A stretch of 64,000 nt of DNA. It comes from Actinokineospora diospyrosa. Its GTDB lineage: Bacteria > Actinomycetota > Actinomycetes > Mycobacteriales > Pseudonocardiaceae. The notes below the pieces were generated by a model, which saw nothing but the letters and a program-made list of their open reading frames with translations, made no database searches and was not told the origin of the DNA. The position numbers were made by a program, and so were the translations under genes. Each line of letters begins with the position of its first letter. Position 1 is the first letter of the stretch. Of this stretch, positions 1 through 64,000 are shown one piece after another. The DNA is taken from positions 372,001 through 436,000 of the forward strand of contig NZ_JAMTCO010000001.1 in assembly GCF_024171925.1 (NCBI RefSeq). The letters run 5' to 3'.

Positions 1-815
1 GGGCGGTCGAGGCCCTCGGTGACCACCCGCCCGGGCAGGTACTGGCCGACCCCGTGGCCCAGGGCGCCGTCGATGTTCACGCCCGCCTTGACTCTGCGGT
101 CGACGACCATGGTCTCGCCTGTGGTGTAGCCGCCGTAGGAGTGGCCCGCCATGCCGATCCGGCTGGTGTCGGCGAACGACAGGTCCGCGAGGCGGTCGAG
201 GACGAACCGGGTGTCGGCGACGCGGGTGTCGATCGCCTTCTTCTTGTCCGCGCCGTTGCCCACGTCGGCCCGCCCGTACTCGACCCGGCCGTCCGGGAAC
301 TGCACCGCGGCGGACTCGAACGTGTGCGACATGGACACCACGACGTACCCCCGGCTGGCCAGGTCGTCGACCTTGTCGGCGTAGAACTCGCGCGGGCCCG
401 CGAAGCCCGGCGAGAACAGCACCACCGGCCAGCGGCCGCGCGCGGGTGCCGCGTCCAGCACGGCCCGGCGGCGCACCGAGGTCCAGTCGACGGTCCCCGC
501 GGGCAACCCCAGGAACTCCGGGCTCGCGGCGAGCTGGGTGAACGCGGCGGCCACCCCGCTGGGCAGCCAAGGCGCCCGCGGACCACCCGCCCGCGCCGCC
601 GGGTAGCTCACGGTGAGCATCAGCTCGCGGCGCCGCTGCGGCACCCACGGGTCGGCCCGGCCCGGGTCGACCGCGTGCACCTCCCGGGTCCCCACCGGGT
701 ACCGGCCGCTGAGGCCCGGCGTGCTCACCCCCTGGCTCGCCGTCGCGGGCACGGCCATGAGCACCGTCGCGGTCATCGCGGTGACGAGCACCGCGCCGAG
801 CGTTCGCCGGTTCAT
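1..815 (-). CDS. Secreted alpha/beta hydrolase, partial at left edge
   Basis: The reading frame starts at ATG 815 on the minus strand and runs off the window at base 1, so the C-terminus is missing. The N-terminus is a signal peptide: two Arg at residues 3-4, a hydrophobic stretch, and an AVPATA-like cleavage region near residue 27. The nucleophile elbow GHSYGG (residues 224-229, Ser226) and a preceding strand FSPGFAG with an oxyanion-type loop place it in the alpha/beta hydrolase fold, closest to platelet-activating-factor acetylhydrolase/dienelactone-hydrolase-like secreted esterases. The catalytic Asp and His would lie in the missing part. Substrate unknown. A DnaA-box-like word TGTGGACAA sits at 816-824, directly upstream of the start. 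Confidence 0.8.
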   Translation of the reverse strand, partial: MNRRTLGAVLVTAMTATVLMAVPATASQGVSTPGLSGRYPVGTREVHAVDPGRADPWVPQRRRELMLTVSYPAARAGGPRAPWLPSGVAAAFTQLAASPEFLGLPAGTVDWTSVRRRAVLDAAPARGRWPVVLFSPGFAGPREFYADKVDDLASRGYVVVSMSHTFESAAVQFPDGRVEYGRADVGNGADKKKAIDTRVADTRFVLDRLADLSFADTSRIGMAGHSYGGYTTGETMVVDRRVKAGVNIDGALGHGVGQYLPGRVVTEGLDR

Positions 816-1010
816 TGTGGACAAACTCCCCCCTGTTGTGGACCTGACCATCGTCTCGGCGGGTCCCCGCGGCGGGCGTCCTCCCGATGTCTGACGACGG
901 CCTCCTCCGTCCGGGGGAGGGCCGGTCATCCGGGATCGAGTTGTCTCAACTTCAACAATGCAGCAGGCTCACCCTGACCGGTGTGCTCGCCGCAGACGGA
1001 GGACGACGCG

Positions 1011-2471
1011 ATGGCACTGCTCGAGGACGGCGCGTGGCGGGGAAAGGTCTGGACCGGGGCCTGGACCGAGGGCGGTGGCGGGACGTACACCGCCGTGGAG
1101 CCCGCCACCGGGGAGCCGCTCGGTGAGGTCGGCAAGGCCACCCCGGCCGACGTGCACGCCGCAGCCGAGCGGGCGGTCACCGCACAGCAGGCGTGGGCGG
1201 CGGCACCGCACGAGCTGCGGGCCGCGGTGCTGCGCGGCGCGGGTGACCTGCTGACCCTGCACGCCGAGGAGATCAAGGACTGGCTGGCCCGCGAGTCCGG
1301 CGCGATCCGCCCGTTCGGCGAGTTCCAGGTCCACACCAGCGCCCAGGAGTGCTACGAGGCCGCCGCGCTGCCCTCGCACCCCTACGGCGAACTGCTGCGC
1401 ACCGGGGCGCCCCGGTTGTCCTTCGCGCGCAGGCTCCCGGTGGGCGTGGTCGGCGTGATCGCGCCGTTCAACGTCCCCACCATCCTGGCCATCCGCGCGG
1501 TCGCCCCGGCGCTGGCCCTGGGCAACGCGGTCATCCTCAAGCCCGACCCGCGCACCGCGATCTCCGGTGGCGCCATCTTCGCCCGGATCTTCGCCGAGGC
1601 CGGGCTGCCCGACGGTCTGCTCCAGGTGCTGCCCGGCGGGGCGGACGTCGGTGAGGCGCTGGTGACCGAGCCCGCCGTGCGGGTCATCGCGTTCACCGGG
1701 TCGACCAGGGCTGGGCGCGCGGTCGGCGCGCTGGCCGGTCAGCACCTGAAGCGGGCGCACCTGGAACTGGGCGGCAACTCGGCGCTGATCGTGTTGCCGG
1801 ATGTCGACGTCACCGCGGCCGCGTCGGTCGGCGCGTGGGGCACGTTCACCCACTCCGGGCAGATCTGCATGGCGACCAGCAGGCACCTGGTGCACGAGTC
1901 GATCGCCGAGGAGTACACGGCTGTTCTGGCGGAGAAGGTGTCCGCGCTGCCGGTCGGCGACCCGTACCGCGAGCAGGTTGCGCTGGGCCCGCTGATCGAC
2001 CAGGGGCAGCGCGATCGCGTGCACGGCCTGGTCACCGCCAGCGCCGAGGGCGGCGCGACCGTGCGCACCGGCGGCACGTACGACGGCCTGTTCTACCGGC
2101 CGACGGTGCTCGGTGACGTGCCGGTCGACGTGCCCGCCTACCAGGAGGAGATCTTCGGACCGGTCGCGCCGGTGACGCCGTTCGCCTCGATCGACGAGGT
2201 CGCCGCGCTGGCCGCCGGGTCCGAGTACGGGCTGTCGCTGGGCATCCTCACCCGGGACCTGCAGGCCGGGCTCGACCTCGCCGAGCGCGTCCCGTCCGGC
2301 CTGGTCCACATCAACGACCAGACCGTCAACGACGAGGCAACCGCCCCCTTCGGCGGCGTCGGCTCCTCCGGCACCGGCTCCCGCCACGGCGGCGCCCAGG
2401 CCAACATCGAGGCGTTCACCGAGACCCAGTGGGTCACCCTGCGCGGGGACCTGCCCCGGTACCCCTTCTGA
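1011..2471 (+). CDS. Aldehyde dehydrogenase, benzaldehyde dehydrogenase-like
   Basis: This is a 486-residue NAD(P)-dependent aldehyde dehydrogenase of full family length. ATG 1011 is chosen because GGAGGA lies 6 bases upstream; an in-frame ATG at 981 has no ribosome site. Catalytic features are APFN (Asn154), KP (Lys177), the FTGS NAD loop (228-231), LELGG (Glu252) and SGQIC with nucleophile Cys286. The SGQICMATSR context and the short N-terminus resemble benzaldehyde/vanillin dehydrogenases (XylC/Vdh type), so oxidation of an aromatic aldehyde to the acid is the likeliest reaction (inference). It is monocistronic: a 15-bp perfect hairpin follows the stop codon and the upstream gene is divergent. 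Confidence 0.85.
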   Translation: MALLEDGAWRGKVWTGAWTEGGGGTYTAVEPATGEPLGEVGKATPADVHAAAERAVTAQQAWAAAPHELRAAVLRGAGDLLTLHAEEIKDWLARESGAIRPFGEFQVHTSAQECYEAAALPSHPYGELLRTGAPRLSFARRLPVGVVGVIAPFNVPTILAIRAVAPALALGNAVILKPDPRTAISGGAIFARIFAEAGLPDGLLQVLPGGADVGEALVTEPAVRVIAFTGSTRAGRAVGALAGQHLKRAHLELGGNSALIVLPDVDVTAAASVGAWGTFTHSGQICMATSRHLVHESIAEEYTAVLAEKVSALPVGDPYREQVALGPLIDQGQRDRVHGLVTASAEGGATVRTGGTYDGLFYRPTVLGDVPVDVPAYQEEIFGPVAPVTPFASIDEVAALAAGSEYGLSLGILTRDLQAGLDLAERVPSGLVHINDQTVNDEATAPFGGVGSSGTGSRHGGAQANIEAFTETQWVTLRGDLPRYPF

Positions 2472-2474
2472 CTT

Positions 2475-2510
2475 CCGGGTGGGCGCCGAAGCCGCTCGGC
2501 GCCCACCCGG
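2475..2510 (+). terminator. Hairpin terminator after the aldehyde dehydrogenase
   Basis: Perfect 15-bp stem (2475-2489 with 2496-2510) and a 6-base loop, beginning 4 bases after the stop codon. It has no U tract, as is usual for actinomycete intrinsic terminators. Confidence 0.8.
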
Positions 2511-2614
2511 TCCCCTTGCCCTCGCACACCCCCCACCCTCACCCCCCCGCTCTCACCCACACACACACAGCCCCAACCCCGCCAACCTGCCCCTGCCCCC
2601 TCCCACCTGTTCCT

Positions 2615-2920
2615 GCTCGATGGGGCAGCTGTGCACACCCCCACCTCCCCACCAACCCCGCCTCCTGTTCCTGCTCGATGGGGCGGACTTGTTTTGCGTG
2701 GGGGGGGGCACCCGTAGCGTTTCCTCGCGGCAGGGCCAGTCTTTTCGGCCCCTGCTGTGCGGACCTGCCACGGGTGTTGTAGGGGCCCCACGCAAAACAA
2801 GTTCGCCCCATCGAGCCCACCGCACTAGCAACCACCGCGGACCCTGTCGATGCCGCGCGCCATCGAGCCCACTGCGTTCCGAACCACCGCAGACCCCGTC
2901 GACACTGCGCCCCATCGAGC
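2615..2920. repeat. Palindrome B1 with outward-duplicated ends
   Basis: The B palindrome at 2673-2816 is flanked by extra copies of its own terminal word. GCTCGATGGGG recurs 58 bases to the left (2615). CCATCGAGC recurs to the right with an exact 52-base period (2809, 2861, 2913), forming about two imperfect 52-bp tandem units. No other B copy in the window shows this. The rest of the 2511-3072 gap is C/A-rich low-complexity sequence without a supported gene. Confidence 0.7.
2673..2816 (-). repeat. Module B copy 1 (near-palindromic element)
   Basis: 144-bp element bounded by GCTCGATGGGGCGGACTTG and its near inverted repeat, with arms of about 45 bp. The inner sequence matches the reverse complement of copy 3, so this copy is in the opposite orientation. 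Arm bases co-vary between copies (ACTTG/CAAGT here, CCTG/CAGG in copies 2 and 4). Confidence 0.8.
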
Positions 2921-3072
2921 CACCCGCTCCCCGCACACCAGTTCCCCGGTTGTGGAGGAATGGTGAGGGTGTGCGGAGTCTGTGTGCGCACCCGGTTCTC
3001 CCGATGATCTCCGGCTTAAGCTCCGAACGCCCACTGGGGGCCACGCGGGAGTTGCTGGGGGTCAGGCGAACC

Positions 3073-4935
3073 ATGGCCGATGTCAAGGTGCTGGAAGCAC
3101 AACGCTGGGTCAACGCGACGTACGGCGCTGTGCCCGGGTACGTGCGCTGCCCGGAGGACGGGAAGACGGCGTGGAGCACCATGTTCTCGCTCACCCGTGC
3201 GCTGCAACGGGAACTGGGCATCGCGACGCTGTCGGACAGCTTCGGTCCGACGACGTTGTCCCTGCTCACCCAACGCGGCAACGTCGGGCCGGGGTACGCC
3301 AACGCCAACATCGTCCGCATCGTGCAGCACGCCTTGTTCTGCAAGGGTTACTGGGGCGGCACGACCAACGGCGTCTACAGCCAGGCGACGCTCACCGCGG
3401 TCACCCAGCTCAAGTCGGACATGGGCGTCGGCGGTGACGGGACCCTGCCGCCGAAGGTGTTCAAGGCGCTGCTGACCATGGACGCCTACGTGCTGCTCTC
3501 CGGCGGCGACGAGCAGGTGCGGCTGATCCAGCAGTGGCTCAACAACCGGTACCTGGCCAAGTCCACCTTCTTCGCGACCCCTTGCGACGGGCACTTCTCG
3601 CGGGACGTGCAGAAGGCGCTGATGAAGGCGCTGCAGTACGAGTTCGGCATCCCCGAAGACCAGGTGACCGGCAACTTCGGCCCGGCGACGCAGAGCGGGT
3701 TGCGCGCGCACCCGGTGTCGCTGGGGCAATCCGGGGTGTTCGTGCAGTTGTTCAGCGCGGCTTGCGTGTTCAACGGCCCGGTGCCCGACGACACCATCCC
3801 GGGCAACAACACGATCCCGATCCGCACCGCCTTCAAGTCCATATTCGACCCCGCGCTCAAGCAGTTCGTCGAGTTCTTCCAACGGTTCTCCGCGCTCCCG
3901 GCCTCCGGCTACGGCGACTACCAGACCTGGTCGCAACTGCTGGTCTCCAGCGGTGACCCGGACCGGCCCGCGACCGCGTGCGACACCCGGTTCCACATCA
4001 GCATCACCCGGGCGCAGGCGCTGCGCGCGGCCGGGTACACCGTCGTCGGGCGCTACCTCGACGAGGACGCCACCAGCACCCTGGACAAGGAACTGCAGCC
4101 CGGCGAACTGGAGGCGATCTTCGCCGGTGGGCTGCGGGTGTTCCCCATCTCGCAGTACAACGCCCGCGAACTGCCCGACTTCACCTACGAGCAGGGCTAC
4201 CAGCACGCGTTGCGCGCCCACGCGCGGGCCGTCGGCTACGGGTTCAACCGGGGCGCGGTGATCTACTTCGCGGTGGACTACGACGCGACCGACGAGCAGA
4301 TCGACAGCAACATCCTGCCCTACTTCCGCGGTGTGCAGGCGGGTTTGGCCAACCAGGGCAAGCGCTACCTCGCGGGCGTGTACGGGTCGCGCAACGTGTG
4401 CTCGCGGGTGACCGACGAGGCCTACGCCCGGTTCTCCTTCGTGTCCGGGATGTCCTGGGGCTTCTCCGGGAACCTGGGCTTCCCGCTGCCCGCGAACTGG
4501 TCGTTCAACCAGATCAAGGAGTTCTCGTTCGTCTCCGGGACCGACCGGTTCGACCTGGACCGCGTGGTGCACCGGGTCGGCGGTGATCCCGGTGTCGGGC
4601 CGGAGGGTGTTGGCGGACAACAGTCCCCTGTGGACACCTACCTCCGGTACGTCGACGACCTGTACGCGACCGCGGTTCGCTACGGCAAGGGCGATCCGAA
4701 CCTGCTCACCGCTGAGTACCTGCGTTACCCGAACTACGTCGACCTCTACTCCGGCTGGCAGAACCTCATCGGCGACGTCAACCGCGACTGGATCGCCTAT
4801 GCCGATCGCGCCGGTCTGAGCAAGGTGACCCGCTACCTCGACCCCTGCTACGGCGTGGAGATCGGCGTCGACCACTTCGGCGCGACCGCGAACGCCGTGC
4901 TGCTGCGCGGAACCGGCTCGCGAAGATCAACGTGA
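3073..4935 (+). CDS. Rv2525c-like glycoside hydrolase (DUF1906) with peptidoglycan-binding-like repeats
   Basis: 620 residues from ATG 3073 (MADVKVLEAQ); upstream in-frame codons lie in low-complexity sequence and are rejected. The first ~300 residues hold two or three peptidoglycan-binding-like repeats, seen as recurring patterns of the type 'VRLIQQWLNNRY..FG..TQSGL'. From about residue 310 a DUF1906 (Rv2525c-like glycoside-hydrolase-like, TIM-barrel) domain follows, with RYLDED, VFPISQYN, AVIYFAVDYDAT and YLAGVYGS. This suggests a cell-wall hydrolase or binding protein. No signal peptide is evident; Tat- or ESX-type export is possible. It is the first of four genes linked by GTGA/TGATG/ATGA overlaps. 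No transmembrane segment is seen. Confidence 0.8.
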   Translation: MADVKVLEAQRWVNATYGAVPGYVRCPEDGKTAWSTMFSLTRALQRELGIATLSDSFGPTTLSLLTQRGNVGPGYANANIVRIVQHALFCKGYWGGTTNGVYSQATLTAVTQLKSDMGVGGDGTLPPKVFKALLTMDAYVLLSGGDEQVRLIQQWLNNRYLAKSTFFATPCDGHFSRDVQKALMKALQYEFGIPEDQVTGNFGPATQSGLRAHPVSLGQSGVFVQLFSAACVFNGPVPDDTIPGNNTIPIRTAFKSIFDPALKQFVEFFQRFSALPASGYGDYQTWSQLLVSSGDPDRPATACDTRFHISITRAQALRAAGYTVVGRYLDEDATSTLDKELQPGELEAIFAGGLRVFPISQYNARELPDFTYEQGYQHALRAHARAVGYGFNRGAVIYFAVDYDATDEQIDSNILPYFRGVQAGLANQGKRYLAGVYGSRNVCSRVTDEAYARFSFVSGMSWGFSGNLGFPLPANWSFNQIKEFSFVSGTDRFDLDRVVHRVGGDPGVGPEGVGGQQSPVDTYLRYVDDLYATAVRYGKGDPNLLTAEYLRYPNYVDLYSGWQNLIGDVNRDWIAYADRAGLSKVTRYLDPCYGVEIGVDHFGATANAVLLRGTGSRRST

Positions 4936-5321
4936 GCTCCTCGTTCCCGTTCGCCGACCTGGTCGAGGACGTCGACGGCTACCTGGTCGCCGCGGCGGTG
5001 CTGGCGGGCACACCGATCAACGTCGCCGTGCGCGACCAGCTGACCAGCGGCCACTTGTCGCGCTTCCGCCGGTTCGTCGACCTGCGCCACGGTGGCCGCG
5101 CCGACCACGTGGTGTCGACCGCGCGCAACCTGCTGGGCAGCGCGGGCGACACCGAACTCGCTGCCCTGCGCACGGCGGCGATCAAGCGGACCGGCGGGTG
5201 GGACACGCTGCTGCCCGGCCACATGCCCGACAGCAAGCTCGACCCGTTCCTGCAGGGCTACGCCGACACGCTACTCGGCCTGGTCGGCCAGGAGAACGCC
5301 CGCAGGCTGCGGCTGGGCTGA
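4932..5321 (+). CDS. Small conserved-looking hypothetical protein of the cell-wall operon
   Basis: 129 residues from GTG 4932, overlapping the stop of the DUF1906 gene (GTGA). Mostly helical and soluble, with no signal peptide or membrane segment. No family recognised. It has the look of a small partner protein of the upstream glycoside-hydrolase-like gene, since the two are translationally coupled. Its C-terminal half (GHMPDSKLDPFLQGYADTLL) is charged and amphipathic. Function unknown. Confidence 0.7.
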   Translation: MSSSFPFADLVEDVDGYLVAAAVLAGTPINVAVRDQLTSGHLSRFRRFVDLRHGGRADHVVSTARNLLGSAGDTELAALRTAAIKRTGGWDTLLPGHMPDSKLDPFLQGYADTLLGLVGQENARRLRLG

Positions 5322-5722
5322 TGGTCGGGGCAGTCGTCACCGCGGTACCGCTGGTGGCCATCGCGGGCGCGGTGGTCCTGTTGGCGCACCGCGCAAGCAG
5401 GCGACTGCCCCGGTCCGTCCGCCCCTGGGTCGTCGCTGGTGTCCTCATCGGAGTGTTGACCGTCGCGACGTATGGGTGGGGCGCCGCTCATCTGTACACA
5501 CCGGACATCAGTGAGACCTGCGCGCTGGTGCACGGGATCGCCTGGGACGCCCGCGTCGGCGGAACGACTTTACTACCACTGAGCAGACAATGTGCCGCAG
5601 GCGTCGACCTGGTGCCCGGCTACGTCAACCCGGCACTGGCCGGACTCGCACTGGCGGTGACCGCCTGCCTGGGGATGGCGGCCCGCGCGTGGACAAGAAC
5701 TCTGGGAGGAGTCCGAACATGA
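5321..5722 (+). CDS. Small membrane protein of the cell-wall operon
   Basis: 133 residues from ATG 5321, overlapping the previous stop by one base (TGATG). Three hydrophobic segments are visible (about residues 3-22, 37-55 and 103-122). The loop between segments two and three contains two Cys (ETCALVHG and SRQCAAGV) and would be extracellular if the N-terminus is outside or short; these could form a disulfide. No enzyme motif. Coupling to a Tat-exported peptidase-like gene suggests an accessory envelope role (inference). Confidence 0.7.
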   Translation: MVGAVVTAVPLVAIAGAVVLLAHRASRRLPRSVRPWVVAGVLIGVLTVATYGWGAAHLYTPDISETCALVHGIAWDARVGGTTLLPLSRQCAAGVDLVPGYVNPALAGLALAVTACLGMAARAWTRTLGGVRT

Positions 5723-6342
5723 CAACACTGGGACGACGGGGTTTCCTCGCGGGCGTGGGCGGTGTCGCGCTCACCCTCTCCGTCGGCGCGACCGAGGCCA
5801 CCGCCGCGCCAACCGAGTGGCGAGGCCGCGACTCGGCGAACGGCTGGCCCATCCGCACCCGCGGCATGACCGAAGTCCGCGTCGAGGGCTCCACCGCCAC
5901 CATGACCGTGTTGGCAGGCCCTGCCGCCATCCTCTTGGCGCATGTGGCCCGCCGCTTCCACTACGAGATCGCCCCTCTCGGCCCCGGTGACATCCTCGGC
6001 CACACAACAGACCGCCGAGTCGGCGCGCTCCAGTCCAACCACCTCTCCGGCACCGCCATCGCCATCCTCCCCGCCGCTTACCCTCTTTCTGTTGCCGGCG
6101 GCCTCTACCCGCATGAGATCGCCACAATCCGAGACATCCTCGCCGATTGCAGCCCGGCTGTTCGTTGGGGTGGTGACGATCCCAGTGCTCCTCAAGAGGG
6201 CCACTTCGCACTGGACGCCACTCCTGCGGCTGCCGCTCAGGCGGTTCGGGCTCTGGTGGCCGCCGGAACAATCCCCGATCCGTTCACCCCGCTCCGGCGG
6301 GCCCGCGCGCTGGACCTGGCCCGCCGTCAACGCCGCCGGTAG
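5719..6342 (+). CDS. Tat-exported M15-like peptidase homologue, metal site incomplete
   Basis: 207 residues from ATG 5719 with GGGAGGA upstream and an ATGA overlap with the membrane protein gene. The N-terminus carries a twin-Arg motif (GRRGFLAG) and an alanine-rich cleavage region near residue 30. SNHLSGTA (106-113) and GHFALD (161-166) match the two metal-site blocks of M15/VanY-CwlK peptidoglycan peptidases (SxHxxGxAxD and the distal His). The position of the Asp ligand is Ala115, so zinc binding may be weakened or lost. Likely a cell-wall peptidase or a binding-only relative, acting with the upstream glycoside-hydrolase-like protein. Confidence 0.7.
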   Translation: MTTLGRRGFLAGVGGVALTLSVGATEATAAPTEWRGRDSANGWPIRTRGMTEVRVEGSTATMTVLAGPAAILLAHVARRFHYEIAPLGPGDILGHTTDRRVGALQSNHLSGTAIAILPAAYPLSVAGGLYPHEIATIRDILADCSPAVRWGGDDPSAPQEGHFALDATPAAAAQAVRALVAAGTIPDPFTPLRRARALDLARRQRRR

Positions 6343-6360
6343 CACCTGGTCGGCTTCGGG

Positions 6361-6458
6361 GGTCGGCCTCGTCGCCTGGCGGCGAGCTCGGCGACCCGGG
6401 ATCGGACGCCTCGTTGCCTGGCGGCGACCTCGGCGCCCGATCCGCGACAATGCGAAAA
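6361..6458 (+). repeat. Module A copy 2
   Basis: ~98 bp directly abutting palindrome B2. It contains two copies of a CCTCGTCGCCTGGCGGCGA-like inverted-repeat word spaced by GATCGGACGCC. Related copies occur at 9961-10058, 54359-54456 and, reversed, 39311-39402, always touching the same end of B. Confidence 0.75.
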
Positions 6459-6606
6459 GCTCGATGCGGTGGACCTGTTTTGCGCGGGGCCCCTACAACA
6501 CCCGTGCTGGGCCTAAAAGCTGGGGGCCAAAGAGCCGGCCCAGCCAGCCGCCGAGCGAGGCTACGGGTGTTGTCCCCCCACGCAAAACAGGTCCACCCCA
6601 TCGAGC
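6459..6606 (+). repeat. Module B copy 2 (near-palindromic element)
   Basis: 148 bp, arms of about 45 bp. The arm variant is GGTGGACCTG/CAGGTCCACC. The inner sequence is of the same class as copy 5 (GCTGGGCCTAAAAGCTGGGG) and differs from copies 1, 3 and 4. Confidence 0.8.
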
Positions 6607-6731
6607 ATTTGGCACCAGCGAGTCCGACTGTCCAGGGGCTGGGAAGGTGGGCTGGGGCGGACCTGACGGCAGCTGGGTTGGCACCGCCAGGTCCGAGTGT
6701 CCGGGGGCTGGCCGGGTTGGGTTGGCGTGTG
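6607..6731 (+). repeat. Module C, degenerate tandem units
   Basis: About two units of 60-70 bp carrying GGTGGGCTGGGGCGGACCTGA and GGTCCGAGTGTCC, as seen downstream of B copies 3 and 5. Further C-like sequence fills 6841-7019 and 7130-7168. No gene is supported in 6343-7168. Confidence 0.6.
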
Positions 6732-6840
6732 GTTGTCCACAACGTGTTCTGTTGTCCACAGGCATTGGTCGCTGGCCCGGTTCTGTCGGGCTCGCTCGGT
6801 AGGCTGTATATCGGGGGCTCTTGCAGCGGATGATCTTGCG
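6732..6840 (+). repeat. Module D copy 2a with paired DnaA-box words
   Basis: TTGTCCACA at 6733-6741 and 6752-6760, same orientation, 19 bp start to start. These are followed by a conserved GGTTCTGTCGGG and TAGGCTGTATATCGGGGG stretch and an end at GATCTTGCG. TTGTCCACA is the DnaA-box consensus of high-GC actinobacteria. Confidence 0.75.
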
Positions 6841-7019
6841 TGGGCGGGCAGGTCTCAGCGGCTTCCGGGTGTCCAGGGGTCGGCTAGGTGGTTGGGGCGG
6901 GTCGGGTTGGCGCCGCTGGGTTCTGGTGTCCAGGGGCTGATTCGGTGCCCAAGGGCTGACCTGACGGGAGCTGGGTTGGCACCGGCGGGTCCGAGTGTCC
7001 AGGCGCTGGGCAGGTGGGC

Positions 7020-7129
7020 GGTTGTCCACAACGTGTTCTGTTGTCCACAGGTCGCAATCGCTGGCGCGGTTCTGTCGGGGTTTCTCGTTAGGCTGTGTAT
7101 CGGGGGCTCTTGCGGCAGATGATCTTGCG
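7020..7129 (+). repeat. Module D copy 2b with paired DnaA-box words
   Basis: TTGTCCACA at 7022-7030 and 7041-7049, again 19 bp apart, with the same downstream stretch (TAGGCTGTGTATCGGGGG) ending at GATCTTGCG. Separated from copy 2a by C-type sequence. Confidence 0.75.
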
Positions 7130-7168
7130 AGGCGGGCGGGACCCAGCGGCGTCCGGGTGTCCAGGGGC

Positions 7169-8344
7169 CTAAGTGCGGTAGGGCAAGGGGTCGGTGAGGC
7201 TGAGCAAGCGCAGGAGGTCTGGGGCGTAGTAGGCCTTGGCGTAGGGCTTTTCGTCCAGGCGGTGTAGGACTCCGGCGTCCACTAGGCGGGCGCAGAGGTC
7301 GCCCGCGTTCTTCGTCGTGATGCCGTGCAGTTCGGCGATCTGGCGGTGGTTGGTGACGGGGGTGGCGATGAGGCTGGTGAGGACCTTGCGGATGTTGCCG
7401 GTGCGTCGACCGGGGAGGCGGTGGTGCAGGGCTTCGTGCGCGGCCTCCAGCTTGGTGATCAGCAACAGCTCTTCCCTTGACACGGTGCGGATGCCGTTCG
7501 CGAAGAACGCAATCCACTGCTCGTAGTCGCCCTCGTCGGCGAGTAGGCGCACGCGTGCTCGGTACTCGCCGAGGTTGCGATCGATCCAGGTGGACAGCGG
7601 CAACACCTGGCCGCGCAGGACACCGGAGCGGGCCAGCTCCAGGCCGACGTAGAGCCGGGCGATGTGGCCGTTGCCGTGCCGGAACGGGCGGACGACCTCG
7701 TGGAAGAAGTGGCCGAGGGCGACCTTGGCCAGCACCGGGACCTCGGTCTCGCCGACCGACCACGCGGCGAACTGCTCGAACGCCGCCCGGCTCGCCGCCC
7801 CCGGCGGGCTCGCGAGCAGGAACGGGTCGCTGCCGCCGAGCCAGGAGTGGTGGGTGCGCCAGACCTCGGTCTCGCTGCCGCCGAACGCGGTCGCCACGGC
7901 CGACATCAGGGCGACGTGGTCGGTCACCCCCGCGCGCACGGCCGCGAACCCGGTGTCACCCGCGCGCAGGTAGCTGGTGATGGCAGGCTCGACCGCGGTC
8001 TCCGGCCGCACGCCGGGCAGTTGCGACACCAGCACCTCCAGCAGCGCCGTGCTGATCCCGTCCAGCCGGGCCGACCGCTGCACCTCGCGGACCTGCGTCG
8101 CGCGCACCAGTGCCGACGGGTCGAGCAGGCGCACGGTGGCCTCGTCCAAGCGCCCCAACGCTTCCTGCGCGTCGGCGAGTCCGCGGTGGGTGCGCGAGGA
8201 CAGCAGCACGTCCGAGGGCAGCGGCTTGGGCAGGAACGCCCCCTCGGCCACCAGCCGCCGCGGCACGGTGTCCCGCCCGTCGCGCACCGGGATCCACATA
8301 CCCGCGGGGGAAGACCGCACCGGGGAAGACCGCGTCGTCTCCAT
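7169..8344 (-). CDS. Fic-family protein with divergent catalytic motif and C-terminal winged helix
   Basis: 391 residues from ATG 8344; longer starts up to 8581 would add sequence without Fic features. Layout: an inhibitory-helix-like SARLDG (91-96; class II Fic proteins usually have S/T-x-x-x-E-G), the Fic core 120-260, and a C-terminal winged helix (about 300-380; TNHRQIAELHGITTKNAGDL) for DNA binding or partner recognition. The family motif HPFxxGNGRxxR reads R-P-F-R-H-G-N-G-H-I-A-R (219-230). The catalytic His is Arg219 and the phosphate-binding Arg is His227, so normal AMPylation is doubtful. Single gene next to repeat arrays. Confidence 0.8.
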   Translation of the reverse strand: METTRSSPVRSSPAGMWIPVRDGRDTVPRRLVAEGAFLPKPLPSDVLLSSRTHRGLADAQEALGRLDEATVRLLDPSALVRATQVREVQRSARLDGISTALLEVLVSQLPGVRPETAVEPAITSYLRAGDTGFAAVRAGVTDHVALMSAVATAFGGSETEVWRTHHSWLGGSDPFLLASPPGAASRAAFEQFAAWSVGETEVPVLAKVALGHFFHEVVRPFRHGNGHIARLYVGLELARSGVLRGQVLPLSTWIDRNLGEYRARVRLLADEGDYEQWIAFFANGIRTVSREELLLITKLEAAHEALHHRLPGRRTGNIRKVLTSLIATPVTNHRQIAELHGITTKNAGDLCARLVDAGVLHRLDEKPYAKAYYAPDLLRLLSLTDPLPYRT

Positions 8345-8679
8345 GGCCGGGAAGCCTCCAAGACGCGGACTGATATCCACAAACGGTGCGATCTCGGCTT
8401 CCTTGATCGACACCTGGCCCCGGCGGCGGGGATTGGTCCACTCGTCGACCGGTCGATTCGCCAGATCAACACGGCTGCGGGCAGGCGGCGCGCGCGTCCT
8501 GGCCCCGTGGTGGTCCACTCCCGTTGGGCGTTTTCCGGACAAAGGCGCGCGCGTCGCCGCCACCGCGTCCGGTGCAACCACCGAAGTTCACCCGAACGAC
8601 GCAATTGTCCCCGGGCTGCTGGGCGAGCGCGCGGAAACGGCGCACCCCGTTCGGCTTATCGCAGCACCGGACGCCCCGC
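8345..8679. other. Intergenic, nothing recognised
   Basis: 335 bp between two minus-strand genes. I see no convincing ORF, hairpin or repeat here, only the presumed promoter of the Fic gene. Confidence 0.5.
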
Positions 8680-9894
8680 TCAGCGGACCAACCGGTCGAG
8701 GGCGTCGAGCGTGTAGCGGCCCACCTTCCGGCCCAACTCGACCCCCACCTCGTCGGCGACCCGCGTGTGGATCCCCGACCACACCCGAGCGTTCACGTTG
8801 TCCCGGCTCAACTCCCGCCAAGCCTGGTAGCGGAACACCACACCGGGCGCCGTCGGGCTGGTCAGCTCGAACGGTTCCCGGGTGCGCGGTCCGGTCAGCG
8901 CGGTCAGCACCTGCTCGGCCACCCCCGCGTACGTCCCGTGCCCGCTCGGGTAGTCCGGGTGCGCGGGCGTGACGTGCAACGGCGTCCAGTCCGGCAACCC
9001 GCCCGCCCGCAACGCGGTCACCGGCCGCCAGAGCAAGTAGGTGTACTTCGCGTCGGAAGTGGCGATTTGTGTGTCGACCGCGGCGATGTTGAACACGGCC
9101 ACCAGGGTCACCCGGTCGGTCAACGACCCGCGCGACTCGGTCAGCGCCACCCGCAGCGGGGTCAGGAAAGCGGGCTGCGAACCCTGGTACCAGAACGACG
9201 CCACCGTCGTCTGGGCCTCGGTGCGGACCGTGCTCGTGCTCGACCCGAAGTCGCGCGCCTCGGCGAGATCGCGCTGGTAGCGCGCCGAGTCCAGCGCGGG
9301 TGGCGGGGCTGGCCGGAACTGGTCGGCCCGGCGCAGCGCGAAGGGCTTGGCCGCGCGGTTGCCGTACTGGATCGCGGGGGAGTACGCGGGTGGTGTCGGC
9401 CGCCAGGCGCCTGGTGCGGCGGGTGGTACTACGAATGGCGCGTTCACTGACGCGGGGTCTAGGCCGTCGCCTGAGCGCTCGGTCAAGATTCGCTTCGCTT
9501 GCGCTGAACCTTCGCTTGTGCCGCGGGATTTGCTTGGGCCGTTGGGGATTCTGGCGAGGGTGGTGGCTAGGGCGCGGTCTACTTCGGGGGCTTGGCTGGG
9601 TACCAGGTTGATCAGTGTGTCGTGCACGGCGGTGGCTACGGCTGCTTCGGTGAAGGTGCGGTCGTGGCCGTGGCGGGCTGCCCGGGCTGCGGCTAGCCAG
9701 CTGATGGCCCATGTTCGATTGTTGGTTATCTGGGTGGGGGCGGGTGCGGCGGCGATGGTTCGAGCGGTGATGTCGTACCACTCTTGGGCTAGGTCGATGC
9801 GGGTTGCTTGGGCTTGTGGTGGGGAGATGAGGGCGGTGGCTGCTGTTAGTGCTGCTAGGGCTGCTAGGTGGGATCGCATGGTTTGTTCAACCAT
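8680..9894 (-). CDS. Vanadium-dependent haloperoxidase/PAP2-type secreted protein
   Basis: 404 residues from ATG 9894; ATG 9879 is an equally possible start because no good ribosome site separates them. The N-terminus is a signal peptide (LAALAALTAATALISPPQAQA). The C-terminal half carries the VHPO/PAP2 vanadate/phosphate pocket: LLWRPVTALR, PSGHGTYAG (near residue 315) and NARVWSGIHTRVADEVG with the final His. Family members are haloperoxidases or acid phosphatase-like proteins; which applies cannot be told from sequence. Codon choice in the first ~150 codons is noticeably less GC-rich at third positions than in the core, next to the repeat-filled gap. Confidence 0.75.
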   Translation of the reverse strand: MVEQTMRSHLAALAALTAATALISPPQAQATRIDLAQEWYDITARTIAAAPAPTQITNNRTWAISWLAAARAARHGHDRTFTEAAVATAVHDTLINLVPSQAPEVDRALATTLARIPNGPSKSRGTSEGSAQAKRILTERSGDGLDPASVNAPFVVPPAAPGAWRPTPPAYSPAIQYGNRAAKPFALRRADQFRPAPPPALDSARYQRDLAEARDFGSSTSTVRTEAQTTVASFWYQGSQPAFLTPLRVALTESRGSLTDRVTLVAVFNIAAVDTQIATSDAKYTYLLWRPVTALRAGGLPDWTPLHVTPAHPDYPSGHGTYAGVAEQVLTALTGPRTREPFELTSPTAPGVVFRYQAWRELSRDNVNARVWSGIHTRVADEVGVELGRKVGRYTLDALDRLVR

Positions 9895-9960
9895 GGTGGG
9901 TTGGGGGGTGTCTAGGTTGCCCAACAGGTGAACGGGGTTGTGGGGTCTACAAAGGACTGG

Positions 9961-10058
9961 GGTCGGCCTCGTCGCCTGGCGGCGAGCTCGGCGACCTGGA
10001 TCGGACGGCCTCGTTGCCTAGCGGCAACCTCGGCGTCCGATCCGCGGCAATGCGAAGA
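9961..10058 (+). repeat. Module A copy 3
   Basis: Close copy of 6361-6458, ending exactly where palindrome B3 starts. Confidence 0.75.
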
Positions 10059-10201
10059 GCTCGATGGGGCGAACTTGTTTTGCGTGGGGCCCCTACAACA
10101 CCCGTGGCAGGACCGCAAAGCAGGGGCCCAAAAGCAGGCCCTGCTGCGAACGACGCTACGGGTGTTGTCCCCCCACGCAAAACAAGTCCGCCCCATCGAG
10201 C
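10059..10201 (+). repeat. Module B copy 3 (near-palindromic element)
   Basis: 143 bp; arms GGGGCGAACTTG/CAAGTCCGCCCC. The inner sequence is the reverse complement of the type found in copies 1 and 4. Confidence 0.8.
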
Positions 10202-10550
10202 CGGCCTGGCACCAGCGAGTCCGACTGCGCGGGGCTGGGAAGGTGGGCTGGGGCGGACCTGACGGGGGGCGAGTTGGCAGGGCCGACGAGAGCGGGCTGG
10301 GATGACACCGACGGGTCCGAGTGTCCACGGGCTGATCAGGTGGGCTGGGGCGGTCCTGACGGGGGGAGGGGTTGGCACCGCTGGGTCCGAGTGTTCCGGG
10401 GCTGGCCAGGGTGGGCTGGGGCGGTCCTGACGGGGCTGGCATCGCTGCGTCCGAGTGTCCGGGTTTGGGTGGGTTGGATCGGTGGGTTGGGGTGACGCCA
10501 GCAGGTTTCGTGGGTCCAGGGGCGGAGTCGAGTTGGGGTGGCCTGGCGGG
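10202..10550 (+). repeat. Module C array, 64-70-bp degenerate tandem units
   Basis: At least three consecutive units, for example 10321-10390 and 10391-10454. Each has GTGTCC..GGGGCTG, a central GGTGGGCTGGGGCGG(A/T)CCTGACGG and a closing GGGTCCGA. Spacing is irregular and there is no spacer diversity, so this is not a CRISPR array. Confidence 0.65.
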
Positions 10551-10660
10551 TGGTTGTCCACAACGTGCCCTGTTGTCCACAGGCCTTGGTCGCAGGCCCG
10601 GTTCTGTCGGGCTTTCTCGTTAGCCTGTATATCGGGGGCTCTTGTGGCAGATGATCTTGC
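10551..10660 (+). repeat. Module D copy 3 with paired DnaA-box words
   Basis: TTGTCCACA at 10554-10562 and 10573-10581 (19 bp apart), then GGTTCTGTCGGG, TAGCCTGTATATCGGGGG and GATCTTGCG. C-like and low-complexity G-rich sequence fills 10661-10877 up to the next gene; no ORF is supported there. Confidence 0.75.
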
Positions 10661-10877
10661 GGGGGCGGGCAGGTCCCAGCGAATGCCGGGTGTTCAGCGG
10701 TCGGTCAGGTGGGTGGGGCGGCCCTGGTGGGCTTTCCTGCAGTTGGGTGGCTGAGCGGGTGGTGACGCCCGATGGGGGGTGGGGTGGGGGGAATGGCGGA
10801 CGTGGGGGTGGGGCGGTGGGTAGCATCGGTCGGCCTTGGAGTGGCTGGCTGGTGTGGGGGAGAGGGGCGGGTGCGGG

Positions 10878-11804
10878 ATGGACGAGCGGCCCGCGTTCAA
10901 CCCGTTTGTGCCGCCTCAGCGGTGGGTGAGCAAGGCCATGCTGTCGCTGCGTCCCATTGACCACCCCGAGCACGATGACCACTACGTGGACGTGTGTGGT
11001 AGCGCGCGGGCTTATCAGCGGTTGGTGGGCTCTCCCGATGTGGTCGAGGACATTGTGACCACCGGGAGTTACGTGCTGGCGTTCGGTGAGTCCGGCTGCG
11101 GCAAGACCGCGCTGGTCAACCGGTGCGCGCATTGGGTGCGGGAGGCCCTGCGCGAGGCGCTCGATGCCCGGGTTGTGGTCGTTGACCTGCGCAAACACGC
11201 TCTTGCGCTGGAGTCATCCAGCGTGGCGACGCGGATCGGGTGGGCCTGCCAGCGGCTGGTCAGGGCCTTGCGCGACGAGAAGGCCCTGGTCGACCCGGCC
11301 GCCCCCGAGTTGGACTCCGAGGACCCCGATCAGATCCTGCCCGAGCTCGACTCCCTGCTCGACCCGAGCCTCGCGCTGGTCGTCCTGCTGCCCGACCACC
11401 TGGACCTGGTGCGCGAGGTGCTGCTCTACGCCAGCGGCATGCTCAGCCCGCGGGTGCTCTACCTGGCCGAGTCCGCCCTGCTCACCGACGCGCAGGTGCG
11501 CAAGATCGAGCTGGACCTGGAGGACACCCGGCCGCCGACCGTGCTGCGGTTGCGCACCCTGACCCGCCCCGACGTGCTGCGGTTCGTCGACGACCGGCTC
11601 GACCGCCACCGCGGGGCCGGGCGCTACCCGGGGCTCACCGAGGCCGCGGTGAGCGAGCTCGTGTCCACCAAGTCGGTCAAGACGCTGCAGCGGACCCTGC
11701 TGCGCACGTTCGAGATGTTGCGCGGTGAGGCCGTGAACTACATTGAGTCCTACGCGGTGACCGTCGAGGATCTGAATCGATACACCAAGGGAATCCAGTC
11801 ATGA
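10878..11804 (+). CDS. Small P-loop NTPase, first gene of an nSTAND operon
   Basis: 308 residues from ATG 10878 with a G-rich ribosome-site region upstream. The N-terminal MDERPAFNPFVPPQ segment is followed by GESGCGKTA (Walker A, about 70-78) and a hydrophobic strand LALVVLLPDH acting as Walker B-like. The rest is alpha-helical, as in AAA+/STAND-like NTPases. The protein is soluble. It overlaps the next gene (ATGA) and is clearly related to the lone gene at 26396-27268, which shares SGCGKxxLVxRCAxW. Function unknown. It probably loads or switches the larger ATPase and nSTAND protein encoded next (inference). Confidence 0.75.
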   Translation: MDERPAFNPFVPPQRWVSKAMLSLRPIDHPEHDDHYVDVCGSARAYQRLVGSPDVVEDIVTTGSYVLAFGESGCGKTALVNRCAHWVREALREALDARVVVVDLRKHALALESSSVATRIGWACQRLVRALRDEKALVDPAAPELDSEDPDQILPELDSLLDPSLALVVLLPDHLDLVREVLLYASGMLSPRVLYLAESALLTDAQVRKIELDLEDTRPPTVLRLRTLTRPDVLRFVDDRLDRHRGAGRYPGLTEAAVSELVSTKSVKTLQRTLLRTFEMLRGEAVNYIESYAVTVEDLNRYTKGIQS

Positions 11805-14017
11805 GCGGCGTCGATCCGACCCGGAGGCGGGAGCGCAGGCGCAACCCGTACAACGCGATGGCGGTCGCCACCACCTCGGTGGTCGGCGGGGACGCGGCCA
11901 CCGCTGACGTCACCGTGGTCACCGACGCCATGCGCCGCGCCTACCGGCTGCTCGACGACTACCTCGACGCCGATGCCGACCCCGCCTCCGCCGGGGTGGT
12001 CGTCGCCCTGCTGGGCAACTACGGCATGGGCAAGACCCACCTGGCGGTCCGGCTGGTCCGGCACGCCCGCGCCGTGCTGGGCGGCCCGACCAAGGCGATC
12101 TACCTCGACGCCAACGCCGAGGACTTCCTGTCGTTGTACCTGCGGTTCATGCGCGAGGTCGGCGAGGACGCGCTGGTCACCCAGGTCCGCGACTACTACG
12201 CCGACGTGGTCGCCGCCGCGCTGCAGGAGACCGGGCTCTCCGGCGACGCGCTGCGGGCGCTGACCGCGGGGCAGGTCACCCCGCAGCGGGTCATCCGCGA
12301 ACTGGGCATGCTGGAGAGCGCGCTGCTGCGGCGGGTGCAGGAGACCCTGGTCGGGGTCACCGGCGAGCACGACTTCAGCACCGTGCTGACCCTGCTGCTG
12401 CGGTCCGGGTTCGACGAGGCCGTCTGGCGCTGGCTCACCGGCGGCGAGCCGGACGAGATCCTGGTCGACCGGGGGATCACCCGGCGCATCGACAACGAAC
12501 TCGCCGCCCTGGAGGCGATGCGGGTCATCGCGCTGCTGTTCGCCGGGCTGCGCAACCGGTTCGTGCTGGTGATCGACGAGCTGGACAAGATCTTCTCCAC
12601 CGGGCACCGGCCCAACGACACGCTGATGGCCCGGTTCCAGGACCTGCTCGCGGTCAGCGCCAGCACCGGCGCCTGCCTGGTCCTGTGTGGACTGCCCGAC
12701 AGCTGGGAGGTGCTGACCCCGGCGGTGCGGGCGCGGATCCCGGTGCGCCTCGACCTCGCCGGGCTCACCGACGACGAGATCACCGAGTTCGTGCTCCAGT
12801 CGCACCGGCAGGTCCTGGGGTACGACGGCATCCAACCGTTCACCCCGGTCGCCATCCGCATGATCGGCAGGCTGACCAGAGGCCACGCGCGCGACGTGAT
12901 CCGGTTGTGCCGCAAGGCATTCCGGCTCGCCGACAACGCCTCGACCGCCGCGGGACACGAGGTGCTCGTCGACGAGGCGATCCTGCAGGCGGCCGCGGCC
13001 GACGAGTTCGGCGCCCCCAACCTCGACGACGTCGTCGGCCAGGTCTGGCGGCTGGCCGAGCGGCGGGGTTGGGACCCGCGCCGCGACCACATGCTCGACG
13101 CGGCGCCGTTGGCGCGCGCGGACTTCTGGATCACCTTCCCCGAGTTCGACAGCGGGGCCGCCCTGCTGATCGCCCCGTCGCTGGTCGAGGACGCCGAGGT
13201 GGCCAGGCTGCTCGACCGGATCACCGCCCTGCGCGCCGCCGCTCCCGCCGCCGAGATCGTGGTGGTCGTCGTCGGTGTGCCCACCGACCTGGCCGTGGTC
13301 CGGGTGCGCGACGCGCTCGAGCGCGACCTGCTCGTGGTGCGCCCGCACAGCTTCACCGAAGACCTCACCGCGGTCCTGGAATCCGCCCGCACCCGGTTGC
13401 CGCGCGCCGCGTCCGACGATTCGCTCGGCGGGGTCCGCAGGCAGCTCGACACCTGGCTGGCCCGCATCGCCTCCAGCCAGCGGGAACTCGCCGAAGCCCT
13501 CACCCGCCGGGTCGACGACCTCGCCGCGACCGTCCACATCGGAGAGACCGCCCGCGTCCAGGACGACACCCTGCCCGCCGCCCTGGCGGAACTGTTCGAC
13601 GAGGCCGCCGCCTCCCTCGACGACCTGGCCCACATCCGCGTCGACCCCGGCGTCTTCGCCCACGACGTGATCGCCACCGCCGACCCCCTGGTCATCCGCC
13701 TGCGCGAACCGTCCATTGTGGCCGCCACCGGCTCTGCCGTGCTCCTGCGCCAAGTCGTGGAAACCTTCCGCGTCGTGCTGACCGAGTGGTACGGCACCCA
13801 CAAGTCCCGAATGGACTCCGCCGCACGCGACCTGCTCGACCGCATGTGCGACACCTACGACAACATCACCGACGCCCTACCCGCCCGCGGCGCCCTCGTC
13901 GACCTGGTCCGAGCTGGCCTGCTCGCGGGCCCGGTGCGCCAGCGGGCGGAACGGGCGCTGTCGGACTTCAGCTTCCGAGTCCGCGAAGCAGTCCTCGAGT
14001 CAGTTGCCAACCGCTGA
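11801..14017 (+). CDS. Large AAA-type ATPase of the nSTAND operon
   Basis: 738 residues from ATG 11801, overlapping the preceding gene by 4 bases. Walker A GNYGMGKTH is at about 71-79 and Walker B VLVIDELDK at about 254-262, in an ORC/Cdc6- or archaeal-ATPase-like arrangement with a basic N-terminus (DPTRRRERRRNPYNAM). A helical second half follows, with a possible restriction/sensor-like strand region (IVVVVVGVPTDLAVVRVRDALERDL, written here only as motif positions about 485-510). No membrane segment. Its partner genes on either side are coupled by overlaps. Likely an NTP-driven switch or adaptor in a conflict/defence-type system (inference). Confidence 0.7.
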   Translation: MSGVDPTRRRERRRNPYNAMAVATTSVVGGDAATADVTVVTDAMRRAYRLLDDYLDADADPASAGVVVALLGNYGMGKTHLAVRLVRHARAVLGGPTKAIYLDANAEDFLSLYLRFMREVGEDALVTQVRDYYADVVAAALQETGLSGDALRALTAGQVTPQRVIRELGMLESALLRRVQETLVGVTGEHDFSTVLTLLLRSGFDEAVWRWLTGGEPDEILVDRGITRRIDNELAALEAMRVIALLFAGLRNRFVLVIDELDKIFSTGHRPNDTLMARFQDLLAVSASTGACLVLCGLPDSWEVLTPAVRARIPVRLDLAGLTDDEITEFVLQSHRQVLGYDGIQPFTPVAIRMIGRLTRGHARDVIRLCRKAFRLADNASTAAGHEVLVDEAILQAAAADEFGAPNLDDVVGQVWRLAERRGWDPRRDHMLDAAPLARADFWITFPEFDSGAALLIAPSLVEDAEVARLLDRITALRAAAPAAEIVVVVVGVPTDLAVVRVRDALERDLLVVRPHSFTEDLTAVLESARTRLPRAASDDSLGGVRRQLDTWLARIASSQRELAEALTRRVDDLAATVHIGETARVQDDTLPAALAELFDEAAASLDDLAHIRVDPGVFAHDVIATADPLVIRLREPSIVAATGSAVLLRQVVETFRVVLTEWYGTHKSRMDSAARDLLDRMCDTYDNITDALPARGALVDLVRAGLLAGPVRQRAERALSDFSFRVREAVLESVANR

Positions 14018-15371
14018 CCCACCCGGCAACCACGTCACCGGGAGCACAGTCCACGGCCCCGTCGTGCAAGCCCAGCAGTTGGTCGTCGAACTGGTCGTGC
14101 ACTCCTCGGACCTCGCCGAAGCACCACCGGACCGGACACGGCTCGCCGAGTGGGTGGTGGACCTGTTCCGGCGCGATCCCGAGCTGTGGAGCCGGTTCAA
14201 CCAGGCCGCCGCCGCGGCGGAGGGCGACCTGTCCGACCCGGTGCGCCGCGAGTTCCGCGGCTTGCTGGGCCAGGTGGGCCAGGCCGCGGCGGGGATGAGC
14301 ACAGCGGTGTCCGAGCAGTGGAACCGTGGCCTCGCCGAGATGGTCGGTGTCCGGCAACGGATGCGATCGGCCCGCTCTGAGGCCGGCCAGCTCGACTGGG
14401 GAGCCGATGGCCCGTACCCCGGCCTGGCCGCCTACACCGACCGGCACGCGTCGGTGTTCTTCGGCCGCGAACGCACGTTGGCACGGTTGCTGGCCGAGCT
14501 GGGAAAGCCCCGCACAGAGCCACTTTTCGTCATTGGCGTGTCGGGCGTGGGCAAGTCCTCGCTGCTGCGCGCGGGACTGGTCCCGGCGATCGAGCGGGGT
14601 GAGCTGCTGGTTCCCGGATCGGCGTCGTGGCCCCGGGTCGTGTTCACCCCGCGCGGTGCGCCGTTGACCGGATTGCGGGCCGTGCTGGGGGATGGCAGGA
14701 CGGCGCTGGTGATCGACCAGTTCGAGAACGCCCTGCTGGAGCGCGACCCCGAACGCGGCGCCTTCCTCGCCGCGGTAAGGGAAGCAGCTCGTGACCACCT
14801 GGTCGTGATCGGCCTCCGCGCTGACGCATACGCCCTGTGCTCGGCGGCGTTCTCCCTACAGGGCAACACATTCACCGTCGGTCGGATGAGCGAGCAGGAA
14901 CTCGCCCGCGCGATCACCGCCCCAGCGGGTGCCGCGGGCGTAACCCTCGCGGACGGCCTCGCCGACCTGATGATCGAGGACCTGCGCGACCTCGGCCCGG
15001 ACCCGCACTACCACCCCGGCGCCCTGCCCCTGCTCGGCTACGCCCTGCACGCCACCTGGCACCGCCACCGCGGCACCACCCTCACCCTCGCCGACTACCA
15101 CGCGTCCGGCCGGGTCCGCGGCGCCCTGGTCGAAGCCGCCGACCAGGTCCTGGAATCCCTCCCCGAACCCGACGTCCGCGCGGTCCTGGTCGCCCTGGTA
15201 ACCCTGGGCGAAGAAGGCGCCCACCGCCGCCGCCGAGTCCCCGTCGAGCTCATCGCGGGCCCCGTCCTGACCGAACTCCACGCCGCTCGCCTGGTCACCA
15301 TCACCGACAACCAAGCCGAAATCTCCCACGACGCCTCCTCCGCTCCTGGCCCCGCCTCCAGACCTGGCTAG
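14004..15371 (+). CDS. nSTAND1-WD40 protein, 5' part (frameshifted)
   Basis: Starts at TTG 14004, inside the end of the ATPase gene. After an N-terminal STVHGPVVQAQ stretch typical of actinobacterial effector-associated modules comes an nSTAND1 NTPase: PYPGLAAY and FFGRE, Walker A GVSGVGKSS (about 177-185), ALVIDQFEN as Walker B, and a helical winged-helix region ending ISHD. The family then reads A-L-L-R-x-W-P-R. Here the frame is lost at 15333-15337 and stops at 15371, while the continuation is intact one frame back. One missing C explains it. Treat 14004-17689 as one broken or mis-assembled gene of about 1229 codons. Confidence 0.8.
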   Translation: MPTADPPGNHVTGSTVHGPVVQAQQLVVELVVHSSDLAEAPPDRTRLAEWVVDLFRRDPELWSRFNQAAAAAEGDLSDPVRREFRGLLGQVGQAAAGMSTAVSEQWNRGLAEMVGVRQRMRSARSEAGQLDWGADGPYPGLAAYTDRHASVFFGRERTLARLLAELGKPRTEPLFVIGVSGVGKSSLLRAGLVPAIERGELLVPGSASWPRVVFTPRGAPLTGLRAVLGDGRTALVIDQFENALLERDPERGAFLAAVREAARDHLVVIGLRADAYALCSAAFSLQGNTFTVGRMSEQELARAITAPAGAAGVTLADGLADLMIEDLRDLGPDPHYHPGALPLLGYALHATWHRHRGTTLTLADYHASGRVRGALVEAADQVLESLPEPDVRAVLVALVTLGEEGAHRRRRVPVELIAGPVLTELHAARLVTITDNQAEISHDASSAPGPASRPG

Positions 15372-17689
15372 CCGAAGCCGCCGAATCTGCCCCCTTCCTC
15401 GACAGGCTCTCCAAAAGAGCCCACACCTGGCTAGACCTCTCCCAAGACCCCGGCAGCCTCGACCGCGGCGCTCAACTGACCCTTACTCAGGCCTGGCTGC
15501 TCGCCGAACCAGGCAGGATGGCCTTACTAGGCCCAGCAGAAAGCCGCTTCGTCCACGCCTCTCGCTCCGCGGCTGCTACCGAGTCACATCGCGAGTCCCT
15601 TCGATTGCGTCGCTTCAAACGGTTGCTCGGCTGCATGGCCGTGATCCTCGTTCTCACCCTGGCAGCGGGCTCCGTCGCTGCATATCAATGGCACCGTGCG
15701 CAGACGAGTGATGCGATGGCGATCTCCCGCCAGTACGCGGTCCTCGCTAACTCCGCGGTCTCCGGTGATCGCGCGGCCATGTATGCCCTGCGCGCCTTGC
15801 AGGCAGCTCCGACCGCGGAAGCCAGGGGTGCGCTTCTGAAAGCCGCGATGACCGGTTTGGACGGCACGATCGGGGACGTGGGCGTGGACGACGTGGCGGT
15901 CAACCCGGACGGCACGATGGTGGCCACGGGGCGCGGGGGCGAGCCGCCACAGGTGTGGCGCACGCGCGAGCGCACGCGGCTGTCCACGAACCTGCCCGCT
16001 GAACCGCATTCCGCGATGAAGTTCTCGCCGGACGGCCGATGGCTCGCCATCGCCTTGCCGGTTAGCGACCGGGTGTGGATCTGGGATGCCCGCATGGGGC
16101 GCAATGTCGCTCAGCTCAGCGGTTCGGGGGCAATCGCTTGGCAACTCAACGGCGAGAGCCTGGTCGTGCACTCGGGCACTCAACGGGTGCTGCGCTTCTG
16201 GAGCACGGATGGTTGGCGCGTGACGCGGGAGATGGCTGTGCGTCGGGCGGACTCCATCGCCGTGAGCCCAGATGGGGGTGGAGTCTTGGTGGGCGACCAC
16301 CTGGTCGGGGAGCTGTCGCTATTGTCCGCCAACGGTCAGCTGCTTTGGCGGGTACCCGGCCGTGGGCCGTGGTACACGGCGTGGAGTCCCGACGGCGCGA
16401 TCGTGGCGATGGCGAACGGCGCGCAAGCCAAGGTCTCCCTCCGCGACTCGGCGTCGGGAGACCTCCGAGCCGAGGCGAACGCCTGGAACCCGGGGAAGCT
16501 CGCATTTGGTCCTGACTCGCGGCTGGCGATCTTGAGCCGCTCCGGCTCGATCCAGGTCTGGGATCCGCGGTACGACACGTGGTCTTCGGAAGACATCCTT
16601 ACCGGGACCGCGGTGGTGGGTGGCGACATCTCCGCGGATGGTCGGACAGCCGCGCTCGTGTCGCAGGGGCGAGCGGTGGTGTTGTGGCGACGAGATCACG
16701 GGTGGATCGCGTCCCGGCCGTCCGGCGCCGCGCGCTTGGAGCGCCTCGGTGATCAACTGACCGTCAGTGCCGACACGGGGGACTTCGCCGTGTGGCAGTT
16801 GTCCTCGCGGTCGCGGACGAAGACCGGGGCCTTCCACGCTCCTGGCCGAGTCAGGCGGAGCGCGGATGGGTTGATCGCGCGGAAGGTCTCTCCGGCTGCC
16901 GTCCAGGCGAGCGATCTGGCAGGAAAGGTACTGCAAGACATCCAGTTCTCTCGAAACATCGGTCCACTTGCCTTCACCGCTGATGGCAAGTACTTAGCCA
17001 TCAGCGGTGGACCCGTTCCTGGCACCGCGCAGCGCGGGATGTCAGACTTGGCGTTGATCGATCCGCTTACCGGGCAACAGTCGGCGCGGGTCGGATTCGA
17101 CTACATGGGTCAGGTGCTGGCTCTTGAATCGGTGCCCGCTCAGGCGCGGCTGGTTGTTGTGACCGCGGGCTCATCGGAGGAGCCGGCGGTGGCCTCTATG
17201 TTGCGCGTGTTGGGACTGCCTGATCTCCGTTCGGAACGGGTGATCAACCTGGGTTCCGGCACGACGAACGACCTCGCGATGATGTCGGGGAGCCGAGCTG
17301 CCACCGTGGGGCCCGGGCGGGACATCGACGTGTGGGACATCGATACCGGTGCCCGGGTGGCATCCTTCGGTGACCACCCGATCCCGCCGACCGTTGTTGC
17401 CGCCTCGTCCGACTCGCGCCTGATCGCCACCGGTGAGAACTCGGTTGTACGGCTGTGGGATCCCGACAGCGGTGATCTGTTCGCCGTTTTCACCGCCCAC
17501 AGTGGACCGATCTCTGATGTCGAGTGGACCGCGGACGGGGAGCTCATCACCACGGCCGAGGACGGGAAGATCGGGATCTGGGACGTTGACACCGAGCGCG
17601 TTGTGCAGCGGCTTTGCCGGGTGGTTGGTGAGCAAGCGGATTGGCGGGCTGTTGGGGTTGCGCCTGAGGATGTGCCTTGTCCTAGCTGA
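15335..17689 (+). pseudogene. nSTAND1-WD40 protein, 3' part with TM segment and beta-propeller
   Basis: This is the frame-shifted remainder of the gene at 14004. It continues the nSTAND winged-helix motif (LLRSWPRLQTWL), then a helical linker, one transmembrane segment (LLGCMAVILVLTLAAGSVAA), and about ten WD40 blades. Visible blade ends include VWIWDARMG, LRFWSTDGW, IQVWDPRYD, IDVWDIDTG, VRLWDPDSG and IGIWDVDTE. In the family the propeller senses a ligand and the NTPase oligomerises on activation. No toxin domain is visible, so the effector role may lie elsewhere or in membrane disruption (inference). It ends 8 bp inside the convergent gene. Confidence 0.75.
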
Positions 17690-18599
17690 GTTGGGCCACC
17701 AACGCGTCCATTTCGTGGTCTGCTCGCCGTACTCGGGTCTGGTCGAGGGTGATTCCGACCAGGTAGTGCTGGCGGGGGAGGCGGCGGTAGTAGATGGCGC
17801 CGGATTGGACGTCGAGGATTATTCGTTGGAGGCGGCCGCCCAGGGCTGGGGAGATGGCTTGGTTGAGCTGGTTGGCGAGGGTGGACAAGCCGCGGCCGAG
17901 GGTGTCGTACAGGGCTCGGCGGTGGGCCGGGGTGGCCAGTTCGTGGAAGGGCGCCAGCGCGGGGGCGTCGAAGCAGTCGACCTCGGCCAGCTTCTCGGTG
18001 CGGGTGAAGTAGGACAGCGCGTGCAGGCCGTCCAGCCGGATGGCCGGGGTCAGGGTGGCCAGGGCGGCCCCGTCGCCGGTGGTGTGCAGGGGGTCGGGGG
18101 CGTCCGGGATCGGGGTGCCCTCGTCGGCGAAGGAGCCGTGGTTCTGCGTCGGCAGGTTCTCCTCGACGCGCAGGTGGTCGACGACCTGGGCGAGGGCCGC
18201 GTCGGCGCGTTCGCGGTCGTGCGGGGTGGCGCTCGCGGTGACCGAGCCGATCACGTGCCGACCCGGGCGCACGGTCTCGCAGAACACCGCGCCGCCCTCG
18301 GCGTCCAGGACCGTGCGGATGAGCCTGCCGGTGCGCATCGGCTGCAGGTCGCGGTCGAGCGCGCGCCACGCGACCGCCAACCGCACCCCCAGGCGCAGCA
18401 ACGCGTCCCACCGGCCGCTGCCGGGCACCCGGCTCAGCCCGTACACGAAGTCGTCGTGGTCGAAGAAACCGACGCTGTCGAGGCCGGGGGCGGCGACCGT
18501 GGCCGCGCGCAGCCGCCGCGAGAGCTCCGGGGGGACCTCGGCGCGCTCGTCGGCGGTCTCGATCCGCCAGGCCTGCTCAGATCTGGGGGATGTCGACAT
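17682..18599 (-). CDS. Hypothetical protein coupled to fxsT
   Basis: 305 residues from ATG 18599, starting 23 bp inside the end of fxsT, so probably co-translated with it. Soluble, mixed alpha/beta, no signal peptide or catalytic motif I can name. Notable stretches are SVGFFDHDDFVYGLSRVPG and YFTRTEKLAEVDCFDAP. No family recognised. Its position suggests a role in the FxsA peptide locus, though WD40/nSTAND neighbours on the other side make a sensor role equally open. Confidence 0.7.
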   Translation of the reverse strand: MSTSPRSEQAWRIETADERAEVPPELSRRLRAATVAAPGLDSVGFFDHDDFVYGLSRVPGSGRWDALLRLGVRLAVAWRALDRDLQPMRTGRLIRTVLDAEGGAVFCETVRPGRHVIGSVTASATPHDRERADAALAQVVDHLRVEENLPTQNHGSFADEGTPIPDAPDPLHTTGDGAALATLTPAIRLDGLHALSYFTRTEKLAEVDCFDAPALAPFHELATPAHRRALYDTLGRGLSTLANQLNQAISPALGGRLQRIILDVQSGAIYYRRLPRQHYLVGITLDQTRVRRADHEMDALVAQLS

Positions 18600-21500
18600 C
18601 GATCACCTTCCAGGTCCCGGTGCCCGCCTCGGCCACCCGCGCGTTGTCCCCGGCCGCCCTGGTGAACGGGTGGTCCAGGTCCAGGTACTCCTCGCAGTCG
18701 ACCAGCGCGGTGGCCGCGATCCCGACCGCCCCCGGTCGGTCACCGGCCGACGCGGTCGCCGCGGCCAGGTCCACCGCCGCCGCCAGCGTCCACGGGTGCG
18801 CTCCGCCCAGCCGGTCCAGCAGCACCTCATAGCCCGCGCGGACCTCCACCAACCCGTCCTCGGCGGCACCCCGCGCGCGCAGTGCCAACCCCAGCCCCAC
18901 CCGGCCCAACCCGACGAACGGGTGGTCCTCGGTCAACCCGATCGTGTCCACCAGCCCGGTGAGCGCCGACTTCGCCAGCCGCACCGTCTCCGCCGGTTCC
19001 CACTCGTAGACCCGTTGCGTCGCCGCTAGCGACAACATGCACGCGAACCGGTCCGGGTGCGTGTCCCGGCGGACCGTGGTCAGGTGCCGCAGCGCGTTGT
19101 TGATGTCCGCTCGCGCCGACCGTGGATCCCGGCCCCGCTTCGCGATACCGAGGTGCCACTCCATACCGCCACGCAACTGCAGGTCATTCCAATGCGAGTG
19201 GCGGGCCTGCCGGTCCGCTTCCTCCAGGTACGCCTCGGCTTCCGGCAGGCCCAACTGCGACGCGTAGATGCCGGCCTTACCCAGCGCCCACACGGTGTCC
19301 TTGTGGTAGTCGCCATAGAGGCGCAGCAACCGCTCTAGGTGCGAGCGTTGGGTGCGTAGTGCCGTGCGCGGGTCGCCTGCGAGGAACTGCGACACCGCGA
19401 GGTTGTTGGCCGCCCACTGCGTCTCCGGGTGGTCCGGCCCCAGTACGTCGACGTGGCGCTGCCAGGTGAGCGAGTCCTGCACCAGCGCGTCGGCGAAACG
19501 CCCCAACCCGCGCAGGTTGCCGCCCCGGTCGCGGGCCGTCGCGAGAGTGCGCGGGTCGGCGACGCCGTGCACCCGTTTCTGCACCCGCACTACGGCCTCG
19601 TCCATCGCCAACGCGCCCTCGCGGTCACCCAGCTCACGGCGCAAGTTCGCCAGTTGCGTCCCCAGCCGCAGCCGCAGTTCGTCCTCTTCGCCGAAGCGCT
19701 CGGTCCACGCCTCGAACAGCTGCAGCCCGGACTCCAGCGCGGCCCGCCGCACCCCGACCCCGCCGAAGGAGAAGAAGAACCGGGCCTGGTTGACCAGCCA
19801 CCGCCGCACCGCCGGGTCGTCGCTGAGCATCGCGCCCGCGGGCTCGATGTGCGTGCCCAGCTCCACGAACCGCTTGCGCTGCGCCGCGGTCACCTCGAAC
19901 GGGGCGTACCCGGCCAGCGCGCGCAGCACCGCCAGCCTGCGCGCGTCGCGGCTCGGCGGGTCGATCAGCTCGGCGATGGTGGAGCGCAGCACGTCGCCGA
20001 CGCGCACCCACTCCCGGCCCCAGTCGACCTCGAAGAGCCCGTACCGCTCGCCCAGCCAGAGCGCCCGGTCGATCAGCGGCGGGAACACCAGCAGTTCCGG
20101 TGCCGCCACCTCGGCGCCCAGCTCGGCCCGCCACGGCAGCGACCGGACCAGGTCCAGCGCCGCCCCCAGCGGCGAGAGGAACGCGCCGTACTCGGCCACC
20201 AGGGCCGCGACCGCGCCCAGCCGGGCGTCCACCGGCGCCGCGCTGGTCTGCCCGTCGGCGCCGTGCGCGCGGGCGGTGGCCAGGGCCAGCCGCACCATCC
20301 GGTGGATCGCGGTCGGCCCGGTCGTGTCGGCGCGCAACCGCGCCAGCAGGTCCGCGCCCGCGACCTCGGCGGCCTCGTAGATGTCCAGGTAGGTCTCCCG
20401 GGTGCCGTCGGTCAGCACCCGCACCCGCTCACCGAGCCAGCTCGCGGCCAGGTTCAACGCCAGCGGCCAGTTGCGCAGCTCCTCGGCGATCTCCGCCGCC
20501 AGAGCCAGCGGGAGGCCGTCCGCGCCCTGCCCGACCAGGACCGCCGCGTGCTCGGTGGACAGGCCGGACACCGGCAGCACCGTGTCGACGAGGTCGTCGG
20601 TCGCCGCGGGCACGGTGATCAGCACGTGGCCACGGCCGCCCTTGGGCAGGACGTCGGCCAGCTCCGCGACATCGCCGACGCCGTCGTAGACCAGCAGGAA
20701 CCGCAGGTCGGGGTTACCCGCCAAGCGGTCGAGGGCGGCGAGGCTGCCGTAGTGCTCCGGCTCCGCGCGAAGGAGCGACGCCAGTTCCGCTAGCTGCACA
20801 AGCGTTGCCTGGCGCTCTTGCGCGGGGAGCCACCACACCACGTCGTAGGCGAAGGCATAGCGGTGGGCGTAAGCGAGAGCCAGCTCCGACTTGCCCACCC
20901 CGTGCTCACCGGTCAGCGCGACCGTGGTGATCCCCACTTGGCCCTCAGTGAGCGCGCTGCGCAACTGGCCCAGCTCAACATCGCGGTGCCCGAAACGGGT
21001 GCTCGACTCCGGTAGGCCAAACAGTGGTGACGGCAGACCGGGAATCTTCGGTGACGCGTCCGCGGCCAGCGGCGGCGTCGGGTAGCCCAAGCCGGAGAAC
21101 AGCCGCTCACGCACGACATCTACCCGGTCTCGCACCGCCTTCAGCATGGAATCGCTGATCCGCCCACCCGGCACGGTCACCGGATGCAGGATGACGTCGG
21201 CGTGCCCGGTGGGCGAGTTCGCCGTCGCCACCCGCACCACCGGTAGGTCTGCCGCGTCCGGCGAATCGGCCGCGCACACCCGCACATTGACCTCGGCCAG
21301 CTCTGATGCCACCCAGTCCACCCAGGGTCGCAGTGCGGGCTCCGCGGTCACTACGACCCGTTGCTCGTCGCCCACGTCCACCCCCGCGACCCGGCGATAT
21401 CGGTCGCGCACCAACGCACTGACCCGCTCCGGTGCGATGCCCCGGTCCGCGTCGATCATCGTTGCCAGTCGCGTGTACCGAGACCACAGATCGTCGGCAT

Positions 21501-22272
21501 CCTCCGCAACCACGGCAAGCAATGGCGCCGGGGTGACGTAAGACAGCTCAGGTAGCTCCACGTACGGATCGGTCAGCCGGGAGCGCGGTGGCAGTACCGG
21601 GCCAAACGCCTGCCGGATCGCGGTTCGCAAGCCGTTGACCCTGCGCTCGGCGTCATCGAGGCGGAACCGGGTGGCCGCCACCACGATGTCCACCCGCAGC
21701 GGGGCGCCCCGGCGCACACCGTCGACGATGTCGACCGCCGCGCCCAGAGTCGGGATCAGCGGCTCGAAACACACCACGACCGTGTCGCCCAGGACACCCG
21801 CCACGCGCAACGTCGTGGAGTGCCCGCCGGAAGGTAGTGCTACCAGCACGTCGTCGTACTCGGCAGAGGTAAGAGCGGCCCGCAAGTCCGTGAGCGCGCG
21901 CTCGTCCAGGCCCGCGTGGCGGAGCGACGGCAGCCCATCGGCGACCGAGAGCACCTCGACCAACCCGCTCAAGCCGGGGATGACGTGCGTCGCCAGTTCC
22001 CGTTGCTCACGCGGACGGGTGACCACCGAACCGGTCATGGCCTGCGCCGCGGTCCACACCCCGTCCGGGCAGGCCCGCCGACCGACGTGGAAGACCCGCA
22101 GGTAGTCGCGCACCGAGGTCAGCTCGTCGGACCAGTCCAGCACGAGTACCCGCCGCCCGGCGCCCGCGAGCACACCGCACAGGTTGGCGACCGCGTCCAC
22201 CCGACCCGCGTTGTCCACAACGGACACGAACACGGTCAGGACGGCCTGTCCGCCTGTCGTGGGCCGACTCAT
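18577..22272 (-). CDS. fxsT: FxSxx-COOH system tetratricopeptide protein (FxsT-like)
   Basis: 1231 residues from ATG 22272, which has GGGAG 6 bases upstream; a TTG at 22302 is less likely. Order: an N-terminal MinD/ParA-like fold (about 10-200) whose Walker A reads VVDNAGRVDAVANL and so has lost GKT; a TIR-like or Rossmann segment (about 295-365); an NB-ARC-type NTPase with GEHGVGKSEL (near 455); and a long TPR solenoid (about 830-1200). Matches the FxsT family that accompanies FxsA/FxsB RiPP genes. Its role in those systems is not established; STAND-TPR architecture implies ligand-triggered oligomerisation (family knowledge). Located between the precursor gene and a coupled hypothetical gene. 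Confidence 0.8.
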   Translation of the reverse strand: MSRPTTGGQAVLTVFVSVVDNAGRVDAVANLCGVLAGAGRRVLVLDWSDELTSVRDYLRVFHVGRRACPDGVWTAAQAMTGSVVTRPREQRELATHVIPGLSGLVEVLSVADGLPSLRHAGLDERALTDLRAALTSAEYDDVLVALPSGGHSTTLRVAGVLGDTVVVCFEPLIPTLGAAVDIVDGVRRGAPLRVDIVVAATRFRLDDAERRVNGLRTAIRQAFGPVLPPRSRLTDPYVELPELSYVTPAPLLAVVAEDADDLWSRYTRLATMIDADRGIAPERVSALVRDRYRRVAGVDVGDEQRVVVTAEPALRPWVDWVASELAEVNVRVCAADSPDAADLPVVRVATANSPTGHADVILHPVTVPGGRISDSMLKAVRDRVDVVRERLFSGLGYPTPPLAADASPKIPGLPSPLFGLPESSTRFGHRDVELGQLRSALTEGQVGITTVALTGEHGVGKSELALAYAHRYAFAYDVVWWLPAQERQATLVQLAELASLLRAEPEHYGSLAALDRLAGNPDLRFLLVYDGVGDVAELADVLPKGGRGHVLITVPAATDDLVDTVLPVSGLSTEHAAVLVGQGADGLPLALAAEIAEELRNWPLALNLAASWLGERVRVLTDGTRETYLDIYEAAEVAGADLLARLRADTTGPTAIHRMVRLALATARAHGADGQTSAAPVDARLGAVAALVAEYGAFLSPLGAALDLVRSLPWRAELGAEVAAPELLVFPPLIDRALWLGERYGLFEVDWGREWVRVGDVLRSTIAELIDPPSRDARRLAVLRALAGYAPFEVTAAQRKRFVELGTHIEPAGAMLSDDPAVRRWLVNQARFFFSFGGVGVRRAALESGLQLFEAWTERFGEEDELRLRLGTQLANLRRELGDREGALAMDEAVVRVQKRVHGVADPRTLATARDRGGNLRGLGRFADALVQDSLTWQRHVDVLGPDHPETQWAANNLAVSQFLAGDPRTALRTQRSHLERLLRLYGDYHKDTVWALGKAGIYASQLGLPEAEAYLEEADRQARHSHWNDLQLRGGMEWHLGIAKRGRDPRSARADINNALRHLTTVRRDTHPDRFACMLSLAATQRVYEWEPAETVRLAKSALTGLVDTIGLTEDHPFVGLGRVGLGLALRARGAAEDGLVEVRAGYEVLLDRLGGAHPWTLAAAVDLAAATASAGDRPGAVGIAATALVDCEEYLDLDHPFTRAAGDNARVAEAGTGTWKVIDVDIPQI

Positions 22273-22325
22273 CGCGCTCCCATCCGCCCGTGCTCCACTC
22301 AAGCTCTTGCGCTACCGGCCGCCGA

Positions 22326-22559
22326 TCACCCTGACGCGCCGCCCGACAGCGAGCTCTGGTGCGCCTGATAGCGGTCGGGCACCGCGGCGAGCCTGCCGAG
22401 CACCCCGGCCAGCGACTCCCGCAGCACGCACTCCGGCAGCGCGGCGAGCTTCGCGAAATCGATATCGGAAACGTCGAGCAAGTGTGAGCGCAACACGCCC
22501 GATTCCACCGGACCCGAATCCGCGGACGCGGTGTCCGGCGCGATCCCCGAACCGTCCAT
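22326..22559 (-). CDS. fxsA: FxsA-like RiPP precursor peptide with atypical C-terminus
   Basis: 77 residues from ATG 22559 (AAGGGG ribosome site). The leader has the conserved FxsA pattern SGVLRSHLLDVSDIDFAKLAALP followed by a Leu-rich helix. FxsA peptides normally end in FxSxx. This one instead ends in a tail with R-Y-Q-A-H-Q-S-S-L (63-71) and then SGGASG. The aromatic-x-Ser motif is replaced by H67-Q68-S69, preceded by Y64-Q65-A66. FxsB enzymes join an aromatic ring to the third residue of such motifs, so these are the likely modification sites (inference). It lies 53 bp upstream of fxsT and is divergent from fxsB. Confidence 0.75.
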   Translation of the reverse strand: MDGSGIAPDTASADSGPVESGVLRSHLLDVSDIDFAKLAALPECVLRESLAGVLGRLAAVPDRYQAHQSSLSGGASG

Positions 22560-22776
22560 CCGCACCCCCTTCGGCGAACGCCGCTCGACGTTCGACCCGT
22601 CCGAGCCCCCGATCGGGTGGCCTACTTCCCCGACCCTATCGGCCGGTGCGTTGCGCTGTGCCCGTGCGGGCCGAAGATACACCGATCAGCCGACACCCCG
22701 ACCCGCCGCCGCCGTGTTACATGGAACGGGAAACCCGGTCGGGGCCACCGGGGGTGGACGGGGACGGGGAGCGCAG

Positions 22777-23901
22777 ATGCGGGTACGACCGCCGACGCGC
22801 CAGTTCGTCGTCAAGCTGCACAGCCGCTGCGACCTGGCGTGCGACTACTGCTACGTCTACGAGATGGCCGACGCGCGCTGGCGCTCGGCACCGGCGGTGA
22901 TGTCCGAGCGCACCGCCGATGACCTGGTCGGACGGCTCGCCGAGCACGCCGCGGCGCACCGGATCGAGCACCTGGACGTGGTGCTGCACGGCGGTGAGCC
23001 GCTGCTGGCGGGCCCGGCCCGGATCGGGGCGCTGGTGCGCGCGGCGCGGGCCCGCGTCCCGGCGTCGATCGGATTCACCGTGCAGACCAATGGGATGCGG
23101 TTGGACGAACCATTCCTGCGGTTGTTCGACGAGTTGAATGTCCGGGTCGGGGTGAGCCTCGACGGGACAAAAGCAGGACACGACCGACATCGGAAACGGC
23201 ACAACGGCGCCGGAACTCACCACATCGTGGCCGCCGCGGTGCGGAAACTGGCCGGACCGGATTTCCGGCACCTGTTCGCGGGCCTGCTGTGCGTGGTCGA
23301 CCTCGCCGAGGACCCGCTCGCCTGCTATCGGGAATTGCTCGACTTCGACCCGCCGGTGCTCGACTTCCTGCTCCCGCACGGGAGCTGGAGCGCACCCCCG
23401 CCCGGTCGACACCCCGGTGACCCGGCGACCCCGGTTCTCGCGACCCCGTACGCCGATTGGCTGATCCCGGTGTTCGACGAGTGGTACGCCGCGTCACCAC
23501 CGACCACCGTGGTGCGGCAGTTCGCCGAAATGGTGACCCTCTGGCTGGGCGGGAGCTCCGGGGTCGAGGGCCTCGGTGACCAGACCTCGCCACCGCTGGT
23601 CGTCGCCACCGATGGGTCTATAGAGCTGTCGGACATCATCGCCGCCGTTGAGCCTGACGCGGTCGACACGGGCCTCAACGTCGCCACGGACCCCTTCGAC
23701 GCGGTAGTGCTACCGCAGGAGAAGCTGGCCGCTGAGTGCCAAGCTTGCCCGGTGCTGGCGGGTTGCGGAGGAGGGCATCCCGCGCACCGCTACCGCGCCG
23801 GTCACGGATTCGAGAACCCGTCGGTGTATTGCCCCGACCTCTTCCGGCTGACCAGCCACGTGCGGGCACGGCTCGCACACGACCTCGCCGCGCTGAAGTG
23901 A
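22777..23901 (+). CDS. fxsB: FxsB-family radical SAM/SPASM cyclophane-forming peptide maturase
   Basis: 374 residues from ATG 22777 with GGGGA upstream. The radical SAM cluster motif is C18-D-L-A-C22-D-Y-C25. The HGGEPLL motif and NGMRLD follow at normal spacing. The C-terminal SPASM region has the Cys set CQACPVLAGCGG and VYC, ligating auxiliary [4Fe-4S] clusters. Enzymes of this family use SAM to cross-link an aromatic side chain to a nearby beta-carbon, giving three-residue cyclophanes. The substrate is presumably the divergent FxsA gene product 218 bp away. Overlaps the HExxH gene by 4 bp (GTGA). Confidence 0.85.
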   Translation: MRVRPPTRQFVVKLHSRCDLACDYCYVYEMADARWRSAPAVMSERTADDLVGRLAEHAAAHRIEHLDVVLHGGEPLLAGPARIGALVRAARARVPASIGFTVQTNGMRLDEPFLRLFDELNVRVGVSLDGTKAGHDRHRKRHNGAGTHHIVAAAVRKLAGPDFRHLFAGLLCVVDLAEDPLACYRELLDFDPPVLDFLLPHGSWSAPPPGRHPGDPATPVLATPYADWLIPVFDEWYAASPPTTVVRQFAEMVTLWLGGSSGVEGLGDQTSPPLVVATDGSIELSDIIAAVEPDAVDTGLNVATDPFDAVVLPQEKLAAECQACPVLAGCGGGHPAHRYRAGHGFENPSVYCPDLFRLTSHVRARLAHDLAALK

Positions 23902-25061
23902 CGGTCGAACCAACCCAGCACGCGGTGTCCGAGGAGCTCTTCGACGACTTGGCCGCTGGTGGTGGAGGTGAGGCTGCCGCCAGGCTCTTGGTGTCCGCGC
24001 GCCGCAGCCGGACCTTGTCGTTCATCCGCCTCTTGGCCAACGACAGCGAGGCGTTCGCTGTGCTGGGCGAACTGCGCCAGCACGCGCCGGACGCCGTCAA
24101 CCGCGTGTTGGATGACCCGATGGTGGGCCTATGGGCAACCGCGACCCTCTTGCGCCGCGAACGCGGTCTGGCCACCGTGGGCTGCTTGGCGCAGGTAGCC
24201 GCAGCGGCCGCGATTCGGGCGGACGTTCGGGTAAGCCTGACGCTCCCGGAAGAGATCCGCGTCTTGCCGTCCCTAGGACCAATTGATCCTGTCAGCGGTC
24301 GGGTTCGTACCGACCAACTCCGGTGGCGCCCGTTCCCCGCGCTCGTCCCGGCCCCAGGATTGCGCTGGACCTTCGGCGGCTGGCCACCCGGACTGCTGCC
24401 GGACGGCCTAGGGCTGTCGCAGGCCCCTGATCTGCCGCTCTGGGCGGAGCGCGTGACGCGGGCCTGGGAGCTGATCGCCGCCGACCACCCGGTGCTGGCT
24501 GGGGAGTTGGCGGTGGTGGTCACCGCTGTGGCGCCGCTGGACCCCTCGGACGCGGGGGAGATGAGCGCGACCGTGGGCGACGCGCTCGGGTGCGTGTTCC
24601 TGTCCCTGGGCCCCGACGCCGAATCGGTCGCGGTGACGTTGGCGCACGAGTTGCACCACGCCAAGCTCGCCGTGCTGATGGACCTGTTCCCGCTGTTCGA
24701 CGTCGACGACGACCGCCGCTTCTACGCGCCGTGGCGCACCGATCCCCGGCCCGTCGCGGGGCTGCTGCACGGCATCTACGCGCACCTCGCCATCGCGGCG
24801 TTCTGGCGTCGGCGCAGGCAGGTGGCCGAGAGCTCTCGAGCGCACCAAGAGTTCGCCCGGTGGCGCACCGCGACATGGTCGGCGAGCCAAGACCTGCTTA
24901 CGAGCGGCGCGCTGACACCACTGGGCTATAGGTTCGTTGAGCGGATCAGCGCGCAGGTGCAAGGTTGGCTTACCGAGTCGGTACCTGCTGCGGACCTAAG
25001 AGCCGCTACCGAGCTCCTGGCTGAGCACCGCGGTCGCTGGTCTAGGGGACCGGCGGCATAA
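23898..25061 (+). CDS. HExxH-type peptide beta-hydroxylase candidate (FxsA-associated)
   Basis: 387 residues from GTG 23898, translationally coupled to fxsB. The hallmark is [10 protein letters not shown] with H250-E251-x-x-H254, inside an otherwise helical protein. This matches the family long listed as 'HEXXH motif domain, FxsA-associated' and now regarded as alpha-ketoglutarate-dependent peptide hydroxylases. Expected role: beta-hydroxylation of a residue in the precursor after or before cyclophane formation. [25 protein letters not shown] is the other conserved block (positions about 275-300). The 3' end overlaps the convergent antiporter gene by 20 bp. Confidence 0.8.
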
Positions 25062-26205
25062 GAAGAGTTGCGATCCACGCACGCCTGGCCGGCACGTTCA
25101 CTGGGATCTTAGGGCCGTTGTCGACCTGGTCCAGGATGTGCCGACTGGCCGTAAACAACAGGTAAGTCACCACGATCGCCGGGGCCACCACGGCGACCGT
25201 GCCGGGGAAGCTCGTCTCTAGCAGCAACGACAGCACTATCGCGGTCAGGCCGTTTTGCTGACTCAACGCCAGACACCACCGGTCATAGCGGCTCAGCCGG
25301 GCCGCGATGAGCGATCCCACCGCGATCTGCGCCACGAACGCCGTCAGACCCAGCAGCATCCCCTTGAGTACCAAGTCCAAGGACCCTGGCCCCACCGCGC
25401 CCGCGAGCACCACACCGAGCGCTACCCCTGCCAGCAACAGCGCCCCCGTCAACGCCTTCTCGACGACCCCTTCCGCCCGGGGGTTGCCTTCGAACGGCCG
25501 GACTACCAAGCCCGCCAACGCAACACCCAGCATCAGCCCTTGCGTCACAGCGACCACGGCGAACCCGATAGCCACAACTGCCGCCAAGAGGACTAGCGCA
25601 CCGGATATCCGTGGCCTGCCGTACCGCACATAGAGGGACCACAGCGCTGCCGCGGCCACAGCGAAGACGGCGTTGTAGAGCAGGCTGGTGCCGAAGTCCG
25701 CCAAGCCGGTCGACAACACACCAGGCGTGTCCATGGCGAACGCCGACAAGTACACGACGAGCAACACCGTCACCGGGTCGTCAAACGCCGCCCAAGCGGA
25801 CAGAATCGCCTTGGCCCGGTCCGACATCCGCCTGTTCATCGTCGCGGCCACCGACAACGGGTCGATCTGCGCGACCGCGACTCCCAGCACGAGGCTTACC
25901 GGCCGCGAATCGACCAGGTACATCACCCCGGCAATGAGTGCGGTCTTGGCCAGCACACCCACAGTCACCGCGAGCACGACGACACCGATGTTGCCGCGCA
26001 ACTCCGACAGCACAATGCCGCGCGTGCTCCCGTAGAGCCCTACGGCGAGCAACACCATGACGGCCAGGTGATACCCGCCCGCGGTGTGCACATCCGCCAC
26101 ACCTATCAAGTCCGCGAGAGCCCAGCAGACGACGGTGATGGCCAACAGGGCCAGCGGCAGGCGACTACCGCTCGTAGGCGGCGATGCCACCGATAGCTGA
26201 GACAT
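25042..26205 (-). CDS. Na+/H+ antiporter-like CPA1 membrane protein
   Basis: 387 residues from ATG 26205 with AGGGGGAC upstream. About 11-12 transmembrane helices. The ion-binding signatures of cation:proton antiporters are present as [10 protein letters not shown] (near residue 115) and FDDPVTVLL (near 143). It lacks the large cytoplasmic C-terminal domain of many CPA1 members. Probably exchanges Na+ or K+ for protons. It is not obviously part of the RiPP locus, though it converges on it with a 20-bp overlap. Confidence 0.8.
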
Positions 26206-26395
26206 GACGTCCCCCTGGGCGACCCTCGTTGGTCGCTTCGCGGTACCAGACTACCGATGGTATCGCGACCAGGCCCGCCACCGTTGCCCCCGACGGGTGG
26301 TGACCCGACCGGCCGAACAGGTGATCGGCTTCCCGGTGCTCCCGGGACCCCAGCGTCGATCCTCTGTCCATAGAGGACCTATGTTGGCTGCGGGC

Positions 26396-27268
26396 TTAGG
26401 GTTGGTCGAGCAGCCTGCGCAGTCGGCTCGCCATGATCCCGTCCAGGTCGACCTCGCCAGCGCCACGGTGACGGACGTCCTCGTATGCCTCGAACAGCAA
26501 CTGCCGCAACGCTTCCGCCGACAGCCCTATAGGCGCCCAGCGCTGCTCGATCCACTCAATGGCGGCCGGGCTCAGCGCTGGCACATCCTTGGGAGCACCC
26601 GCTAAGCGGGCCTCGACGAACCGGCCGACATCCCCGGGCAGCAGCGGGCCGAGCGTCAACACCACCGCGTCGCGGTCGGCCTCGCGTAGGTGGGATGACT
26701 CGGTGAGCAGAACAATTCGTGGTGGAGCTGCCGCCGCGTACCAGCGTAGTTCGGCAGTTAGCTCTACCGGAGGTAACAGCACCACAAGCAGCGAGTCATC
26801 CGGCAACTTGCCCGCGAGCTCGTCAAACACCTGCCGAGGGTCATTGCGAGCCAGACCCACCTCTTCAGCCAATCGGCCGCACACGACGTCTATGCGCTCC
26901 CGCACCGTTAGAGCTGCCGGTTCCTCGGACAGATCCACGCACCTCACGCTGGCGAAGGTGTCGAGAAGCCACCGCGCACATCGCTGCACCAATGTTGACT
27001 TCCCGCACCCTGACGGACCGGTGACCAGCACCAATCGAGCGGGATCGCGGGTGAACACCGAGGTGAACCGGGCGAACTCGATCGCGAAGTGGTCGAGCTC
27101 GGCGAGCAGCGCGGCCAGTTCCGGTCGGCGGACCAGGGGGAGGGGCGCTGACGTGGGCGGGGCCGGTGGGGGCACGGTGATCAGGCTGGGGTCGGGCGGT
27201 GCGGGGTTGGACGGGCCAGTGGTGAACAGGGCCGTGGTGAACGGATTGGTCCACCGCGCGTGGGTCAT
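26396..27268 (-). CDS. Orphan P-loop NTPase, paralogue of the gene at 10878
   Basis: 290 residues from ATG 27268. A proline-rich N-terminus (about 20-45) precedes Walker A GPSGCGKST (about 84-92). LLVVLLPPVEL is the Walker B-like strand and a helical C-terminus follows. The Walker A context SGCGKSTLVQRCARWL and the strand LVVLLP match the first gene of the nSTAND operon, so the two are paralogues. Here there is no neighbouring large ATPase or WD40 gene. Role unknown. Confidence 0.7.
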   Translation of the reverse strand: MTHARWTNPFTTALFTTGPSNPAPPDPSLITVPPPAPPTSAPLPLVRRPELAALLAELDHFAIEFARFTSVFTRDPARLVLVTGPSGCGKSTLVQRCARWLLDTFASVRCVDLSEEPAALTVRERIDVVCGRLAEEVGLARNDPRQVFDELAGKLPDDSLLVVLLPPVELTAELRWYAAAAPPRIVLLTESSHLREADRDAVVLTLGPLLPGDVGRFVEARLAGAPKDVPALSPAAIEWIEQRWAPIGLSAEALRQLLFEAYEDVRHRGAGEVDLDGIMASRLRRLLDQP

Positions 27269-27429
27269 CTGCCCGTCCCTCGTCCGCCGAGCGAGCCGTC
27301 TGGCCGATCCAATACCACCGAGGACCGGTGATCAAGGGCTGTCCGGCCCATCCACAGTGGACCAGCTGAGGCTCGCCGGGCACTTGGCGGACGGGCCGTC
27401 GTGTGCCTGGCCGGTACCGCACTCCGTGC

Positions 27430-28149
27430 TCAGCCGGGTAGGAGGTCCGCCGCGTGGTTGAGCAGGCGGTCGTAGACCGAGGGGTCGTCTGAGTCGATCA
27501 CTGGGAAGCCGGTGCCGAAGTCGCCGTTAAGCCATCTGGCGGATACGCCTGGGTTGGCTTCGTTAGTGCCGTCGTACAGGAAGACGTGAGGGCTGCAGTT
27601 GACCCTGCCTTCGCCCGCTATCGCGAACTGGTCCATCACCGTCCGGCGGGCTCGACCGTCGTCCAGAGCCTCTGCCAGGGCGGACACGTCCACCGCGCCC
27701 GTCTCCTTCGCTACGTCGAGGATGACGTGACGCATTGAGATGGTTCTGCCTTCGGCCCAGAACGCCCATCGCAGGGCCCGATCCAGCGCCTCGCTAGCGG
27801 CAAGGCCCTGCGCTTTAGCCGCTTGGACCGCCTCCAACGCGGGCAGCGTCGTCACCGGGTATGTCCAGTCTGGCCCCTGCCACAGTCGCCAGCCCGCGTC
27901 CGGCGCCAAGGCCCCCACTACGGCTATCTCCGAGTCCACCCCCGGCCGTTCGTTGACCGAGTGGTTGAACAGTTCCAGCGGGAACGCCCGGTGGTCGAAC
28001 CACAAGCGCCCCTCTAGTCCCAACCGGCGCCGTGTTTCGTGCAGCCGGTAGACCCCTAGATGGGCGAACGAGCAGTTCAGGTCCGTGAAGACCACCACGG
28101 CGTTCGGGCTCTCAGGCAGCCGCGGGTCCTTACGCGGGTCGACCGTCAT
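27430..28149 (-). CDS. DsbA/FrnE-family thioredoxin-fold oxidoreductase
   Basis: 239 residues from ATG 28149, overlapping the end of the MarR gene (ATGA). VVVFTDLNCSFAHLG shows the DsbA-family active-site loop with a single Cys26 (C-S-F-A instead of CPxC). VNCSPHVFL supplies the cis-Pro loop. Without the second Cys it is more likely a glutathione/mycothiol-dependent isomerase or reductase than a disulfide oxidase (inference). Cytosolic: no signal peptide. Likely regulated by the co-transcribed MarR gene, together with the divergent rhodanese gene. Confidence 0.75.
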   Translation of the reverse strand: MTVDPRKDPRLPESPNAVVVFTDLNCSFAHLGVYRLHETRRRLGLEGRLWFDHRAFPLELFNHSVNERPGVDSEIAVVGALAPDAGWRLWQGPDWTYPVTTLPALEAVQAAKAQGLAASEALDRALRWAFWAEGRTISMRHVILDVAKETGAVDVSALAEALDDGRARRTVMDQFAIAGEGRVNCSPHVFLYDGTNEANPGVSARWLNGDFGTGFPVIDSDDPSVYDRLLNHAADLLPG

Positions 28150-28631
28150 GTCTCCTCCTTCGCTGGGTCGCAGGCGCCCGGACGGTGGGCGTGGGCGACC
28201 TTGAGCAGGGCGGCGGCGGTGACCTGCTTCTCGTCATCGGTCAGGTGGGCGGCGAAGTGCTTCTCGATGCCACCTAGGTACACCGGGACGGTCTTGCGGA
28301 AGGCAGTCCTGCCTTCATCAGTTAGCACCGCCCAGACCACTCGACGGTCCTGGCCGTCGGTCTCCTTGCGCACCAGCCCGGCCGCCGCCATCTCGTCGAC
28401 GAGCCTGCTCACGCGGGTGCGGCTGAGCACCACCCGGTCGGCCAGGTCGCGCATGCGCAGCCCCGGGGCCTCGGCGGCCTGGAGTTCGAGCAGGACGTCG
28501 TACCAGGTGAGCGGGACGGTGCCCGCCCGGTCGAGTTCGGCCTCGATCGCGCGCAGGGCCGCGTTGTACGCGAGCAGCACGGACCGCCACGCCTCGATGC
28601 CGAGTTCGTCGGTGCGCAGTGGGAGTCGCAT
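28146..28631 (-). CDS. MarR-family transcriptional regulator
   Basis: 161 residues from ATG 28631. A winged-helix DNA-binding domain is clear: LRMRDLADRVVLSRTRVSRLVDEMAAAGLV for the helix-turn-helix and DGQDRRVVWAVLTDEG for the wing. A TACACT -10-like box ends 6 bases before the ATG, implying a leaderless transcript. Longer starts in the intergenic operator are rejected. Operon with the DsbA-like gene; divergent from the rhodanese gene. Two GTGCG/CGCAC palindromes lie in the shared promoter, fitting autoregulation by a thiol- or oxidant-responsive MarR (inference). Confidence 0.85.
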   Translation of the reverse strand: MRLPLRTDELGIEAWRSVLLAYNAALRAIEAELDRAGTVPLTWYDVLLELQAAEAPGLRMRDLADRVVLSRTRVSRLVDEMAAAGLVRKETDGQDRRVVWAVLTDEGRTAFRKTVPVYLGGIEKHFAAHLTDDEKQVTAAALLKVAHAHRPGACDPAKEET

Positions 28632-28636
28632 GCGTC

Positions 28637-28692
28637 GAGTGTAAGCGATTGCGTGCGTCCGCACATATCTGTTATGGTGCGTGCAGACGCAC
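28637..28692. promoter_or_regulatory. Divergent promoter with two MarR-type operators
   Basis: On the plus strand TTGCGT (28649-28654), an 18-bp spacer and TATGGT (28673-28678) form a promoter for the rhodanese gene. Palindrome GTGCG-TC-CGCAC lies at 28653-28664 and GTGCGT-N4-ACGCAC at 28677-28692, so they would cover the spacer and the start site. On the minus strand TACACT (28643-28638) serves marR. Confidence 0.6.
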
Positions 28693-28715
28693 ATTTATCC
28701 AGAAGGGGGCCCGCC

Positions 28716-29042
28716 ATGGCTCGCGTCATCGACACCGACGAGGTCAAGCAGCGCATCGACGCCGGTTCGGCGGTCGTGCTGGAGGCGCTACCGCACTCCT
28801 ACTACGCCGAGGCCCACCTGCCCGGCGCACTCAACCTGCCGCTCGACGACGTCGAGGACCGCGCGGCCGCGCTCATCCCGAGCAAGGACGCCGAGGTGAT
28901 CGTGTACTGCTCGGACGACACCTGCGCCAACTCCGGCATCGCGGCCGACCGGCTGGTGGAACTGGGCTACACCAACGTCTTCAAGTACACCGCGGGCAAG
29001 CGGGACTGGGTCGGCGCCGGGCTGCCCACCGAGACCGATTAG
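28716..29042 (+). CDS. Single-domain rhodanese-like sulfurtransferase
   Basis: 108 residues from ATG 28716 with AGAAGGGGG upstream. Typical rhodanese elements are present: LPGALNLPLDDV, then the active-site loop VIVYC65SDDTC70ANS and the C-terminal YTAGKRDWVGAGLP. Cys65 is the persulfide-carrying residue. Its divergent partner genes are a MarR regulator and a thioredoxin-fold protein, suggesting a small thiol/sulfur-stress response unit. Confidence 0.85.
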   Translation: MARVIDTDEVKQRIDAGSAVVLEALPHSYYAEAHLPGALNLPLDDVEDRAAALIPSKDAEVIVYCSDDTCANSGIAADRLVELGYTNVFKYTAGKRDWVGAGLPTETD

Positions 29043-29245
29043 TGGCTCGACTCAGAACGTTGGCCGTGTATCGGCGGGTCCACGGCGTGGCCGGCAAGGC
29101 GCCGCAACGTCCTCGTACTGGATGTACTTGGGCGCTTCCGGCAACGCCGCCAGGCGCGTCGTGGGCGGGTCGAGACACGGTCGACGTTCTGGGTCGCGCC
29201 ACTAGTCACCCGTTCGAGCGCGAGAACCACACTGGAGGGATATCC

Positions 29246-29857
29246 ATGACCAACACCGAGTCAACCAGCGCGGGCGCGACGTCAACCAGCGCGGGCGCGA
29301 CCCGGGTCGTCGGCGGCGTCGAGCTGCCCGCGGCGGGCGTCTGGAAGATCGACCCCGGCCACGCCGAGGTCGGGTTCATCGGCAGGCACTTCATGCTGAC
29401 CAAGGTCCGCGGCCGGTTCACCGGTGTCGATGGCGCCGTCACCGTCGCCGAGCGGCCCGAGGACAGCGCCGTCCTGGTCACCATCGACATGACCTCGGTC
29501 ACCAGCGGCGACCAGACCCGCGACGACCACCTGCGCTCCGACGACTTCTTCGACGTCGCCGCGCACCCCACCGCCACCTTCAGCTCGACGTCGGTGTCCT
29601 GGATCGGCTCCGGTGGCGTCCTCGACGGCGAGTTGACCATCAAGGGCGTCGCCCGGCCGGTCTCGCTCAAGGTCGAGCACCTCGGCGTCGTGCGCGACCC
29701 GTGGGGCAACGACCGCGCGGTGTTCTCCGCCAAGGGCCGGATCAACCGCGAGGACTGGGGCCTGAGCTGGAACATGGTGCTCGAAGCAGGCGGCATCCTG
29801 GTCTCCAAGGAGATCGACCTGGAGCTCGAGGTCGAACTGGTCCGCGAGACCGCCTGA
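29246..29857 (+). CDS. YceI-family lipid-binding-like protein
   Basis: 203 residues from ATG 29246 with TGGAGGGA 6 bases upstream. The YceI lipocalin-like fold is seen in WKIDPGHAEVGFIGRHFMLTKVRGRF, DDHLRSDDFFDVAAHPTATF and LTIKGVARPVSL (positions about 35-60, 95-115, 135-150). An N-terminal Ser/Thr/Ala-rich stretch contains a direct repeat TSAGAT. No signal peptide. Family members bind isoprenoid or other hydrophobic ligands. A strong terminator follows, so it ends the unit that starts with rhodanese or forms its own. Confidence 0.85.
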   Translation: MTNTESTSAGATSTSAGATRVVGGVELPAAGVWKIDPGHAEVGFIGRHFMLTKVRGRFTGVDGAVTVAERPEDSAVLVTIDMTSVTSGDQTRDDHLRSDDFFDVAAHPTATFSSTSVSWIGSGGVLDGELTIKGVARPVSLKVEHLGVVRDPWGNDRAVFSAKGRINREDWGLSWNMVLEAGGILVSKEIDLELEVELVRETA

Positions 29858-29865
29858 CCCGCCAC

Positions 29866-29912
29866 CGCCGACCGGGGCGCCACGCCGAGGGGGCGTGGCG
29901 CCCCGGTCGGCG
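29866..29912 (+). terminator. 21-bp perfect hairpin after yceI
   Basis: Perfect 21-bp inverted repeat (29866-29886 with 29892-29912), 5-base loop, 8 bases after the YceI stop codon. Confidence 0.85.
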
Positions 29913-30478
29913 GGTGTGGGCGCGGGGCCCGCGGGGGCCGTATCGCCCACGCCAGCCGCGGTGTGAGGGTGTTCGGCCGATCGGCCGGAACAATCAGCCA
30001 TTCGAAACGGAGCGCACAGCCGGTCGCGCGAATTACCAGAACGCGGGCGGCATCCGTTCTCTTGCGGGTTTGGCACGGTGTTGTCACCTGGATGTCCCTA
30101 TTGCGGAAAGTGTCGTGGTGGAGCCGAGGCGTCCTCATGGAGTGAATTACCGACCATTGGTTGCTCCGCGCCGCCGGGGTGTGGCATCGTCGGGTCCATC
30201 GAGGTCAACTCGATCACGTGGGGGTCGCCGGTTCGACCGGCGACGAGTGATGAACGGTTGCAGCTCCACAACATCACGTCCAGGCCGCCGTGTTCGGCCG
30301 ACGCACAGACGTGGTGCGGTGGTGGCCGAGGGGGTTTGGACACCACATCGCGGGTGTGCGCGGAATTCGCCATTGGCGCGCACACCGGGACGGTCGAACG
30401 GATCGCGGCCGCCCTGATTCCGCGCGCGGTGTTCCTTTCACCCGGGCCGCCACCGGCCACAGGGGGAGGAATATCGCT
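29913..30478. other. Long leader/intergenic region before the azomycin-type operon
   Basis: 566 bp with noticeably lower GC around 29990-30130 and no supported ORF. A 9-bp hairpin (30224-30232 with 30236-30244, loop of 3) lies about 235 bp before the operon start and may be a leader or terminator structure. The operon promoter should lie here, but I see no clean -35/-10 pair. Confidence 0.4.
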
Positions 30479-31666
30479 GTGAACACCGTGCCCGCCACCG
30501 CTGAGGTGTTCTCGACCGGGTTAGTGGACCTGACCCAGCACGAGATCCAGGCGCTCAAGACCGAGTTCAACCTGGCCGACGCGCACACCCACCAGCGCCA
30601 GTCACCCAGCCAGCGCGCGATCGTCGCCCGGCTGCCGCAGTTGTGGTACGAGGCCGAGGACGGCAAGCAGGCCGACCACGAGCGGCGGTTCACCGACGCG
30701 TTCTTCCGGCTGCACGGCCAGCACACCGCCCGCACCCTCGACCGGACCCTGCTGTCCTACGCGGCGTCCGTCTCCACCCTGGTCGCCGCCCTCTACCTCA
30801 AGCGGCACCGGATGTCGGTCTCGCTCATCGAGCCGTGCTTCGACAACCTGCACGACGTGCTCGGCAACGTCGGCGTCCCGCTGTACCCGGTCGACGAGTC
30901 GCTGCTGGCCGACGTCGGCTCCATCTACGACAACCTCGCCGCGCACGTGCGCACCGACGCGCTGTTCCTGGTCGACCCGAACAACCCGACCGGCGCCACC
31001 CTGCTGCGCCACGGCAGTCGCGGGTTCGCCGAGGTGCTGCGGTTCTGCCGCGACCACGACAAGGTCCTGCTGCTCGACTTCTGCTTCGCCGCGTTCACCC
31101 TGTTCGACGACGAACTCGAGCGCTTCGACGTCTACCGGATGCTCGAGGACTCCGGCGTCTCCTACATCGCGCTGGAGGACACCGGCAAGACCTGGCCGGT
31201 GCAGGACGCCAAGTGCGCGCTGCTCACCAGCAGCCGCGACATCTGGCTGGACGTCTACAACATCCACACCAGCGTCCTGCTCAACGTCTCGCCGTTCGTG
31301 CTGACCATGCTCACCCAGTACATAGAGGACTCCGCCGCGGACCGGATGGCCTCGGTCCGCTCGGTGCTCGACACCAACCGGCGGACCGCGATCCGCGCGT
31401 TGGCCGGGTCGCCGCTGCTCTACCAGGAGCCGGTCGCGAAGGTGAGCGTCGCGTGGTTCCGGGTGCTGTCTCCGCTGTCGACGGCCACCCGGCTGCAGAA
31501 CCTGCTCGCCGACGAGGACCTGTACCTGTTGCCGGGCAGGTACTTCCACTGGAGCGAGCCCAGCCGGGGCGAGGAGTTCGTGCGGCTGGCGCTCGCGCGC
31601 GACCCGGGCATGTTCGCCCAGGCCATGACCCGACTGCGGTCCGTCCTCGACGCCCACACCCGATGA
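30479..31666 (+). CDS. rohP: PLP-dependent arginine oxidase/hydroxylase (MppP/RohP-like)
   Basis: 395 residues from GTG 30479 with GGGGGAGGA upstream. It is a fold-type I aminotransferase-like enzyme with NNPTG (168-172) and the PLP lysine in EDTGK (Lys237). The N-terminus [22 protein letters not shown] and the stretch [16 protein letters not shown] resemble MppP of enduracididine synthesis and RohP of azomycin synthesis. Those enzymes use O2 to convert L-arginine to 4-hydroxy-2-ketoarginine. First gene of seven, each overlapping or nearly touching the next. This is the committed step of the cluster if the pathway assignment holds. Confidence 0.85.
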
Positions 31667-32178
31667 CGGGGGCACTCCTGGTCCGCTCGGCCGAGTTCGT
31701 CGACGCCACGCTGTTCATGGGCATGCACAGCGCCGACGAGCGGATCCGCCGTGCCTGCAAGGGGTTCTTCGTCGACCGGCTCGCGACCGGTGTGGTGATG
31801 AGCCTGGAACAGGTCGGCCGCTGCGACGACATCGTGTGGTCCTACCCGCGCGAGGTCCAGGACGCCTACTACCCGTTCATGGACAACCTGCACACCGACA
31901 TGGCCGTCGCGCGCGTCGGCTACACGGCCGAGGACCTCGCCAGGGCGCTGGAGGCGATCACCCTGGCCCACCTGCCGCTGGCCGTCCGGTTGACCCTGGG
32001 CCAGGCCATCGGCCGGGGCGGCACGCTGTTCACAGTGGACACCCGGTACCCGGTGAGCGCGGCGGTGCGGGGGCCGGAGCCGGTCGAGGTGGAGCCGCGG
32101 TTCCCGGACGGGCTCGAGCGGCTCTACCGCGAATCGCTGGCACTGCGGGTGGACGACGTCGCCCGCGGAGGGTGGTGA
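31663..32178 (+). CDS. rohQ: RohQ-like protein, candidate 2-aminoimidazole-forming cyclase
   Basis: 171 residues from ATG 31663, ATGA overlap with rohP. Helical and soluble, with no common catalytic motif; [25 protein letters not shown] is the most distinctive block (about 27-52). In the azomycin pathway as I recall it, an otherwise unannotated small protein cyclises guanidinoacetaldehyde to 2-aminoimidazole. Gene size and position between the RohP- and RohR-like genes fit that protein. The assignment rests on context more than on motif. Confidence 0.6.
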
Positions 32179-32185
32179 GCCCGAG

Positions 32186-32974
32186 GTGGAGTGGCTGCGC
32201 CCGGGAGTGATCGTCCCGCTCGTCACACCGGTCACGACCGGCGGTCTGGTGCCCGAAGTGGACCTCGATCGGCTGATCGGTCGGGTGGCCGACGATGTCG
32301 TGGCGCTGATCCCGGGCTTGAGCACCGGCGAGGGCTGGGCACTCGACGACCAGCAGTGGGTGGCCGCGGTGGCCCACACCGTCGCCCACGCCCGAGGGCT
32401 GCCCGTCCTCGCCGGTGTGCAACGACCCGGCACCGCCGAGATCGTCGCCCGGGCCGCCCGGGCGGTCGCCCTCGGCGCCACCGCCGTCGTGGTACCCACC
32501 CCCAGCGGCCCGGAGATCACCCAGGACGAGATGTACGACCACTACGTGGCGGTCACCTCGGCGATCCCCGCCCCCGTCATCGTCTACCACGAGTCGATGG
32601 TGTCGGGAAACCTGCTCGACCCGGCCACACTGGCGCGAGTGTCCGCATTGGACCAGGTTGTCGCCGTGAAGGACTCCGCGGGTGACCCGGAAGCCACCCG
32701 GGCCCTGCTGGCCACCTCGCCCCCGGTCGGGGTGTGGCAGGGCCACGAGCACCTGGTCGAACACACCCCGGGCGTCGACGGGTACGTCCTGGCCTTGGCG
32801 AACCTGGAGCCGCGCTTGTGCGCCCGCCACTTCGCGGGCCACGCCGACCCGGCCGAGCTGGACGCGGCATGCGCCCGCTACCGGCTCACCGAGCCGGACT
32901 GGTACCGCCACGTGAAAGCCCACCTCTGCCGCCAAGGCGTCCTCTCATCGGCAGCGACTGTGGAGGAATCATGA
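32186..32974 (+). CDS. rohR: DapA-family retro-aldolase (RohR-like)
   Basis: 262 residues from GTG 32186, 7 bases after the previous stop. TIM-barrel dihydrodipicolinate synthase/N-acetylneuraminate lyase family, with VIVYHES (Tyr134) and the Schiff-base lysine VAVKDSAGD (Lys162). Shorter than typical DapA (~290), as is usual in this subgroup. In azomycin synthesis the corresponding enzyme cleaves 4-hydroxy-2-ketoarginine to pyruvate and guanidinoacetaldehyde. Coupled to the next gene by an ATGA overlap. Confidence 0.8.
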   Translation: MEWLRPGVIVPLVTPVTTGGLVPEVDLDRLIGRVADDVVALIPGLSTGEGWALDDQQWVAAVAHTVAHARGLPVLAGVQRPGTAEIVARAARAVALGATAVVVPTPSGPEITQDEMYDHYVAVTSAIPAPVIVYHESMVSGNLLDPATLARVSALDQVVAVKDSAGDPEATRALLATSPPVGVWQGHEHLVEHTPGVDGYVLALANLEPRLCARHFAGHADPAELDAACARYRLTEPDWYRHVKAHLCRQGVLSSAATVEES

Positions 32975-33834
32975 CCGCTGTTGACCTGTCCCGGCTGCGT
33001 ACGGGTGATCGTCCGCCGCGAGATCTGTTCCTGGACAATCGAACTGTGCCGGATGCTGCGCGCTATGCGCGGATCGAGGCCGCCGAGACCGACTGGATTG
33101 TGCCCCTGGTGGCTCGGATCACCGCGGAGACGCCACCCCTGGCGAGCCGGCCGGAGTGGGTCGGGGCGCTGGCGGAGATGCTCGATCAGGAGCGTGGCGG
33201 GGCACCGAGTAGTCGGTACTTGGCTGAAGAGGCGACCGTGGAGCAGTTCGCCGTTGTGGTCGAGGAGTTCGCGCCGGATGGGTTGACCGAGGCGCAGAAC
33301 TTCTTCCCGGCGGTGGCGCGGTTGCCGATCCGGGCGCAGATGGCGGTCATGCGGGTGATGATCGACGAGTTCGGGTGCGGGAACATCGGGCAGGCGCACT
33401 CGCAGCTCTACCGGCTGTTGCTCGCCGAGCTCGGCCTGCCGACCGAGCTGCCAGAAGTCCTGCGCGACACCAATGACGAGACCTACCACTTCCTGAACTC
33501 GTTCTACTGGATGGCCTCGCGAGCGCGAGATGTGGAGTACTTCCTGGGCGCCCTGGCCTACCTGGAAGCCGCGATCCCCGACGCTTTCGCCTTTCAGGCG
33601 CGGGCTTGTGAGCGGCTCGGGGTCGCCAACGGCCGCTACTACACCGAGCACATCCACATCGACGACTTCCACATGCGGGAGATGCAGACCGCGATCAAGG
33701 AGTACGAGGCGGCGCTGGGCGTCGACCCGACCAAGTTGTTGGTCGGCGCCAAGTTGCTGTCGTCGCTGCTCGGCGCCGCCATGGACGCCGCGGTGGACAA
33801 GGCCGTGCGCGTGGCCGCGGGGAGCGCGCGGTGA
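32971..33834 (+). CDS. rohS: Heme-oxygenase-like diiron N-oxygenase (RohS-like)
   Basis: 287 residues from ATG 32971 with TGGAGGAATC upstream. The HDO ligand pattern is complete: E133-F-G...H143 (Glu to His spacing 10, as in SznF), Glu199 or Glu189, and H227-x3-D231-x2-H234. Such enzymes bind a transient diiron site and oxidise amines or guanidines. In the azomycin pathway this would oxidise 2-aminoimidazole to 2-nitroimidazole. Downstream Rieske protein overlap (GTGA) supports a dedicated electron donor. Confidence 0.82.
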   Translation: MTAVDLSRLRTGDRPPRDLFLDNRTVPDAARYARIEAAETDWIVPLVARITAETPPLASRPEWVGALAEMLDQERGGAPSSRYLAEEATVEQFAVVVEEFAPDGLTEAQNFFPAVARLPIRAQMAVMRVMIDEFGCGNIGQAHSQLYRLLLAELGLPTELPEVLRDTNDETYHFLNSFYWMASRARDVEYFLGALAYLEAAIPDAFAFQARACERLGVANGRYYTEHIHIDDFHMREMQTAIKEYEAALGVDPTKLLVGAKLLSSLLGAAMDAAVDKAVRVAAGSAR

Positions 33835-34094
33835 ACGAGCCGGTCATCCGCCAACCGTCGATGGACGAGGTGGTGATCACAGTGGGGGAGCGGGAGTTCC
33901 GGATCGCCGCCGAGTGTCCACACCGGAAAGGGCGACTGGTGCACGCGCACGTCAACCCGCGCACCCTGCGGATCACCTGCCCGCTGCACAAGTCGGTGTT
34001 CGACCTGGCCACCGGCTGCCGGGTCGCGGGTCCGGTCAGCGGCGACCTGCCGGTGACCGAAGGGCAAGCACAACGGGGAGAGACTCGACGATGA
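33831..34094 (+). CDS. Small Rieske [2Fe-2S] ferredoxin
   Basis: 87 residues from GTG 33831. Ligands C29-P-H31 and C50-P-L-H53 are spaced as in Rieske ferredoxins, within GEREFRIAAECPHRKGRL and ITCPLHKSVFDL. The domain fills almost the whole protein. Most likely it passes electrons to the diiron oxygenase encoded immediately upstream. It probably corresponds to the small Rieske component of azomycin clusters, but I am not sure of the gene letter. Confidence 0.82.
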   Translation: MNEPVIRQPSMDEVVITVGEREFRIAAECPHRKGRLVHAHVNPRTLRITCPLHKSVFDLATGCRVAGPVSGDLPVTEGQAQRGETRR

Positions 34095-35113
34095 GCCAGA
34101 CGTACTCCGCCGAGGAGGTGTGGCTGCCCGCCTCGGAGCTGATCGCGGACTGGGATTCCGGTTTCCACGACCTGCTCCTGGGCGACCGGCTGCGGATGAG
34201 CGCCTACGCCGAGGCGATCGCCGAGGTGGTCCGGCCCGGCGCGACGGTGCTCGACCTGGGTACCGGGACCGGGATCCTGGCCCGGTGGGCGCTGGAGGCG
34301 GGCGCGTCGCGCGTCTACGGCCTCGACTTCGCTGAAACAGTCCTGGCCACCGCGGCGGCCCGGCTCGCCGAGGCCGGGTTCGGGGACCGGTTCGTGCCGG
34401 TAGCGGGGCTGTCGTTCGACGTCGCGCTGCCCGAGCGGGTGGACGTGATCATCTCGGAGACCCTGGGCAACCTGGTCGACAACGAGGGCTGCGGGACGAT
34501 CCTGGCCGACGCGCGGCGCAGGTTCCTCGCTGACGGAGGGGTCGTGCTGCCCATCTCCGCGCAGTGCTACCTGGCGCCTGTCGCCGCGTTGACCGCGCAC
34601 GGCCGGGTGGCCGCGGGCGAGGTCCACGGTGCGCGCGCCGTCGCGGGCAGCGACCTGGGGTTGGCCGCGCGCGACCCGTTCACGCTCTACTACGACACCA
34701 TCATCCCGATCGCGACGCACCTCGCCTCACCGCGCGCGGTCACCACGCACACCTTCGGTGACGAACCCATCTCGCCAGCTTCTGTGTCCACTCCGTACAC
34801 AGTTCGCCGCGATGGGGTGTTCACCGGGTTCAAGGGGTACTTCGTGTCCACATTGTCACCCTCGATCGCGCTGGACCTGTCCGGCGACGACATCGACGCC
34901 GGATCCACTTCAGACAGCTGGAAGCACGCGTACCTGCCGGTGCGGGAACCGGTCGAGGTGCGCCAAGGGGATCGGCTGGTGCTGGACTTCGGCTGGACCC
35001 CGCGCGGGTCGCTGGGCAACGACTACCGGTGGAGCGGCCGGGTGCTGCGCCGCGGTGAGGTGGTCGCCACGTTCGACCACGGCACGGCGAGCCTGGTGGG
35101 AGGTGCGGCATGA
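34091..35113 (+). CDS. PRMT-type SAM methyltransferase with guanidine-binding double-E loop
   Basis: 340 residues from ATG 34091, ATGA overlap. Motif I VLDLGTGTG (53-61) and YGLDF give the SAM site. The loop ISETLGNLVDNEG places Glu123 and Glu132 nine residues apart, exactly the spacing of the double-E loop that clamps the guanidinium in protein arginine methyltransferases. A C-terminal beta-barrel-like half follows (about 150-340). In this arginine-derived pathway the substrate is probably arginine itself or a cyclic guanidine such as 2-aminoimidazole (inference). I do not recall this gene in the minimal azomycin set. Confidence 0.75.
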   Translation: MSQTYSAEEVWLPASELIADWDSGFHDLLLGDRLRMSAYAEAIAEVVRPGATVLDLGTGTGILARWALEAGASRVYGLDFAETVLATAAARLAEAGFGDRFVPVAGLSFDVALPERVDVIISETLGNLVDNEGCGTILADARRRFLADGGVVLPISAQCYLAPVAALTAHGRVAAGEVHGARAVAGSDLGLAARDPFTLYYDTIIPIATHLASPRAVTTHTFGDEPISPASVSTPYTVRRDGVFTGFKGYFVSTLSPSIALDLSGDDIDAGSTSDSWKHAYLPVREPVEVRQGDRLVLDFGWTPRGSLGNDYRWSGRVLRRGEVVATFDHGTASLVGGAA

Positions 35114-38100
35114 GCGAGTCCCGTGTCCGTGAATACGACGTCGTCGCACTGCGGGTTCCCGTCGCCTACAACAGCTTCGGCGACCACGACCGCCATGGCG
35201 CGTTGTACGTCCTCGCCGAGAACGCGCCCGCGCTGCGCGAAGTGGCCCAGACCTGGCCCGATCCGTTCCCCAGCTTCCTCACCGACCCGGACCTGGTGCC
35301 CAAGCCGCACCCGCTCGCCGTGCCGCTGGTGTTGCGCGCCAGGCGCGGCGAGCGCGTGCGGGTGCGGCTGACCAACGAGCTGCCCCGGCCGGTCGGCATC
35401 ACCGCGCAGGGCGTGCGCTACGACGCCCGCCGCCACGACGGCCTGGAGGCGGGGGCGAACCCCGACACCTCGGTGCAGCCCGGCGACTCGCGGGTGTACG
35501 AGTGGCTGTGCGAGCACGAGGGCGTGTTCCACTTCGGCGACATGGCCGACGTGCGCGGTGAGGGCACGCAGAGCCACGGCCTCAACGGGGCGCTTGTGGT
35601 CGAGCCGCGCGACGCGACCTGGACCGACCCGCGCACCGGCGGCCCCCTGGCCAGTGGCATCTCCGCCGATGTGCACACGCCGGGGCGCAGCTTCCGCGAG
35701 CACGTGATCGTGATGATGGAGTACCCGAGCAACGACAACCCGGTCACCCCACCCGTGGCGCACGACCACGGCGGTCACGGCGCGCCGATGCTGTCCGGCC
35801 AGGCGCCGTTCGCGCTGCCGTCGGATGAGCGACCGGATGACATCGGTGACCTGGAGCCGGTCAGCAATGCGATGCTGCCGGTGAACTTGCGCATCGAACC
35901 GCTGGGGTGGCGCCAGTACGTCTACAACCAGCTGCTGGAGCAACACCGGCTGGATCCGTTGCGCGATGCGCAGACCGGCGAGGAGTTGCACCACAGCTCC
36001 TGGGTGTACGGCGACCCGGCGACCCCGGTGTTCTTCGGCTACCGGGGTGACAACGTTGTGCTCCGCCTGCTGCACGGCGGCATGCGGGACACGCACGTCT
36101 TCCACACGCACCTGCACCAGTGGCGGGTCGACCCCGACGACGACCGGTCGCCGCTGGTCGACTCGGTCAGTTTCGGCCCGCAGCAGGGGTTGACGCTGGA
36201 CCTGGTCGGTGGTGCGGGCTCGGTGCAGCACGCGGTCGGCGACGCGGTGTGGCACTGCCACCTCTACCCGCACTTCCACATGGGCATGTGGGGCCTGCTG
36301 CGCGCGTTCGACACCCGGCAGGACGGGTCCGGCCGCTACCCCGACGGCACGGTGATCGAAGCGCTGGTTCCCTTGCCGGGCAACGATCCGCCCGCTCCCA
36401 CGACCGAGCGGCCGGGCTGGCCCGCGTTCATGCGAGAGGCGGCCACGTTCCCGCAGAAGTCGCCCCGGCCGCCGCGCACCCCTGGCATGCCCGCCGGGAT
36501 GGGGCGCGAACCGACGTCGTTGGAAGCGGCGGCGTTCGTGCCGGACGCGCAGCCGGGTGAGGCGTTCACCAAGGTCGGGCCCGCTGACGCGCCGGTGCGC
36601 CGGTACCACCTGGTCGTCACCTCGGCGACGATCGTGCACACCGGTGACCCGCACGACCACCACCGTCCACTGTGGCATGACCACAATGGACACTTCTTCG
36701 CGCTGCACTCCGATGTCGATGCGGCGGGCGGGATCGAGGAGTTCCGGCGACAGGTCAACGCGGGGGAGCGGACTGTCGAGCCGCTGGTGATCCGGGCGCG
36801 CAAGGGCGAGGTCCTGGAGATGACGCTGACCAACGGGTTGCCCACGGGGGCGCGCGAGGGCAGTGCGTTCGACCCGCCGCTGCCGTTCCAGCCCGAGTGC
36901 GGTCTGCATTCGCACCTGGTCAAGTACGACCCGCTGGTGTCCGACGGCGCCTGCATCGGGTGGAACTACCTGTCCGCGACGACCACCGCGGACCTGCACG
37001 ATCCCGGGGCCGACGGGTACCGGTCATGGGTCTTCCGTTGGTATGTGGACGAAGACTTCGGCACGGTGCTGTTCCACGACCATCTTTTGCCCAACTACCG
37101 CCAACGGCACGGCCTCTACGGCGTGCTCGTCGCCGAACCGGAGGGCGCGCGGTGGGTCGACCCGGCCGACCACAGCCGGGAGTTGCCCTCGGGGAGCCAA
37201 GCCGTGGTGCTGCTGGCGGACGGGTCGGCCGTTCGGGAACAGGTCCTCGCGGTGGCCGACTTCGTCCCCGCGTTCGAACACACCGCCCACGGCCACGGCG
37301 GCGCGATCAACCCACCGCCATCGCCCGGCAGCATGGACGAACAGGGCGTCATGGCCGTCAACTACCGCGCCGAACCGCTGGACCTGCGCGGCGGCGACCC
37401 GGCGGACTGGTTCGCCACCGAGGTCCACGGCGACCCGACCACACCGCTGCTGCGCGCGTACCCGGGTGAGCGGATCCGCATTCGGTTGGTGGACGGGTCT
37501 TTCGACAAGCAGCACAGCTTCACCACGCACGGCCTGCGCTGGCGCGAATGGCCCGATCGCGCCGACACCCCGTGGCGCTCCCAGCAGACCCTGGGTGTCT
37601 CCAACGCCGCCGACCTGCACTTGGAGCCCACGGCTGGTCCTGGTGACCACCTCTGGTCTTTCGCGGCGGCCGACGATCTGTGGCTGGGCTGCTGGGGCTT
37701 GATCCGCGTGCACGACGGCCCACGTGACGACCTGCCCGCGTTGCCTGGTGTCAGGTCCGCTGCTTTGCCCGCCCGAAGCCAGGTTCGCCGCTATACGGTG
37801 CGAGCTCGGGCGCGGACTCTGGAATATAGCGGGGAACGGTATGATCCGTACGGTTTGGTGTATGAAGTGGATGGTGTGCCATTCACCGGTCCGCTGGTGT
37901 TGCGGGCCAGGGCGGGCGAATGGGTGGCCGTGACGTTGATCAACGAACTCGACGGTCCACCACCGGCCAGCGAGTTCGATCCCGTCCTCCTCACCCGCGA
38001 CATCCCCGGCCGCCGCACCGTGTCCGGCCGCGTCTCGCTCCACCCCGTCGGCCTGCGTTACGACACCGCACTGCACGACGGCACCCGCGTCGGCACGAAC

Positions 38101-38760
38101 CCGGACAGCACCGTCAAACCCGGCGGCACGCACACATACTGGTGGCACACCGACGAACCAGGCGTCGTCCTACTCCGCGACCACGCCGACCCGATCACCC
38201 ACCTCCGCCGAGGCCTCATCGGCGCCCTCGTCGTCGAACCCGCCGACTCGACGCCCGAATCCTGGACCGGCACCCAAACCCGCCTCCGCCGCCCGGGCAA
38301 GCCCGCCACCGTGGAGCAGGTGCTCATCACCCAAGACGCCCTCCGCCTCTACCACGACGGCGACCTCACCCAACCCGTCCGAGACCTGGTGTCCGAGGCC
38401 AAGGACGACCTCGGCCAGAAGGCGTACAACTACCGCTCCGCCCACCTCCACCCGGTCAGCCCCTCCCTCGCCGACCACACCCCGCCGACGCCGCTGGTCC
38501 GGGCCAAGGTGGGGCAGGAGGTCGTGCTCCACCTGGCGGTCGCGGGCTCCCGGATCCGAAACCAGGGCTTCACCATCCACGGCCAAACCTGGCCCCTCAC
38601 CGACCACGGCCCGCACGTCTCCACCCTGGGCGCCCTAGCCTCCGGCGCGACCCGCACCATCCGCTTCACCCCCCACCACCCCGGCGATTACGTGTACCGG
38701 ACTCCCAACCTCCACTGGGGTGTGAGCGAGGGCTGGTGGGGCTTGATCCGAGTGACCTAG
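35110..38760 (+). CDS. Giant multicopper oxidase with six cupredoxin-like domains (MnxG-like)
   Basis: 1216 residues from ATG 35110 (ATGA overlap), about the length of the bacterial Mn oxidase MnxG. It shows three tandem two-cupredoxin units, each beginning with a VLRARxGExVxVxLxNEL-type strand set (about 75, 555 and 935). Copper motifs: HVFHTHLHQW (near 328), WHCHLYPHFHMGMWG (near 380; the HCHxxxHxxxM type-1/type-3 signature), FHDH (near 655) and FTIHGQTW (near 1155). There is no signal peptide, so it would be cytosolic or exported with a partner. Last gene of the operon; probably an oxidative tailoring enzyme or a detoxifying metal/phenol oxidase. Confidence 0.8.
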   Translation: MSESRVREYDVVALRVPVAYNSFGDHDRHGALYVLAENAPALREVAQTWPDPFPSFLTDPDLVPKPHPLAVPLVLRARRGERVRVRLTNELPRPVGITAQGVRYDARRHDGLEAGANPDTSVQPGDSRVYEWLCEHEGVFHFGDMADVRGEGTQSHGLNGALVVEPRDATWTDPRTGGPLASGISADVHTPGRSFREHVIVMMEYPSNDNPVTPPVAHDHGGHGAPMLSGQAPFALPSDERPDDIGDLEPVSNAMLPVNLRIEPLGWRQYVYNQLLEQHRLDPLRDAQTGEELHHSSWVYGDPATPVFFGYRGDNVVLRLLHGGMRDTHVFHTHLHQWRVDPDDDRSPLVDSVSFGPQQGLTLDLVGGAGSVQHAVGDAVWHCHLYPHFHMGMWGLLRAFDTRQDGSGRYPDGTVIEALVPLPGNDPPAPTTERPGWPAFMREAATFPQKSPRPPRTPGMPAGMGREPTSLEAAAFVPDAQPGEAFTKVGPADAPVRRYHLVVTSATIVHTGDPHDHHRPLWHDHNGHFFALHSDVDAAGGIEEFRRQVNAGERTVEPLVIRARKGEVLEMTLTNGLPTGAREGSAFDPPLPFQPECGLHSHLVKYDPLVSDGACIGWNYLSATTTADLHDPGADGYRSWVFRWYVDEDFGTVLFHDHLLPNYRQRHGLYGVLVAEPEGARWVDPADHSRELPSGSQAVVLLADGSAVREQVLAVADFVPAFEHTAHGHGGAINPPPSPGSMDEQGVMAVNYRAEPLDLRGGDPADWFATEVHGDPTTPLLRAYPGERIRIRLVDGSFDKQHSFTTHGLRWREWPDRADTPWRSQQTLGVSNAADLHLEPTAGPGDHLWSFAAADDLWLGCWGLIRVHDGPRDDLPALPGVRSAALPARSQVRRYTVRARARTLEYSGERYDPYGLVYEVDGVPFTGPLVLRARAGEWVAVTLINELDGPPPASEFDPVLLTRDIPGRRTVSGRVSLHPVGLRYDTALHDGTRVGTNPDSTVKPGGTHTYWWHTDEPGVVLLRDHADPITHLRRGLIGALVVEPADSTPESWTGTQTRLRRPGKPATVEQVLITQDALRLYHDGDLTQPVRDLVSEAKDDLGQKAYNYRSAHLHPVSPSLADHTPPTPLVRAKVGQEVVLHLAVAGSRIRNQGFTIHGQTWPLTDHGPHVSTLGALASGATRTIRFTPHHPGDYVYRTPNLHWGVSEGWWGLIRVT

Positions 38761-38787
38761 CCCCCCACCCGCCGTTTCGCCCGGGAG

Positions 38788-38815
38788 TTGTCCACAACCC
38801 GCTCAGCCATCCACA
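38788..38815 (+). promoter_or_regulatory. DnaA-box pair after the multicopper oxidase
   Basis: TTGTCCACA at 38788-38796 and the weaker CCATCCACA at 38807-38815, again 19 bp apart as in module D, but without the D downstream stretch. The remaining 38816-38929 contains G-rich direct repeats (CCCGGGTGGGCG twice) and no gene. Confidence 0.55.
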
Positions 38816-38929
38816 GTTTCGCCGGAACCCCCTTGACAGCCGCCGGCTTCGACTAAGCTGGATGTGGGTGGCCCCCCGGGTGGGCGGGGGTCTGCCGTCG
38901 CCCGGGTGGGCGTGACTTGATCCACCAAC

Positions 38930-39166
38930 ACAGCCCCTGGGCACCAGGAAGATGCTGGTGCCAGCCTGCCCCCGTCAGGTCCGGGCCCGGCCCACTGCTC
39001 AGCGCCTGGACACTCGGACCCGGCGGTGCCAACTCGCCCCCCGTCAGGTCCGCCTCAGCCCACCTACTCAGCGCCTGGACACTCGGACCCGGCGGTGTCA
39101 GCCCAGTCCGCTCTCGGTTGCCCTGCCAACCCAGCCCGGCGGCCGTCGGAGTCGCTGGTGCCAAGT
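38930..39166 (-). repeat. Module C array, reverse orientation
   Basis: Two to three units of about 65-72 bp with GCGCCTGGACACTCGGACCC and CCCCGTCAGGTCCG, the reverse complement of the units after B copies 2, 3 and 5. Confidence 0.6.
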
Positions 39167-39310
39167 GCTCGATGGGGTGGACCTGTTTTGTGTGGGGGAG
39201 CGGCACCCGTAGCGTTTCCGCGCGGCAGGGCCTGCTTTTGGGCCCCTGCTTTGCGGTTCTGCGTCGGGTGTCGTAGGGGCCCCGCGCAAAACAGGTCCAC
39301 CGCATCGAGC
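39167..39310 (-). repeat. Module B copy 4 (near-palindromic element)
   Basis: 144 bp; arms GGTGGACCTG/CAGGTCCACC; inner sequence like copy 1, that is, inverted relative to copy 3. A and C flank it in mirrored order. Confidence 0.8.
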
Positions 39311-39402
39311 AAAGACCCAAAGTCGCGGATCGGGCCCGATGTTGCCGCCAGGCAACGAGGCGTCCGATCCCGGGTCGCCGAGCCAGGCGACGAGGCCGAC
39401 CC
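39311..39402 (-). repeat. Module A copy 4, reverse orientation
   Basis: Reverse complement of the A modules at 6361, 9961 and 54359, abutting the B palindrome at the corresponding end. Confidence 0.7.
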
Positions 39403-39461
39403 CCGGAGCCGAAGGCGGAGGCCCGAATCCCTTGCCCCACACTCCCAGCCCGGGCATGCGC

Positions 39462-39570
39462 CAAGATCAACCTGATCGAAAGCCCCCAAATACACAGCCT
39501 ACCGAGCAACACCGACACAACGGCAGCAGCAACCAACGCCCTGTGGACAACCAGAACCGTTGTGGACAAA
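39462..39570 (-). repeat. Module D copy 4a with paired DnaA-box words
   Basis: TGTGGACAA at 39542-39550 and 39561-39569 (19 bp apart, minus-strand TTGTCCACA). The distal part, TAGGCTGTGTATTTGGGGG on the minus strand, is more diverged, like copy 5. Confidence 0.7.
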
Positions 39571-39589
39571 CAAACCACCACAACCAGGT

Positions 39590-39699
39590 CCGCAAGATCA
39601 TCTGCCACAAGAGCCCCCGATATACAGCCTACCGAGGAAGCCCGACAGAACCGCGCGAGCGACCAAGGCCTGTGGACAACCGAAGACGTTGTGGACAAC
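39590..39699 (-). repeat. Module D copy 4b, at the HAD gene break point
   Basis: TGTGGACAA at 39671-39679 and 39690-39698, then the conserved D body to GATCTTGC on the minus strand at about 39594. Its box end lies at most about 8 bp from the last recognisable HAD codon. Confidence 0.75.
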
Positions 39700-40111
39700 A
39701 GAACATGCTGAAGATCCGCCGCACGAACCTCGAGTACAACCCCGTTCCCCCCAATGTCCCCCGCATCTTCTCGTGGGTCCCGCTAGAAGCCACGCAGTAC
39801 CGCACCCCAGCGGCGTCGAGTGCGTCCAGCACGTCCGACACCCCCGGCACCGCGGTCAGCTCGGTTGCGAGTGCCGCGGTGTGCAGCTCGTGGAACCGCC
39901 GCTCCCACACCGCCGCCGCGGGTCGGCCCAGTCGGTCGGCGATCACCTCTGCGATCGAGGTCGCGGACCGTCCCACGAAGCGGTTGATCACCTCGGCTTC
40001 GGTGATGGGCCAACCCAGGTCCGGGCCCACTGCCATGTTCGCGCGGATCGCGATCGGCTCGCTGTCGACCAGTACGCCGTCGCAATCGAAGATCACTAAG
40101 GCTGGTTGCAC
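39629..40111 (-). pseudogene. HAD-superfamily hydrolase, 3'-truncated by repeat DNA
   Basis: Begins at GTG 40111 (a TTG at 40129 is also possible) with a good HAD start: VIFDCDGVLVDSEP (motif I, nucleophile Asp), a helical cap, and motif II YCVASSGTHEKMRGTL. Family members continue with GRIFS, the motif III Lys and the motif IV Asp pair. Here the frame passes from RRIFS straight into module D (about 39707) and ends at 39629 in repeat-encoded residues. Motifs III and IV are absent, so the product cannot be a working phosphatase/phosphomutase. The lost 3' end is not found on the other side of the repeats. Confidence 0.8.
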
Positions 40112-40138
40112 GCCCTGATCTTGCCCCAAACCCAGGCG

Positions 40139-43100
40139 CTACAACTGGTCCGTCTCCTTGCGCGGCTGCGGCGCCGAAGGCATGGCGTTGCGCCGCAGGA
40201 CCGCTTCCAGTTGTTCCCGGCGGAGCGGCTTCGTCAGGAAGTCGTCCATCCCTACGTCTCGGCAGCGTTTCTCGTCGGAGGCCAGTGCGGAAGCCGTCAA
40301 GGCGATCACCGGTACCTGGTTGCGCGGCGCGGGCAGTTGGCGGATCTGGGTCGTTGCCTGGTATCCGTCCAGGATGGGCATTTGGCAGTCCATCAGCACG
40401 ACGTCGTAGTCGCCGGTGCTGACCATGTTCAGTGCTTGCTCGCCGTTCTCCGCGATGTCCGCGCTGTAGCCGAGGGTGCTCAGCATCTGCACCACGACCT
40501 GCTGGTTGATGTCGTTGTCCTCCGCCACCAGCACCCGTCCGGCAGTGGGTCGGTCCGCGGGGATCACCGGTCGCGGGGGAGGTGTTTCCTGTTGGGGCAC
40601 AACAGGTCCGACCGCGAGCAGTCGGCCCAGCGCGTCCCGCAGCGCCGCGGCGCGGATTGGTTTGGCCAGGTAGACGTCGACGCCCATGCGGCGGACGCGG
40701 CGGGCTTCTTCGGCGTCGTTGGTGGAGGTGAGGATGCCGAGGCGGGGGGCGCCGGTGGTGTGGTCGGCCTGGATCCGGGCGACCAGTTGGATCCCGTCGA
40801 GGTCCGGCATCCGCATGTCCAGCAGGGCGGCGTCGAACGGTTGGCCCGCCTCGGTCGCCGCGCGCAGGACGGCCATCGCCTCGGCGCCGGTGGACGCGGT
40901 GGCGACCTCGGCGCCCCAGGTGCGCAGGAGTTGGGAGACGATCTGCAGGTTGGTGGCGTTGTCGTCGACCACCAGGATCGCCGCGCCGGAGACGGCGCCG
41001 CTGGGGCGGGTCGAGGGCAGCGGGGCGGTCGCGGGGGCCAGCGGGAGGGTGAAGTGGAAGGCGCTGCCCTTGTCCGGGGCGCTGCGCATGCCGATGGTGC
41101 CCTCCATCAGGTCCACCAGCTGCCTGCAGATCGCCAGGCCGAGGCCGGTGCCGCCGTATCGCCGGGTGGTGGACACGTCGACCTGGGTGAACGCGTCGAA
41201 CAGGTGCTCCTGGCGGTCCTCCGGCACGCCGATCCCGGTGTCGGTGACGGTGAAGGTGACCGGGTGGCGGCCGTCGGCGTCCGGTGCCGGGATGGACACC
41301 CACACCACGACCTCGCCAGCCGGGGTGAACTTGATCGCGTTGGACACCAGGTTGATCAGCACCTGCCGGATCCGGTGCGCGTCGCCGTGCAGGGCGGGCG
41401 GGATGGCCGGGTGCACGACCGCGGCGATCTCCAGGCCGGGCTTGCGCGCGGTCGGGGCCAGCAGGCTGACCACGTCCTCGACCAGCGCGCGCGGGTCGAA
41501 GTCGACCGGGTCGATCTCCAGCTTGCCCGCCTCCATCTTGGAGAAGTCCAGGATGTCGCTGATGACCTCCAGCAGCGCGTCCGCCGAGCGCTGCAGCGTG
41601 GACACGTAGTCGCGCTGGCGCTGGTCGAGCTCGGTGTCCAGCAGCAGGGTGGCCAGGCCGAGCACGCCGTTCATCGGGGTGCGGATCTCGTGGCTCATGT
41701 TCGCCACGAACGCCGACTTCATCCGCGACGCGGTCAGCGCCTGGTCGCGGGCGTCGGCCAGGTCGCGCTCGTTCTGCTTGCGCTCGGTGATGTCGCGCAC
41801 GAACGCGCTGAACACCAGCTCGTCCTCGTCCCCGGAGCGCCACATGGTCAGCTCGGCCGGGAACACCGACCCGTCCCGGCGCTGGGCGAGCACCTCGCTG
41901 GTGGTCCCCAGCAGGTGCGGCTGCCCGCCGTCGACGATCCGGCGCACCCCGGCGACGTGCGCCTCCTTCGCCTCGGCTGGCACGACCAGCTCCACCAGCG
42001 GTACCCCGAGCGCCTCGGCCGCGGTCCAGCCGAAGATCGTCTCCGCCCGGGCGTTCCAGTAGGACACCCGGCCGTCCGGGCGCATGGAGATGAACGCGTC
42101 GCCCGCCGCGTGCAGGATCGCCCGCACCTGCTCACCCCGCGCCGCCAGCCGCACCTCGGCCAGCCGCTTGCGCCGCTCGTTGCGCGCGGCCAGCACCAGC
42201 GCGCCCAGCAGCACCTGCACGATGAGCGTGGTGATCGCGATGATGCGCCCGGTGAGCATCGCGGTGCCCGCGTACGCCTGCGTCGCGTCGACCCGCGCCA
42301 CCACCGCCCAGCCCAGCGCGGGCGCGGGCCGGTAGCTGGACTGGTACTCGGTCTCCCCCACGGTGCTGGTCGTCGACCCGCTCATCCCGCGCAGCCCCGC
42401 CTCGATCCCGGCGAACCCCAGCGCCGAGGTCAGGCCGGGCGCGGTGTCGTCGCCGACGACGTTGCCGCGCGCGTCGGACACCACCAGGTCCACGTCCTGC
42501 GCGTTGGACACCCGGTCGACCAGGTCGGTCAGCGGCCCGACCGGGTAGCTCACCGCGAGCACCCCCAGCAGGTGGCCCCGCCCGTCGGTGACCGGGGCCG
42601 ACACGGCGATGACCTCGGGGTGGCCGAGCACGGCGGACTCGAAGGTGTTGGAGACGTACGGCCTGCCGCGCCGCACCGCGCCCTGGAAGTAGTCGCGGTC
42701 GGCGAAGTCGGTGCCCTGCACCGCGAGCGTCGACGGGGCCATGGTGATCAACCGGCCGTTGGCGTCGAGCGCCCACGCGGCCAGGAACGGCGGCCGCTGC
42801 TCCTGCAACGACCGCACCGCCTCGGCCACCGCCGGTTCGGTCGCGGTGGAGGTGAACGCGGCCGCGCGCAGGCTCGGCCGTTGCGCGTAGGCGTTGACCA
42901 GCGACCCGATCCCGCTCAACCGGTCGTCCAACTCCGCGGCGACCGCGTCGGCGCTGTGCGCGAGCCTGCGGTCGATCTCGCCGCTGGTCATCCCGGTGGC
43001 GACGCTGATGGAGACATACGCCAGCAGCACCACCGGCAGCAGCGCCAGCAGCACGAACCCGGCGCACAGCTGGGTCAGCCGTTTGCGCAACTCCCGGCGC

Positions 43101-43951
43101 AGCACCGGATCGGTGCGCACCTCGCGGTGCGAGACCGACAGCCTCAGCAGCAGCAGCGCGGTCACCACCAGCGAGCCCGCCGCGATCACCACGATGTCGC
43201 GGGTGGTCGCGTGGGAGGCGCGCAGCAGCAACACCACCGGCAGCAGCACCACGCACACCGTCAGCGTGACCTCTTTGGCCCACCGGAAGCCCCGCTGCAG
43301 CTTGCGCAGCCGCGATTCCAACCGCGCCGAGACCAGCACCGCGCCCGACAGCAGCACGCAGCCGAGCTGACCGCCCAGCCCCGCGCGCAACAGCACCGCG
43401 TACAGCAGCCAGGAACCCGCCCAAGCCAACAACCACGTCGACGCCCGCCACCCCGAGTGCGCGAACCCGGCCGCCATCCCGGCGAACACCGGGACCCACA
43501 ACCACAGCGGCGTCGCCGGTCCGGCACCGGGCACCGTCCACACCAGAGCGCCCGCGGCGACGGCGACCACGCAGGCGTCGAGGACCGACACCACCCCCGG
43601 TCGCCCGCGCACCGCGCCGAGCAGGATCACCGCGCCGATCGCCGGGACGGCCGCCGGGGCGAGCAGGGCGTCGTCGACCGCCCACGCCGCGGTGGCCAGC
43701 GCCTGGGTGAGCAGCAGCGGTCCCCAGGGCCCGCGCCAGTCCCGGTCCTTGGCCATGATCGCCAGCGCGTCCACCCCGAGCAGCGCGAACACCAGCGCGA
43801 CCCGCGCCCCGTCGCTGGGCAGCAGCACGGCGACCACCACCGCGAGCCCGTGCAGCAGGACCCAGGTCCACTGCAGCCCGCGCACCCGCTTGAGCGGTGA
43901 TGCTTTCACCACCCGAGCGTGCGCCAAGCCCGCCTGCACGGCAGGTGACAT
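40139..43951 (-). CDS. Membrane hybrid sensor histidine kinase with two receiver domains
   Basis: 1270 residues from ATG 43951; GTG 43975 is an alternative. Order: eight or nine hydrophobic helices (about 20-290), a dCACHE-like extracellular sensor with FADRDYFQGAVRRGRPYVSNTF (about 330-560), another TM, PAS (about 590-720), HisKA with the phospho-His in SHEIRTPMNG (near 752), HATPase with NLVSNAIKF and GTGLGL, then two REC domains (ILVVDDN near 992 with LLDMRMPD; VLVAEDN near 1137 with LMDCQMPI). No output regulator is encoded beside it, so phosphotransfer goes elsewhere. Confidence 0.88.
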   Translation of the reverse strand: MSPAVQAGLAHARVVKASPLKRVRGLQWTWVLLHGLAVVVAVLLPSDGARVALVFALLGVDALAIMAKDRDWRGPWGPLLLTQALATAAWAVDDALLAPAAVPAIGAVILLGAVRGRPGVVSVLDACVVAVAAGALVWTVPGAGPATPLWLWVPVFAGMAAGFAHSGWRASTWLLAWAGSWLLYAVLLRAGLGGQLGCVLLSGAVLVSARLESRLRKLQRGFRWAKEVTLTVCVVLLPVVLLLRASHATTRDIVVIAAGSLVVTALLLLRLSVSHREVRTDPVLRRELRKRLTQLCAGFVLLALLPVVLLAYVSISVATGMTSGEIDRRLAHSADAVAAELDDRLSGIGSLVNAYAQRPSLRAAAFTSTATEPAVAEAVRSLQEQRPPFLAAWALDANGRLITMAPSTLAVQGTDFADRDYFQGAVRRGRPYVSNTFESAVLGHPEVIAVSAPVTDGRGHLLGVLAVSYPVGPLTDLVDRVSNAQDVDLVVSDARGNVVGDDTAPGLTSALGFAGIEAGLRGMSGSTTSTVGETEYQSSYRPAPALGWAVVARVDATQAYAGTAMLTGRIIAITTLIVQVLLGALVLAARNERRKRLAEVRLAARGEQVRAILHAAGDAFISMRPDGRVSYWNARAETIFGWTAAEALGVPLVELVVPAEAKEAHVAGVRRIVDGGQPHLLGTTSEVLAQRRDGSVFPAELTMWRSGDEDELVFSAFVRDITERKQNERDLADARDQALTASRMKSAFVANMSHEIRTPMNGVLGLATLLLDTELDQRQRDYVSTLQRSADALLEVISDILDFSKMEAGKLEIDPVDFDPRALVEDVVSLLAPTARKPGLEIAAVVHPAIPPALHGDAHRIRQVLINLVSNAIKFTPAGEVVVWVSIPAPDADGRHPVTFTVTDTGIGVPEDRQEHLFDAFTQVDVSTTRRYGGTGLGLAICRQLVDLMEGTIGMRSAPDKGSAFHFTLPLAPATAPLPSTRPSGAVSGAAILVVDDNATNLQIVSQLLRTWGAEVATASTGAEAMAVLRAATEAGQPFDAALLDMRMPDLDGIQLVARIQADHTTGAPRLGILTSTNDAEEARRVRRMGVDVYLAKPIRAAALRDALGRLLAVGPVVPQQETPPPRPVIPADRPTAGRVLVAEDNDINQQVVVQMLSTLGYSADIAENGEQALNMVSTGDYDVVLMDCQMPILDGYQATTQIRQLPAPRNQVPVIALTASALASDEKRCRDVGMDDFLTKPLRREQLEAVLRRNAMPSAPQPRKETDQL

Positions 43952-44203
43952 CACCCGACAGAGTGAGACATTCACACCGTGAGGCGCGGTGCGGGTGATG
44001 TCCCACCTAGCCGGTCCGCCGTCCAGGGGACCACACTCGCCTGCCCGGTGGTGGTCAACACCAGGACTCCACCCGAGGAGGTGACGGTTCGCCGGGGTCA
44101 CCGTTCGCGCGTTCGGGCAGCTCAGGGCTGCGTTCCCTGTCACATGGACCCGAACGACGTAGCGGTGTAAGCAGGAGCCAACCCGAAGACTGGAGAACCC
44201 GAG

Positions 44204-44521
44204 ATGCGCTACCTGATGATGTCCAAGGCAGGCGGCCAGGCCCCCGACGAGCGGCTGTTCGCCGAGATGGGCAAGTTCGTCGAGGAACTGACCGCGGCCG
44301 GGGTGCTGCTGGCGACCGGGGGACTGGCCCCCGCGAGCATCCGGGTGGCCTCGGTCGACGGCGAGATCACCGTGACCGACGGCCCGTTCGCCGAGGCCAA
44401 GGAGGCGGTCGCCGGGTTCGCGCTGGTCGAGGTGCGCTCCGAGGCGGAGGTCATCGAGCTGGCCAAGCGCTTCCGCCGCATCGTCGGCGACGGCGAGGGC
44501 TACATCCAGCAGGTCTTCTGA
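44204..44521 (+). CDS. YciI-family DGPF-domain protein
   Basis: 105 residues from ATG 44204 with GGAGAACC upstream. The motif ITVTDGPFAEAKEAVAGFALVEV is diagnostic of DGPF/YCII proteins. Genes of this type regularly precede ECF42 sigma factors and are thought to be part of their regulon or signalling. The sigma factor starts 5 bp downstream, so the two are co-expressed. Confidence 0.9.
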   Translation: MRYLMMSKAGGQAPDERLFAEMGKFVEELTAAGVLLATGGLAPASIRVASVDGEITVTDGPFAEAKEAVAGFALVEVRSEAEVIELAKRFRRIVGDGEGYIQQVF

Positions 44522-44526
44522 GCCCG

Positions 44527-46377
44527 GTGGAGGTCAACCGGACACTCGACGCCGTCTGGAAGCTGGAGGCGGCGCGGGTGGTCGGTGCGCTGACCAGGAT
44601 GGTCGGCGACGTCGGCCTCGCCGAGGAGCTGGCCCAGGACGCGCTGGTCACCGCCCTGCGGCAGTGGCCGCGCGACGGCGTCCCGGACAACCCGGCGGCG
44701 TGGCTGACCGCGGTGGCCAAGCGGCGCGCGGTCGACCACCTCCGACGGGCGCGCCGCGAGCGCGCGGTGGCGGTCGAACCCGAGCAGGAGCGGCCCGCCG
44801 AGGACGACGTGCTGCGGCTGGTCTTCCTGGCCTGCCACCCGGTGCTGCCCACGGTCGAGCGGGTCGCGCTGACCCTCAAGCTCGTCTGCGGGCTCACCAC
44901 CGAGGAGATCGCCCGGGCGTTCCTGGTCGACACCGCGACCGTCGCCGAGCGCGTCGCCCGGGCGAAGCGGACCCTGGCCGAGCACCCGCCGCGCACGCCG
45001 GGGCAGCTCAGCTCGGTGTGCGAGGTCATCTACCTGGTGTTCAACGAGGGCTACTCGGCGACCTCCGGTGACGACCTGCTGCGCCCCGGGCTGTGCCTCG
45101 AGGCGCTGCGGCTGGGCCGGGTCCTGGCCGAACTCGTCCCGGCCGACCCAGAGGTGCACGGGCTGGTCGCGCTGATGGAACTGCAGGCATCCCGCGCCGC
45201 CGCCCGGACCGGCCCCGACGGCGAACCGGTCCGGTTGCACGAGCAGAACCGCGGCCGCTGGGACCCGCTGCTCATCCGCCGAGGGTTCACCGCCCTGCTC
45301 CGGGCCCGCGGTGCCGGACCACCGGGGCCCTACGTCCTGCAAGCGGCCATCGCGGCCTGCCACGCGGGCGCCCGCTCGGCCGAGGACACCGACTGGGCCC
45401 AGATCGCCGCTCTCTACGACGCCCTCGTGCACCTGCTCCCGACCCCGATCGTCCACCTCAACCGCGCCGTCGCGATCGGCATGGCCCGCGGTCCCGAGGC
45501 GGGCCTGGAACTCCTCGACGCCATCGCCGCCGACCTGCGCGACTACCACCTGCTGCCAAGTGCCCGCGGCGACCTGCTGTTGCGCCTCGGGCGGGGCGTG
45601 GAAGCCCGTCGCGAGTTCGAACGCGCCGCCGCCCTCACCGACAACGCCGCCGAACGCGCCTTCCTCCGCCGCCGCGCCGACGAGGCCGCGACGCCGGTCG
45701 GTCGCACGGTGGCCGAGGTGGTCGCGGAATTCCTTGCCAGGGAAGACTTCGACCGCTCCACCATCCGCTCGTACGGCCAGACCCTGGGGCGCCTGCGCCG
45801 CGCGGTCGGCGACCGCACCCCGCTCGATTCGGTGACCACAGAGGACATCGGTGAGATGTTCACCGCCGTGTGGGAATCGGCATCGGCCAAGACGTGGAAC
45901 CGCCACCGATCCGCTATTCGATCCTTCTGCGCGTGGGCAGAGATCCCCGACCTTTCGACCTCTGTGGACCGACGGGCGGAGACTCGTCGCGCTGCCGCGC
46001 CGATCGTCGGGCAACCATGGGAAGAGGGGGCGCCGATCCGCGAGCGTCTGTTGTGGACTCTGCTGCGCGAGTCCCGGTCGCCGGTGCGGGCAGTGCTCGA
46101 CTTGGACGTCGAGCACCTGGACTTGGCGCACCGTCGCGCTCTCGGTGGGGTGAGGTGGCGCGAGGAGACCGCGCGGCTGCTGCCGGAGCTGCTCGGGGGA
46201 CGTGACCGCGGCCCGCTGTTCCTGGCGGATCGCCGCCCTGGCCCGGGGCGGGTGCCGCGCCCGGAGGACTTGTGCCCGGTGACGGGACGGGGGCGGTTGT
46301 CGTACGAGCGGGCGGAGTACCTGTTCAAGCGCGCGACTGGGCTGACATTGGGGCAATTGCGAAACGCCCGGAAGTAA
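44527..46377 (+). CDS. ECF42-type sigma factor fused to a truncated tyrosine recombinase
   Basis: 616 residues from GTG 44527. Residues 1-170 are the sigma-2 and sigma-4 regions (AEELAQDALVTALRQWP, CGLTTEEIARAF). Residues 170-385 are the long ECF42 C-terminal domain (LVFNEGYSATSGDDLLRPGL, LHEQNRGRWD). Beyond AFLRRRADEA, where ECF42 proteins end, lie about 230 extra residues. These have a phage-integrase core-binding domain (TVAEVVAEFLAREDF, TWNRHRSAIRSFCAWA) and part of the catalytic domain (AVLDLDVEHLDL, GPLFLADRRPG). The recombinase ends at LGQLRNARK, the H-x-x-R box with His replaced by Gly, and has no catalytic Tyr. The fusion is in frame with no internal stop. Confidence 0.8.
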   Translation: MEVNRTLDAVWKLEAARVVGALTRMVGDVGLAEELAQDALVTALRQWPRDGVPDNPAAWLTAVAKRRAVDHLRRARRERAVAVEPEQERPAEDDVLRLVFLACHPVLPTVERVALTLKLVCGLTTEEIARAFLVDTATVAERVARAKRTLAEHPPRTPGQLSSVCEVIYLVFNEGYSATSGDDLLRPGLCLEALRLGRVLAELVPADPEVHGLVALMELQASRAAARTGPDGEPVRLHEQNRGRWDPLLIRRGFTALLRARGAGPPGPYVLQAAIAACHAGARSAEDTDWAQIAALYDALVHLLPTPIVHLNRAVAIGMARGPEAGLELLDAIAADLRDYHLLPSARGDLLLRLGRGVEARREFERAAALTDNAAERAFLRRRADEAATPVGRTVAEVVAEFLAREDFDRSTIRSYGQTLGRLRRAVGDRTPLDSVTTEDIGEMFTAVWESASAKTWNRHRSAIRSFCAWAEIPDLSTSVDRRAETRRAAAPIVGQPWEEGAPIRERLLWTLLRESRSPVRAVLDLDVEHLDLAHRRALGGVRWREETARLLPELLGGRDRGPLFLADRRPGPGRVPRPEDLCPVTGRGRLSYERAEYLFKRATGLTLGQLRNARK

Positions 46378-46416
46378 GCGGGGCTCGCGTTTGGCGCGGT
46401 CGCGTAGGACCCACCG

Positions 46417-46460
46417 CCGGTAGGGGTGTGGGAGCCGGGGAGCTACTACACCCCTACCGG
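46417..46460. terminator. Bidirectional hairpin between sigma factor and aldolase genes
   Basis: Perfect 13-bp inverted repeat CCGGTAGGGGTGT (46417-46429) with 46448-46460, loop of 18, between convergent genes. Confidence 0.75.
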
Positions 46461-46543
46461 GGGGCGCCGCAGGCGGGCGGCGGCCTTTCGGTGGGTCATT
46501 CCTGGCGGCAGGTCTTCAGTGCCAGGCGACTATCGGTGGTGCG

Positions 46544-47353
46544 TCACTCGTCGAGGAAGTCGGGCTGTTCGGCGACGATCTCGTCGTAGAGGAGTTGGAA
46601 GCTGAACCAGCCCAGCTGCGGGTCGCCGAAGCCGTCCTTGGCCGCCACGGCCTGCTCGTGGGCCATCGGCTTGGGATCGCCAGCAGACAGCGCGAGCAGC
46701 TGGACCTCGGCGCAGCTGTCGAAGGTGAAGAACCAGTGCACCGCCTCCTCCAGCGACCCGCCCACCGTGATCAAACCGTGGTGGCGCAACAGGATCGCGC
46801 GGTTGTCGCCCAACTTCTCGGCGATGTCGCGACCCTGCTCCACCGCGATCGACGGACCGCGGTAGTCGTCGTAGAGGACCTGGTCCTGGTAGAACGCGGC
46901 GGACTCCTGGTCATAGGGCTCCAGCAGCCTGCCCAGAGCGCCGAGGGCCCGCGAGTGCGCGGTGTGCGCGTGCGCGGCCGCCTCGGCGTGCGGGCCGAGG
47001 TCGTGGATCGCCGAGTGGATGACGAAGGCGCTCGGGTTGACCGGGTGCTTGCCCTGCACCACGGTCCCGTCGCTGTCGACCAGGATCAGGTCGCTGACCT
47101 TCACCAGCTTGAACGACACGCCGAACGGGTTGACCCAGAACAGGTTCGGGTGCTCGGGGTCGCGCACCGAGATGTGCCCGGAGATCCCCTCGCCGAACCC
47201 GTACTTGCCGAACAGGCGCAGTGCCGCGGCTAAGCGCTGCTTGCGGTGTCTGCGTTCAACGGCTGGGTCGGAGAAGGTCTCCGCCGAGGGCATCGGCAGA
47301 CCGGTGTGCGTGTCGGCCAGGTAACCCGGCTTCGCTTGCTCCACAGTAGACAT
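46544..47353 (-). CDS. Class II aldolase/adducin-family protein
   Basis: 269 residues from ATG 47353 with AGGAGT upstream. Zinc-ligand pattern: AHAHTAHSRALG supplies the H-x-H pair, and a later His lies in RHHGLITVGG. EGISGHISVRDPE is the usual phosphate-loop region. Family members are fuculose-type aldolases, decarboxylases or non-catalytic relatives; substrate unknown. It is the second gene of a two-gene unit with the FAD protein 26 bp upstream. Confidence 0.8.
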   Translation of the reverse strand: MSTVEQAKPGYLADTHTGLPMPSAETFSDPAVERRHRKQRLAAALRLFGKYGFGEGISGHISVRDPEHPNLFWVNPFGVSFKLVKVSDLILVDSDGTVVQGKHPVNPSAFVIHSAIHDLGPHAEAAAHAHTAHSRALGALGRLLEPYDQESAAFYQDQVLYDDYRGPSIAVEQGRDIAEKLGDNRAILLRHHGLITVGGSLEEAVHWFFTFDSCAEVQLLALSAGDPKPMAHEQAVAAKDGFGDPQLGWFSFQLLYDEIVAEQPDFLDE

Positions 47354-47379
47354 ATCAGGTACTCCTCGCTTCCGGGTTC

Positions 47380-48927
47380 TCAGGCTGGCAGCAGCTCGTC
47401 GTCGGTGCGCACCGCGCCTGCGCTGCTGTGCTCGCGGATCGCCGCGACGATGTCCACCGCGCGGTCCACAAGGGACTGCACGCCGAAGGTGAAGAACAGG
47501 CTGCCCAGGGTCGGGTCGCCCAGGCCGTAGAGCCGGGGGTTCGCCTTGCCGTCCACGGTCAGCCTGCTGGTCGCCCGCTCCACGTGCAGACCACCGCGCG
47601 GGTGCGGCTCGGCGACACCGGTCGAGACCAGTGAGCTGAACAGCGGGGTGGCCTTCTCGGAGAGCTTGCGCAGCCGCGCGTTCACCCCGTTGACCACCAC
47701 GTCGGCGCGGTGCTCGGTGGCGTGCTCGCCGCGGGCGGTGGCGAGTCGGAAGCCGTGTCCGGTCGGCTCGATTCCCACCAGCCCGCTGACCAGTTCCACC
47801 TGGCCCGAGTCGATCAGCCGCAGCAGCGCGGCTGCGTTGCCCGGTGGCATCGGGCAGCACAGGCTCATCAGCGCGCGGTCGTGCTCGGCGAGCACGAGGT
47901 TCTTGTCCTGTTCGGTCAGCAGCGGCCAGATGTCGGGCCCCGCCTCGGGTACCGCCTGCTGCACGACGCGCATCGCGACGCTCGGCGAGTCCACCTCGGC
48001 CAGTTGCCTGCGCAGCCGCTCGACCGCGTCCTCGGTGCGCACCGAGTCCAACTCCCGGCTCACCGTGGCGATGTCCTCGCCGACCTCGGCCAGTTCCGCC
48101 GCCATCACCGCGATCAGATCGCTGAGCGTCAGCCGGGCACCGCCTGCGGCCAGCGCCCGGAACCGCGCCGGGGTGAAGTGCCGCAACACGTGGTGGATCG
48201 GGCGCTGGCGCACCGCGGGCAGCACGTTGCGCCGGGAGAACACCCGGATCTTGCCCTGGTGACCGCGCGCGGCTAGCGCCAGGACCACGTCCACCGCGGT
48301 CAGGCCCGCGCCGATCACCGCGACGTCGGCGTCGGCGGCGATACCGCTCAGCGAGTCGCGAACCGGATATGGTTCACCGATGAATCCGGCGTGTCCGGAA
48401 AGCGCGTACAGGTCGGCCGGTCGGCCCGCGCCCACGCTGAACACAGCGTAGTCCACTTCGTGGCGCACACCCCGGTCCGTCCACATGGTGAGCCCGTCGG
48501 CGCCGGGCTGGGCGCGTTCGACCCGGTTGCGCACCAATTCCACCCGCCAGCCCTTGCGCACTAGTGCTAAAAGCGCAGCGCGCGCCGACTGTTCGAGGTA
48601 ATCCCCGTAGACCGCGCGGGGGACGAACTGCGCCCCCGACAAGGGGTCGGTATAGACCGAACGTGAACCGGTGAACAGGTCTCGCCCGGCCAACCACTCG
48701 AACATGTGGTGATCATCACCCGCGCGCACCGACATGTCCTCCGGTGTCGCGTTGACCCGGACGACGTCGAGGTCGGGCTGGTACGGCCTGCCCCGCCACA
48801 GGTGCTTGGACGGCTCGAACACGGTGATCGTGCCCGGCGCCAGGTCGGTCTCGGCCGCGATGGCGTCGAGCAGGCACACCGCTGACGCGCCGCCGCCGAC
48901 CACGCCAATTCTGGATAAGGACGACAT
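47380..48927 (-). CDS. FAD/NAD(P)-binding oxidoreductase
   Basis: 515 residues from ATG 48927 (AGGGGGG upstream). The N-terminal FAD motif RIGVVGGGASAVCLLDAIA and a second dinucleotide motif DVAVIGAGLTAVDVVLAL are clear, and FGVQSLVDRAV near the end is typical of the FAD-NAD(P)-binding (NAD_binding_9/HI0933-like) family. Possibly an N-hydroxylating or ring-modifying oxidoreductase, but no substrate can be assigned. Co-transcribed with the class II aldolase; divergent from the AraC regulator. Confidence 0.75.
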   Translation of the reverse strand: MSSLSRIGVVGGGASAVCLLDAIAAETDLAPGTITVFEPSKHLWRGRPYQPDLDVVRVNATPEDMSVRAGDDHHMFEWLAGRDLFTGSRSVYTDPLSGAQFVPRAVYGDYLEQSARAALLALVRKGWRVELVRNRVERAQPGADGLTMWTDRGVRHEVDYAVFSVGAGRPADLYALSGHAGFIGEPYPVRDSLSGIAADADVAVIGAGLTAVDVVLALAARGHQGKIRVFSRRNVLPAVRQRPIHHVLRHFTPARFRALAAGGARLTLSDLIAVMAAELAEVGEDIATVSRELDSVRTEDAVERLRRQLAEVDSPSVAMRVVQQAVPEAGPDIWPLLTEQDKNLVLAEHDRALMSLCCPMPPGNAAALLRLIDSGQVELVSGLVGIEPTGHGFRLATARGEHATEHRADVVVNGVNARLRKLSEKATPLFSSLVSTGVAEPHPRGGLHVERATSRLTVDGKANPRLYGLGDPTLGSLFFTFGVQSLVDRAVDIVAAIREHSSAGAVRTDDELLPA

Positions 48928-49239
48928 GTCCCCCCTTTGATATCCGAACCCCCGGTGGTGTCAAACGCCAAGCCGGCGTAATCAGTGCGCGCAAAAAGAG
49001 CATCGTTGTCGCACTGTTCGGCCTCACATTACCGTCGGTGTTCGGGTCTAGTTAGCGATCTCGCGCGCAGTCAGTTGCGAATTAGCGCAGCCGAACCCCT
49101 GGTAGACGATAAGTGACCCCCTGTATACCTACAGTGATCATATTGTGATGCATCTGGCTGTACGGTTTTGGGTGATTCTCAAAACCAGCTCACCTGGTTA
49201 GTCAGCTCCGGTACGCTCGCGTGCGGAGTTTGCCCGGCC
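48928..49239. promoter_or_regulatory. AT-richer divergent promoter region with AraC-type half sites
   Basis: 312 bp between the FAD gene and the AraC gene, lower in GC than its surroundings. Palindrome CTGTA-N4-TACAG is at 49121-49134, and direct repeats GTGAT at 49134-49138 and 49145-49149 are spaced one helical turn. These are plausible operator half sites for the adjacent AraC protein. Confidence 0.45.
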
Positions 49240-50283
49240 ATGGTCCGACAGAAGATCCCGGGGGGTCCCGCAGTGGCCAGTGCGTCCGTCGCGGAGGTTG
49301 CCACGACGCCGGTCGTCGAACCGGCGCGCGCGTTCGACCTGTGGGAGGACGAGGTCCGCCGGGTGTGCGGCACGCTGCAGGTCCTGGGCGACCGGGACCG
49401 CTTCGGCAGCGGCACCATCGCCACCCGCGTGTTCGGCACCATGCGCGTCTCGCGGATCACCGCCGACCCGCACGCGGTGGTGCGCCACGACCGCGTCGCC
49501 AGCAACGAGGGCGGGCACGTCTACGTGGTGACCCTGCTCAACGGCACCGCCCGGCTGTGCCAGGACGGCACCGACATCACCGTCCGCACCGGTGACCTGG
49601 TCGCCTTCGACAGCAGCAGGCCCTACACGCTGGCGATGCCGCAGCCCTTCACCATGGTCGGCGTGCGCGCCCCGCACCGGGCGCTGGGGGTCACCCCGCA
49701 GAAGACCAGCTCCATCACCGCCGCGCCGTGGAACGGCAAGACCGGGGTCGGTGCCCTGGCCAGCCACACCTTCGCCGCGCTGGGCTACCACCTGGCCGAA
49801 CTCGACGAGGCCGCCCGCGAACCGCTGGGCACGACCGTCGGCGGCATGATCACCACGCTGTTCGCCGAGCGGCTGTGCTCGGCGGTGGTCGACCCGGCCG
49901 CCGCCCGCCAACTGCTGGTGCTGCGCATTTGCGGATACGCGCAGGAGCACATGGGCGACAGCTCGCTCGGCCCGGCGATGCTGGCCCGCAGGCACAACAT
50001 CTCCCTGCGCTACCTGCAGGTCCTCTTCGCCGAGCAGGGGTCGAGCCCGGCGCGCTGGATCCGCGACCAGCGGCTCGAGCGGCTGCGCACCGACCTGGTC
50101 AACCCCCGCTACGACCACCTCACCGTCTCGGCCATCGCCGAGCGCTGGGGGTTGGTCGACGCCTCGCAGGTGAGCAGGCTGTTCCGGATGAAGTACGGGG
50201 TCTCACCGCGCGAGTACCGCAGGACCCGGGGCGAGACCGCCAACCTCACCCCGCTCGGCCGCGCCGCGCCCGGCTGGCGCTGA
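49240..50283 (+). CDS. AraC-family transcriptional regulator
   Basis: 347 residues from ATG 49240; GTG 49273, which has GGGGGG upstream, is an alternative start. The N-terminal half is an AraC-ligand-binding cupin-like domain (GHVYVVTLLNGTARLCQDGTDITVRTGDLVAFDSSRPY, about 85-125). The C-terminal 100 residues hold the two helix-turn-helices (LARRHNISLRYLQVLFAEQG; AIAERWGLVDASQVSRLFRMKYGVSPREYRR). It probably controls the divergent FAD/aldolase genes and perhaps the flavin enzymes downstream. Confidence 0.88.
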   Translation: MVRQKIPGGPAVASASVAEVATTPVVEPARAFDLWEDEVRRVCGTLQVLGDRDRFGSGTIATRVFGTMRVSRITADPHAVVRHDRVASNEGGHVYVVTLLNGTARLCQDGTDITVRTGDLVAFDSSRPYTLAMPQPFTMVGVRAPHRALGVTPQKTSSITAAPWNGKTGVGALASHTFAALGYHLAELDEAAREPLGTTVGGMITTLFAERLCSAVVDPAAARQLLVLRICGYAQEHMGDSSLGPAMLARRHNISLRYLQVLFAEQGSSPARWIRDQRLERLRTDLVNPRYDHLTVSAIAERWGLVDASQVSRLFRMKYGVSPREYRRTRGETANLTPLGRAAPGWR

Positions 50284-50380
50284 GCCGTCAGGGCGGATGT
50301 CCTGTTGCCACTGAGCGGCAACGGATCTGGGAAGTCCGCGTTTGGGAAAGTGTTGCGGTGCGGGGGTGTCGCGTGCCCGG

Positions 50381-50406
50381 CCCGCCGCGCCAGGTGGCGC
50401 GGCGGG
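50381..50406. terminator. Hairpin between araC and PPOX genes
   Basis: Perfect 11-bp stem CCCGCCGCGCC (50381-50391) with 50396-50406, 4-base loop, between convergent genes. A weaker stem GTTGCC/GGCAAC lies just after the AraC stop. Confidence 0.75.
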
Positions 50407-50416
50407 ACCATTCGGC

Positions 50417-50905
50417 TCAGTCCTCGCGGTCGTGCGGGGTCGGGTTGCTGGTGAACCGGTCCGGGCGCACGAACACCGCGGCGCGCCGGTCGGCGGCCAT
50501 TTCCCGGTCGTAGACCGCGAAGTCGTCGTGCTGCCCGCCCGCCGCGGTGTAGATCTCCCGCAGCAACGTCGGCAGCCGTTCGGCGGACACGCCCGCGTGC
50601 GCGTCGTCCGGTCCGGCGATCTCCACCGCGCCGGTCACCGAGATCCAGTCCCAACCGGAGCGGAACACCAGCGTCGCCTTCGGCGTGCGCCGCAGGTTGC
50701 GAAGTTTCGTCGTGTTCCCCCGCGAGACCAGCGCGAGCACCCGTTCGCCGGTCACCGGGTGCGCCACCAGGCCGACGTTGACCACCGAGGTGGCCGGGTC
50801 GCCGTCGGCGCGCTGGGTGACCAGCACCGCCAGCCAGTCCTGTGTGGACGCGAGCGCGGCCACCTTGGCCAGTCCGGTCTCCGTGTTGAACCCCTTGCCA
50901 GCCAT
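50417..50905 (-). CDS. PPOX-class split-barrel F420/FMN-dependent protein
   Basis: 162 residues from ATG 50905. Split-barrel pyridoxamine-phosphate-oxidase fold: WLAVLVTQRADGDPATSVVNVGLVAHPVTGERVLALVSRGNTTKLRNLRRTPKATLVFR spans the cofactor-binding strands (about 24-82). The RGNTTKLRNLRR segment resembles F420-binding actinobacterial PPOX proteins. Likely an F420- or FMN-dependent reductase; substrate unknown. Confidence 0.8.
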   Translation of the reverse strand: MAGKGFNTETGLAKVAALASTQDWLAVLVTQRADGDPATSVVNVGLVAHPVTGERVLALVSRGNTTKLRNLRRTPKATLVFRSGWDWISVTGAVEIAGPDDAHAGVSAERLPTLLREIYTAAGGQHDDFAVYDREMAADRRAAVFVRPDRFTSNPTPHDRED

Positions 50906-51114
50906 GGCTGAGCACCCCTTGGTCCTGTGCGTGAAATGAGCAGAGAGCGTGCGCGCAAGCACGACGGCAGGCGCAACCGCCCGGATACTATCGCTTCCAG
51001 CGGGGCAGAGGTGGCCACCGGTGCTGGGGATCTCCGGTCGCCCGCCGCCTGCCTGGAGCGCGGCCCCGCCCAACGGCATCGACCGAACCACGAATCTTCC
51101 GACAGGAGCCTGCG

Positions 51115-51642
51115 GTGGGCGTTGACTTGCGCGTAGCCATGCGGAACTTCGCCACGGGGGTGTGCGTGATGACCACCCGCGTCGATGGTCCGAACGGACC
51201 TGTGCACGACGCGGTGACGGTCAACTCGCTCACCTCGCTCTCGCTCGACCCGCCGCTGGTGTCGGTGTGCCTGCGCAGCGACTCGGTCTTCCTGGCCGAC
51301 CTGCTGGTCAGCGGCCACTGGGCACTGTCCATCTTGGACATCGGGGCGTCCGACGTGGCCAGGGCGTTCGCCGCCGGGCGCGAGCACCGGCGCACCGCGC
51401 TGGCCACGGTGTCCGCGGTGGCCGGTGAGCACACCGGCGCGCTGGTCCTGGACGGGCCCGGCTGGCTGGAGTGCGGGCTGCGGCAGGCCGTCGAGGTCGG
51501 CGACCACACGCTGCTCATCGGCGACGTGCTCGCCACCGGCTCGCAGGACCGGCGGCCACCACTGGTTTTCCTGCACGGGGAGTACCACGCCGTGGGCGCA
51601 GGCGGCGCCGCGCGGCTCGACAGGGAGGTTCGCACCCGATGA
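51115..51642 (+). CDS. Flavin reductase, small component of a two-component monooxygenase
   Basis: 175 residues from GTG 51115 with ACAGGAGCC upstream. MRNFATGVCVMTTR, DAVTVNSLTSLSLDPPLVSVCL and LHGEYHAVG are hallmarks of HpaC/HsaB-type flavin reductases. It would supply reduced flavin to the monooxygenase encoded at 53102. Overlaps the next gene (ATGA). Confidence 0.87.
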   Translation: MGVDLRVAMRNFATGVCVMTTRVDGPNGPVHDAVTVNSLTSLSLDPPLVSVCLRSDSVFLADLLVSGHWALSILDIGASDVARAFAAGREHRRTALATVSAVAGEHTGALVLDGPGWLECGLRQAVEVGDHTLLIGDVLATGSQDRRPPLVFLHGEYHAVGAGGAARLDREVRTR

Positions 51643-53084
51643 CCACATCGCAGACCACCGACGCGGGCGCGGCGCTGGCCGCCGTCGAGGGGATCGTCGG
51701 CGCCGACCGGGTCACCCGGGGCGGGCTCGGCGACAACACCGGCCTGTTCCGCCAGCGCGACGTCCTGGCCTCGGTGAAGCCGGGCAGCGCCGAGCAGGCC
51801 CGCGAGGTCGTCTCGGCCATCGCCGCGGCTCGCGGCGCGGTGTCGGTGCACGCGTTCAGCACCGGCCGCAACTGGGGCCTTGGCTCCCGCGAACCCGCCA
51901 CCGACACCGTCGTCGCGCTCGACCTGTCCGACCTGACGGCCATCCGCGACATCGACGTCGCCGCCGGGTGGGCCGTCGTCGAACCCGGGGTCACCCAGGG
52001 CCAGCTCGCCGGTCTGCTCGCCGACACCGAGCGCATGGTCAACGTGACCGTCTCGACCGCGCACTCCAGCGTGCTCGGCAACGCGCTCGACCGCGGCGTC
52101 GGCCTGCGCCACCAGCGCGTCGAGGACCTGGTCGGCCTGGAGGTCGTGCTGCCCGACGGCGAACTGGTGCACGTGGGCTGGTGGCCGGAGCAGGACCGCA
52201 AGACCCCGGTCTACCCGCACACCCTCGGCCCGTCGCTGGTGCAGCTGTTCGTCCAGTCCAACCTGGGCGTGGTCACCGGCGCGACCATCCGGTTGCTGCC
52301 GCGGCCGGAGGCGCTGCGCGTGGTGCGGCTCAACTTCACCCCGGACAACCTCGGCGCGGCCACCGACCTGCTGCGCCGCTGGGTCACCCAGGGCCTGGCC
52401 GCTGGCGTGCCGAAGTTCTACAACCCGACCGCCGCGCGCGGCTACGGCAGCGCGCCGGGGCAGTTCCTGCTGCACGTCCCGGTCGACGGCACCGAGGCCG
52501 CGGTCGCCGCGCTGAGCGCGATCATCGCCGAGGAGGCCACCCGCTCCGGGGTGTTCACCGAGGTGTCGACCACCGACGCCACCGACCCGACCGCCGAGCA
52601 CCACGCGGTCACCAGCCTCGTCGAGCGCTCCTACCTGGGCGATCCCGACGTCACCGACCGGGTCTTCGAGCAGAAGATGGGGATGCGGGCCGACCAGCTC
52701 GACTCCGACCTCGGCTTCCTGTTCTTCCTGCCGCTGCTGCCGTTCACCGCCGAGGCCGTGGTCAAGGCCGAGGAACTGCTCGCCCGGGTGCACGCCGACA
52801 CCGGGATCCTCGCGGGCGGCACCGGCAACGTGCTCGGCGCCGACCTGGTCGACCTCGTCGTCGCCATGAAGTTCGACCGGGCCGACGCCCGAGCGGCGCA
52901 CCGCGCGCTGGACCGGTTGTACGAACTGTTCTCCGAGCAGGGCTTCCTGCCCTACCGGCTCGACGTCGACCACCACGGGTGGATCGACCGGGTCGGGGGC
53001 CGACCGAGCGCCCGGGCGTTCGCCAGGCGGCTCAAGGACTCCCTCGACCCGACCGGGGTCATCGCGCCCGGTCGCTACCTCTAG
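51639..53084 (+). CDS. VAO/PCMH-type FAD-binding oxidase
   Basis: 481 residues from ATG 51639 (GGGAGG upstream). The FAD-binding domain (FAD_binding_4) has SVHAFSTGRNWGLGSRE and VSTAHSSVLGNALDRGVG (about 66-85 and 140-160). The C-terminal domain ends DSLDPTGVIAPGRYL, typical of vanillyl-alcohol oxidase/4-cresol dehydrogenase relatives. No covalent-FAD His is obvious. Predicted to oxidise a phenolic or other hydroxylated substrate; part of the three-gene flavin operon. Confidence 0.8.
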   Translation: MTTSQTTDAGAALAAVEGIVGADRVTRGGLGDNTGLFRQRDVLASVKPGSAEQAREVVSAIAAARGAVSVHAFSTGRNWGLGSREPATDTVVALDLSDLTAIRDIDVAAGWAVVEPGVTQGQLAGLLADTERMVNVTVSTAHSSVLGNALDRGVGLRHQRVEDLVGLEVVLPDGELVHVGWWPEQDRKTPVYPHTLGPSLVQLFVQSNLGVVTGATIRLLPRPEALRVVRLNFTPDNLGAATDLLRRWVTQGLAAGVPKFYNPTAARGYGSAPGQFLLHVPVDGTEAAVAALSAIIAEEATRSGVFTEVSTTDATDPTAEHHAVTSLVERSYLGDPDVTDRVFEQKMGMRADQLDSDLGFLFFLPLLPFTAEAVVKAEELLARVHADTGILAGGTGNVLGADLVDLVVAMKFDRADARAAHRALDRLYELFSEQGFLPYRLDVDHHGWIDRVGGRPSARAFARRLKDSLDPTGVIAPGRYL

Positions 53085-53101
53085 GCCAGGAAGGGCACGC
53101 A

Positions 53102-54298
53102 ATGACCATTGTCGACACCGTAGAGACCACCGCGCCGCTGACCGCGCAGGACGTGCTCGCCAGGGCCCAGGCCGCCGTGCCGCTGCTGCGCGAGCGGTCG
53201 GTGGACATCGAGCGGGAGCGCCGCCTGCCCGCCGACGTGGTGGCGCTGCTGCGCTCGACCGGCGCGTTCCGCGTCGCGCTGCCCAAGGACAAGGGCGGCC
53301 CCGAGCTCAACCCGATGGAGCAGACCCAGTTCATCGAGACCCTGGCCACCGGCGACACCTCGGCCGCCTGGTGCGCCATGATCGGCATGGACACCCCGCT
53401 GTACGCGCAGTTCCTCGGCGCGGAGGTGTCCGCTGAGCTGTTCACCGACCACGACACGGTCACCGCGGGCCTGATCCTGCCCATCGGCCGCGCCGACCGG
53501 GAGCCCGGCGGGTTCCGGCTCAACGGCCGCTGGGGCTTCGGCAGCGGCATCACCCACGCCGACTACGTCGTGGCGGGCGCCTTCGTGCACACCGACGGCG
53601 AGCCGGAGGCCAGCCCCACCGGGCAGCCCATGCACTGGCGCATCTTCATCGCCCGCCGCGACCAGTTCACCGTGCACGACACCTGGCACACCACCGGCCT
53701 GGCGGGCAGCGGCAGCCGCGACTACGAGGCGATCGACCTGTTCATCCCCGAGGCCCACTCGTTCAGCTTCGCCACCGCCACGGTCACCGGCCCCAACTCC
53801 ACCCCGGACGCCATCCTGCGCAACATGCCCGGCGTCCCGCTCGGCGTCGCCCGCGCCGCCCTGGACTTCGTCCGCGACCTCGCGGTCAACCGCACCGACC
53901 GGATGAGCGGCGTGCCGTGGTCGGAGATCTACCGCATCCAGTACACCATCGCCGAGGCGGAGATGGAGCTCGGCGCGGTCCGCGAACAGGTGTACGGCTC
54001 GCTGCGCACCCAGTGGGAGCTGCTCAACGCGGGTATCGAGCTCACCCCCGACCAGCGCGTGGCCACGGTCCTGGCCCGCACCAACTCCTTCCGGGTGGCC
54101 CGCGACATCGTCGCCAAGCTCTGCGACCTGGTCGCCACCACCGCCATCTACAAGCCGTCCCCCCTGGACCGCTGGCTGCGCGACACCCAGACCATGCGCC
54201 AGCACGTGATCGCCCAGGACCAGGTCCTGCAGTCGGTCGGCGCGCACCTGCTGGGCGGCACGCCGCAGAACCCGTTCAGCTTGGGCATCGTGCAGTAG
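53102..54298 (+). CDS. Flavin-dependent monooxygenase, acyl-CoA-dehydrogenase fold
   Basis: 398 residues from ATG 53102 with AGGAAGGG upstream, 17 bp after the previous stop. The fold of HsaA/HpaB-like group D monooxygenases is seen in LATGDTSAAWCAMIG, LNGRWGFGSGITHADYVVAG, WHTTGLAGSGSRDYEA and the C-terminal four-helix bundle. It acts with the reductase at 51115 to hydroxylate, probably, an aromatic ring. A strong terminator follows. Confidence 0.85.
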   Translation: MTIVDTVETTAPLTAQDVLARAQAAVPLLRERSVDIERERRLPADVVALLRSTGAFRVALPKDKGGPELNPMEQTQFIETLATGDTSAAWCAMIGMDTPLYAQFLGAEVSAELFTDHDTVTAGLILPIGRADREPGGFRLNGRWGFGSGITHADYVVAGAFVHTDGEPEASPTGQPMHWRIFIARRDQFTVHDTWHTTGLAGSGSRDYEAIDLFIPEAHSFSFATATVTGPNSTPDAILRNMPGVPLGVARAALDFVRDLAVNRTDRMSGVPWSEIYRIQYTIAEAEMELGAVREQVYGSLRTQWELLNAGIELTPDQRVATVLARTNSFRVARDIVAKLCDLVATTAIYKPSPLDRWLRDTQTMRQHVIAQDQVLQSVGAHLLGGTPQNPFSLGIVQ

Positions 54299-54310
54299 TT
54301 GTCAGGTAGC

Positions 54311-54346
54311 GCAAGGGCCCCGGGATGAACGTCCCGGGGCCCTTGC
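54311..54346 (+). terminator. 15-bp perfect hairpin after the monooxygenase
   Basis: Stem GCAAGGGCCCCGGGA (54311-54325) with 54332-54346, 6-base loop, 12 bases after the stop codon. Confidence 0.85.
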
Positions 54347-54358
54347 GTCATCTGGCTG

Positions 54359-54456
54359 GGGTCTGCCTCGTTGCCTGGCGGCAACCTCGGCGACCCGGGA
54401 TCGGACGCCTCGTCGCCTGGCGGCGACATCGGGCCCGATCCGCGGCAATGCGACGA
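54359..54456 (+). repeat. Module A copy 5
   Basis: Same ~98-bp pattern as 6361 and 9961, abutting palindrome B5. Confidence 0.75.
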
Positions 54457-54603
54457 GCTCGATGGGGCGAACTTGTTTTGCGTGGGGCCCCTACAACACC
54501 CGTGCTGGGCCTAAAAGCTGGGGGCCAAAGAGCCGGCCCAGCCAGCCGCCACCGAGGCTACGGGTGTTGTCCCCCCACGCAAAACAAGTCCGCCCCATCG
54601 AGC
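54457..54603 (+). repeat. Module B copy 5 (near-palindromic element)
   Basis: 147 bp; arms GGGGCGAACTTG/CAAGTCCGCCCC; inner sequence nearly identical to copy 2 although its arms match copy 3. Confidence 0.8.
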
Positions 54604-54770
54604 AGGCCTGGCACCAGCGACTCCGACTGTCCAGGCGCTGGGAAGGTGGGCTGGGGCGGACCTGACGGGGGGCGGGCTGACACCGCCGGGTCCGAGTGTC
54701 CAGGGGCCGGCACTGTGGGCTGAGGCGGACCTAACGGAGGCGGGTTGGCACCGCTGGGTCTGAGTGTCCG
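54604..54770 (+). repeat. Module C units
   Basis: Two to three degenerate units with GGTGGGCTGGGGCGGACCTGA and GGTCCGAGTGTCCAGG. No gene is supported in 54347-54987. Confidence 0.6.
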
Positions 54771-54799
54771 GTGGTGCTGAAGCCGCTGTCCTCGTCCCG

Positions 54800-54912
54800 C
54801 GTCAAGATCAACCGGATGAAGATCCCCCGAATGCACAGGCTAGCGGCGCAGCCCGACAAGACGGGAGCGGTGAGCGGTGGCCTGTGGACAACTGAACCTG
54901 TTGTGGACAAGT
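54800..54912 (-). repeat. Module D copy 5 with paired DnaA-box words, inverted relative to its B
   Basis: TGTGGACAA at 54883-54891 and 54902-54910 (19 bp apart). D is reversed here while A, B and C are forward, showing that D orientation is independent of the other modules. Confidence 0.7.
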
Positions 54913-54987
54913 GGGTGTTGAGCGGGCGCTGCCCCGGCGGTGGGTTGAGTCGCCCCGGCGACTCAACCAGCCCAGCGCCCTTGCTCG

Positions 54988-55479
54988 TCAGCCGCCGACG
55001 ATGACCTTGGGGTCGCCGGTGTACCAGACGTTGTCGATGCGGACGTGCTTGATGCGCCAGCGCTGGCCGTCGCGGACCAGGGTGGCCGCGTAGAGGTTCT
55101 TCAGGAGGGCGTGCCTGCTGTGGTCGTCGGCGGGCAGGTGCTGGGCCTCCACGATCGCCGACAGGCTGGCGGTGTCGCCGTCGACGCTCACCCGGGTGTT
55201 CGTGACGCTGTGCGTGGTGTGCAGGCGCGGGTCGAGGACGATGCCCGCGATCATCTCGATGCCCTCGAACAGCGGCACCTCGAGGCCGCACTTGGTGGCG
55301 GCGGGCCGGAAGTCGAACTCGGCGTCGGTGGTGAACGCCGACTCGAACAGGGCGCGGTCGTGCAGGTCGCGGCCGAAGGCGAAGCGGTGCAGGGTGTCGA
55401 CGATCTCCTGGCGGTCGACCAGTTCCCGCAGGGCGGACGCGGTGTCGGCGCTGAGGGCCTGCTCCGTGGTGACGTACAC
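54988..55479 (-). CDS. SnoaL/NTF2-like small protein
   Basis: 163 residues from GTG 55479, which has AGGAGA 4 bases upstream; ATG 55491, abutting the previous stop as TGAATG, is the alternative. NTF2-like cone fold of the SnoaL_4 type: VDRQEIVDTLHRFAFGRDLHD, EFDFRPAATKCGLEVPLFEG and the strands WRIKHVRIDNVWYTGD (about 18-38, 52-72, 138-153). Such proteins are small cyclases, isomerases, dehydratases or binding proteins. In operon with the acyl-AMP ligase. Confidence 0.8.
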   Translation of the reverse strand: MYVTTEQALSADTASALRELVDRQEIVDTLHRFAFGRDLHDRALFESAFTTDAEFDFRPAATKCGLEVPLFEGIEMIAGIVLDPRLHTTHSVTNTRVSVDGDTASLSAIVEAQHLPADDHSRHALLKNLYAATLVRDGQRWRIKHVRIDNVWYTGDPKVIVGG

Positions 55480-55491
55480 GATTCTCCTCAT

Positions 55492-57015
55492 TCAGTGGGG
55501 GTGTGTTGATGACAGACTGTCGCTTGTGGAGGTCAATTCGCGCAGTGCGGCGCGGCGCGGCTTTCCGGTGCGGGTCTTGGGGAACTCGCCGTCGGCCAGG
55601 TAGCGCAGGCGGGCGGGGGTGAGGCCGTGCGCGGCCGAGACCGCCGCGCGCACCTGCGCGGGGTCCGGGTTCCCTTCCAGCAGCAGGACAAGGCCGTCGT
55701 CGCCGAGGGTGGCGCCGACGGAACCCTTGCGGGCGCCGGGGAGTTCGGACACGGTGGCTTCGATCGCGCTCGCGTGGTGGGTCGTCCCGTCGACGGTCAA
55801 CGCTCCCGCGAGCGTGCCGGTGATGGTGAGCAACCCACCGCGCACCACGGCGAGGTCGCCGGTGTCGAGCCAACCGTCCTCGGTGAACGGCGTGGTGGGG
55901 CCGTCGATGTAACCGCGGGTGACCGACTCACCACGGATCTGCAATCGTCCTTGCGCGCCAACGGGAACGATCCCACTCGCGTCGACCACCCGGACGGCGA
56001 TGCCCGCGTGCGGCTTGCCGACCGGGACCGGGTCGGTGAGCTCCGCCGGGTCGACGCGGTGGTCGATGACGCCCGCGGCCGTCTCGGACATGCCCCACCC
56101 GGGCCGCACCGCGGTCGCGGGCAGGCCGAACGGCGCCAAAGCGGCGGTGAACCGGCGGATCGTCGCCGCCAGCACGGGTTCGCCGCCGTTCATCACGTAC
56201 CGCAGCCCGGACAGGTCCCACGCGCCGGAGCCCGCCCGCGCGGCGATCGCCTCCAGCGCCGAGGTCGTGCCCCAGGCCAGGGTCACGCCGAACCGGTCGG
56301 CGATGTCGAGCCAGCGCGCCGGGTCGCCGCTGATCCACAACCGGTGCGCGTGCACCTGCGTGCAGGCCAGTTGCACGTCCCGCAGGTGGAACATGACCAG
56401 CCCGCCGACGTGGTCGAGGGGCATCGAGTTGAAGGTGACCGCGTGCTCGTCGAGGTCGTTGTCCTCGATGGTCGCCGCGGACCGGCTCAGCACCGCGCGG
56501 TTGGTCAGCGCCACGGTCTTGGGCGCGCCGGAACTCCCGGCCGTGCTGCTGAGCAGGACGACGTCGTCCAGTTCGGTCTGCACCCAGTCCTTGTCCGGCG
56601 CGTTGTCCCGCAGCCGCGCCACCGAACCGGCCCACCGCGGTCCGCGCGGCAGCGGCTCGTCGGCGACCAGCCACCGGTAGTCCCGGCCGAGCCCGCTCGG
56701 TGCCGCTCCGGTTGGCACGGCGACGAATCCGCCCAGCACGCACGCCCAGAACGCGGTCAGCAGGTCCTGGTTGTCGGCCTGGTGGACCACCACCCGCTCA
56801 CCCACGCGCACGCCCGCCGCGCGCAAACCGCCCAACACGCGCGCGGCCGCGTCGAGCAGGTCGGCGTAGGACAGCCGGGTCTGCGCGCCGTCGGCGGCGA
56901 TCAGGTGGATCGAGGGCTCGATCGAGCGGGCCGCGGCCCTGGGCAGCAGCTCACCCAGGCACTGCGCGTCCAGCCGCGGGGCGGGCCCGCCGTCGAGGAC
57001 CGACAGCTCGGACAT
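55492..57015 (-). CDS. AMP-dependent acyl/aryl ligase
   Basis: 507 residues from ATG 57015 with AAGGAGGT, a near-ideal ribosome site. The ANL-superfamily core motif A3 reads SSTAGSSGAPKTVALTN (near 180). A5 is GWGMSETAAG, A7 DGWLDTGDLAVV, and the terminal catalytic lysine region FPKTRTGKPRR is present. It activates a carboxylic acid as the adenylate and transfers it to CoA or a carrier protein; no carrier is encoded nearby. Separated from the upstream MFS gene by a terminator and a tandem repeat. Confidence 0.82.
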   Translation of the reverse strand: MSELSVLDGGPAPRLDAQCLGELLPRAAARSIEPSIHLIAADGAQTRLSYADLLDAAARVLGGLRAAGVRVGERVVVHQADNQDLLTAFWACVLGGFVAVPTGAAPSGLGRDYRWLVADEPLPRGPRWAGSVARLRDNAPDKDWVQTELDDVVLLSSTAGSSGAPKTVALTNRAVLSRSAATIEDNDLDEHAVTFNSMPLDHVGGLVMFHLRDVQLACTQVHAHRLWISGDPARWLDIADRFGVTLAWGTTSALEAIAARAGSGAWDLSGLRYVMNGGEPVLAATIRRFTAALAPFGLPATAVRPGWGMSETAAGVIDHRVDPAELTDPVPVGKPHAGIAVRVVDASGIVPVGAQGRLQIRGESVTRGYIDGPTTPFTEDGWLDTGDLAVVRGGLLTITGTLAGALTVDGTTHHASAIEATVSELPGARKGSVGATLGDDGLVLLLEGNPDPAQVRAAVSAAHGLTPARLRYLADGEFPKTRTGKPRRAALRELTSTSDSLSSTHPH

Positions 57016-57080
57016 GGGAAACCTCCTTCTGGGGCAAGCGGGCGAACCCGGGGCGGGTGGGACGACCTCGCCGAGCGGGG

Positions 57081-57167
57081 GCACAGCAGTGGAGCGGGCA
57101 CAGCAGTGGAGCGGGCACAGCAGTGGAACTGGGCGCAGCGGTGAAACGGGGTGAAGCGGTCGAGCGG
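57081..57167. repeat. 17-18-bp tandem repeat in the 5' leader of the ligase gene
   Basis: About five units; the first three are GCACAGCAGTGGAGCGG (57081, 57098, 57115) and later ones decay. It lies 66-150 bp upstream of the ligase start codon, so it would be in the mRNA leader. Confidence 0.75.
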
Positions 57168-57193
57168 GGCGAAACGGGCACACCCGGTCGCGA

Positions 57194-57225
57194 GTGCGGG
57201 GCGCGCCCGAAGGCACGCCCCGCAC
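57194..57225 (-). terminator. Hairpin after the MFS gene
   Basis: 10-bp perfect stem GTGCGGGGCG (57194-57203) with 57216-57225, 12-base loop, just downstream of the minus-strand MFS stop codon. Confidence 0.7.
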
Positions 57226-57237
57226 CGGGTTGTCCTG

Positions 57238-58719
57238 CTAGGCGGCGACGCGCTTCTTGCGCAGCGCCGACACCAGGGTCGCGAGCAGCGTGAGCGCCGA
57301 GACCGCGGTGATCACGTACATGCCGTTGTGGTAGCTGTCAATGGTGTTGGTCGCGCCAGCACCACCGGTGCCCGCCGCCATGGTGGCGGTGACCACGGCC
57401 AGCAGCAGCGCCGCGCCGACCTGGTAGCCGGTCTGCAGCACACCCGCGGCCAGGCCCTGCTCCGCGTCGGCCACACCGCTGGTGGCCTGCACGTAGGAGC
57501 CGGTGAACGAGAGCGGGAAGGCGACGCCGATCAGCAGCATGGTCGGCAGCAGCACCGCGACGTAGCTGGAGTCGGTGTCGATGCGCAGGAAGGAGATGTA
57601 GGCCAGGGTGTAGGCCACGAAGCCCGCGAACATCATCCACTTCGGGCCGAACTTGCCCAGCAGACCACCGGCGCGCGGGGCGATGATGGCGATCAGGATG
57701 CCGCAGGGCAGGAACGCCAGCGCCATCTCCAGCGGCGACCAGCCCCGGCTGTCCTGCAGGTACAGCGAGCCGATGAACTGGAAGCTCATGTAGGTGCCCA
57801 GGATGGCCGCCGCGGTCAGCGCCGCGCCGATCAGGCCGCCGTTGCGCAGGAAGCCCAGCCGGATCAGCGGGTTGGCGGTGCTGCGCTCGATCAGCACGAA
57901 CGCCACCACCAGCACGATCACGCCCGCGAACTGCAGCAGCGTCTGCGCCGACGCCCAGCCGACCTCGGGGGCGCGCACGATGGTGAAGACCAGCAGCAGC
58001 ATCGCGCCGGTGACGCTGATGGCGCCGGGGATGTCGTAGTGGCGCTTGCCGGTGGCCGCCTCGTCCTTGCGGACCAGGATGGAGGCGCCGACCAGGATGG
58101 CGAGCGCGATCGGCACCGGCAGCAGGAAGGTCCAGCGCCAGCCGATCTCGGTGAGCAGACCACCGGCGACCAGACCGAGCGAGAAGCCGAACGCGCCGCA
58201 GGCGGTGTAGATGGCGACGGCCTTGTTGCGCGCGGCGCCCTCGGGGAACTGGGTCAGGATGATCGCCAGACCCGCTGGTGCGGTGAACGCCGCGGCCACA
58301 CCCATGACGAACCGGGCCGCGATGACCAGGAAGCCGTCGGTGGCCAGGCCGCCGATCAGCGAGGCGATGCCGAAGATGGCGACCGCGACCAGGAACACCT
58401 TGCGCCTGCCGACCAGGTCGGCCATCCGGCCGCCGAGCAGCAGGAACCCGCCGAAGCCGAGCACGTAGGCGCTGACCACCCACTGCACCGAGGAGGTGGA
58501 CATGCCCAGCTCCTGCTGGATGGGCGGCACGGCGATGCCGACCATGGCGTTGTCGAGCGCGTCGAGGAACATCGCGCTGCACAGCACGATCAGCGTGGCC
58601 CAGAGCTTGCCGGTCCACTTCTCGCCGCTGGTGTCGGTGCTCGAGGTCGTGACCTCGGCCTTCGGGTCCACCACCGGCGGCGGCGTCTCCTTGGGCGTCG
58701 CTTCCTGTGACGCAGTCAT
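57238..58719 (-). CDS. MFS drug transporter, DHA2-type (14 TM)
   Basis: 493 residues from ATG 58719 with GGGGAAAGAAG upstream. About 14 transmembrane helices. Motif A reads GGRMADLVGRRKVF and the LDALDNAMVGIAVPPIQQEL start of helix 1 is typical of DHA2 (EmrB/QacA) exporters. It probably exports a toxic small molecule under control of the TetR gene upstream, whose operator-like palindrome recurs before this gene. Confidence 0.88.
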   Translation of the reverse strand: MTASQEATPKETPPPVVDPKAEVTTSSTDTSGEKWTGKLWATLIVLCSAMFLDALDNAMVGIAVPPIQQELGMSTSSVQWVVSAYVLGFGGFLLLGGRMADLVGRRKVFLVAVAIFGIASLIGGLATDGFLVIAARFVMGVAAAFTAPAGLAIILTQFPEGAARNKAVAIYTACGAFGFSLGLVAGGLLTEIGWRWTFLLPVPIALAILVGASILVRKDEAATGKRHYDIPGAISVTGAMLLLVFTIVRAPEVGWASAQTLLQFAGVIVLVVAFVLIERSTANPLIRLGFLRNGGLIGAALTAAAILGTYMSFQFIGSLYLQDSRGWSPLEMALAFLPCGILIAIIAPRAGGLLGKFGPKWMMFAGFVAYTLAYISFLRIDTDSSYVAVLLPTMLLIGVAFPLSFTGSYVQATSGVADAEQGLAAGVLQTGYQVGAALLLAVVTATMAAGTGGAGATNTIDSYHNGMYVITAVSALTLLATLVSALRKKRVAA

Positions 58720-58771
58720 GCTTCTTTCCCCACTCCAGGTTGAACAAACAGGGCTCGGACGGGCAACATTT

Positions 58772-58791
58772 TTTGAACTTGAGGTACAAAA
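58772..58791. promoter_or_regulatory. TetR operator-like site upstream of the MFS gene
   Basis: CTTGAGGT core within 58772-58791, flanked by AAAA/TTTT-like ends. It matches the core of the palindrome at 59438-59449 in the tetR promoter. Confidence 0.5.
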
Positions 58792-58834
58792 CTCCGGCGC
58801 GGCCTGCCGCCCCGGTGGCCGGGGTCGGTCGGGG

Positions 58835-59413
58835 TCAGATCGCCATGACGGCCGCGTCGATGGCCGCGTCGAACCGGGAGCGGTCCACCCTGGCCTTGGC
58901 CAGCACCCGCAGCCCGATCATCGTGCTCTGCATCAAGCACGCCAACGCTTTCGGGTCCTTCTCCGGCGCGATCTCACCGGCCTGCTGGGCGGCGATGAAC
59001 GCGGCGTGCAGCACCGCCTGGCTGGAGTCGAAGGAGCGACCCAGCAGCCGGGCGGCGTTCTCGTCGTGCGGACCGATCTCGACCGCGCTGTTGACCACCA
59101 GGCAGCCGCACCGGTCCGGGTCGGCCAGGTCGGCGTCGACGAACCCGGTGAGCAGCGCCTTGATCCGGTCGCGGATCGGTTCGTCGGTGTCGAGCACGGC
59201 CCGCAGGTCGTGCAGCGACACGTCGGCGTAGTGCTCCAGGCTGCGCAGGAACAGCTCGTGCTTGCTGCCGAAGGCGTTGTACAGGCTGCCCTTGCCGATC
59301 CCGATGCTGTCGGCCAGGGCCTGCGGGGACGTCTCGGCGTAGCCGTTGACCCGGAAGGTCTCGGCAGCCTGCGCCACCGCCTGGTCCTGGTCGAACTTCC
59401 GGGGTCTCCCCAT
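58835..59413 (-). CDS. TetR/AcrR-family repressor
   Basis: 192 residues from ATG 59413. N-terminal helix-turn-helix SPQALADSIGIGKGSLYNAFGSKHELF (about 28-54) and a C-terminal ligand domain with LVVNSAVEIGPHD (near 105), as in AcrR/EbrR-like regulators. The gene lies 115 bp upstream of and in line with the MFS exporter, and divergent from the luciferase-like gene. Palindromes before all three suggest one regulon. Confidence 0.88.
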   Translation of the reverse strand: MGRPRKFDQDQAVAQAAETFRVNGYAETSPQALADSIGIGKGSLYNAFGSKHELFLRSLEHYADVSLHDLRAVLDTDEPIRDRIKALLTGFVDADLADPDRCGCLVVNSAVEIGPHDENAARLLGRSFDSSQAVLHAAFIAAQQAGEIAPEKDPKALACLMQSTMIGLRVLAKARVDRSRFDAAIDAAVMAI

Positions 59414-59437
59414 GGCCGGGAACGGTAGACTGTTTTA

Positions 59438-59449
59438 GACCTTGAGGTC
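59438..59449. promoter_or_regulatory. Palindromic operator in the tetR/luciferase-like intergenic region
   Basis: Perfect palindrome GACCT-TG-AGGTC, 24 bases upstream of the tetR start and about the same from the divergent gene. On the minus strand a TTGACC -35-like element overlaps it. Confidence 0.6.
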
Positions 59450-59473
59450 AAGTATTCGGCGAGGAGAGCGCTC

Positions 59474-60442
59474 ATGACGCACACGTTCGGCGACCGACCC
59501 GGCTGGAACACCATGTTCCGGCAGGGTGAGTTGACGCTGGGGCTGATGTACCCGCTGGAGTCCTACAGCGGCGCCGTGCCCAGGCTGGACGTCGCCGAGC
59601 AGGTCGAGCAGTCGGTGCTCGCCGACCAGCGCGGGTTCGCCGCGCTGTGGGCGCGCGACGTCCCGCTGCTGGACCTGTCCTTCGGCGACGGCGGCCAGCT
59701 GTTCGACACCTGGGTCTGGCTGGCCACCATCGCCGCCAGGACCACCCGCATCGCGCTGGCCACCGGTTCCACGGTGCTGCCGCTGCGCAACCCGATCGAC
59801 GTCGCGAAGGCGGCCGCCTCGCTCGACCAGCTCAGCGGCGGCAGGCTCGTCATCGGCGCGGCGACCGGCGACCGGGGGGTGGAGTTCCCCGCCTACGGGC
59901 TCAACCGCGACCACAGCGGCGTGCTGTTCCGCGAGTCGGTCGAGGTCATCCGGCGCCTGTGGGCCGAGGACTTCCCGGACGTGGACTCGGTCTACGGCAC
60001 CCTGCGCGGCACCGACCTGCTGCCCAAGCCGCTCGGGCGGCGGGTACCGCTGCTGATCACCGGCAACAGCCGCCAGGAGATCAGCTGGATCGCCGAGCAC
60101 GGCGACGGCTGGCTGATGTACCCGAGGCCGCTGGTGCAGCAGCGCATGATCACCACGTCCTGGCAGCAGGCGACGCCGCGGTGGAAGCCGTTCGCCCAGT
60201 CGCTCTACATCGACATCGAGGAGGACGCCGGTGCCGCGCCGAAGCCGATCCACCTCGGGTTCCGGTCCGGGTGGCGGCACCTGTTGGACCACTTGGGGCA
60301 GTTGCGCGACATCGGCGTGAACCACGTGGCGCTCAACCTCAAGTACGGGCGCAGGCCCGCTCCCGAGGTGTTGCAGGAGATCGCCGAGAACGTGTTGCCG
60401 CACTTCCCGACCGTTTACCCGGAGCCGGCCGAGGTGCACTGA
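59474..60442 (+). CDS. Luciferase-like (LLM) flavin-dependent oxidoreductase
   Basis: 322 residues from ATG 59474 with GGAGAG upstream. TIM-barrel LLM features: LGLMYPLESYSGAVP, ALATGSTVLPLRNPIDVAKAAASLDQLSGGRLVIGAATGDRG (about 85-130) and LITGNSRQEISWIAEHGDGWL. Likely an FMN- or F420-dependent monooxygenase/reductase of the TIGR03571-like group. It shares a promoter region with the TetR gene and is probably repressed by it. Confidence 0.85.
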   Translation: MTHTFGDRPGWNTMFRQGELTLGLMYPLESYSGAVPRLDVAEQVEQSVLADQRGFAALWARDVPLLDLSFGDGGQLFDTWVWLATIAARTTRIALATGSTVLPLRNPIDVAKAAASLDQLSGGRLVIGAATGDRGVEFPAYGLNRDHSGVLFRESVEVIRRLWAEDFPDVDSVYGTLRGTDLLPKPLGRRVPLLITGNSRQEISWIAEHGDGWLMYPRPLVQQRMITTSWQQATPRWKPFAQSLYIDIEEDAGAAPKPIHLGFRSGWRHLLDHLGQLRDIGVNHVALNLKYGRRPAPEVLQEIAENVLPHFPTVYPEPAEVH

Positions 60443-60467
60443 GCTCGGCGCCCGCCGGGGTTGTCCG

Positions 60468-60527
60468 ACGGGGATTCGCATTCGCGGGCAGTGGCGCCGG
60501 TCACTCTCCGCGAATGCGAATCCCCGT
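60468..60527 (+). terminator. 20-bp perfect hairpin after the luciferase-like gene
   Basis: Perfect inverted repeat ACGGGGATTCGCATTCGCGG (60468-60487) with 60508-60527; the 20-base loop can partly pair. Lies 25 bp after the stop codon. Confidence 0.8.
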
Positions 60528-60578
60528 GCACGACCGCGTCCATTCCCGTCTTTTCTTCCACCGCTGAAAACAACGACC

Positions 60579-61763
60579 GTGGCCCGCTTGGTGCTTCCTT
60601 TCCGCCGCGCTCTGGCCGAGCGCGACGTCCGCCTGCTCGTCGCCGCCCGGCTGATCTCACAACTGGGCAACCAGGCCGCGGTGACTGTCACCGGTCTCGC
60701 CGTGCTCGACATCGGCGGCGGGGTTGCCGGGATCGGGGTTGTGCTGGCCGCGGGCGCCCTGGCGATGGCGGCGTTCCTGCTCGTCGGCGGCGTGCTGGCC
60801 GACCACGTCCCCCGTCGGCGCGCGATGGTCGCCGCCGACCTGGTCCGCTTCGCCGCGCAGGGGCTGACCGCGCTGCTGCTGCTCACCGGCACGGCCGAGG
60901 TCTGGCACCTGGCGCTGGCGCAGTCCGTCGCCGGGGTGGCCGCCGGGGTCTACCTGCCCGCGGTCACGGCCATCGGCGCCGAGGTTTCTTCCGCTCAGCA
61001 CCGAAAGGAAGCCAACGCGCTGCGCGGCCTGGTGAACGCGCTGTCGGCCGTCGTCGGCCCCGCGATCGGCGGTCTGCTGGTGGTCGCGGTGGGACCGGGC
61101 GCGGCGCTGGCGGTCGACGCGGTGACCTTCCTCGCGAGCGCGGGGTTGGTCGCGGCGATGCGATCGGGTTCGGCGGCGTCCGGCGGGCGGCCAGGTCTGC
61201 TGGTGGGCTGGTCGGAGTTCCGCTCGCGGCGGTGGCTGTGGAGCGTGACCGTGCTCGCCGGGGCGTGTGGGTTAGTTGTCTTCGCGCCGATCACAGTGCT
61301 AGGGCCGGTCGTGCTGGGCGCTACCTGGCCCGCGGTGCTGACGGCTCAAGGTGTTGGTGCGTTCATCGGCGGCGTGCTGGTGACGTGGCCGCGCCCGCGG
61401 CGGCCGCTGGTGTGGGTGGTGTTCGGCGCACTGCTGCTGTTGCCGTTGCCACTCCTGGTCGCCGCAGCCGCGCCGTTGCCGCTCGTGTTGGCGGGCGCGT
61501 TCGTGTGGGGAGTCGAGCAGTCGGCCCACTGGACGCTGTGGCAGACAGCCCTGCAGGACGGCGTTCCCGGTGACGTCCTGGCCCGAGTGTCCTCATTCGA
61601 CTGGTTAGTGTTCACCGCCGCCGGTCCGCTTGGGTATCTCCTCGCCCCTCTCGGTGTAGCAGCTATCGGGGCGGCGGGGACGCTGGTGGTCGGATCGGTG
61701 CTTGTGTCCATTGTGGTCTTATTGGTGCGAGCAGGTCTTCCTCGCGACCCCTGCGCGCGATGA
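60579..61763 (+). CDS. MFS transporter, enterobactin-exporter (EntS)-like
   Basis: 394 residues from GTG 60579; no strong ribosome site. About 12 transmembrane helices, with GGVLADHVPRRRAMVAADLVRF as motif A and a second motif near LGYLLAPLGVAAIGAAGTL. The family (MFS_3/EntS) exports siderophores and other small molecules. Its last 101 bp overlap the convergent amidase gene. Confidence 0.82.
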   Translation: MARLVLPFRRALAERDVRLLVAARLISQLGNQAAVTVTGLAVLDIGGGVAGIGVVLAAGALAMAAFLLVGGVLADHVPRRRAMVAADLVRFAAQGLTALLLLTGTAEVWHLALAQSVAGVAAGVYLPAVTAIGAEVSSAQHRKEANALRGLVNALSAVVGPAIGGLLVVAVGPGAALAVDAVTFLASAGLVAAMRSGSAASGGRPGLLVGWSEFRSRRWLWSVTVLAGACGLVVFAPITVLGPVVLGATWPAVLTAQGVGAFIGGVLVTWPRPRRPLVWVVFGALLLLPLPLLVAAAAPLPLVLAGAFVWGVEQSAHWTLWQTALQDGVPGDVLARVSSFDWLVFTAAGPLGYLLAPLGVAAIGAAGTLVVGSVLVSIVVLLVRAGLPRDPCAR

Positions 61764-62748
61764 CCTGAAGCCCGACCGGGCACCCGTCTTCGGTGAACCC
61801 GGCGGGAATGCTCGCGGCGGGGTGGCCGGTGAGGTTGAACAGCCAGGTGAGCGCGGTGCTCATCGTCGCGCCCGGCCCATCGTGCCCGTGCGGCGGATTC
61901 GGCGTCGTGGGCGTGAGGATGAGGTCGACCCGTTCGAAGATCGCCGCCAACCGCCTCAGGTTCTCGCTCACGTCGACTCCCTCGCCCGCGCGGTGCCGGA
62001 ACCACGCCTCCTGCGGATCCACCAGATCGACCGCGATGTCCTCGAGCGGCACCCGGATCGACTCCCTGGCCACGGCCGCCTGCTCCGGGTCGGTCGTGGC
62101 GAACCCGAGGTCGCCCGACCACACCCCCGCCGCGGCCCGGGGGTCGAGCTCACGTCCAAGAAGGACTTCCGCCGCCGCTTTCGCGTCCTGTGGCCAAGCC
62201 GCCAGAACCCCCGGCGCCACAACGTCCCCCGACGTCACCTTCACCCCGATCACCCCGCACCACGCCGCCGGGATCCGCACCGACCCGGCTCCATCCCCAC
62301 CCGTCGCGATCGGCACGACGCCCGTCGCCACCGCCACCGCCGACCCGGCCGACGAACCCCCGGGACTGCGCTCCGAGTGCCACGGGTTGAGCGTCAGCCC
62401 TCGGTCGTTGCGCCCCCAAGTCCGCCACGGCGTTCCCGGCCCGGGAACGCTCGTCGTGCCCAACACCACGCAGCCTGCCCGCACGAAGGCCGCACGTCCG
62501 GTCTTCGCCTTCACCCCGATCGGCACTCCCGCCAACGGAAGCACCGCACCGGAGGCCACCAGGCGGTCGACCTGGCGCGCCGCGACCACGGCGCCTTCAC
62601 GTTCCACTGTGCGGAAGGCGTTGGCCCAACCGTCCACTTGGTCCAGTCGAGCCAACGCCATCCGAGCGATCTCGACCGCCGTGACCTGGCCGTGGTTGAC
62701 CATCCGGGCGATCTCGACCGCGGCGGTGGCCACGTAGTCGGCGATCAT
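61663..62748 (-). CDS. Amidase-signature enzyme
   Basis: 361 residues from ATG 62748 with GAGAGGGG upstream. Ser-cisSer-Lys triad elements: GVPIGVKAKT (Lys near 79) and SPGGSSAGSAVAVATG with the two Ser (near 128-152). It is shorter than most amidases (450-500), mainly between the GGSS block and the C-terminal LTPTTPNPP region, so part of the substrate domain appears reduced. Hydrolyses an amide of unknown identity. The C-terminus overlaps the convergent MFS gene by 101 bp, and its Pro-rich last 20 residues may be an added extension. Confidence 0.78.
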   Translation of the reverse strand: MIADYVATAAVEIARMVNHGQVTAVEIARMALARLDQVDGWANAFRTVEREGAVVAARQVDRLVASGAVLPLAGVPIGVKAKTGRAAFVRAGCVVLGTTSVPGPGTPWRTWGRNDRGLTLNPWHSERSPGGSSAGSAVAVATGVVPIATGGDGAGSVRIPAAWCGVIGVKVTSGDVVAPGVLAAWPQDAKAAAEVLLGRELDPRAAAGVWSGDLGFATTDPEQAAVARESIRVPLEDIAVDLVDPQEAWFRHRAGEGVDVSENLRRLAAIFERVDLILTPTTPNPPHGHDGPGATMSTALTWLFNLTGHPAASIPAGFTEDGCPVGLQVIARRGREEDLLAPIRPQWTQAPIRPPASPPPR

Positions 62749-62829
62749 CTAGCCCCTCTCCCTCGTACGGGGCCAGATCCTGCCATTCGACTGCGCCGTG
62801 AACCCGCAGCGGTCGCCAACCCGCGCTCG

Positions 62830-63609
62830 TCAAGATCCAGCGGTTGGCAACGCGCGTACCCCGTTCTCCCGCGTCCGGTAGTTCAGTTCCGCGTCAGCCT
62901 CGGTCAGCAGCGTCCGCACCGCGCGCAAGCGGGCCGCCACCGCGTCCCGGTGCCGGTGCAGGACCCGCACCTGTTCCACCGCGCCCGCCACCAAGTCGTT
63001 GGCTTCGGTCTCGGCGGAAGCGCGCAGTGCGGCCAGTTCCCGGGTCTGTTCCGCGCGCCGCGCCGCCATCGCTGTGGTGAAGTCGGTTTGCACCTGCTCG
63101 CGCAGGGCGCTCGCCTGCTCGTCGAGTTCCCGGCGGCGGTGTTCGGCCAGGTAGGACTGCGTGGTGATCAGGTCGTGCGTGCGTTTAGTCAACGCCTGGT
63201 GTTCTACCTCGGCCTTGCGCGCCAGGCGTTCGTGCCGGTCGCGGGCGGCGGTCTCCATGGCGCGCACCGTGGACCAGGTGCGCTCGGCCACCGCCCGCGC
63301 CCTGGCCAGCACCTCCTCCGCCTCGGCGTTGGCCAGCTCGATCACCCGCCGCGCGCGGACTTCCGCGCCCACCAGGTCCACCGGCGCCCGGCAGAGGCGG
63401 TCGATGCGGTCGCGCAGCACGAGGGCTTCCCGCCGGGCGCGTTCCAGTTCGCCCGCGAGCCGTTGCGCCTTCGCCACGGCCGCGTCGCGGTCCTCGGTCA
63501 GCGTGCGCAGGTCGGTTTCGACGCAGGTGACGTAGTGCTGCACCTGCCTTGTGCGGTAGCCGCGCCAGGCGAGGTCGAACCCGGTCGACAGCGGCACCAT
63601 CTCGGTCAT
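62830..63609 (-). CDS. DivIVA/Wag31-like coiled-coil protein
   Basis: 259 residues from ATG 63609, preceded by GGAGGG at 63614-63622; an in-frame GTG at 63624 lies inside that ribosome site. The N-terminal FDLAWRGYRTRQVQHYVTCVETDL resembles the lipid-binding start of DivIVA family proteins. It is followed by long heptad-rich coiled coil (about 40-240) with many Arg/Glu/Ala. Probably a polar or septal scaffold or a related filament protein. Confidence 0.75.
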   Translation of the reverse strand: MTEMVPLSTGFDLAWRGYRTRQVQHYVTCVETDLRTLTEDRDAAVAKAQRLAGELERARREALVLRDRIDRLCRAPVDLVGAEVRARRVIELANAEAEEVLARARAVAERTWSTVRAMETAARDRHERLARKAEVEHQALTKRTHDLITTQSYLAEHRRRELDEQASALREQVQTDFTTAMAARRAEQTRELAALRASAETEANDLVAGAVEQVRVLHRHRDAVAARLRAVRTLLTEADAELNYRTRENGVRALPTAGS

Positions 63610-63834
63610 CTCGGTTCCCTCCACCAGGGAGCGGGGACCGGTGGACAGGTCCCCGCTCCGGTGCCGGCGCCCGGCGCCGACCGCCGTGGTCTTCCCAGGT
63701 CACCATGCTCGCCCGCCGCCAGCCGGGCCGACTCCTCCGCGGCAGGTGAAGATTCCCATGCAACGCCGGTGATCAATTCGGCGTTTTCCCCTTGTGAGCG
63801 GCGAACAGCGCCGCGTACCCGGGGGAGATCCCGC

Positions 63835-64000
63835 ATGACACCTCGACCGAACCGACCCCGGACCGGGGTCGTCGTCGCCGCGGCGCTGGCCGCCGGGGCG
63901 ATCGCGACCGGGCCGGTCACCGATGCCAGAGCCCAGGCCGCGCCGAGCGGCACCGCACCGAGCAGCGCCGCGCCTGCAGGCCAGCGCGGTGAAGTCACCC
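63835..64000 (+). CDS. Secreted protein, partial at right edge
   Basis: ATG 63835 with GGGGGAGATC upstream opens a frame that runs off the window after 55 codons. It encodes a signal peptide: basic MTPRPNRPRTG, a hydrophobic VVVAAALAAGAIATG core, and an Ala-rich cleavage region DARAQA. The start of the mature part is Pro/Ser/Ala-rich. No family can be named from this fragment. Confidence 0.7.
   Translation, partial: MTPRPNRPRTGVVVAAALAAGAIATGPVTDARAQAAPSGTAPSSAAPAGQRGEVT

Follow-up and report, generated by a model that had tools for sequence, protein, structure and literature searches.

The seven genes between positions 30479 and 38760 of a stretch of 64,000 nucleotides from Actinokineospora diospyrosa (the window) probably form, together with four genes upstream, an azomycin (2-nitroimidazole) cluster of an actinobacterial type here called clade A, with the route and the companion roles proposed below. 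Judged by their sequences, the first five genes are the rohPQRST core, and synthesis of azomycin by the locus is very likely. The original prediction was an azomycin-type cluster with two extra tailoring genes. The azomycin part is borne out by the matches of RohQ and RohP. The other part has to be corrected: the methyltransferase and oxidase genes, taken as extras of one locus, recur in 23 and 14, respectively, of the 45 roh loci compared and are therefore not peculiar to the window.

All seven genes are present on the plus strand where they had been placed, five of the six junctions between them being 4-base ATGA or GTGA overlaps and one a 7-base gap (Table 1), and the family names given to their products hold in Pfam and PDB sequence matches. 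The limits of the unit had been drawn too narrowly, in that conserved genes upstream (27430–29857) were overlooked: the genes for a DsbA-like protein, a MarR-family regulator, a rhodanese-like protein and a YceI-family protein belong to the roh unit. Scans for promoters and for terminators gave none at the locus, the terminator count being below the shuffled mean.

Table 1. Genes of the roh unit in the window, with predicted products
Gene or product	Position	Strand	Basis and remarks
DsbA/kappa-GST-fold protein, 239 aa, CSFAH replacing CxxC	27430..28149	-	PF01323; predicted model
MarR-family regulator	28146..28694	-	PF12802; 4-base overlap with DsbA-like gene
Rhodanese-like sulfurtransferase	28653..29042	+	PF00581; true start probably near 28716
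YceI-family protein, 203 aa	29246..29857	+	PF04264
rohP, PLP- and O2-dependent L-arginine oxidase, 395 aa	30479..31666	+	GTG start, GGAGG upstream; PDB 6c3a
rohQ, cyclodehydratase, 171 aa	31663..32178	+	PDB 9c5w, 9oq8; DUF6190
rohR, DapA-family retro-aldolase, 262 aa	32186..32974	+	PF00701; operon position
rohS, heme-oxygenase-like diiron N-oxygenase, 287 aa	32971..33834	+	PDB 9pfx, SznF; ligands
rohT, small Rieske [2Fe-2S] ferredoxin, 87 aa	33831..34094	+	PF00355; Cys/His
PRMT-like SAM methyltransferase, 340 aa	34091..35113	+	PDB PRMTs; double-E loop; marks RohS clade A
MnxG-like giant multicopper oxidase, 1216 aa	35110..38760	+	PDB 9bxa; copper motifs

The closest solved relative of the PLP enzyme is by far RohP (PDB 6c3a; E = 2e-179 versus 5.5e-62 for MppP, the next best), and the enzyme thus does not group with unrelated aminotransferases. 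It is identical to RohP from S. cattleya, the product of which is described in the accessible part of PMC7497351, in 261 of 383 aligned residues (68%), and its PLP lysine K237 is kept in all 45 loci. The protein encoded from position 31663 is significantly similar to RohQ, as had been expected (PDB 9c5w, E = 1.5e-25; 9oq8, E = 1.6e-25), and matches Pfam PF19689 (DUF6190) with 4.1e-65. RohR was compared at the family level: it belongs to PF00701 (DHDPS, DapA family; 8e-25), and its PDB matches are DapA-type enzymes with no solved RohR among them. Its Schiff-base lysine and tyrosine positions (K162 and Y134) are conserved, and rohR occupies the same operon position, in 45 of 45 loci. RohS matches PbrRohS (PDB 9pfx; E = 3.3e-51) and, more distantly, SznF from streptozotocin biosynthesis (3e-11), with which it has the set of seven diiron ligands in common (E107, E133, H143, E199, H227, D231 and H234, in 45/45 loci) but not the cupin domain. 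RohT matches the Rieske family PF00355 (5.2e-7) and contains the CxH and CxxH motifs, with two cysteines and two histidines in each of the 44 copies aligned.

The reactions catalyzed by RohP, RohR, RohQ and RohS have been established elsewhere for homologues, and we infer that the window proteins perform the same steps. RohP would convert L-arginine and O2 to 4-hydroxy-2-ketoarginine, which RohR would cleave to guanidinoacetaldehyde and pyruvate; RohQ would cyclize and dehydrate guanidinoacetaldehyde to 2-aminoimidazole, the amine of which would be oxidized to the nitro group by RohS, with its diiron center reduced through RohT as the presumed electron donor. Azomycin formation in Pseudomonas requires a cluster that the accessible part of the source describes as consisting of five genes, rohPQRST (PMC12713392). 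The window has these genes in common, and in the same order, with the clusters from Streptomyces, Kitasatospora and Pseudomonas, and all catalytic and metal-binding residues inspected are kept. It differs from the published five-gene cluster in the methyltransferase and oxidase genes that follow downstream in overlap and in the four genes upstream.

It should be noted, however, that homology is no guarantee of RohS activity. RohS from Actinokineospora terrae formed 12.2 µM azomycin from 2-aminoimidazole as compared to 4.2 µM formed by KaRohS, but of two homologues that are closer to KaRohS, KvRohS yielded a trace and PbRohS no azomycin (PMC10724926, Table 1). A core that stops at, or diverts from, 2-aminoimidazole and gives a product lacking the nitro group, for which these two close homologues could be cited, is very improbable: none of the seven diiron ligands is missing, the Rieske partner is likewise intact, and the enzyme from the nearest species assayed, A. 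terrae, is active. Window RohS is 88% identical to RohS from the A. terrae locus L002, to which the enzyme in the published table is tied by species, one RohS locus having been found in the A. terrae scan.

When the 45 roh loci, that of the window included, were compared, the RohS tree separated them into clade A (23 loci) and clade B (22 loci). The order P-Q-R-S-T of the window is identical in the other 44 (with the Rieske match reduced to a fragment of 31 amino acids in L013), a recurrence that is more than chance. The loci of A. terrae, A. globicatena and A. inagensis (L002–L004) have all 11 genes in common with the window, alike in order and strands, and differ from it in sequence only (RohS 81–88% and oxidase 77–85% identical). 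The gene for the methyltransferase, a protein related to protein arginine methyltransferases (PRMT), is found in 23/23 clade-A versus 0/22 clade-B loci, and that for the MnxG-like oxidase in 14/23 clade-A loci. Thus, within this set of loci, clade A is marked without exception by the PRMT-like methyltransferase and, in many cases, by the MnxG-like oxidase as well. In the stretches fetched, the clade-B loci showed neither these two genes nor those for MarR, rhodanese and YceI. Streptomyces eurocidicus, a classical azomycin producer, has one locus with the same seven genes, oxidase included, and also a clade-B locus (L096), so that the seven-gene locus cannot be taken as the sole source of its azomycin. 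RohS from Pseudomonas could not be placed between the clades, its branch being very long (2.97) and in no starred set, and a search of plasmids found no roh locus.

The best PDB match of the PRMT-like protein is a plant PRMT (E = 1.8e-22), and PRMT4.2 and PRMT6 are matched at about 1e-20. With these it has in common the SAM motif I, the residues D55, G57, G59 and G61 of which are found in all 23 copies, and the double-E loop (E123/E132 in 23/23); W277 is kept in 22/23, and the match to the C-terminal barrel is weak. An AlphaFold model built from 8 sequences (pLDDT 44) was too poor for a comparison of folds. In PRMTs the acidic pair of the double-E loop binds guanidinium, and with this pair kept the enzyme most likely N-methylates a guanidine-like molecule of the pathway, 2-aminoimidazole or an earlier one.

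The oxidase matches MnxG (PDB 9bxa; E = 2e-194) over nearly its full length and contains type 1 and trinuclear copper motifs of the MnxG kind, the 12 motif residues inspected (HxHxH, HCH...H....M, HSH and HDH) being present in 14 of 14 copies; the axial methionine position of the type-1 copper is, by motif, M393. This does not mean that it is MnxG: its score against the NCBIfam equivalog NF041487 (MnxG) is 210 of 3100 bits, far under the curated cut-off. By eye, it has no obvious signal peptide, and such an intracellular oxidase most likely oxidizes an intermediate of the pathway or of detoxification. None of the named neighboring genes is annotated as encoding a partner subunit of the MnxE/MnxF kind.

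What the two enzymes do can be thought of in several ways. Our leading ideas are that the methyltransferase methylates 2-aminoimidazole or a similar intermediate and that the oxidase acts on the product or on a toxic hydroxylamine; that a methylated or oxidized product is made by the window locus is hypothetical. Specifically, it is possible, and here proposed tentatively, that in clade A a ring nitrogen of 2-aminoimidazole, a cyclic guanidinium, is methylated, that RohS then forms 1-methyl-2-nitroimidazole and that the oxidase, where present, finishes or dimerizes the product. Consistent with this, the methyltransferase coincides exactly with one RohS clade, its double-E loop is invariant and, in the window, its gene and rohT share 4 bases. 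Small-molecule arginine methyltransferases are known from natural-product clusters, namely SznE and a saskemycin homologue (PMC12637814, accessible part); in the SznF/SznE pair, too, an N-oxygenase of the diiron type goes together with a homologue of arginine methyltransferases. Two Streptomyces genomes (G655 and G982) hold a locus of each clade, a wasteful arrangement if both led to one and the same product, but these are two genomes, and 2-aminoimidazole without a methyl group is accepted by RohS from A. terrae, in which the seven-gene locus is present.

Reductive activation of azomycin yields toxic hydroxylamine or nitroso forms. It may be, although this too is well short of probable, that methyltransferase and oxidase serve self-protection rather than tailoring, the oxidase re-oxidizing such forms in company with thiol proteins under MarR control (rhodanese, YceI and DsbA-like). 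The complete copper motifs and the apparent lack of a signal peptide would suit this role, as would the recurrence of thiol and redox genes beside clade-A loci and the description of the Pseudomonas cluster as five genes in what is accessible of PMC12713392. The oxidase is dispensable, being missing from 9 of the 23 clade-A loci, which argues against a need for it in making the product. However, clade-B loci presumably need protection as well and, in the stretches fetched, have no gene for the methyltransferase, oxidase, MarR, rhodanese or YceI, and the role suits a methyltransferase less well.

It is unlikely that the two enzymes are carried along with the cluster, the PRMT-like one acting on arginine in proteins and the other as a general manganese or copper oxidase: the best PDB relatives are indeed protein arginine methyltransferases and a manganese oxidase, and a 53% identical oxidase is encoded on a plasmid from Pseudonocardia where no roh neighbors are annotated, but the oxidase is far from the MnxG equivalog, and a search of 394 genomes of the host's class at E ≤ 1e-30 gave the PRMT-like protein in a single one, the window's own. 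The strict tie of this protein to one RohS clade points to a role in the pathway.

The nitroimidazole drugs have azomycin as their natural parent compound. One could speculate, with more doubt than is attached to either tailoring or self-protection, that the actinobacterial loci represent two pathways, clade A making (or protecting against) a methylated or elaborated nitroimidazole and clade B stopping at azomycin. If so, a PRMT fold would have been recruited to methylate 2-aminoimidazole, and, should clade A yield compounds beyond azomycin, cultures of strains already available in collections could lead to a second natural nitroimidazole. If protection of the producer is what the extra genes provide instead, they would illustrate how an organism that makes a nitroimidazole withstands its own compound. 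In both cases the companions, the methyltransferase in every clade-A locus seen and the DsbA-like protein in 43 of the 45 loci, add to the five genes of the published cluster. Our literature search found no description of genes neighboring roh; the founding paper (Hedges and Ryan, 2019) may already picture them.

Of the upstream genes, those for the MarR-family regulator (PF12802; 2.1e-14), the rhodanese-like protein (PF00581; 5e-14) and the YceI-family protein (PF04264; 8.8e-48) are each found in 21/23 clade-A and 0/22 clade-B loci. With the DsbA-like protein they most likely constitute a regulated module for redox and thiol protection. The DsbA-like protein matches PF01323 (1.1e-9), and its sequence finds nothing significant in the PDB (best E = 0.39); its predicted model (pLDDT 79) gave DsbA-like and kappa-GST structural matches. 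C26 and C185 are conserved in all 43 copies, and CSFA stands in place of CxxC in all of them. Mycothiol-dependent nitroreductases of the Rv2466c type have a two-cysteine CxxC active site; this identity was considered and dropped, and is not claimed here, because the second cysteine is missing. A more general tie of the DsbA-like gene to N-oxygenases was looked for in 20 stretches around DsbA-like homologues outside roh loci: no rohP-T or PRMT homologue was found at E 1e-3, one weak match each to MarR and to the oxidase was seen, and 7 of the 20 have a transporter-like and a TetR-like neighbor in common.

The original prediction of seven consecutive genes forming an azomycin-type cluster was borne out in this genome (8.1 Mb, 29 contigs): each gene lies on the plus strand at its predicted position, five of the six junctions are 4-base overlaps and the sixth is a 7-base gap. 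The first gene, rohP, starts with GTG at 30479, preceded by GGAGG, and from 26 to 40 kb of the window the GC content is even (0.67–0.71 in 2-kb segments). RohP (P0001) matches S. cattleya RohP (PDB 6c3a; E = 2e-179, 261 of 383 aligned residues identical) and, as second solved relative, MppP (E = 5.5e-62), and stays below the NCBIfam MppP cut-off (176.6 of 450 bits). RohQ (P0002) matches two RohQ entries in the PDB (E about 1.5e-25) and DUF6190 (4e-65), RohR (P0003) is of the DapA family, and RohS (P0004) matches PbrRohS (E = 3e-51) and SznF (E = 3e-11). Counting along the pairwise alignment from the SznF ligand residue numbers locates counterparts to all SznF ligands in P0004 (E107, E133, H143, E199, H227, D231 and H234); for the 3H/4C ligand class see PMC13108848. 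The Rieske protein RohT (P0005) has both ligand pairs. The inspected residues are invariant in RohS, RohP and RohR from all 45 roh loci compared, the window's included, and in 44 of 44 Rieske proteins. Judged by sequence, the cluster is a genuine azomycin-type cluster, of a recurrent extended form, and its core is almost certainly functional.

The pathway steps of RohP, RohR, RohQ and RohS have been described (PMC10724926), and we infer the same steps for the window's locus, where RohT would act as electron donor. Deletion of rohPQRST in Pseudomonas sp. DF41 is reported to abolish azomycin formation (PMC12713392). According to Table 1 of PMC10724926, RohS from Actinokineospora terrae, Saccharothrix sp. 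and Kitasatospora azatica formed 12.2, 15.2 and 4.2 μM azomycin, respectively, from 2-aminoimidazole, that from K. viridis a trace and that from a Pseudonocardiales bacterium none. The A. terrae locus (L002) has the same seven genes in the same order, and its RohS shares 88% identity with that of the window; this locus is linked to the assayed enzyme by species rather than by accession.

A search of 298 genomes from the order turned up RohQ in three, one of them the window's, and a search of 392 Streptomyces genomes gave 32 RohQ places spread over 30 genomes. The 45 loci comprise 13 from a RohQ scan of genome contigs, 29 further Streptomyces places, two from the order and the window's own. The order P-Q-R-S-T is kept in the 44 others, the Rieske match in L013 (S. 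diastatochromogenes) being a 31-residue fragment seen only at a looser threshold. The match to rohR in L013 (10548–11320) is likewise broken into two pieces that overlap; a sequencing error or a frameshift may be present in this region. Always together with the core, a PRMT-like methyltransferase gene occurs in 23 of the 45 loci and a multicopper oxidase gene in 14, invariably after the methyltransferase gene.

In a tree of the 45 RohS proteins, the 23 loci with the methyltransferase gene (clade A) are separated from the 22 without it (clade B) by a branch with support 100/100, with a program warning of long branches meeting. The split persists when PbrRohS and SznF are added (93/94, in all 200 bootstrap trees). 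New is this pattern: a methyltransferase that, among the loci compared, invariably marks one of the two RohS clades, an oxidase nested within it, and a redox protein accompanying nearly every roh locus seen. Within clade A, oxidase presence requires at least three changes on the tree. Genome-wide, the oxidase is missing from 7 of 15 roh genomes searched (those of L005, L010, L012, L013 and L014, and G008 and G065); its absence from clade-A loci L079, L080, L082, L083, L084 and L088 was judged on stretches of about 18 kb. Close methyltransferase copies (at least 55% identity) occur in 11 of these 15 genomes and were not found in those of L005, L010, L013 and L014; for the remaining clade-B loci, absence was judged on the fetched stretches. 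Two Streptomyces genomes carry a locus of each clade, namely S. eurocidicus (G655; L006 and L096) and G982 (L092 and L087). The S. eurocidicus cluster has been described as five genes in PMC12713392, in whose main text the word methyltransferase does not occur; since this organism has two roh loci, its azomycin cannot be credited to either from sequence.

The methyltransferase P0006 is PRMT-like across the SAM domain; all 23 copies contain the double-E loop, and 22 of them also have the W of the THW-like loop. Among 394 genomes of the class searched at E ≤ 1e-30, the window's own is the one genome with a match. The double-E glutamates of PRMTs hold guanidinium. Because 2-aminoimidazole is a cyclic guanidinium-like base and 2-nitroimidazole is not, we propose that the putative methylation would precede nitration. 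For comparison, SznE is an arginine methyltransferase (PMC12637814).

The MnxG match spans nearly all of the oxidase P0007, at a score far below the equivalog cut-off. All 14 copies of the oxidase have complete copper motifs, and by eye no signal peptide was seen in the first 40 residues of P0007. Homologues up to 52.8% identical occur outside roh loci in 30 of 72,556 plasmid records; RohQ had no match among the plasmids. The best of these homologues, a giant multicopper oxidase (53% identical to P0007) on Pseudonocardia plasmid pBCI1-2 (L018), lies beside an AfsR/SARP regulator, with no roh genes annotated nearby. The added genes may serve in oxidation and protection, and their chemistry is directly testable.

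In 43 of the 45 loci, the fetched stretch includes the gene for the DsbA-fold protein P0008; the exceptions, L086 and L102, are on short contigs (19.6 and 17.2 kb), and each of their genomes encodes a homologue on a different contig (identity 72% and 52%). Homologues of at least 55% identity occur in 29 of 30 RohQ-positive versus 10 of 362 RohQ-negative Streptomyces genomes, one of the ten through a partial match of 75 residues. CSFAH is present in each of the 43 aligned copies, which lack the second Cys of CxxC; C185, two residues ahead of P187, is conserved too. The model (pLDDT 79) shows resemblance, at modest TM-scores (about 0.5–0.6), to DsbA-like DR2335, FrnE and kappa-class glutathione transferase. 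MarR and YceI genes accompany 21 of 23 clade-A loci (missing in L007 and L012), as does a rhodanese gene (missing in L107 and L108); none of the three was found in the 22 clade-B loci (stretches of 13–20 kb). Outside roh loci (L110–L112, L114–L117), DsbA-like homologues adjoin DMT-like transporter and TetR-like genes (families F1 and F2, identified by eye), and a similar transporter is also near clade-B locus L010.

An FxSxx-COOH cyclophane RiPP cluster (18577–25061) adjoins the roh locus, and some of its ORFs have homologues in the L002–L004 stretches (families F10 and F14). Homologues of the hybrid sensor kinase past the oxidase lie on the same side in L002–L004 (family F11).

Features of the window around the roh locus
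Feature	Position	Strand	Remark
TPR protein, RiPP cluster	18577-22302	-	NCBIfam
Precursor, RiPP cluster	22326-22682	-	NCBIfam
FxsB radical SAM, RiPP cluster	within 22531-23901	+	NCBIfam
aKG-HExxH hydroxylase, RiPP cluster	23898-25061	+	NCBIfam
P0008, DsbA/kappa-GST fold	27430-28149	-	
P0001-P0005, rohP to rohT	30479-34094	+	azomycin core
P0006, PRMT-like methyltransferase	34091-35113	+	
P0007, MnxG-like multicopper oxidase	35110-38760	+	
Hybrid sensor kinase	40139-44143	-	past oxidase; 1334 aa; dCache, PAS, HisKA, two response-regulator domains
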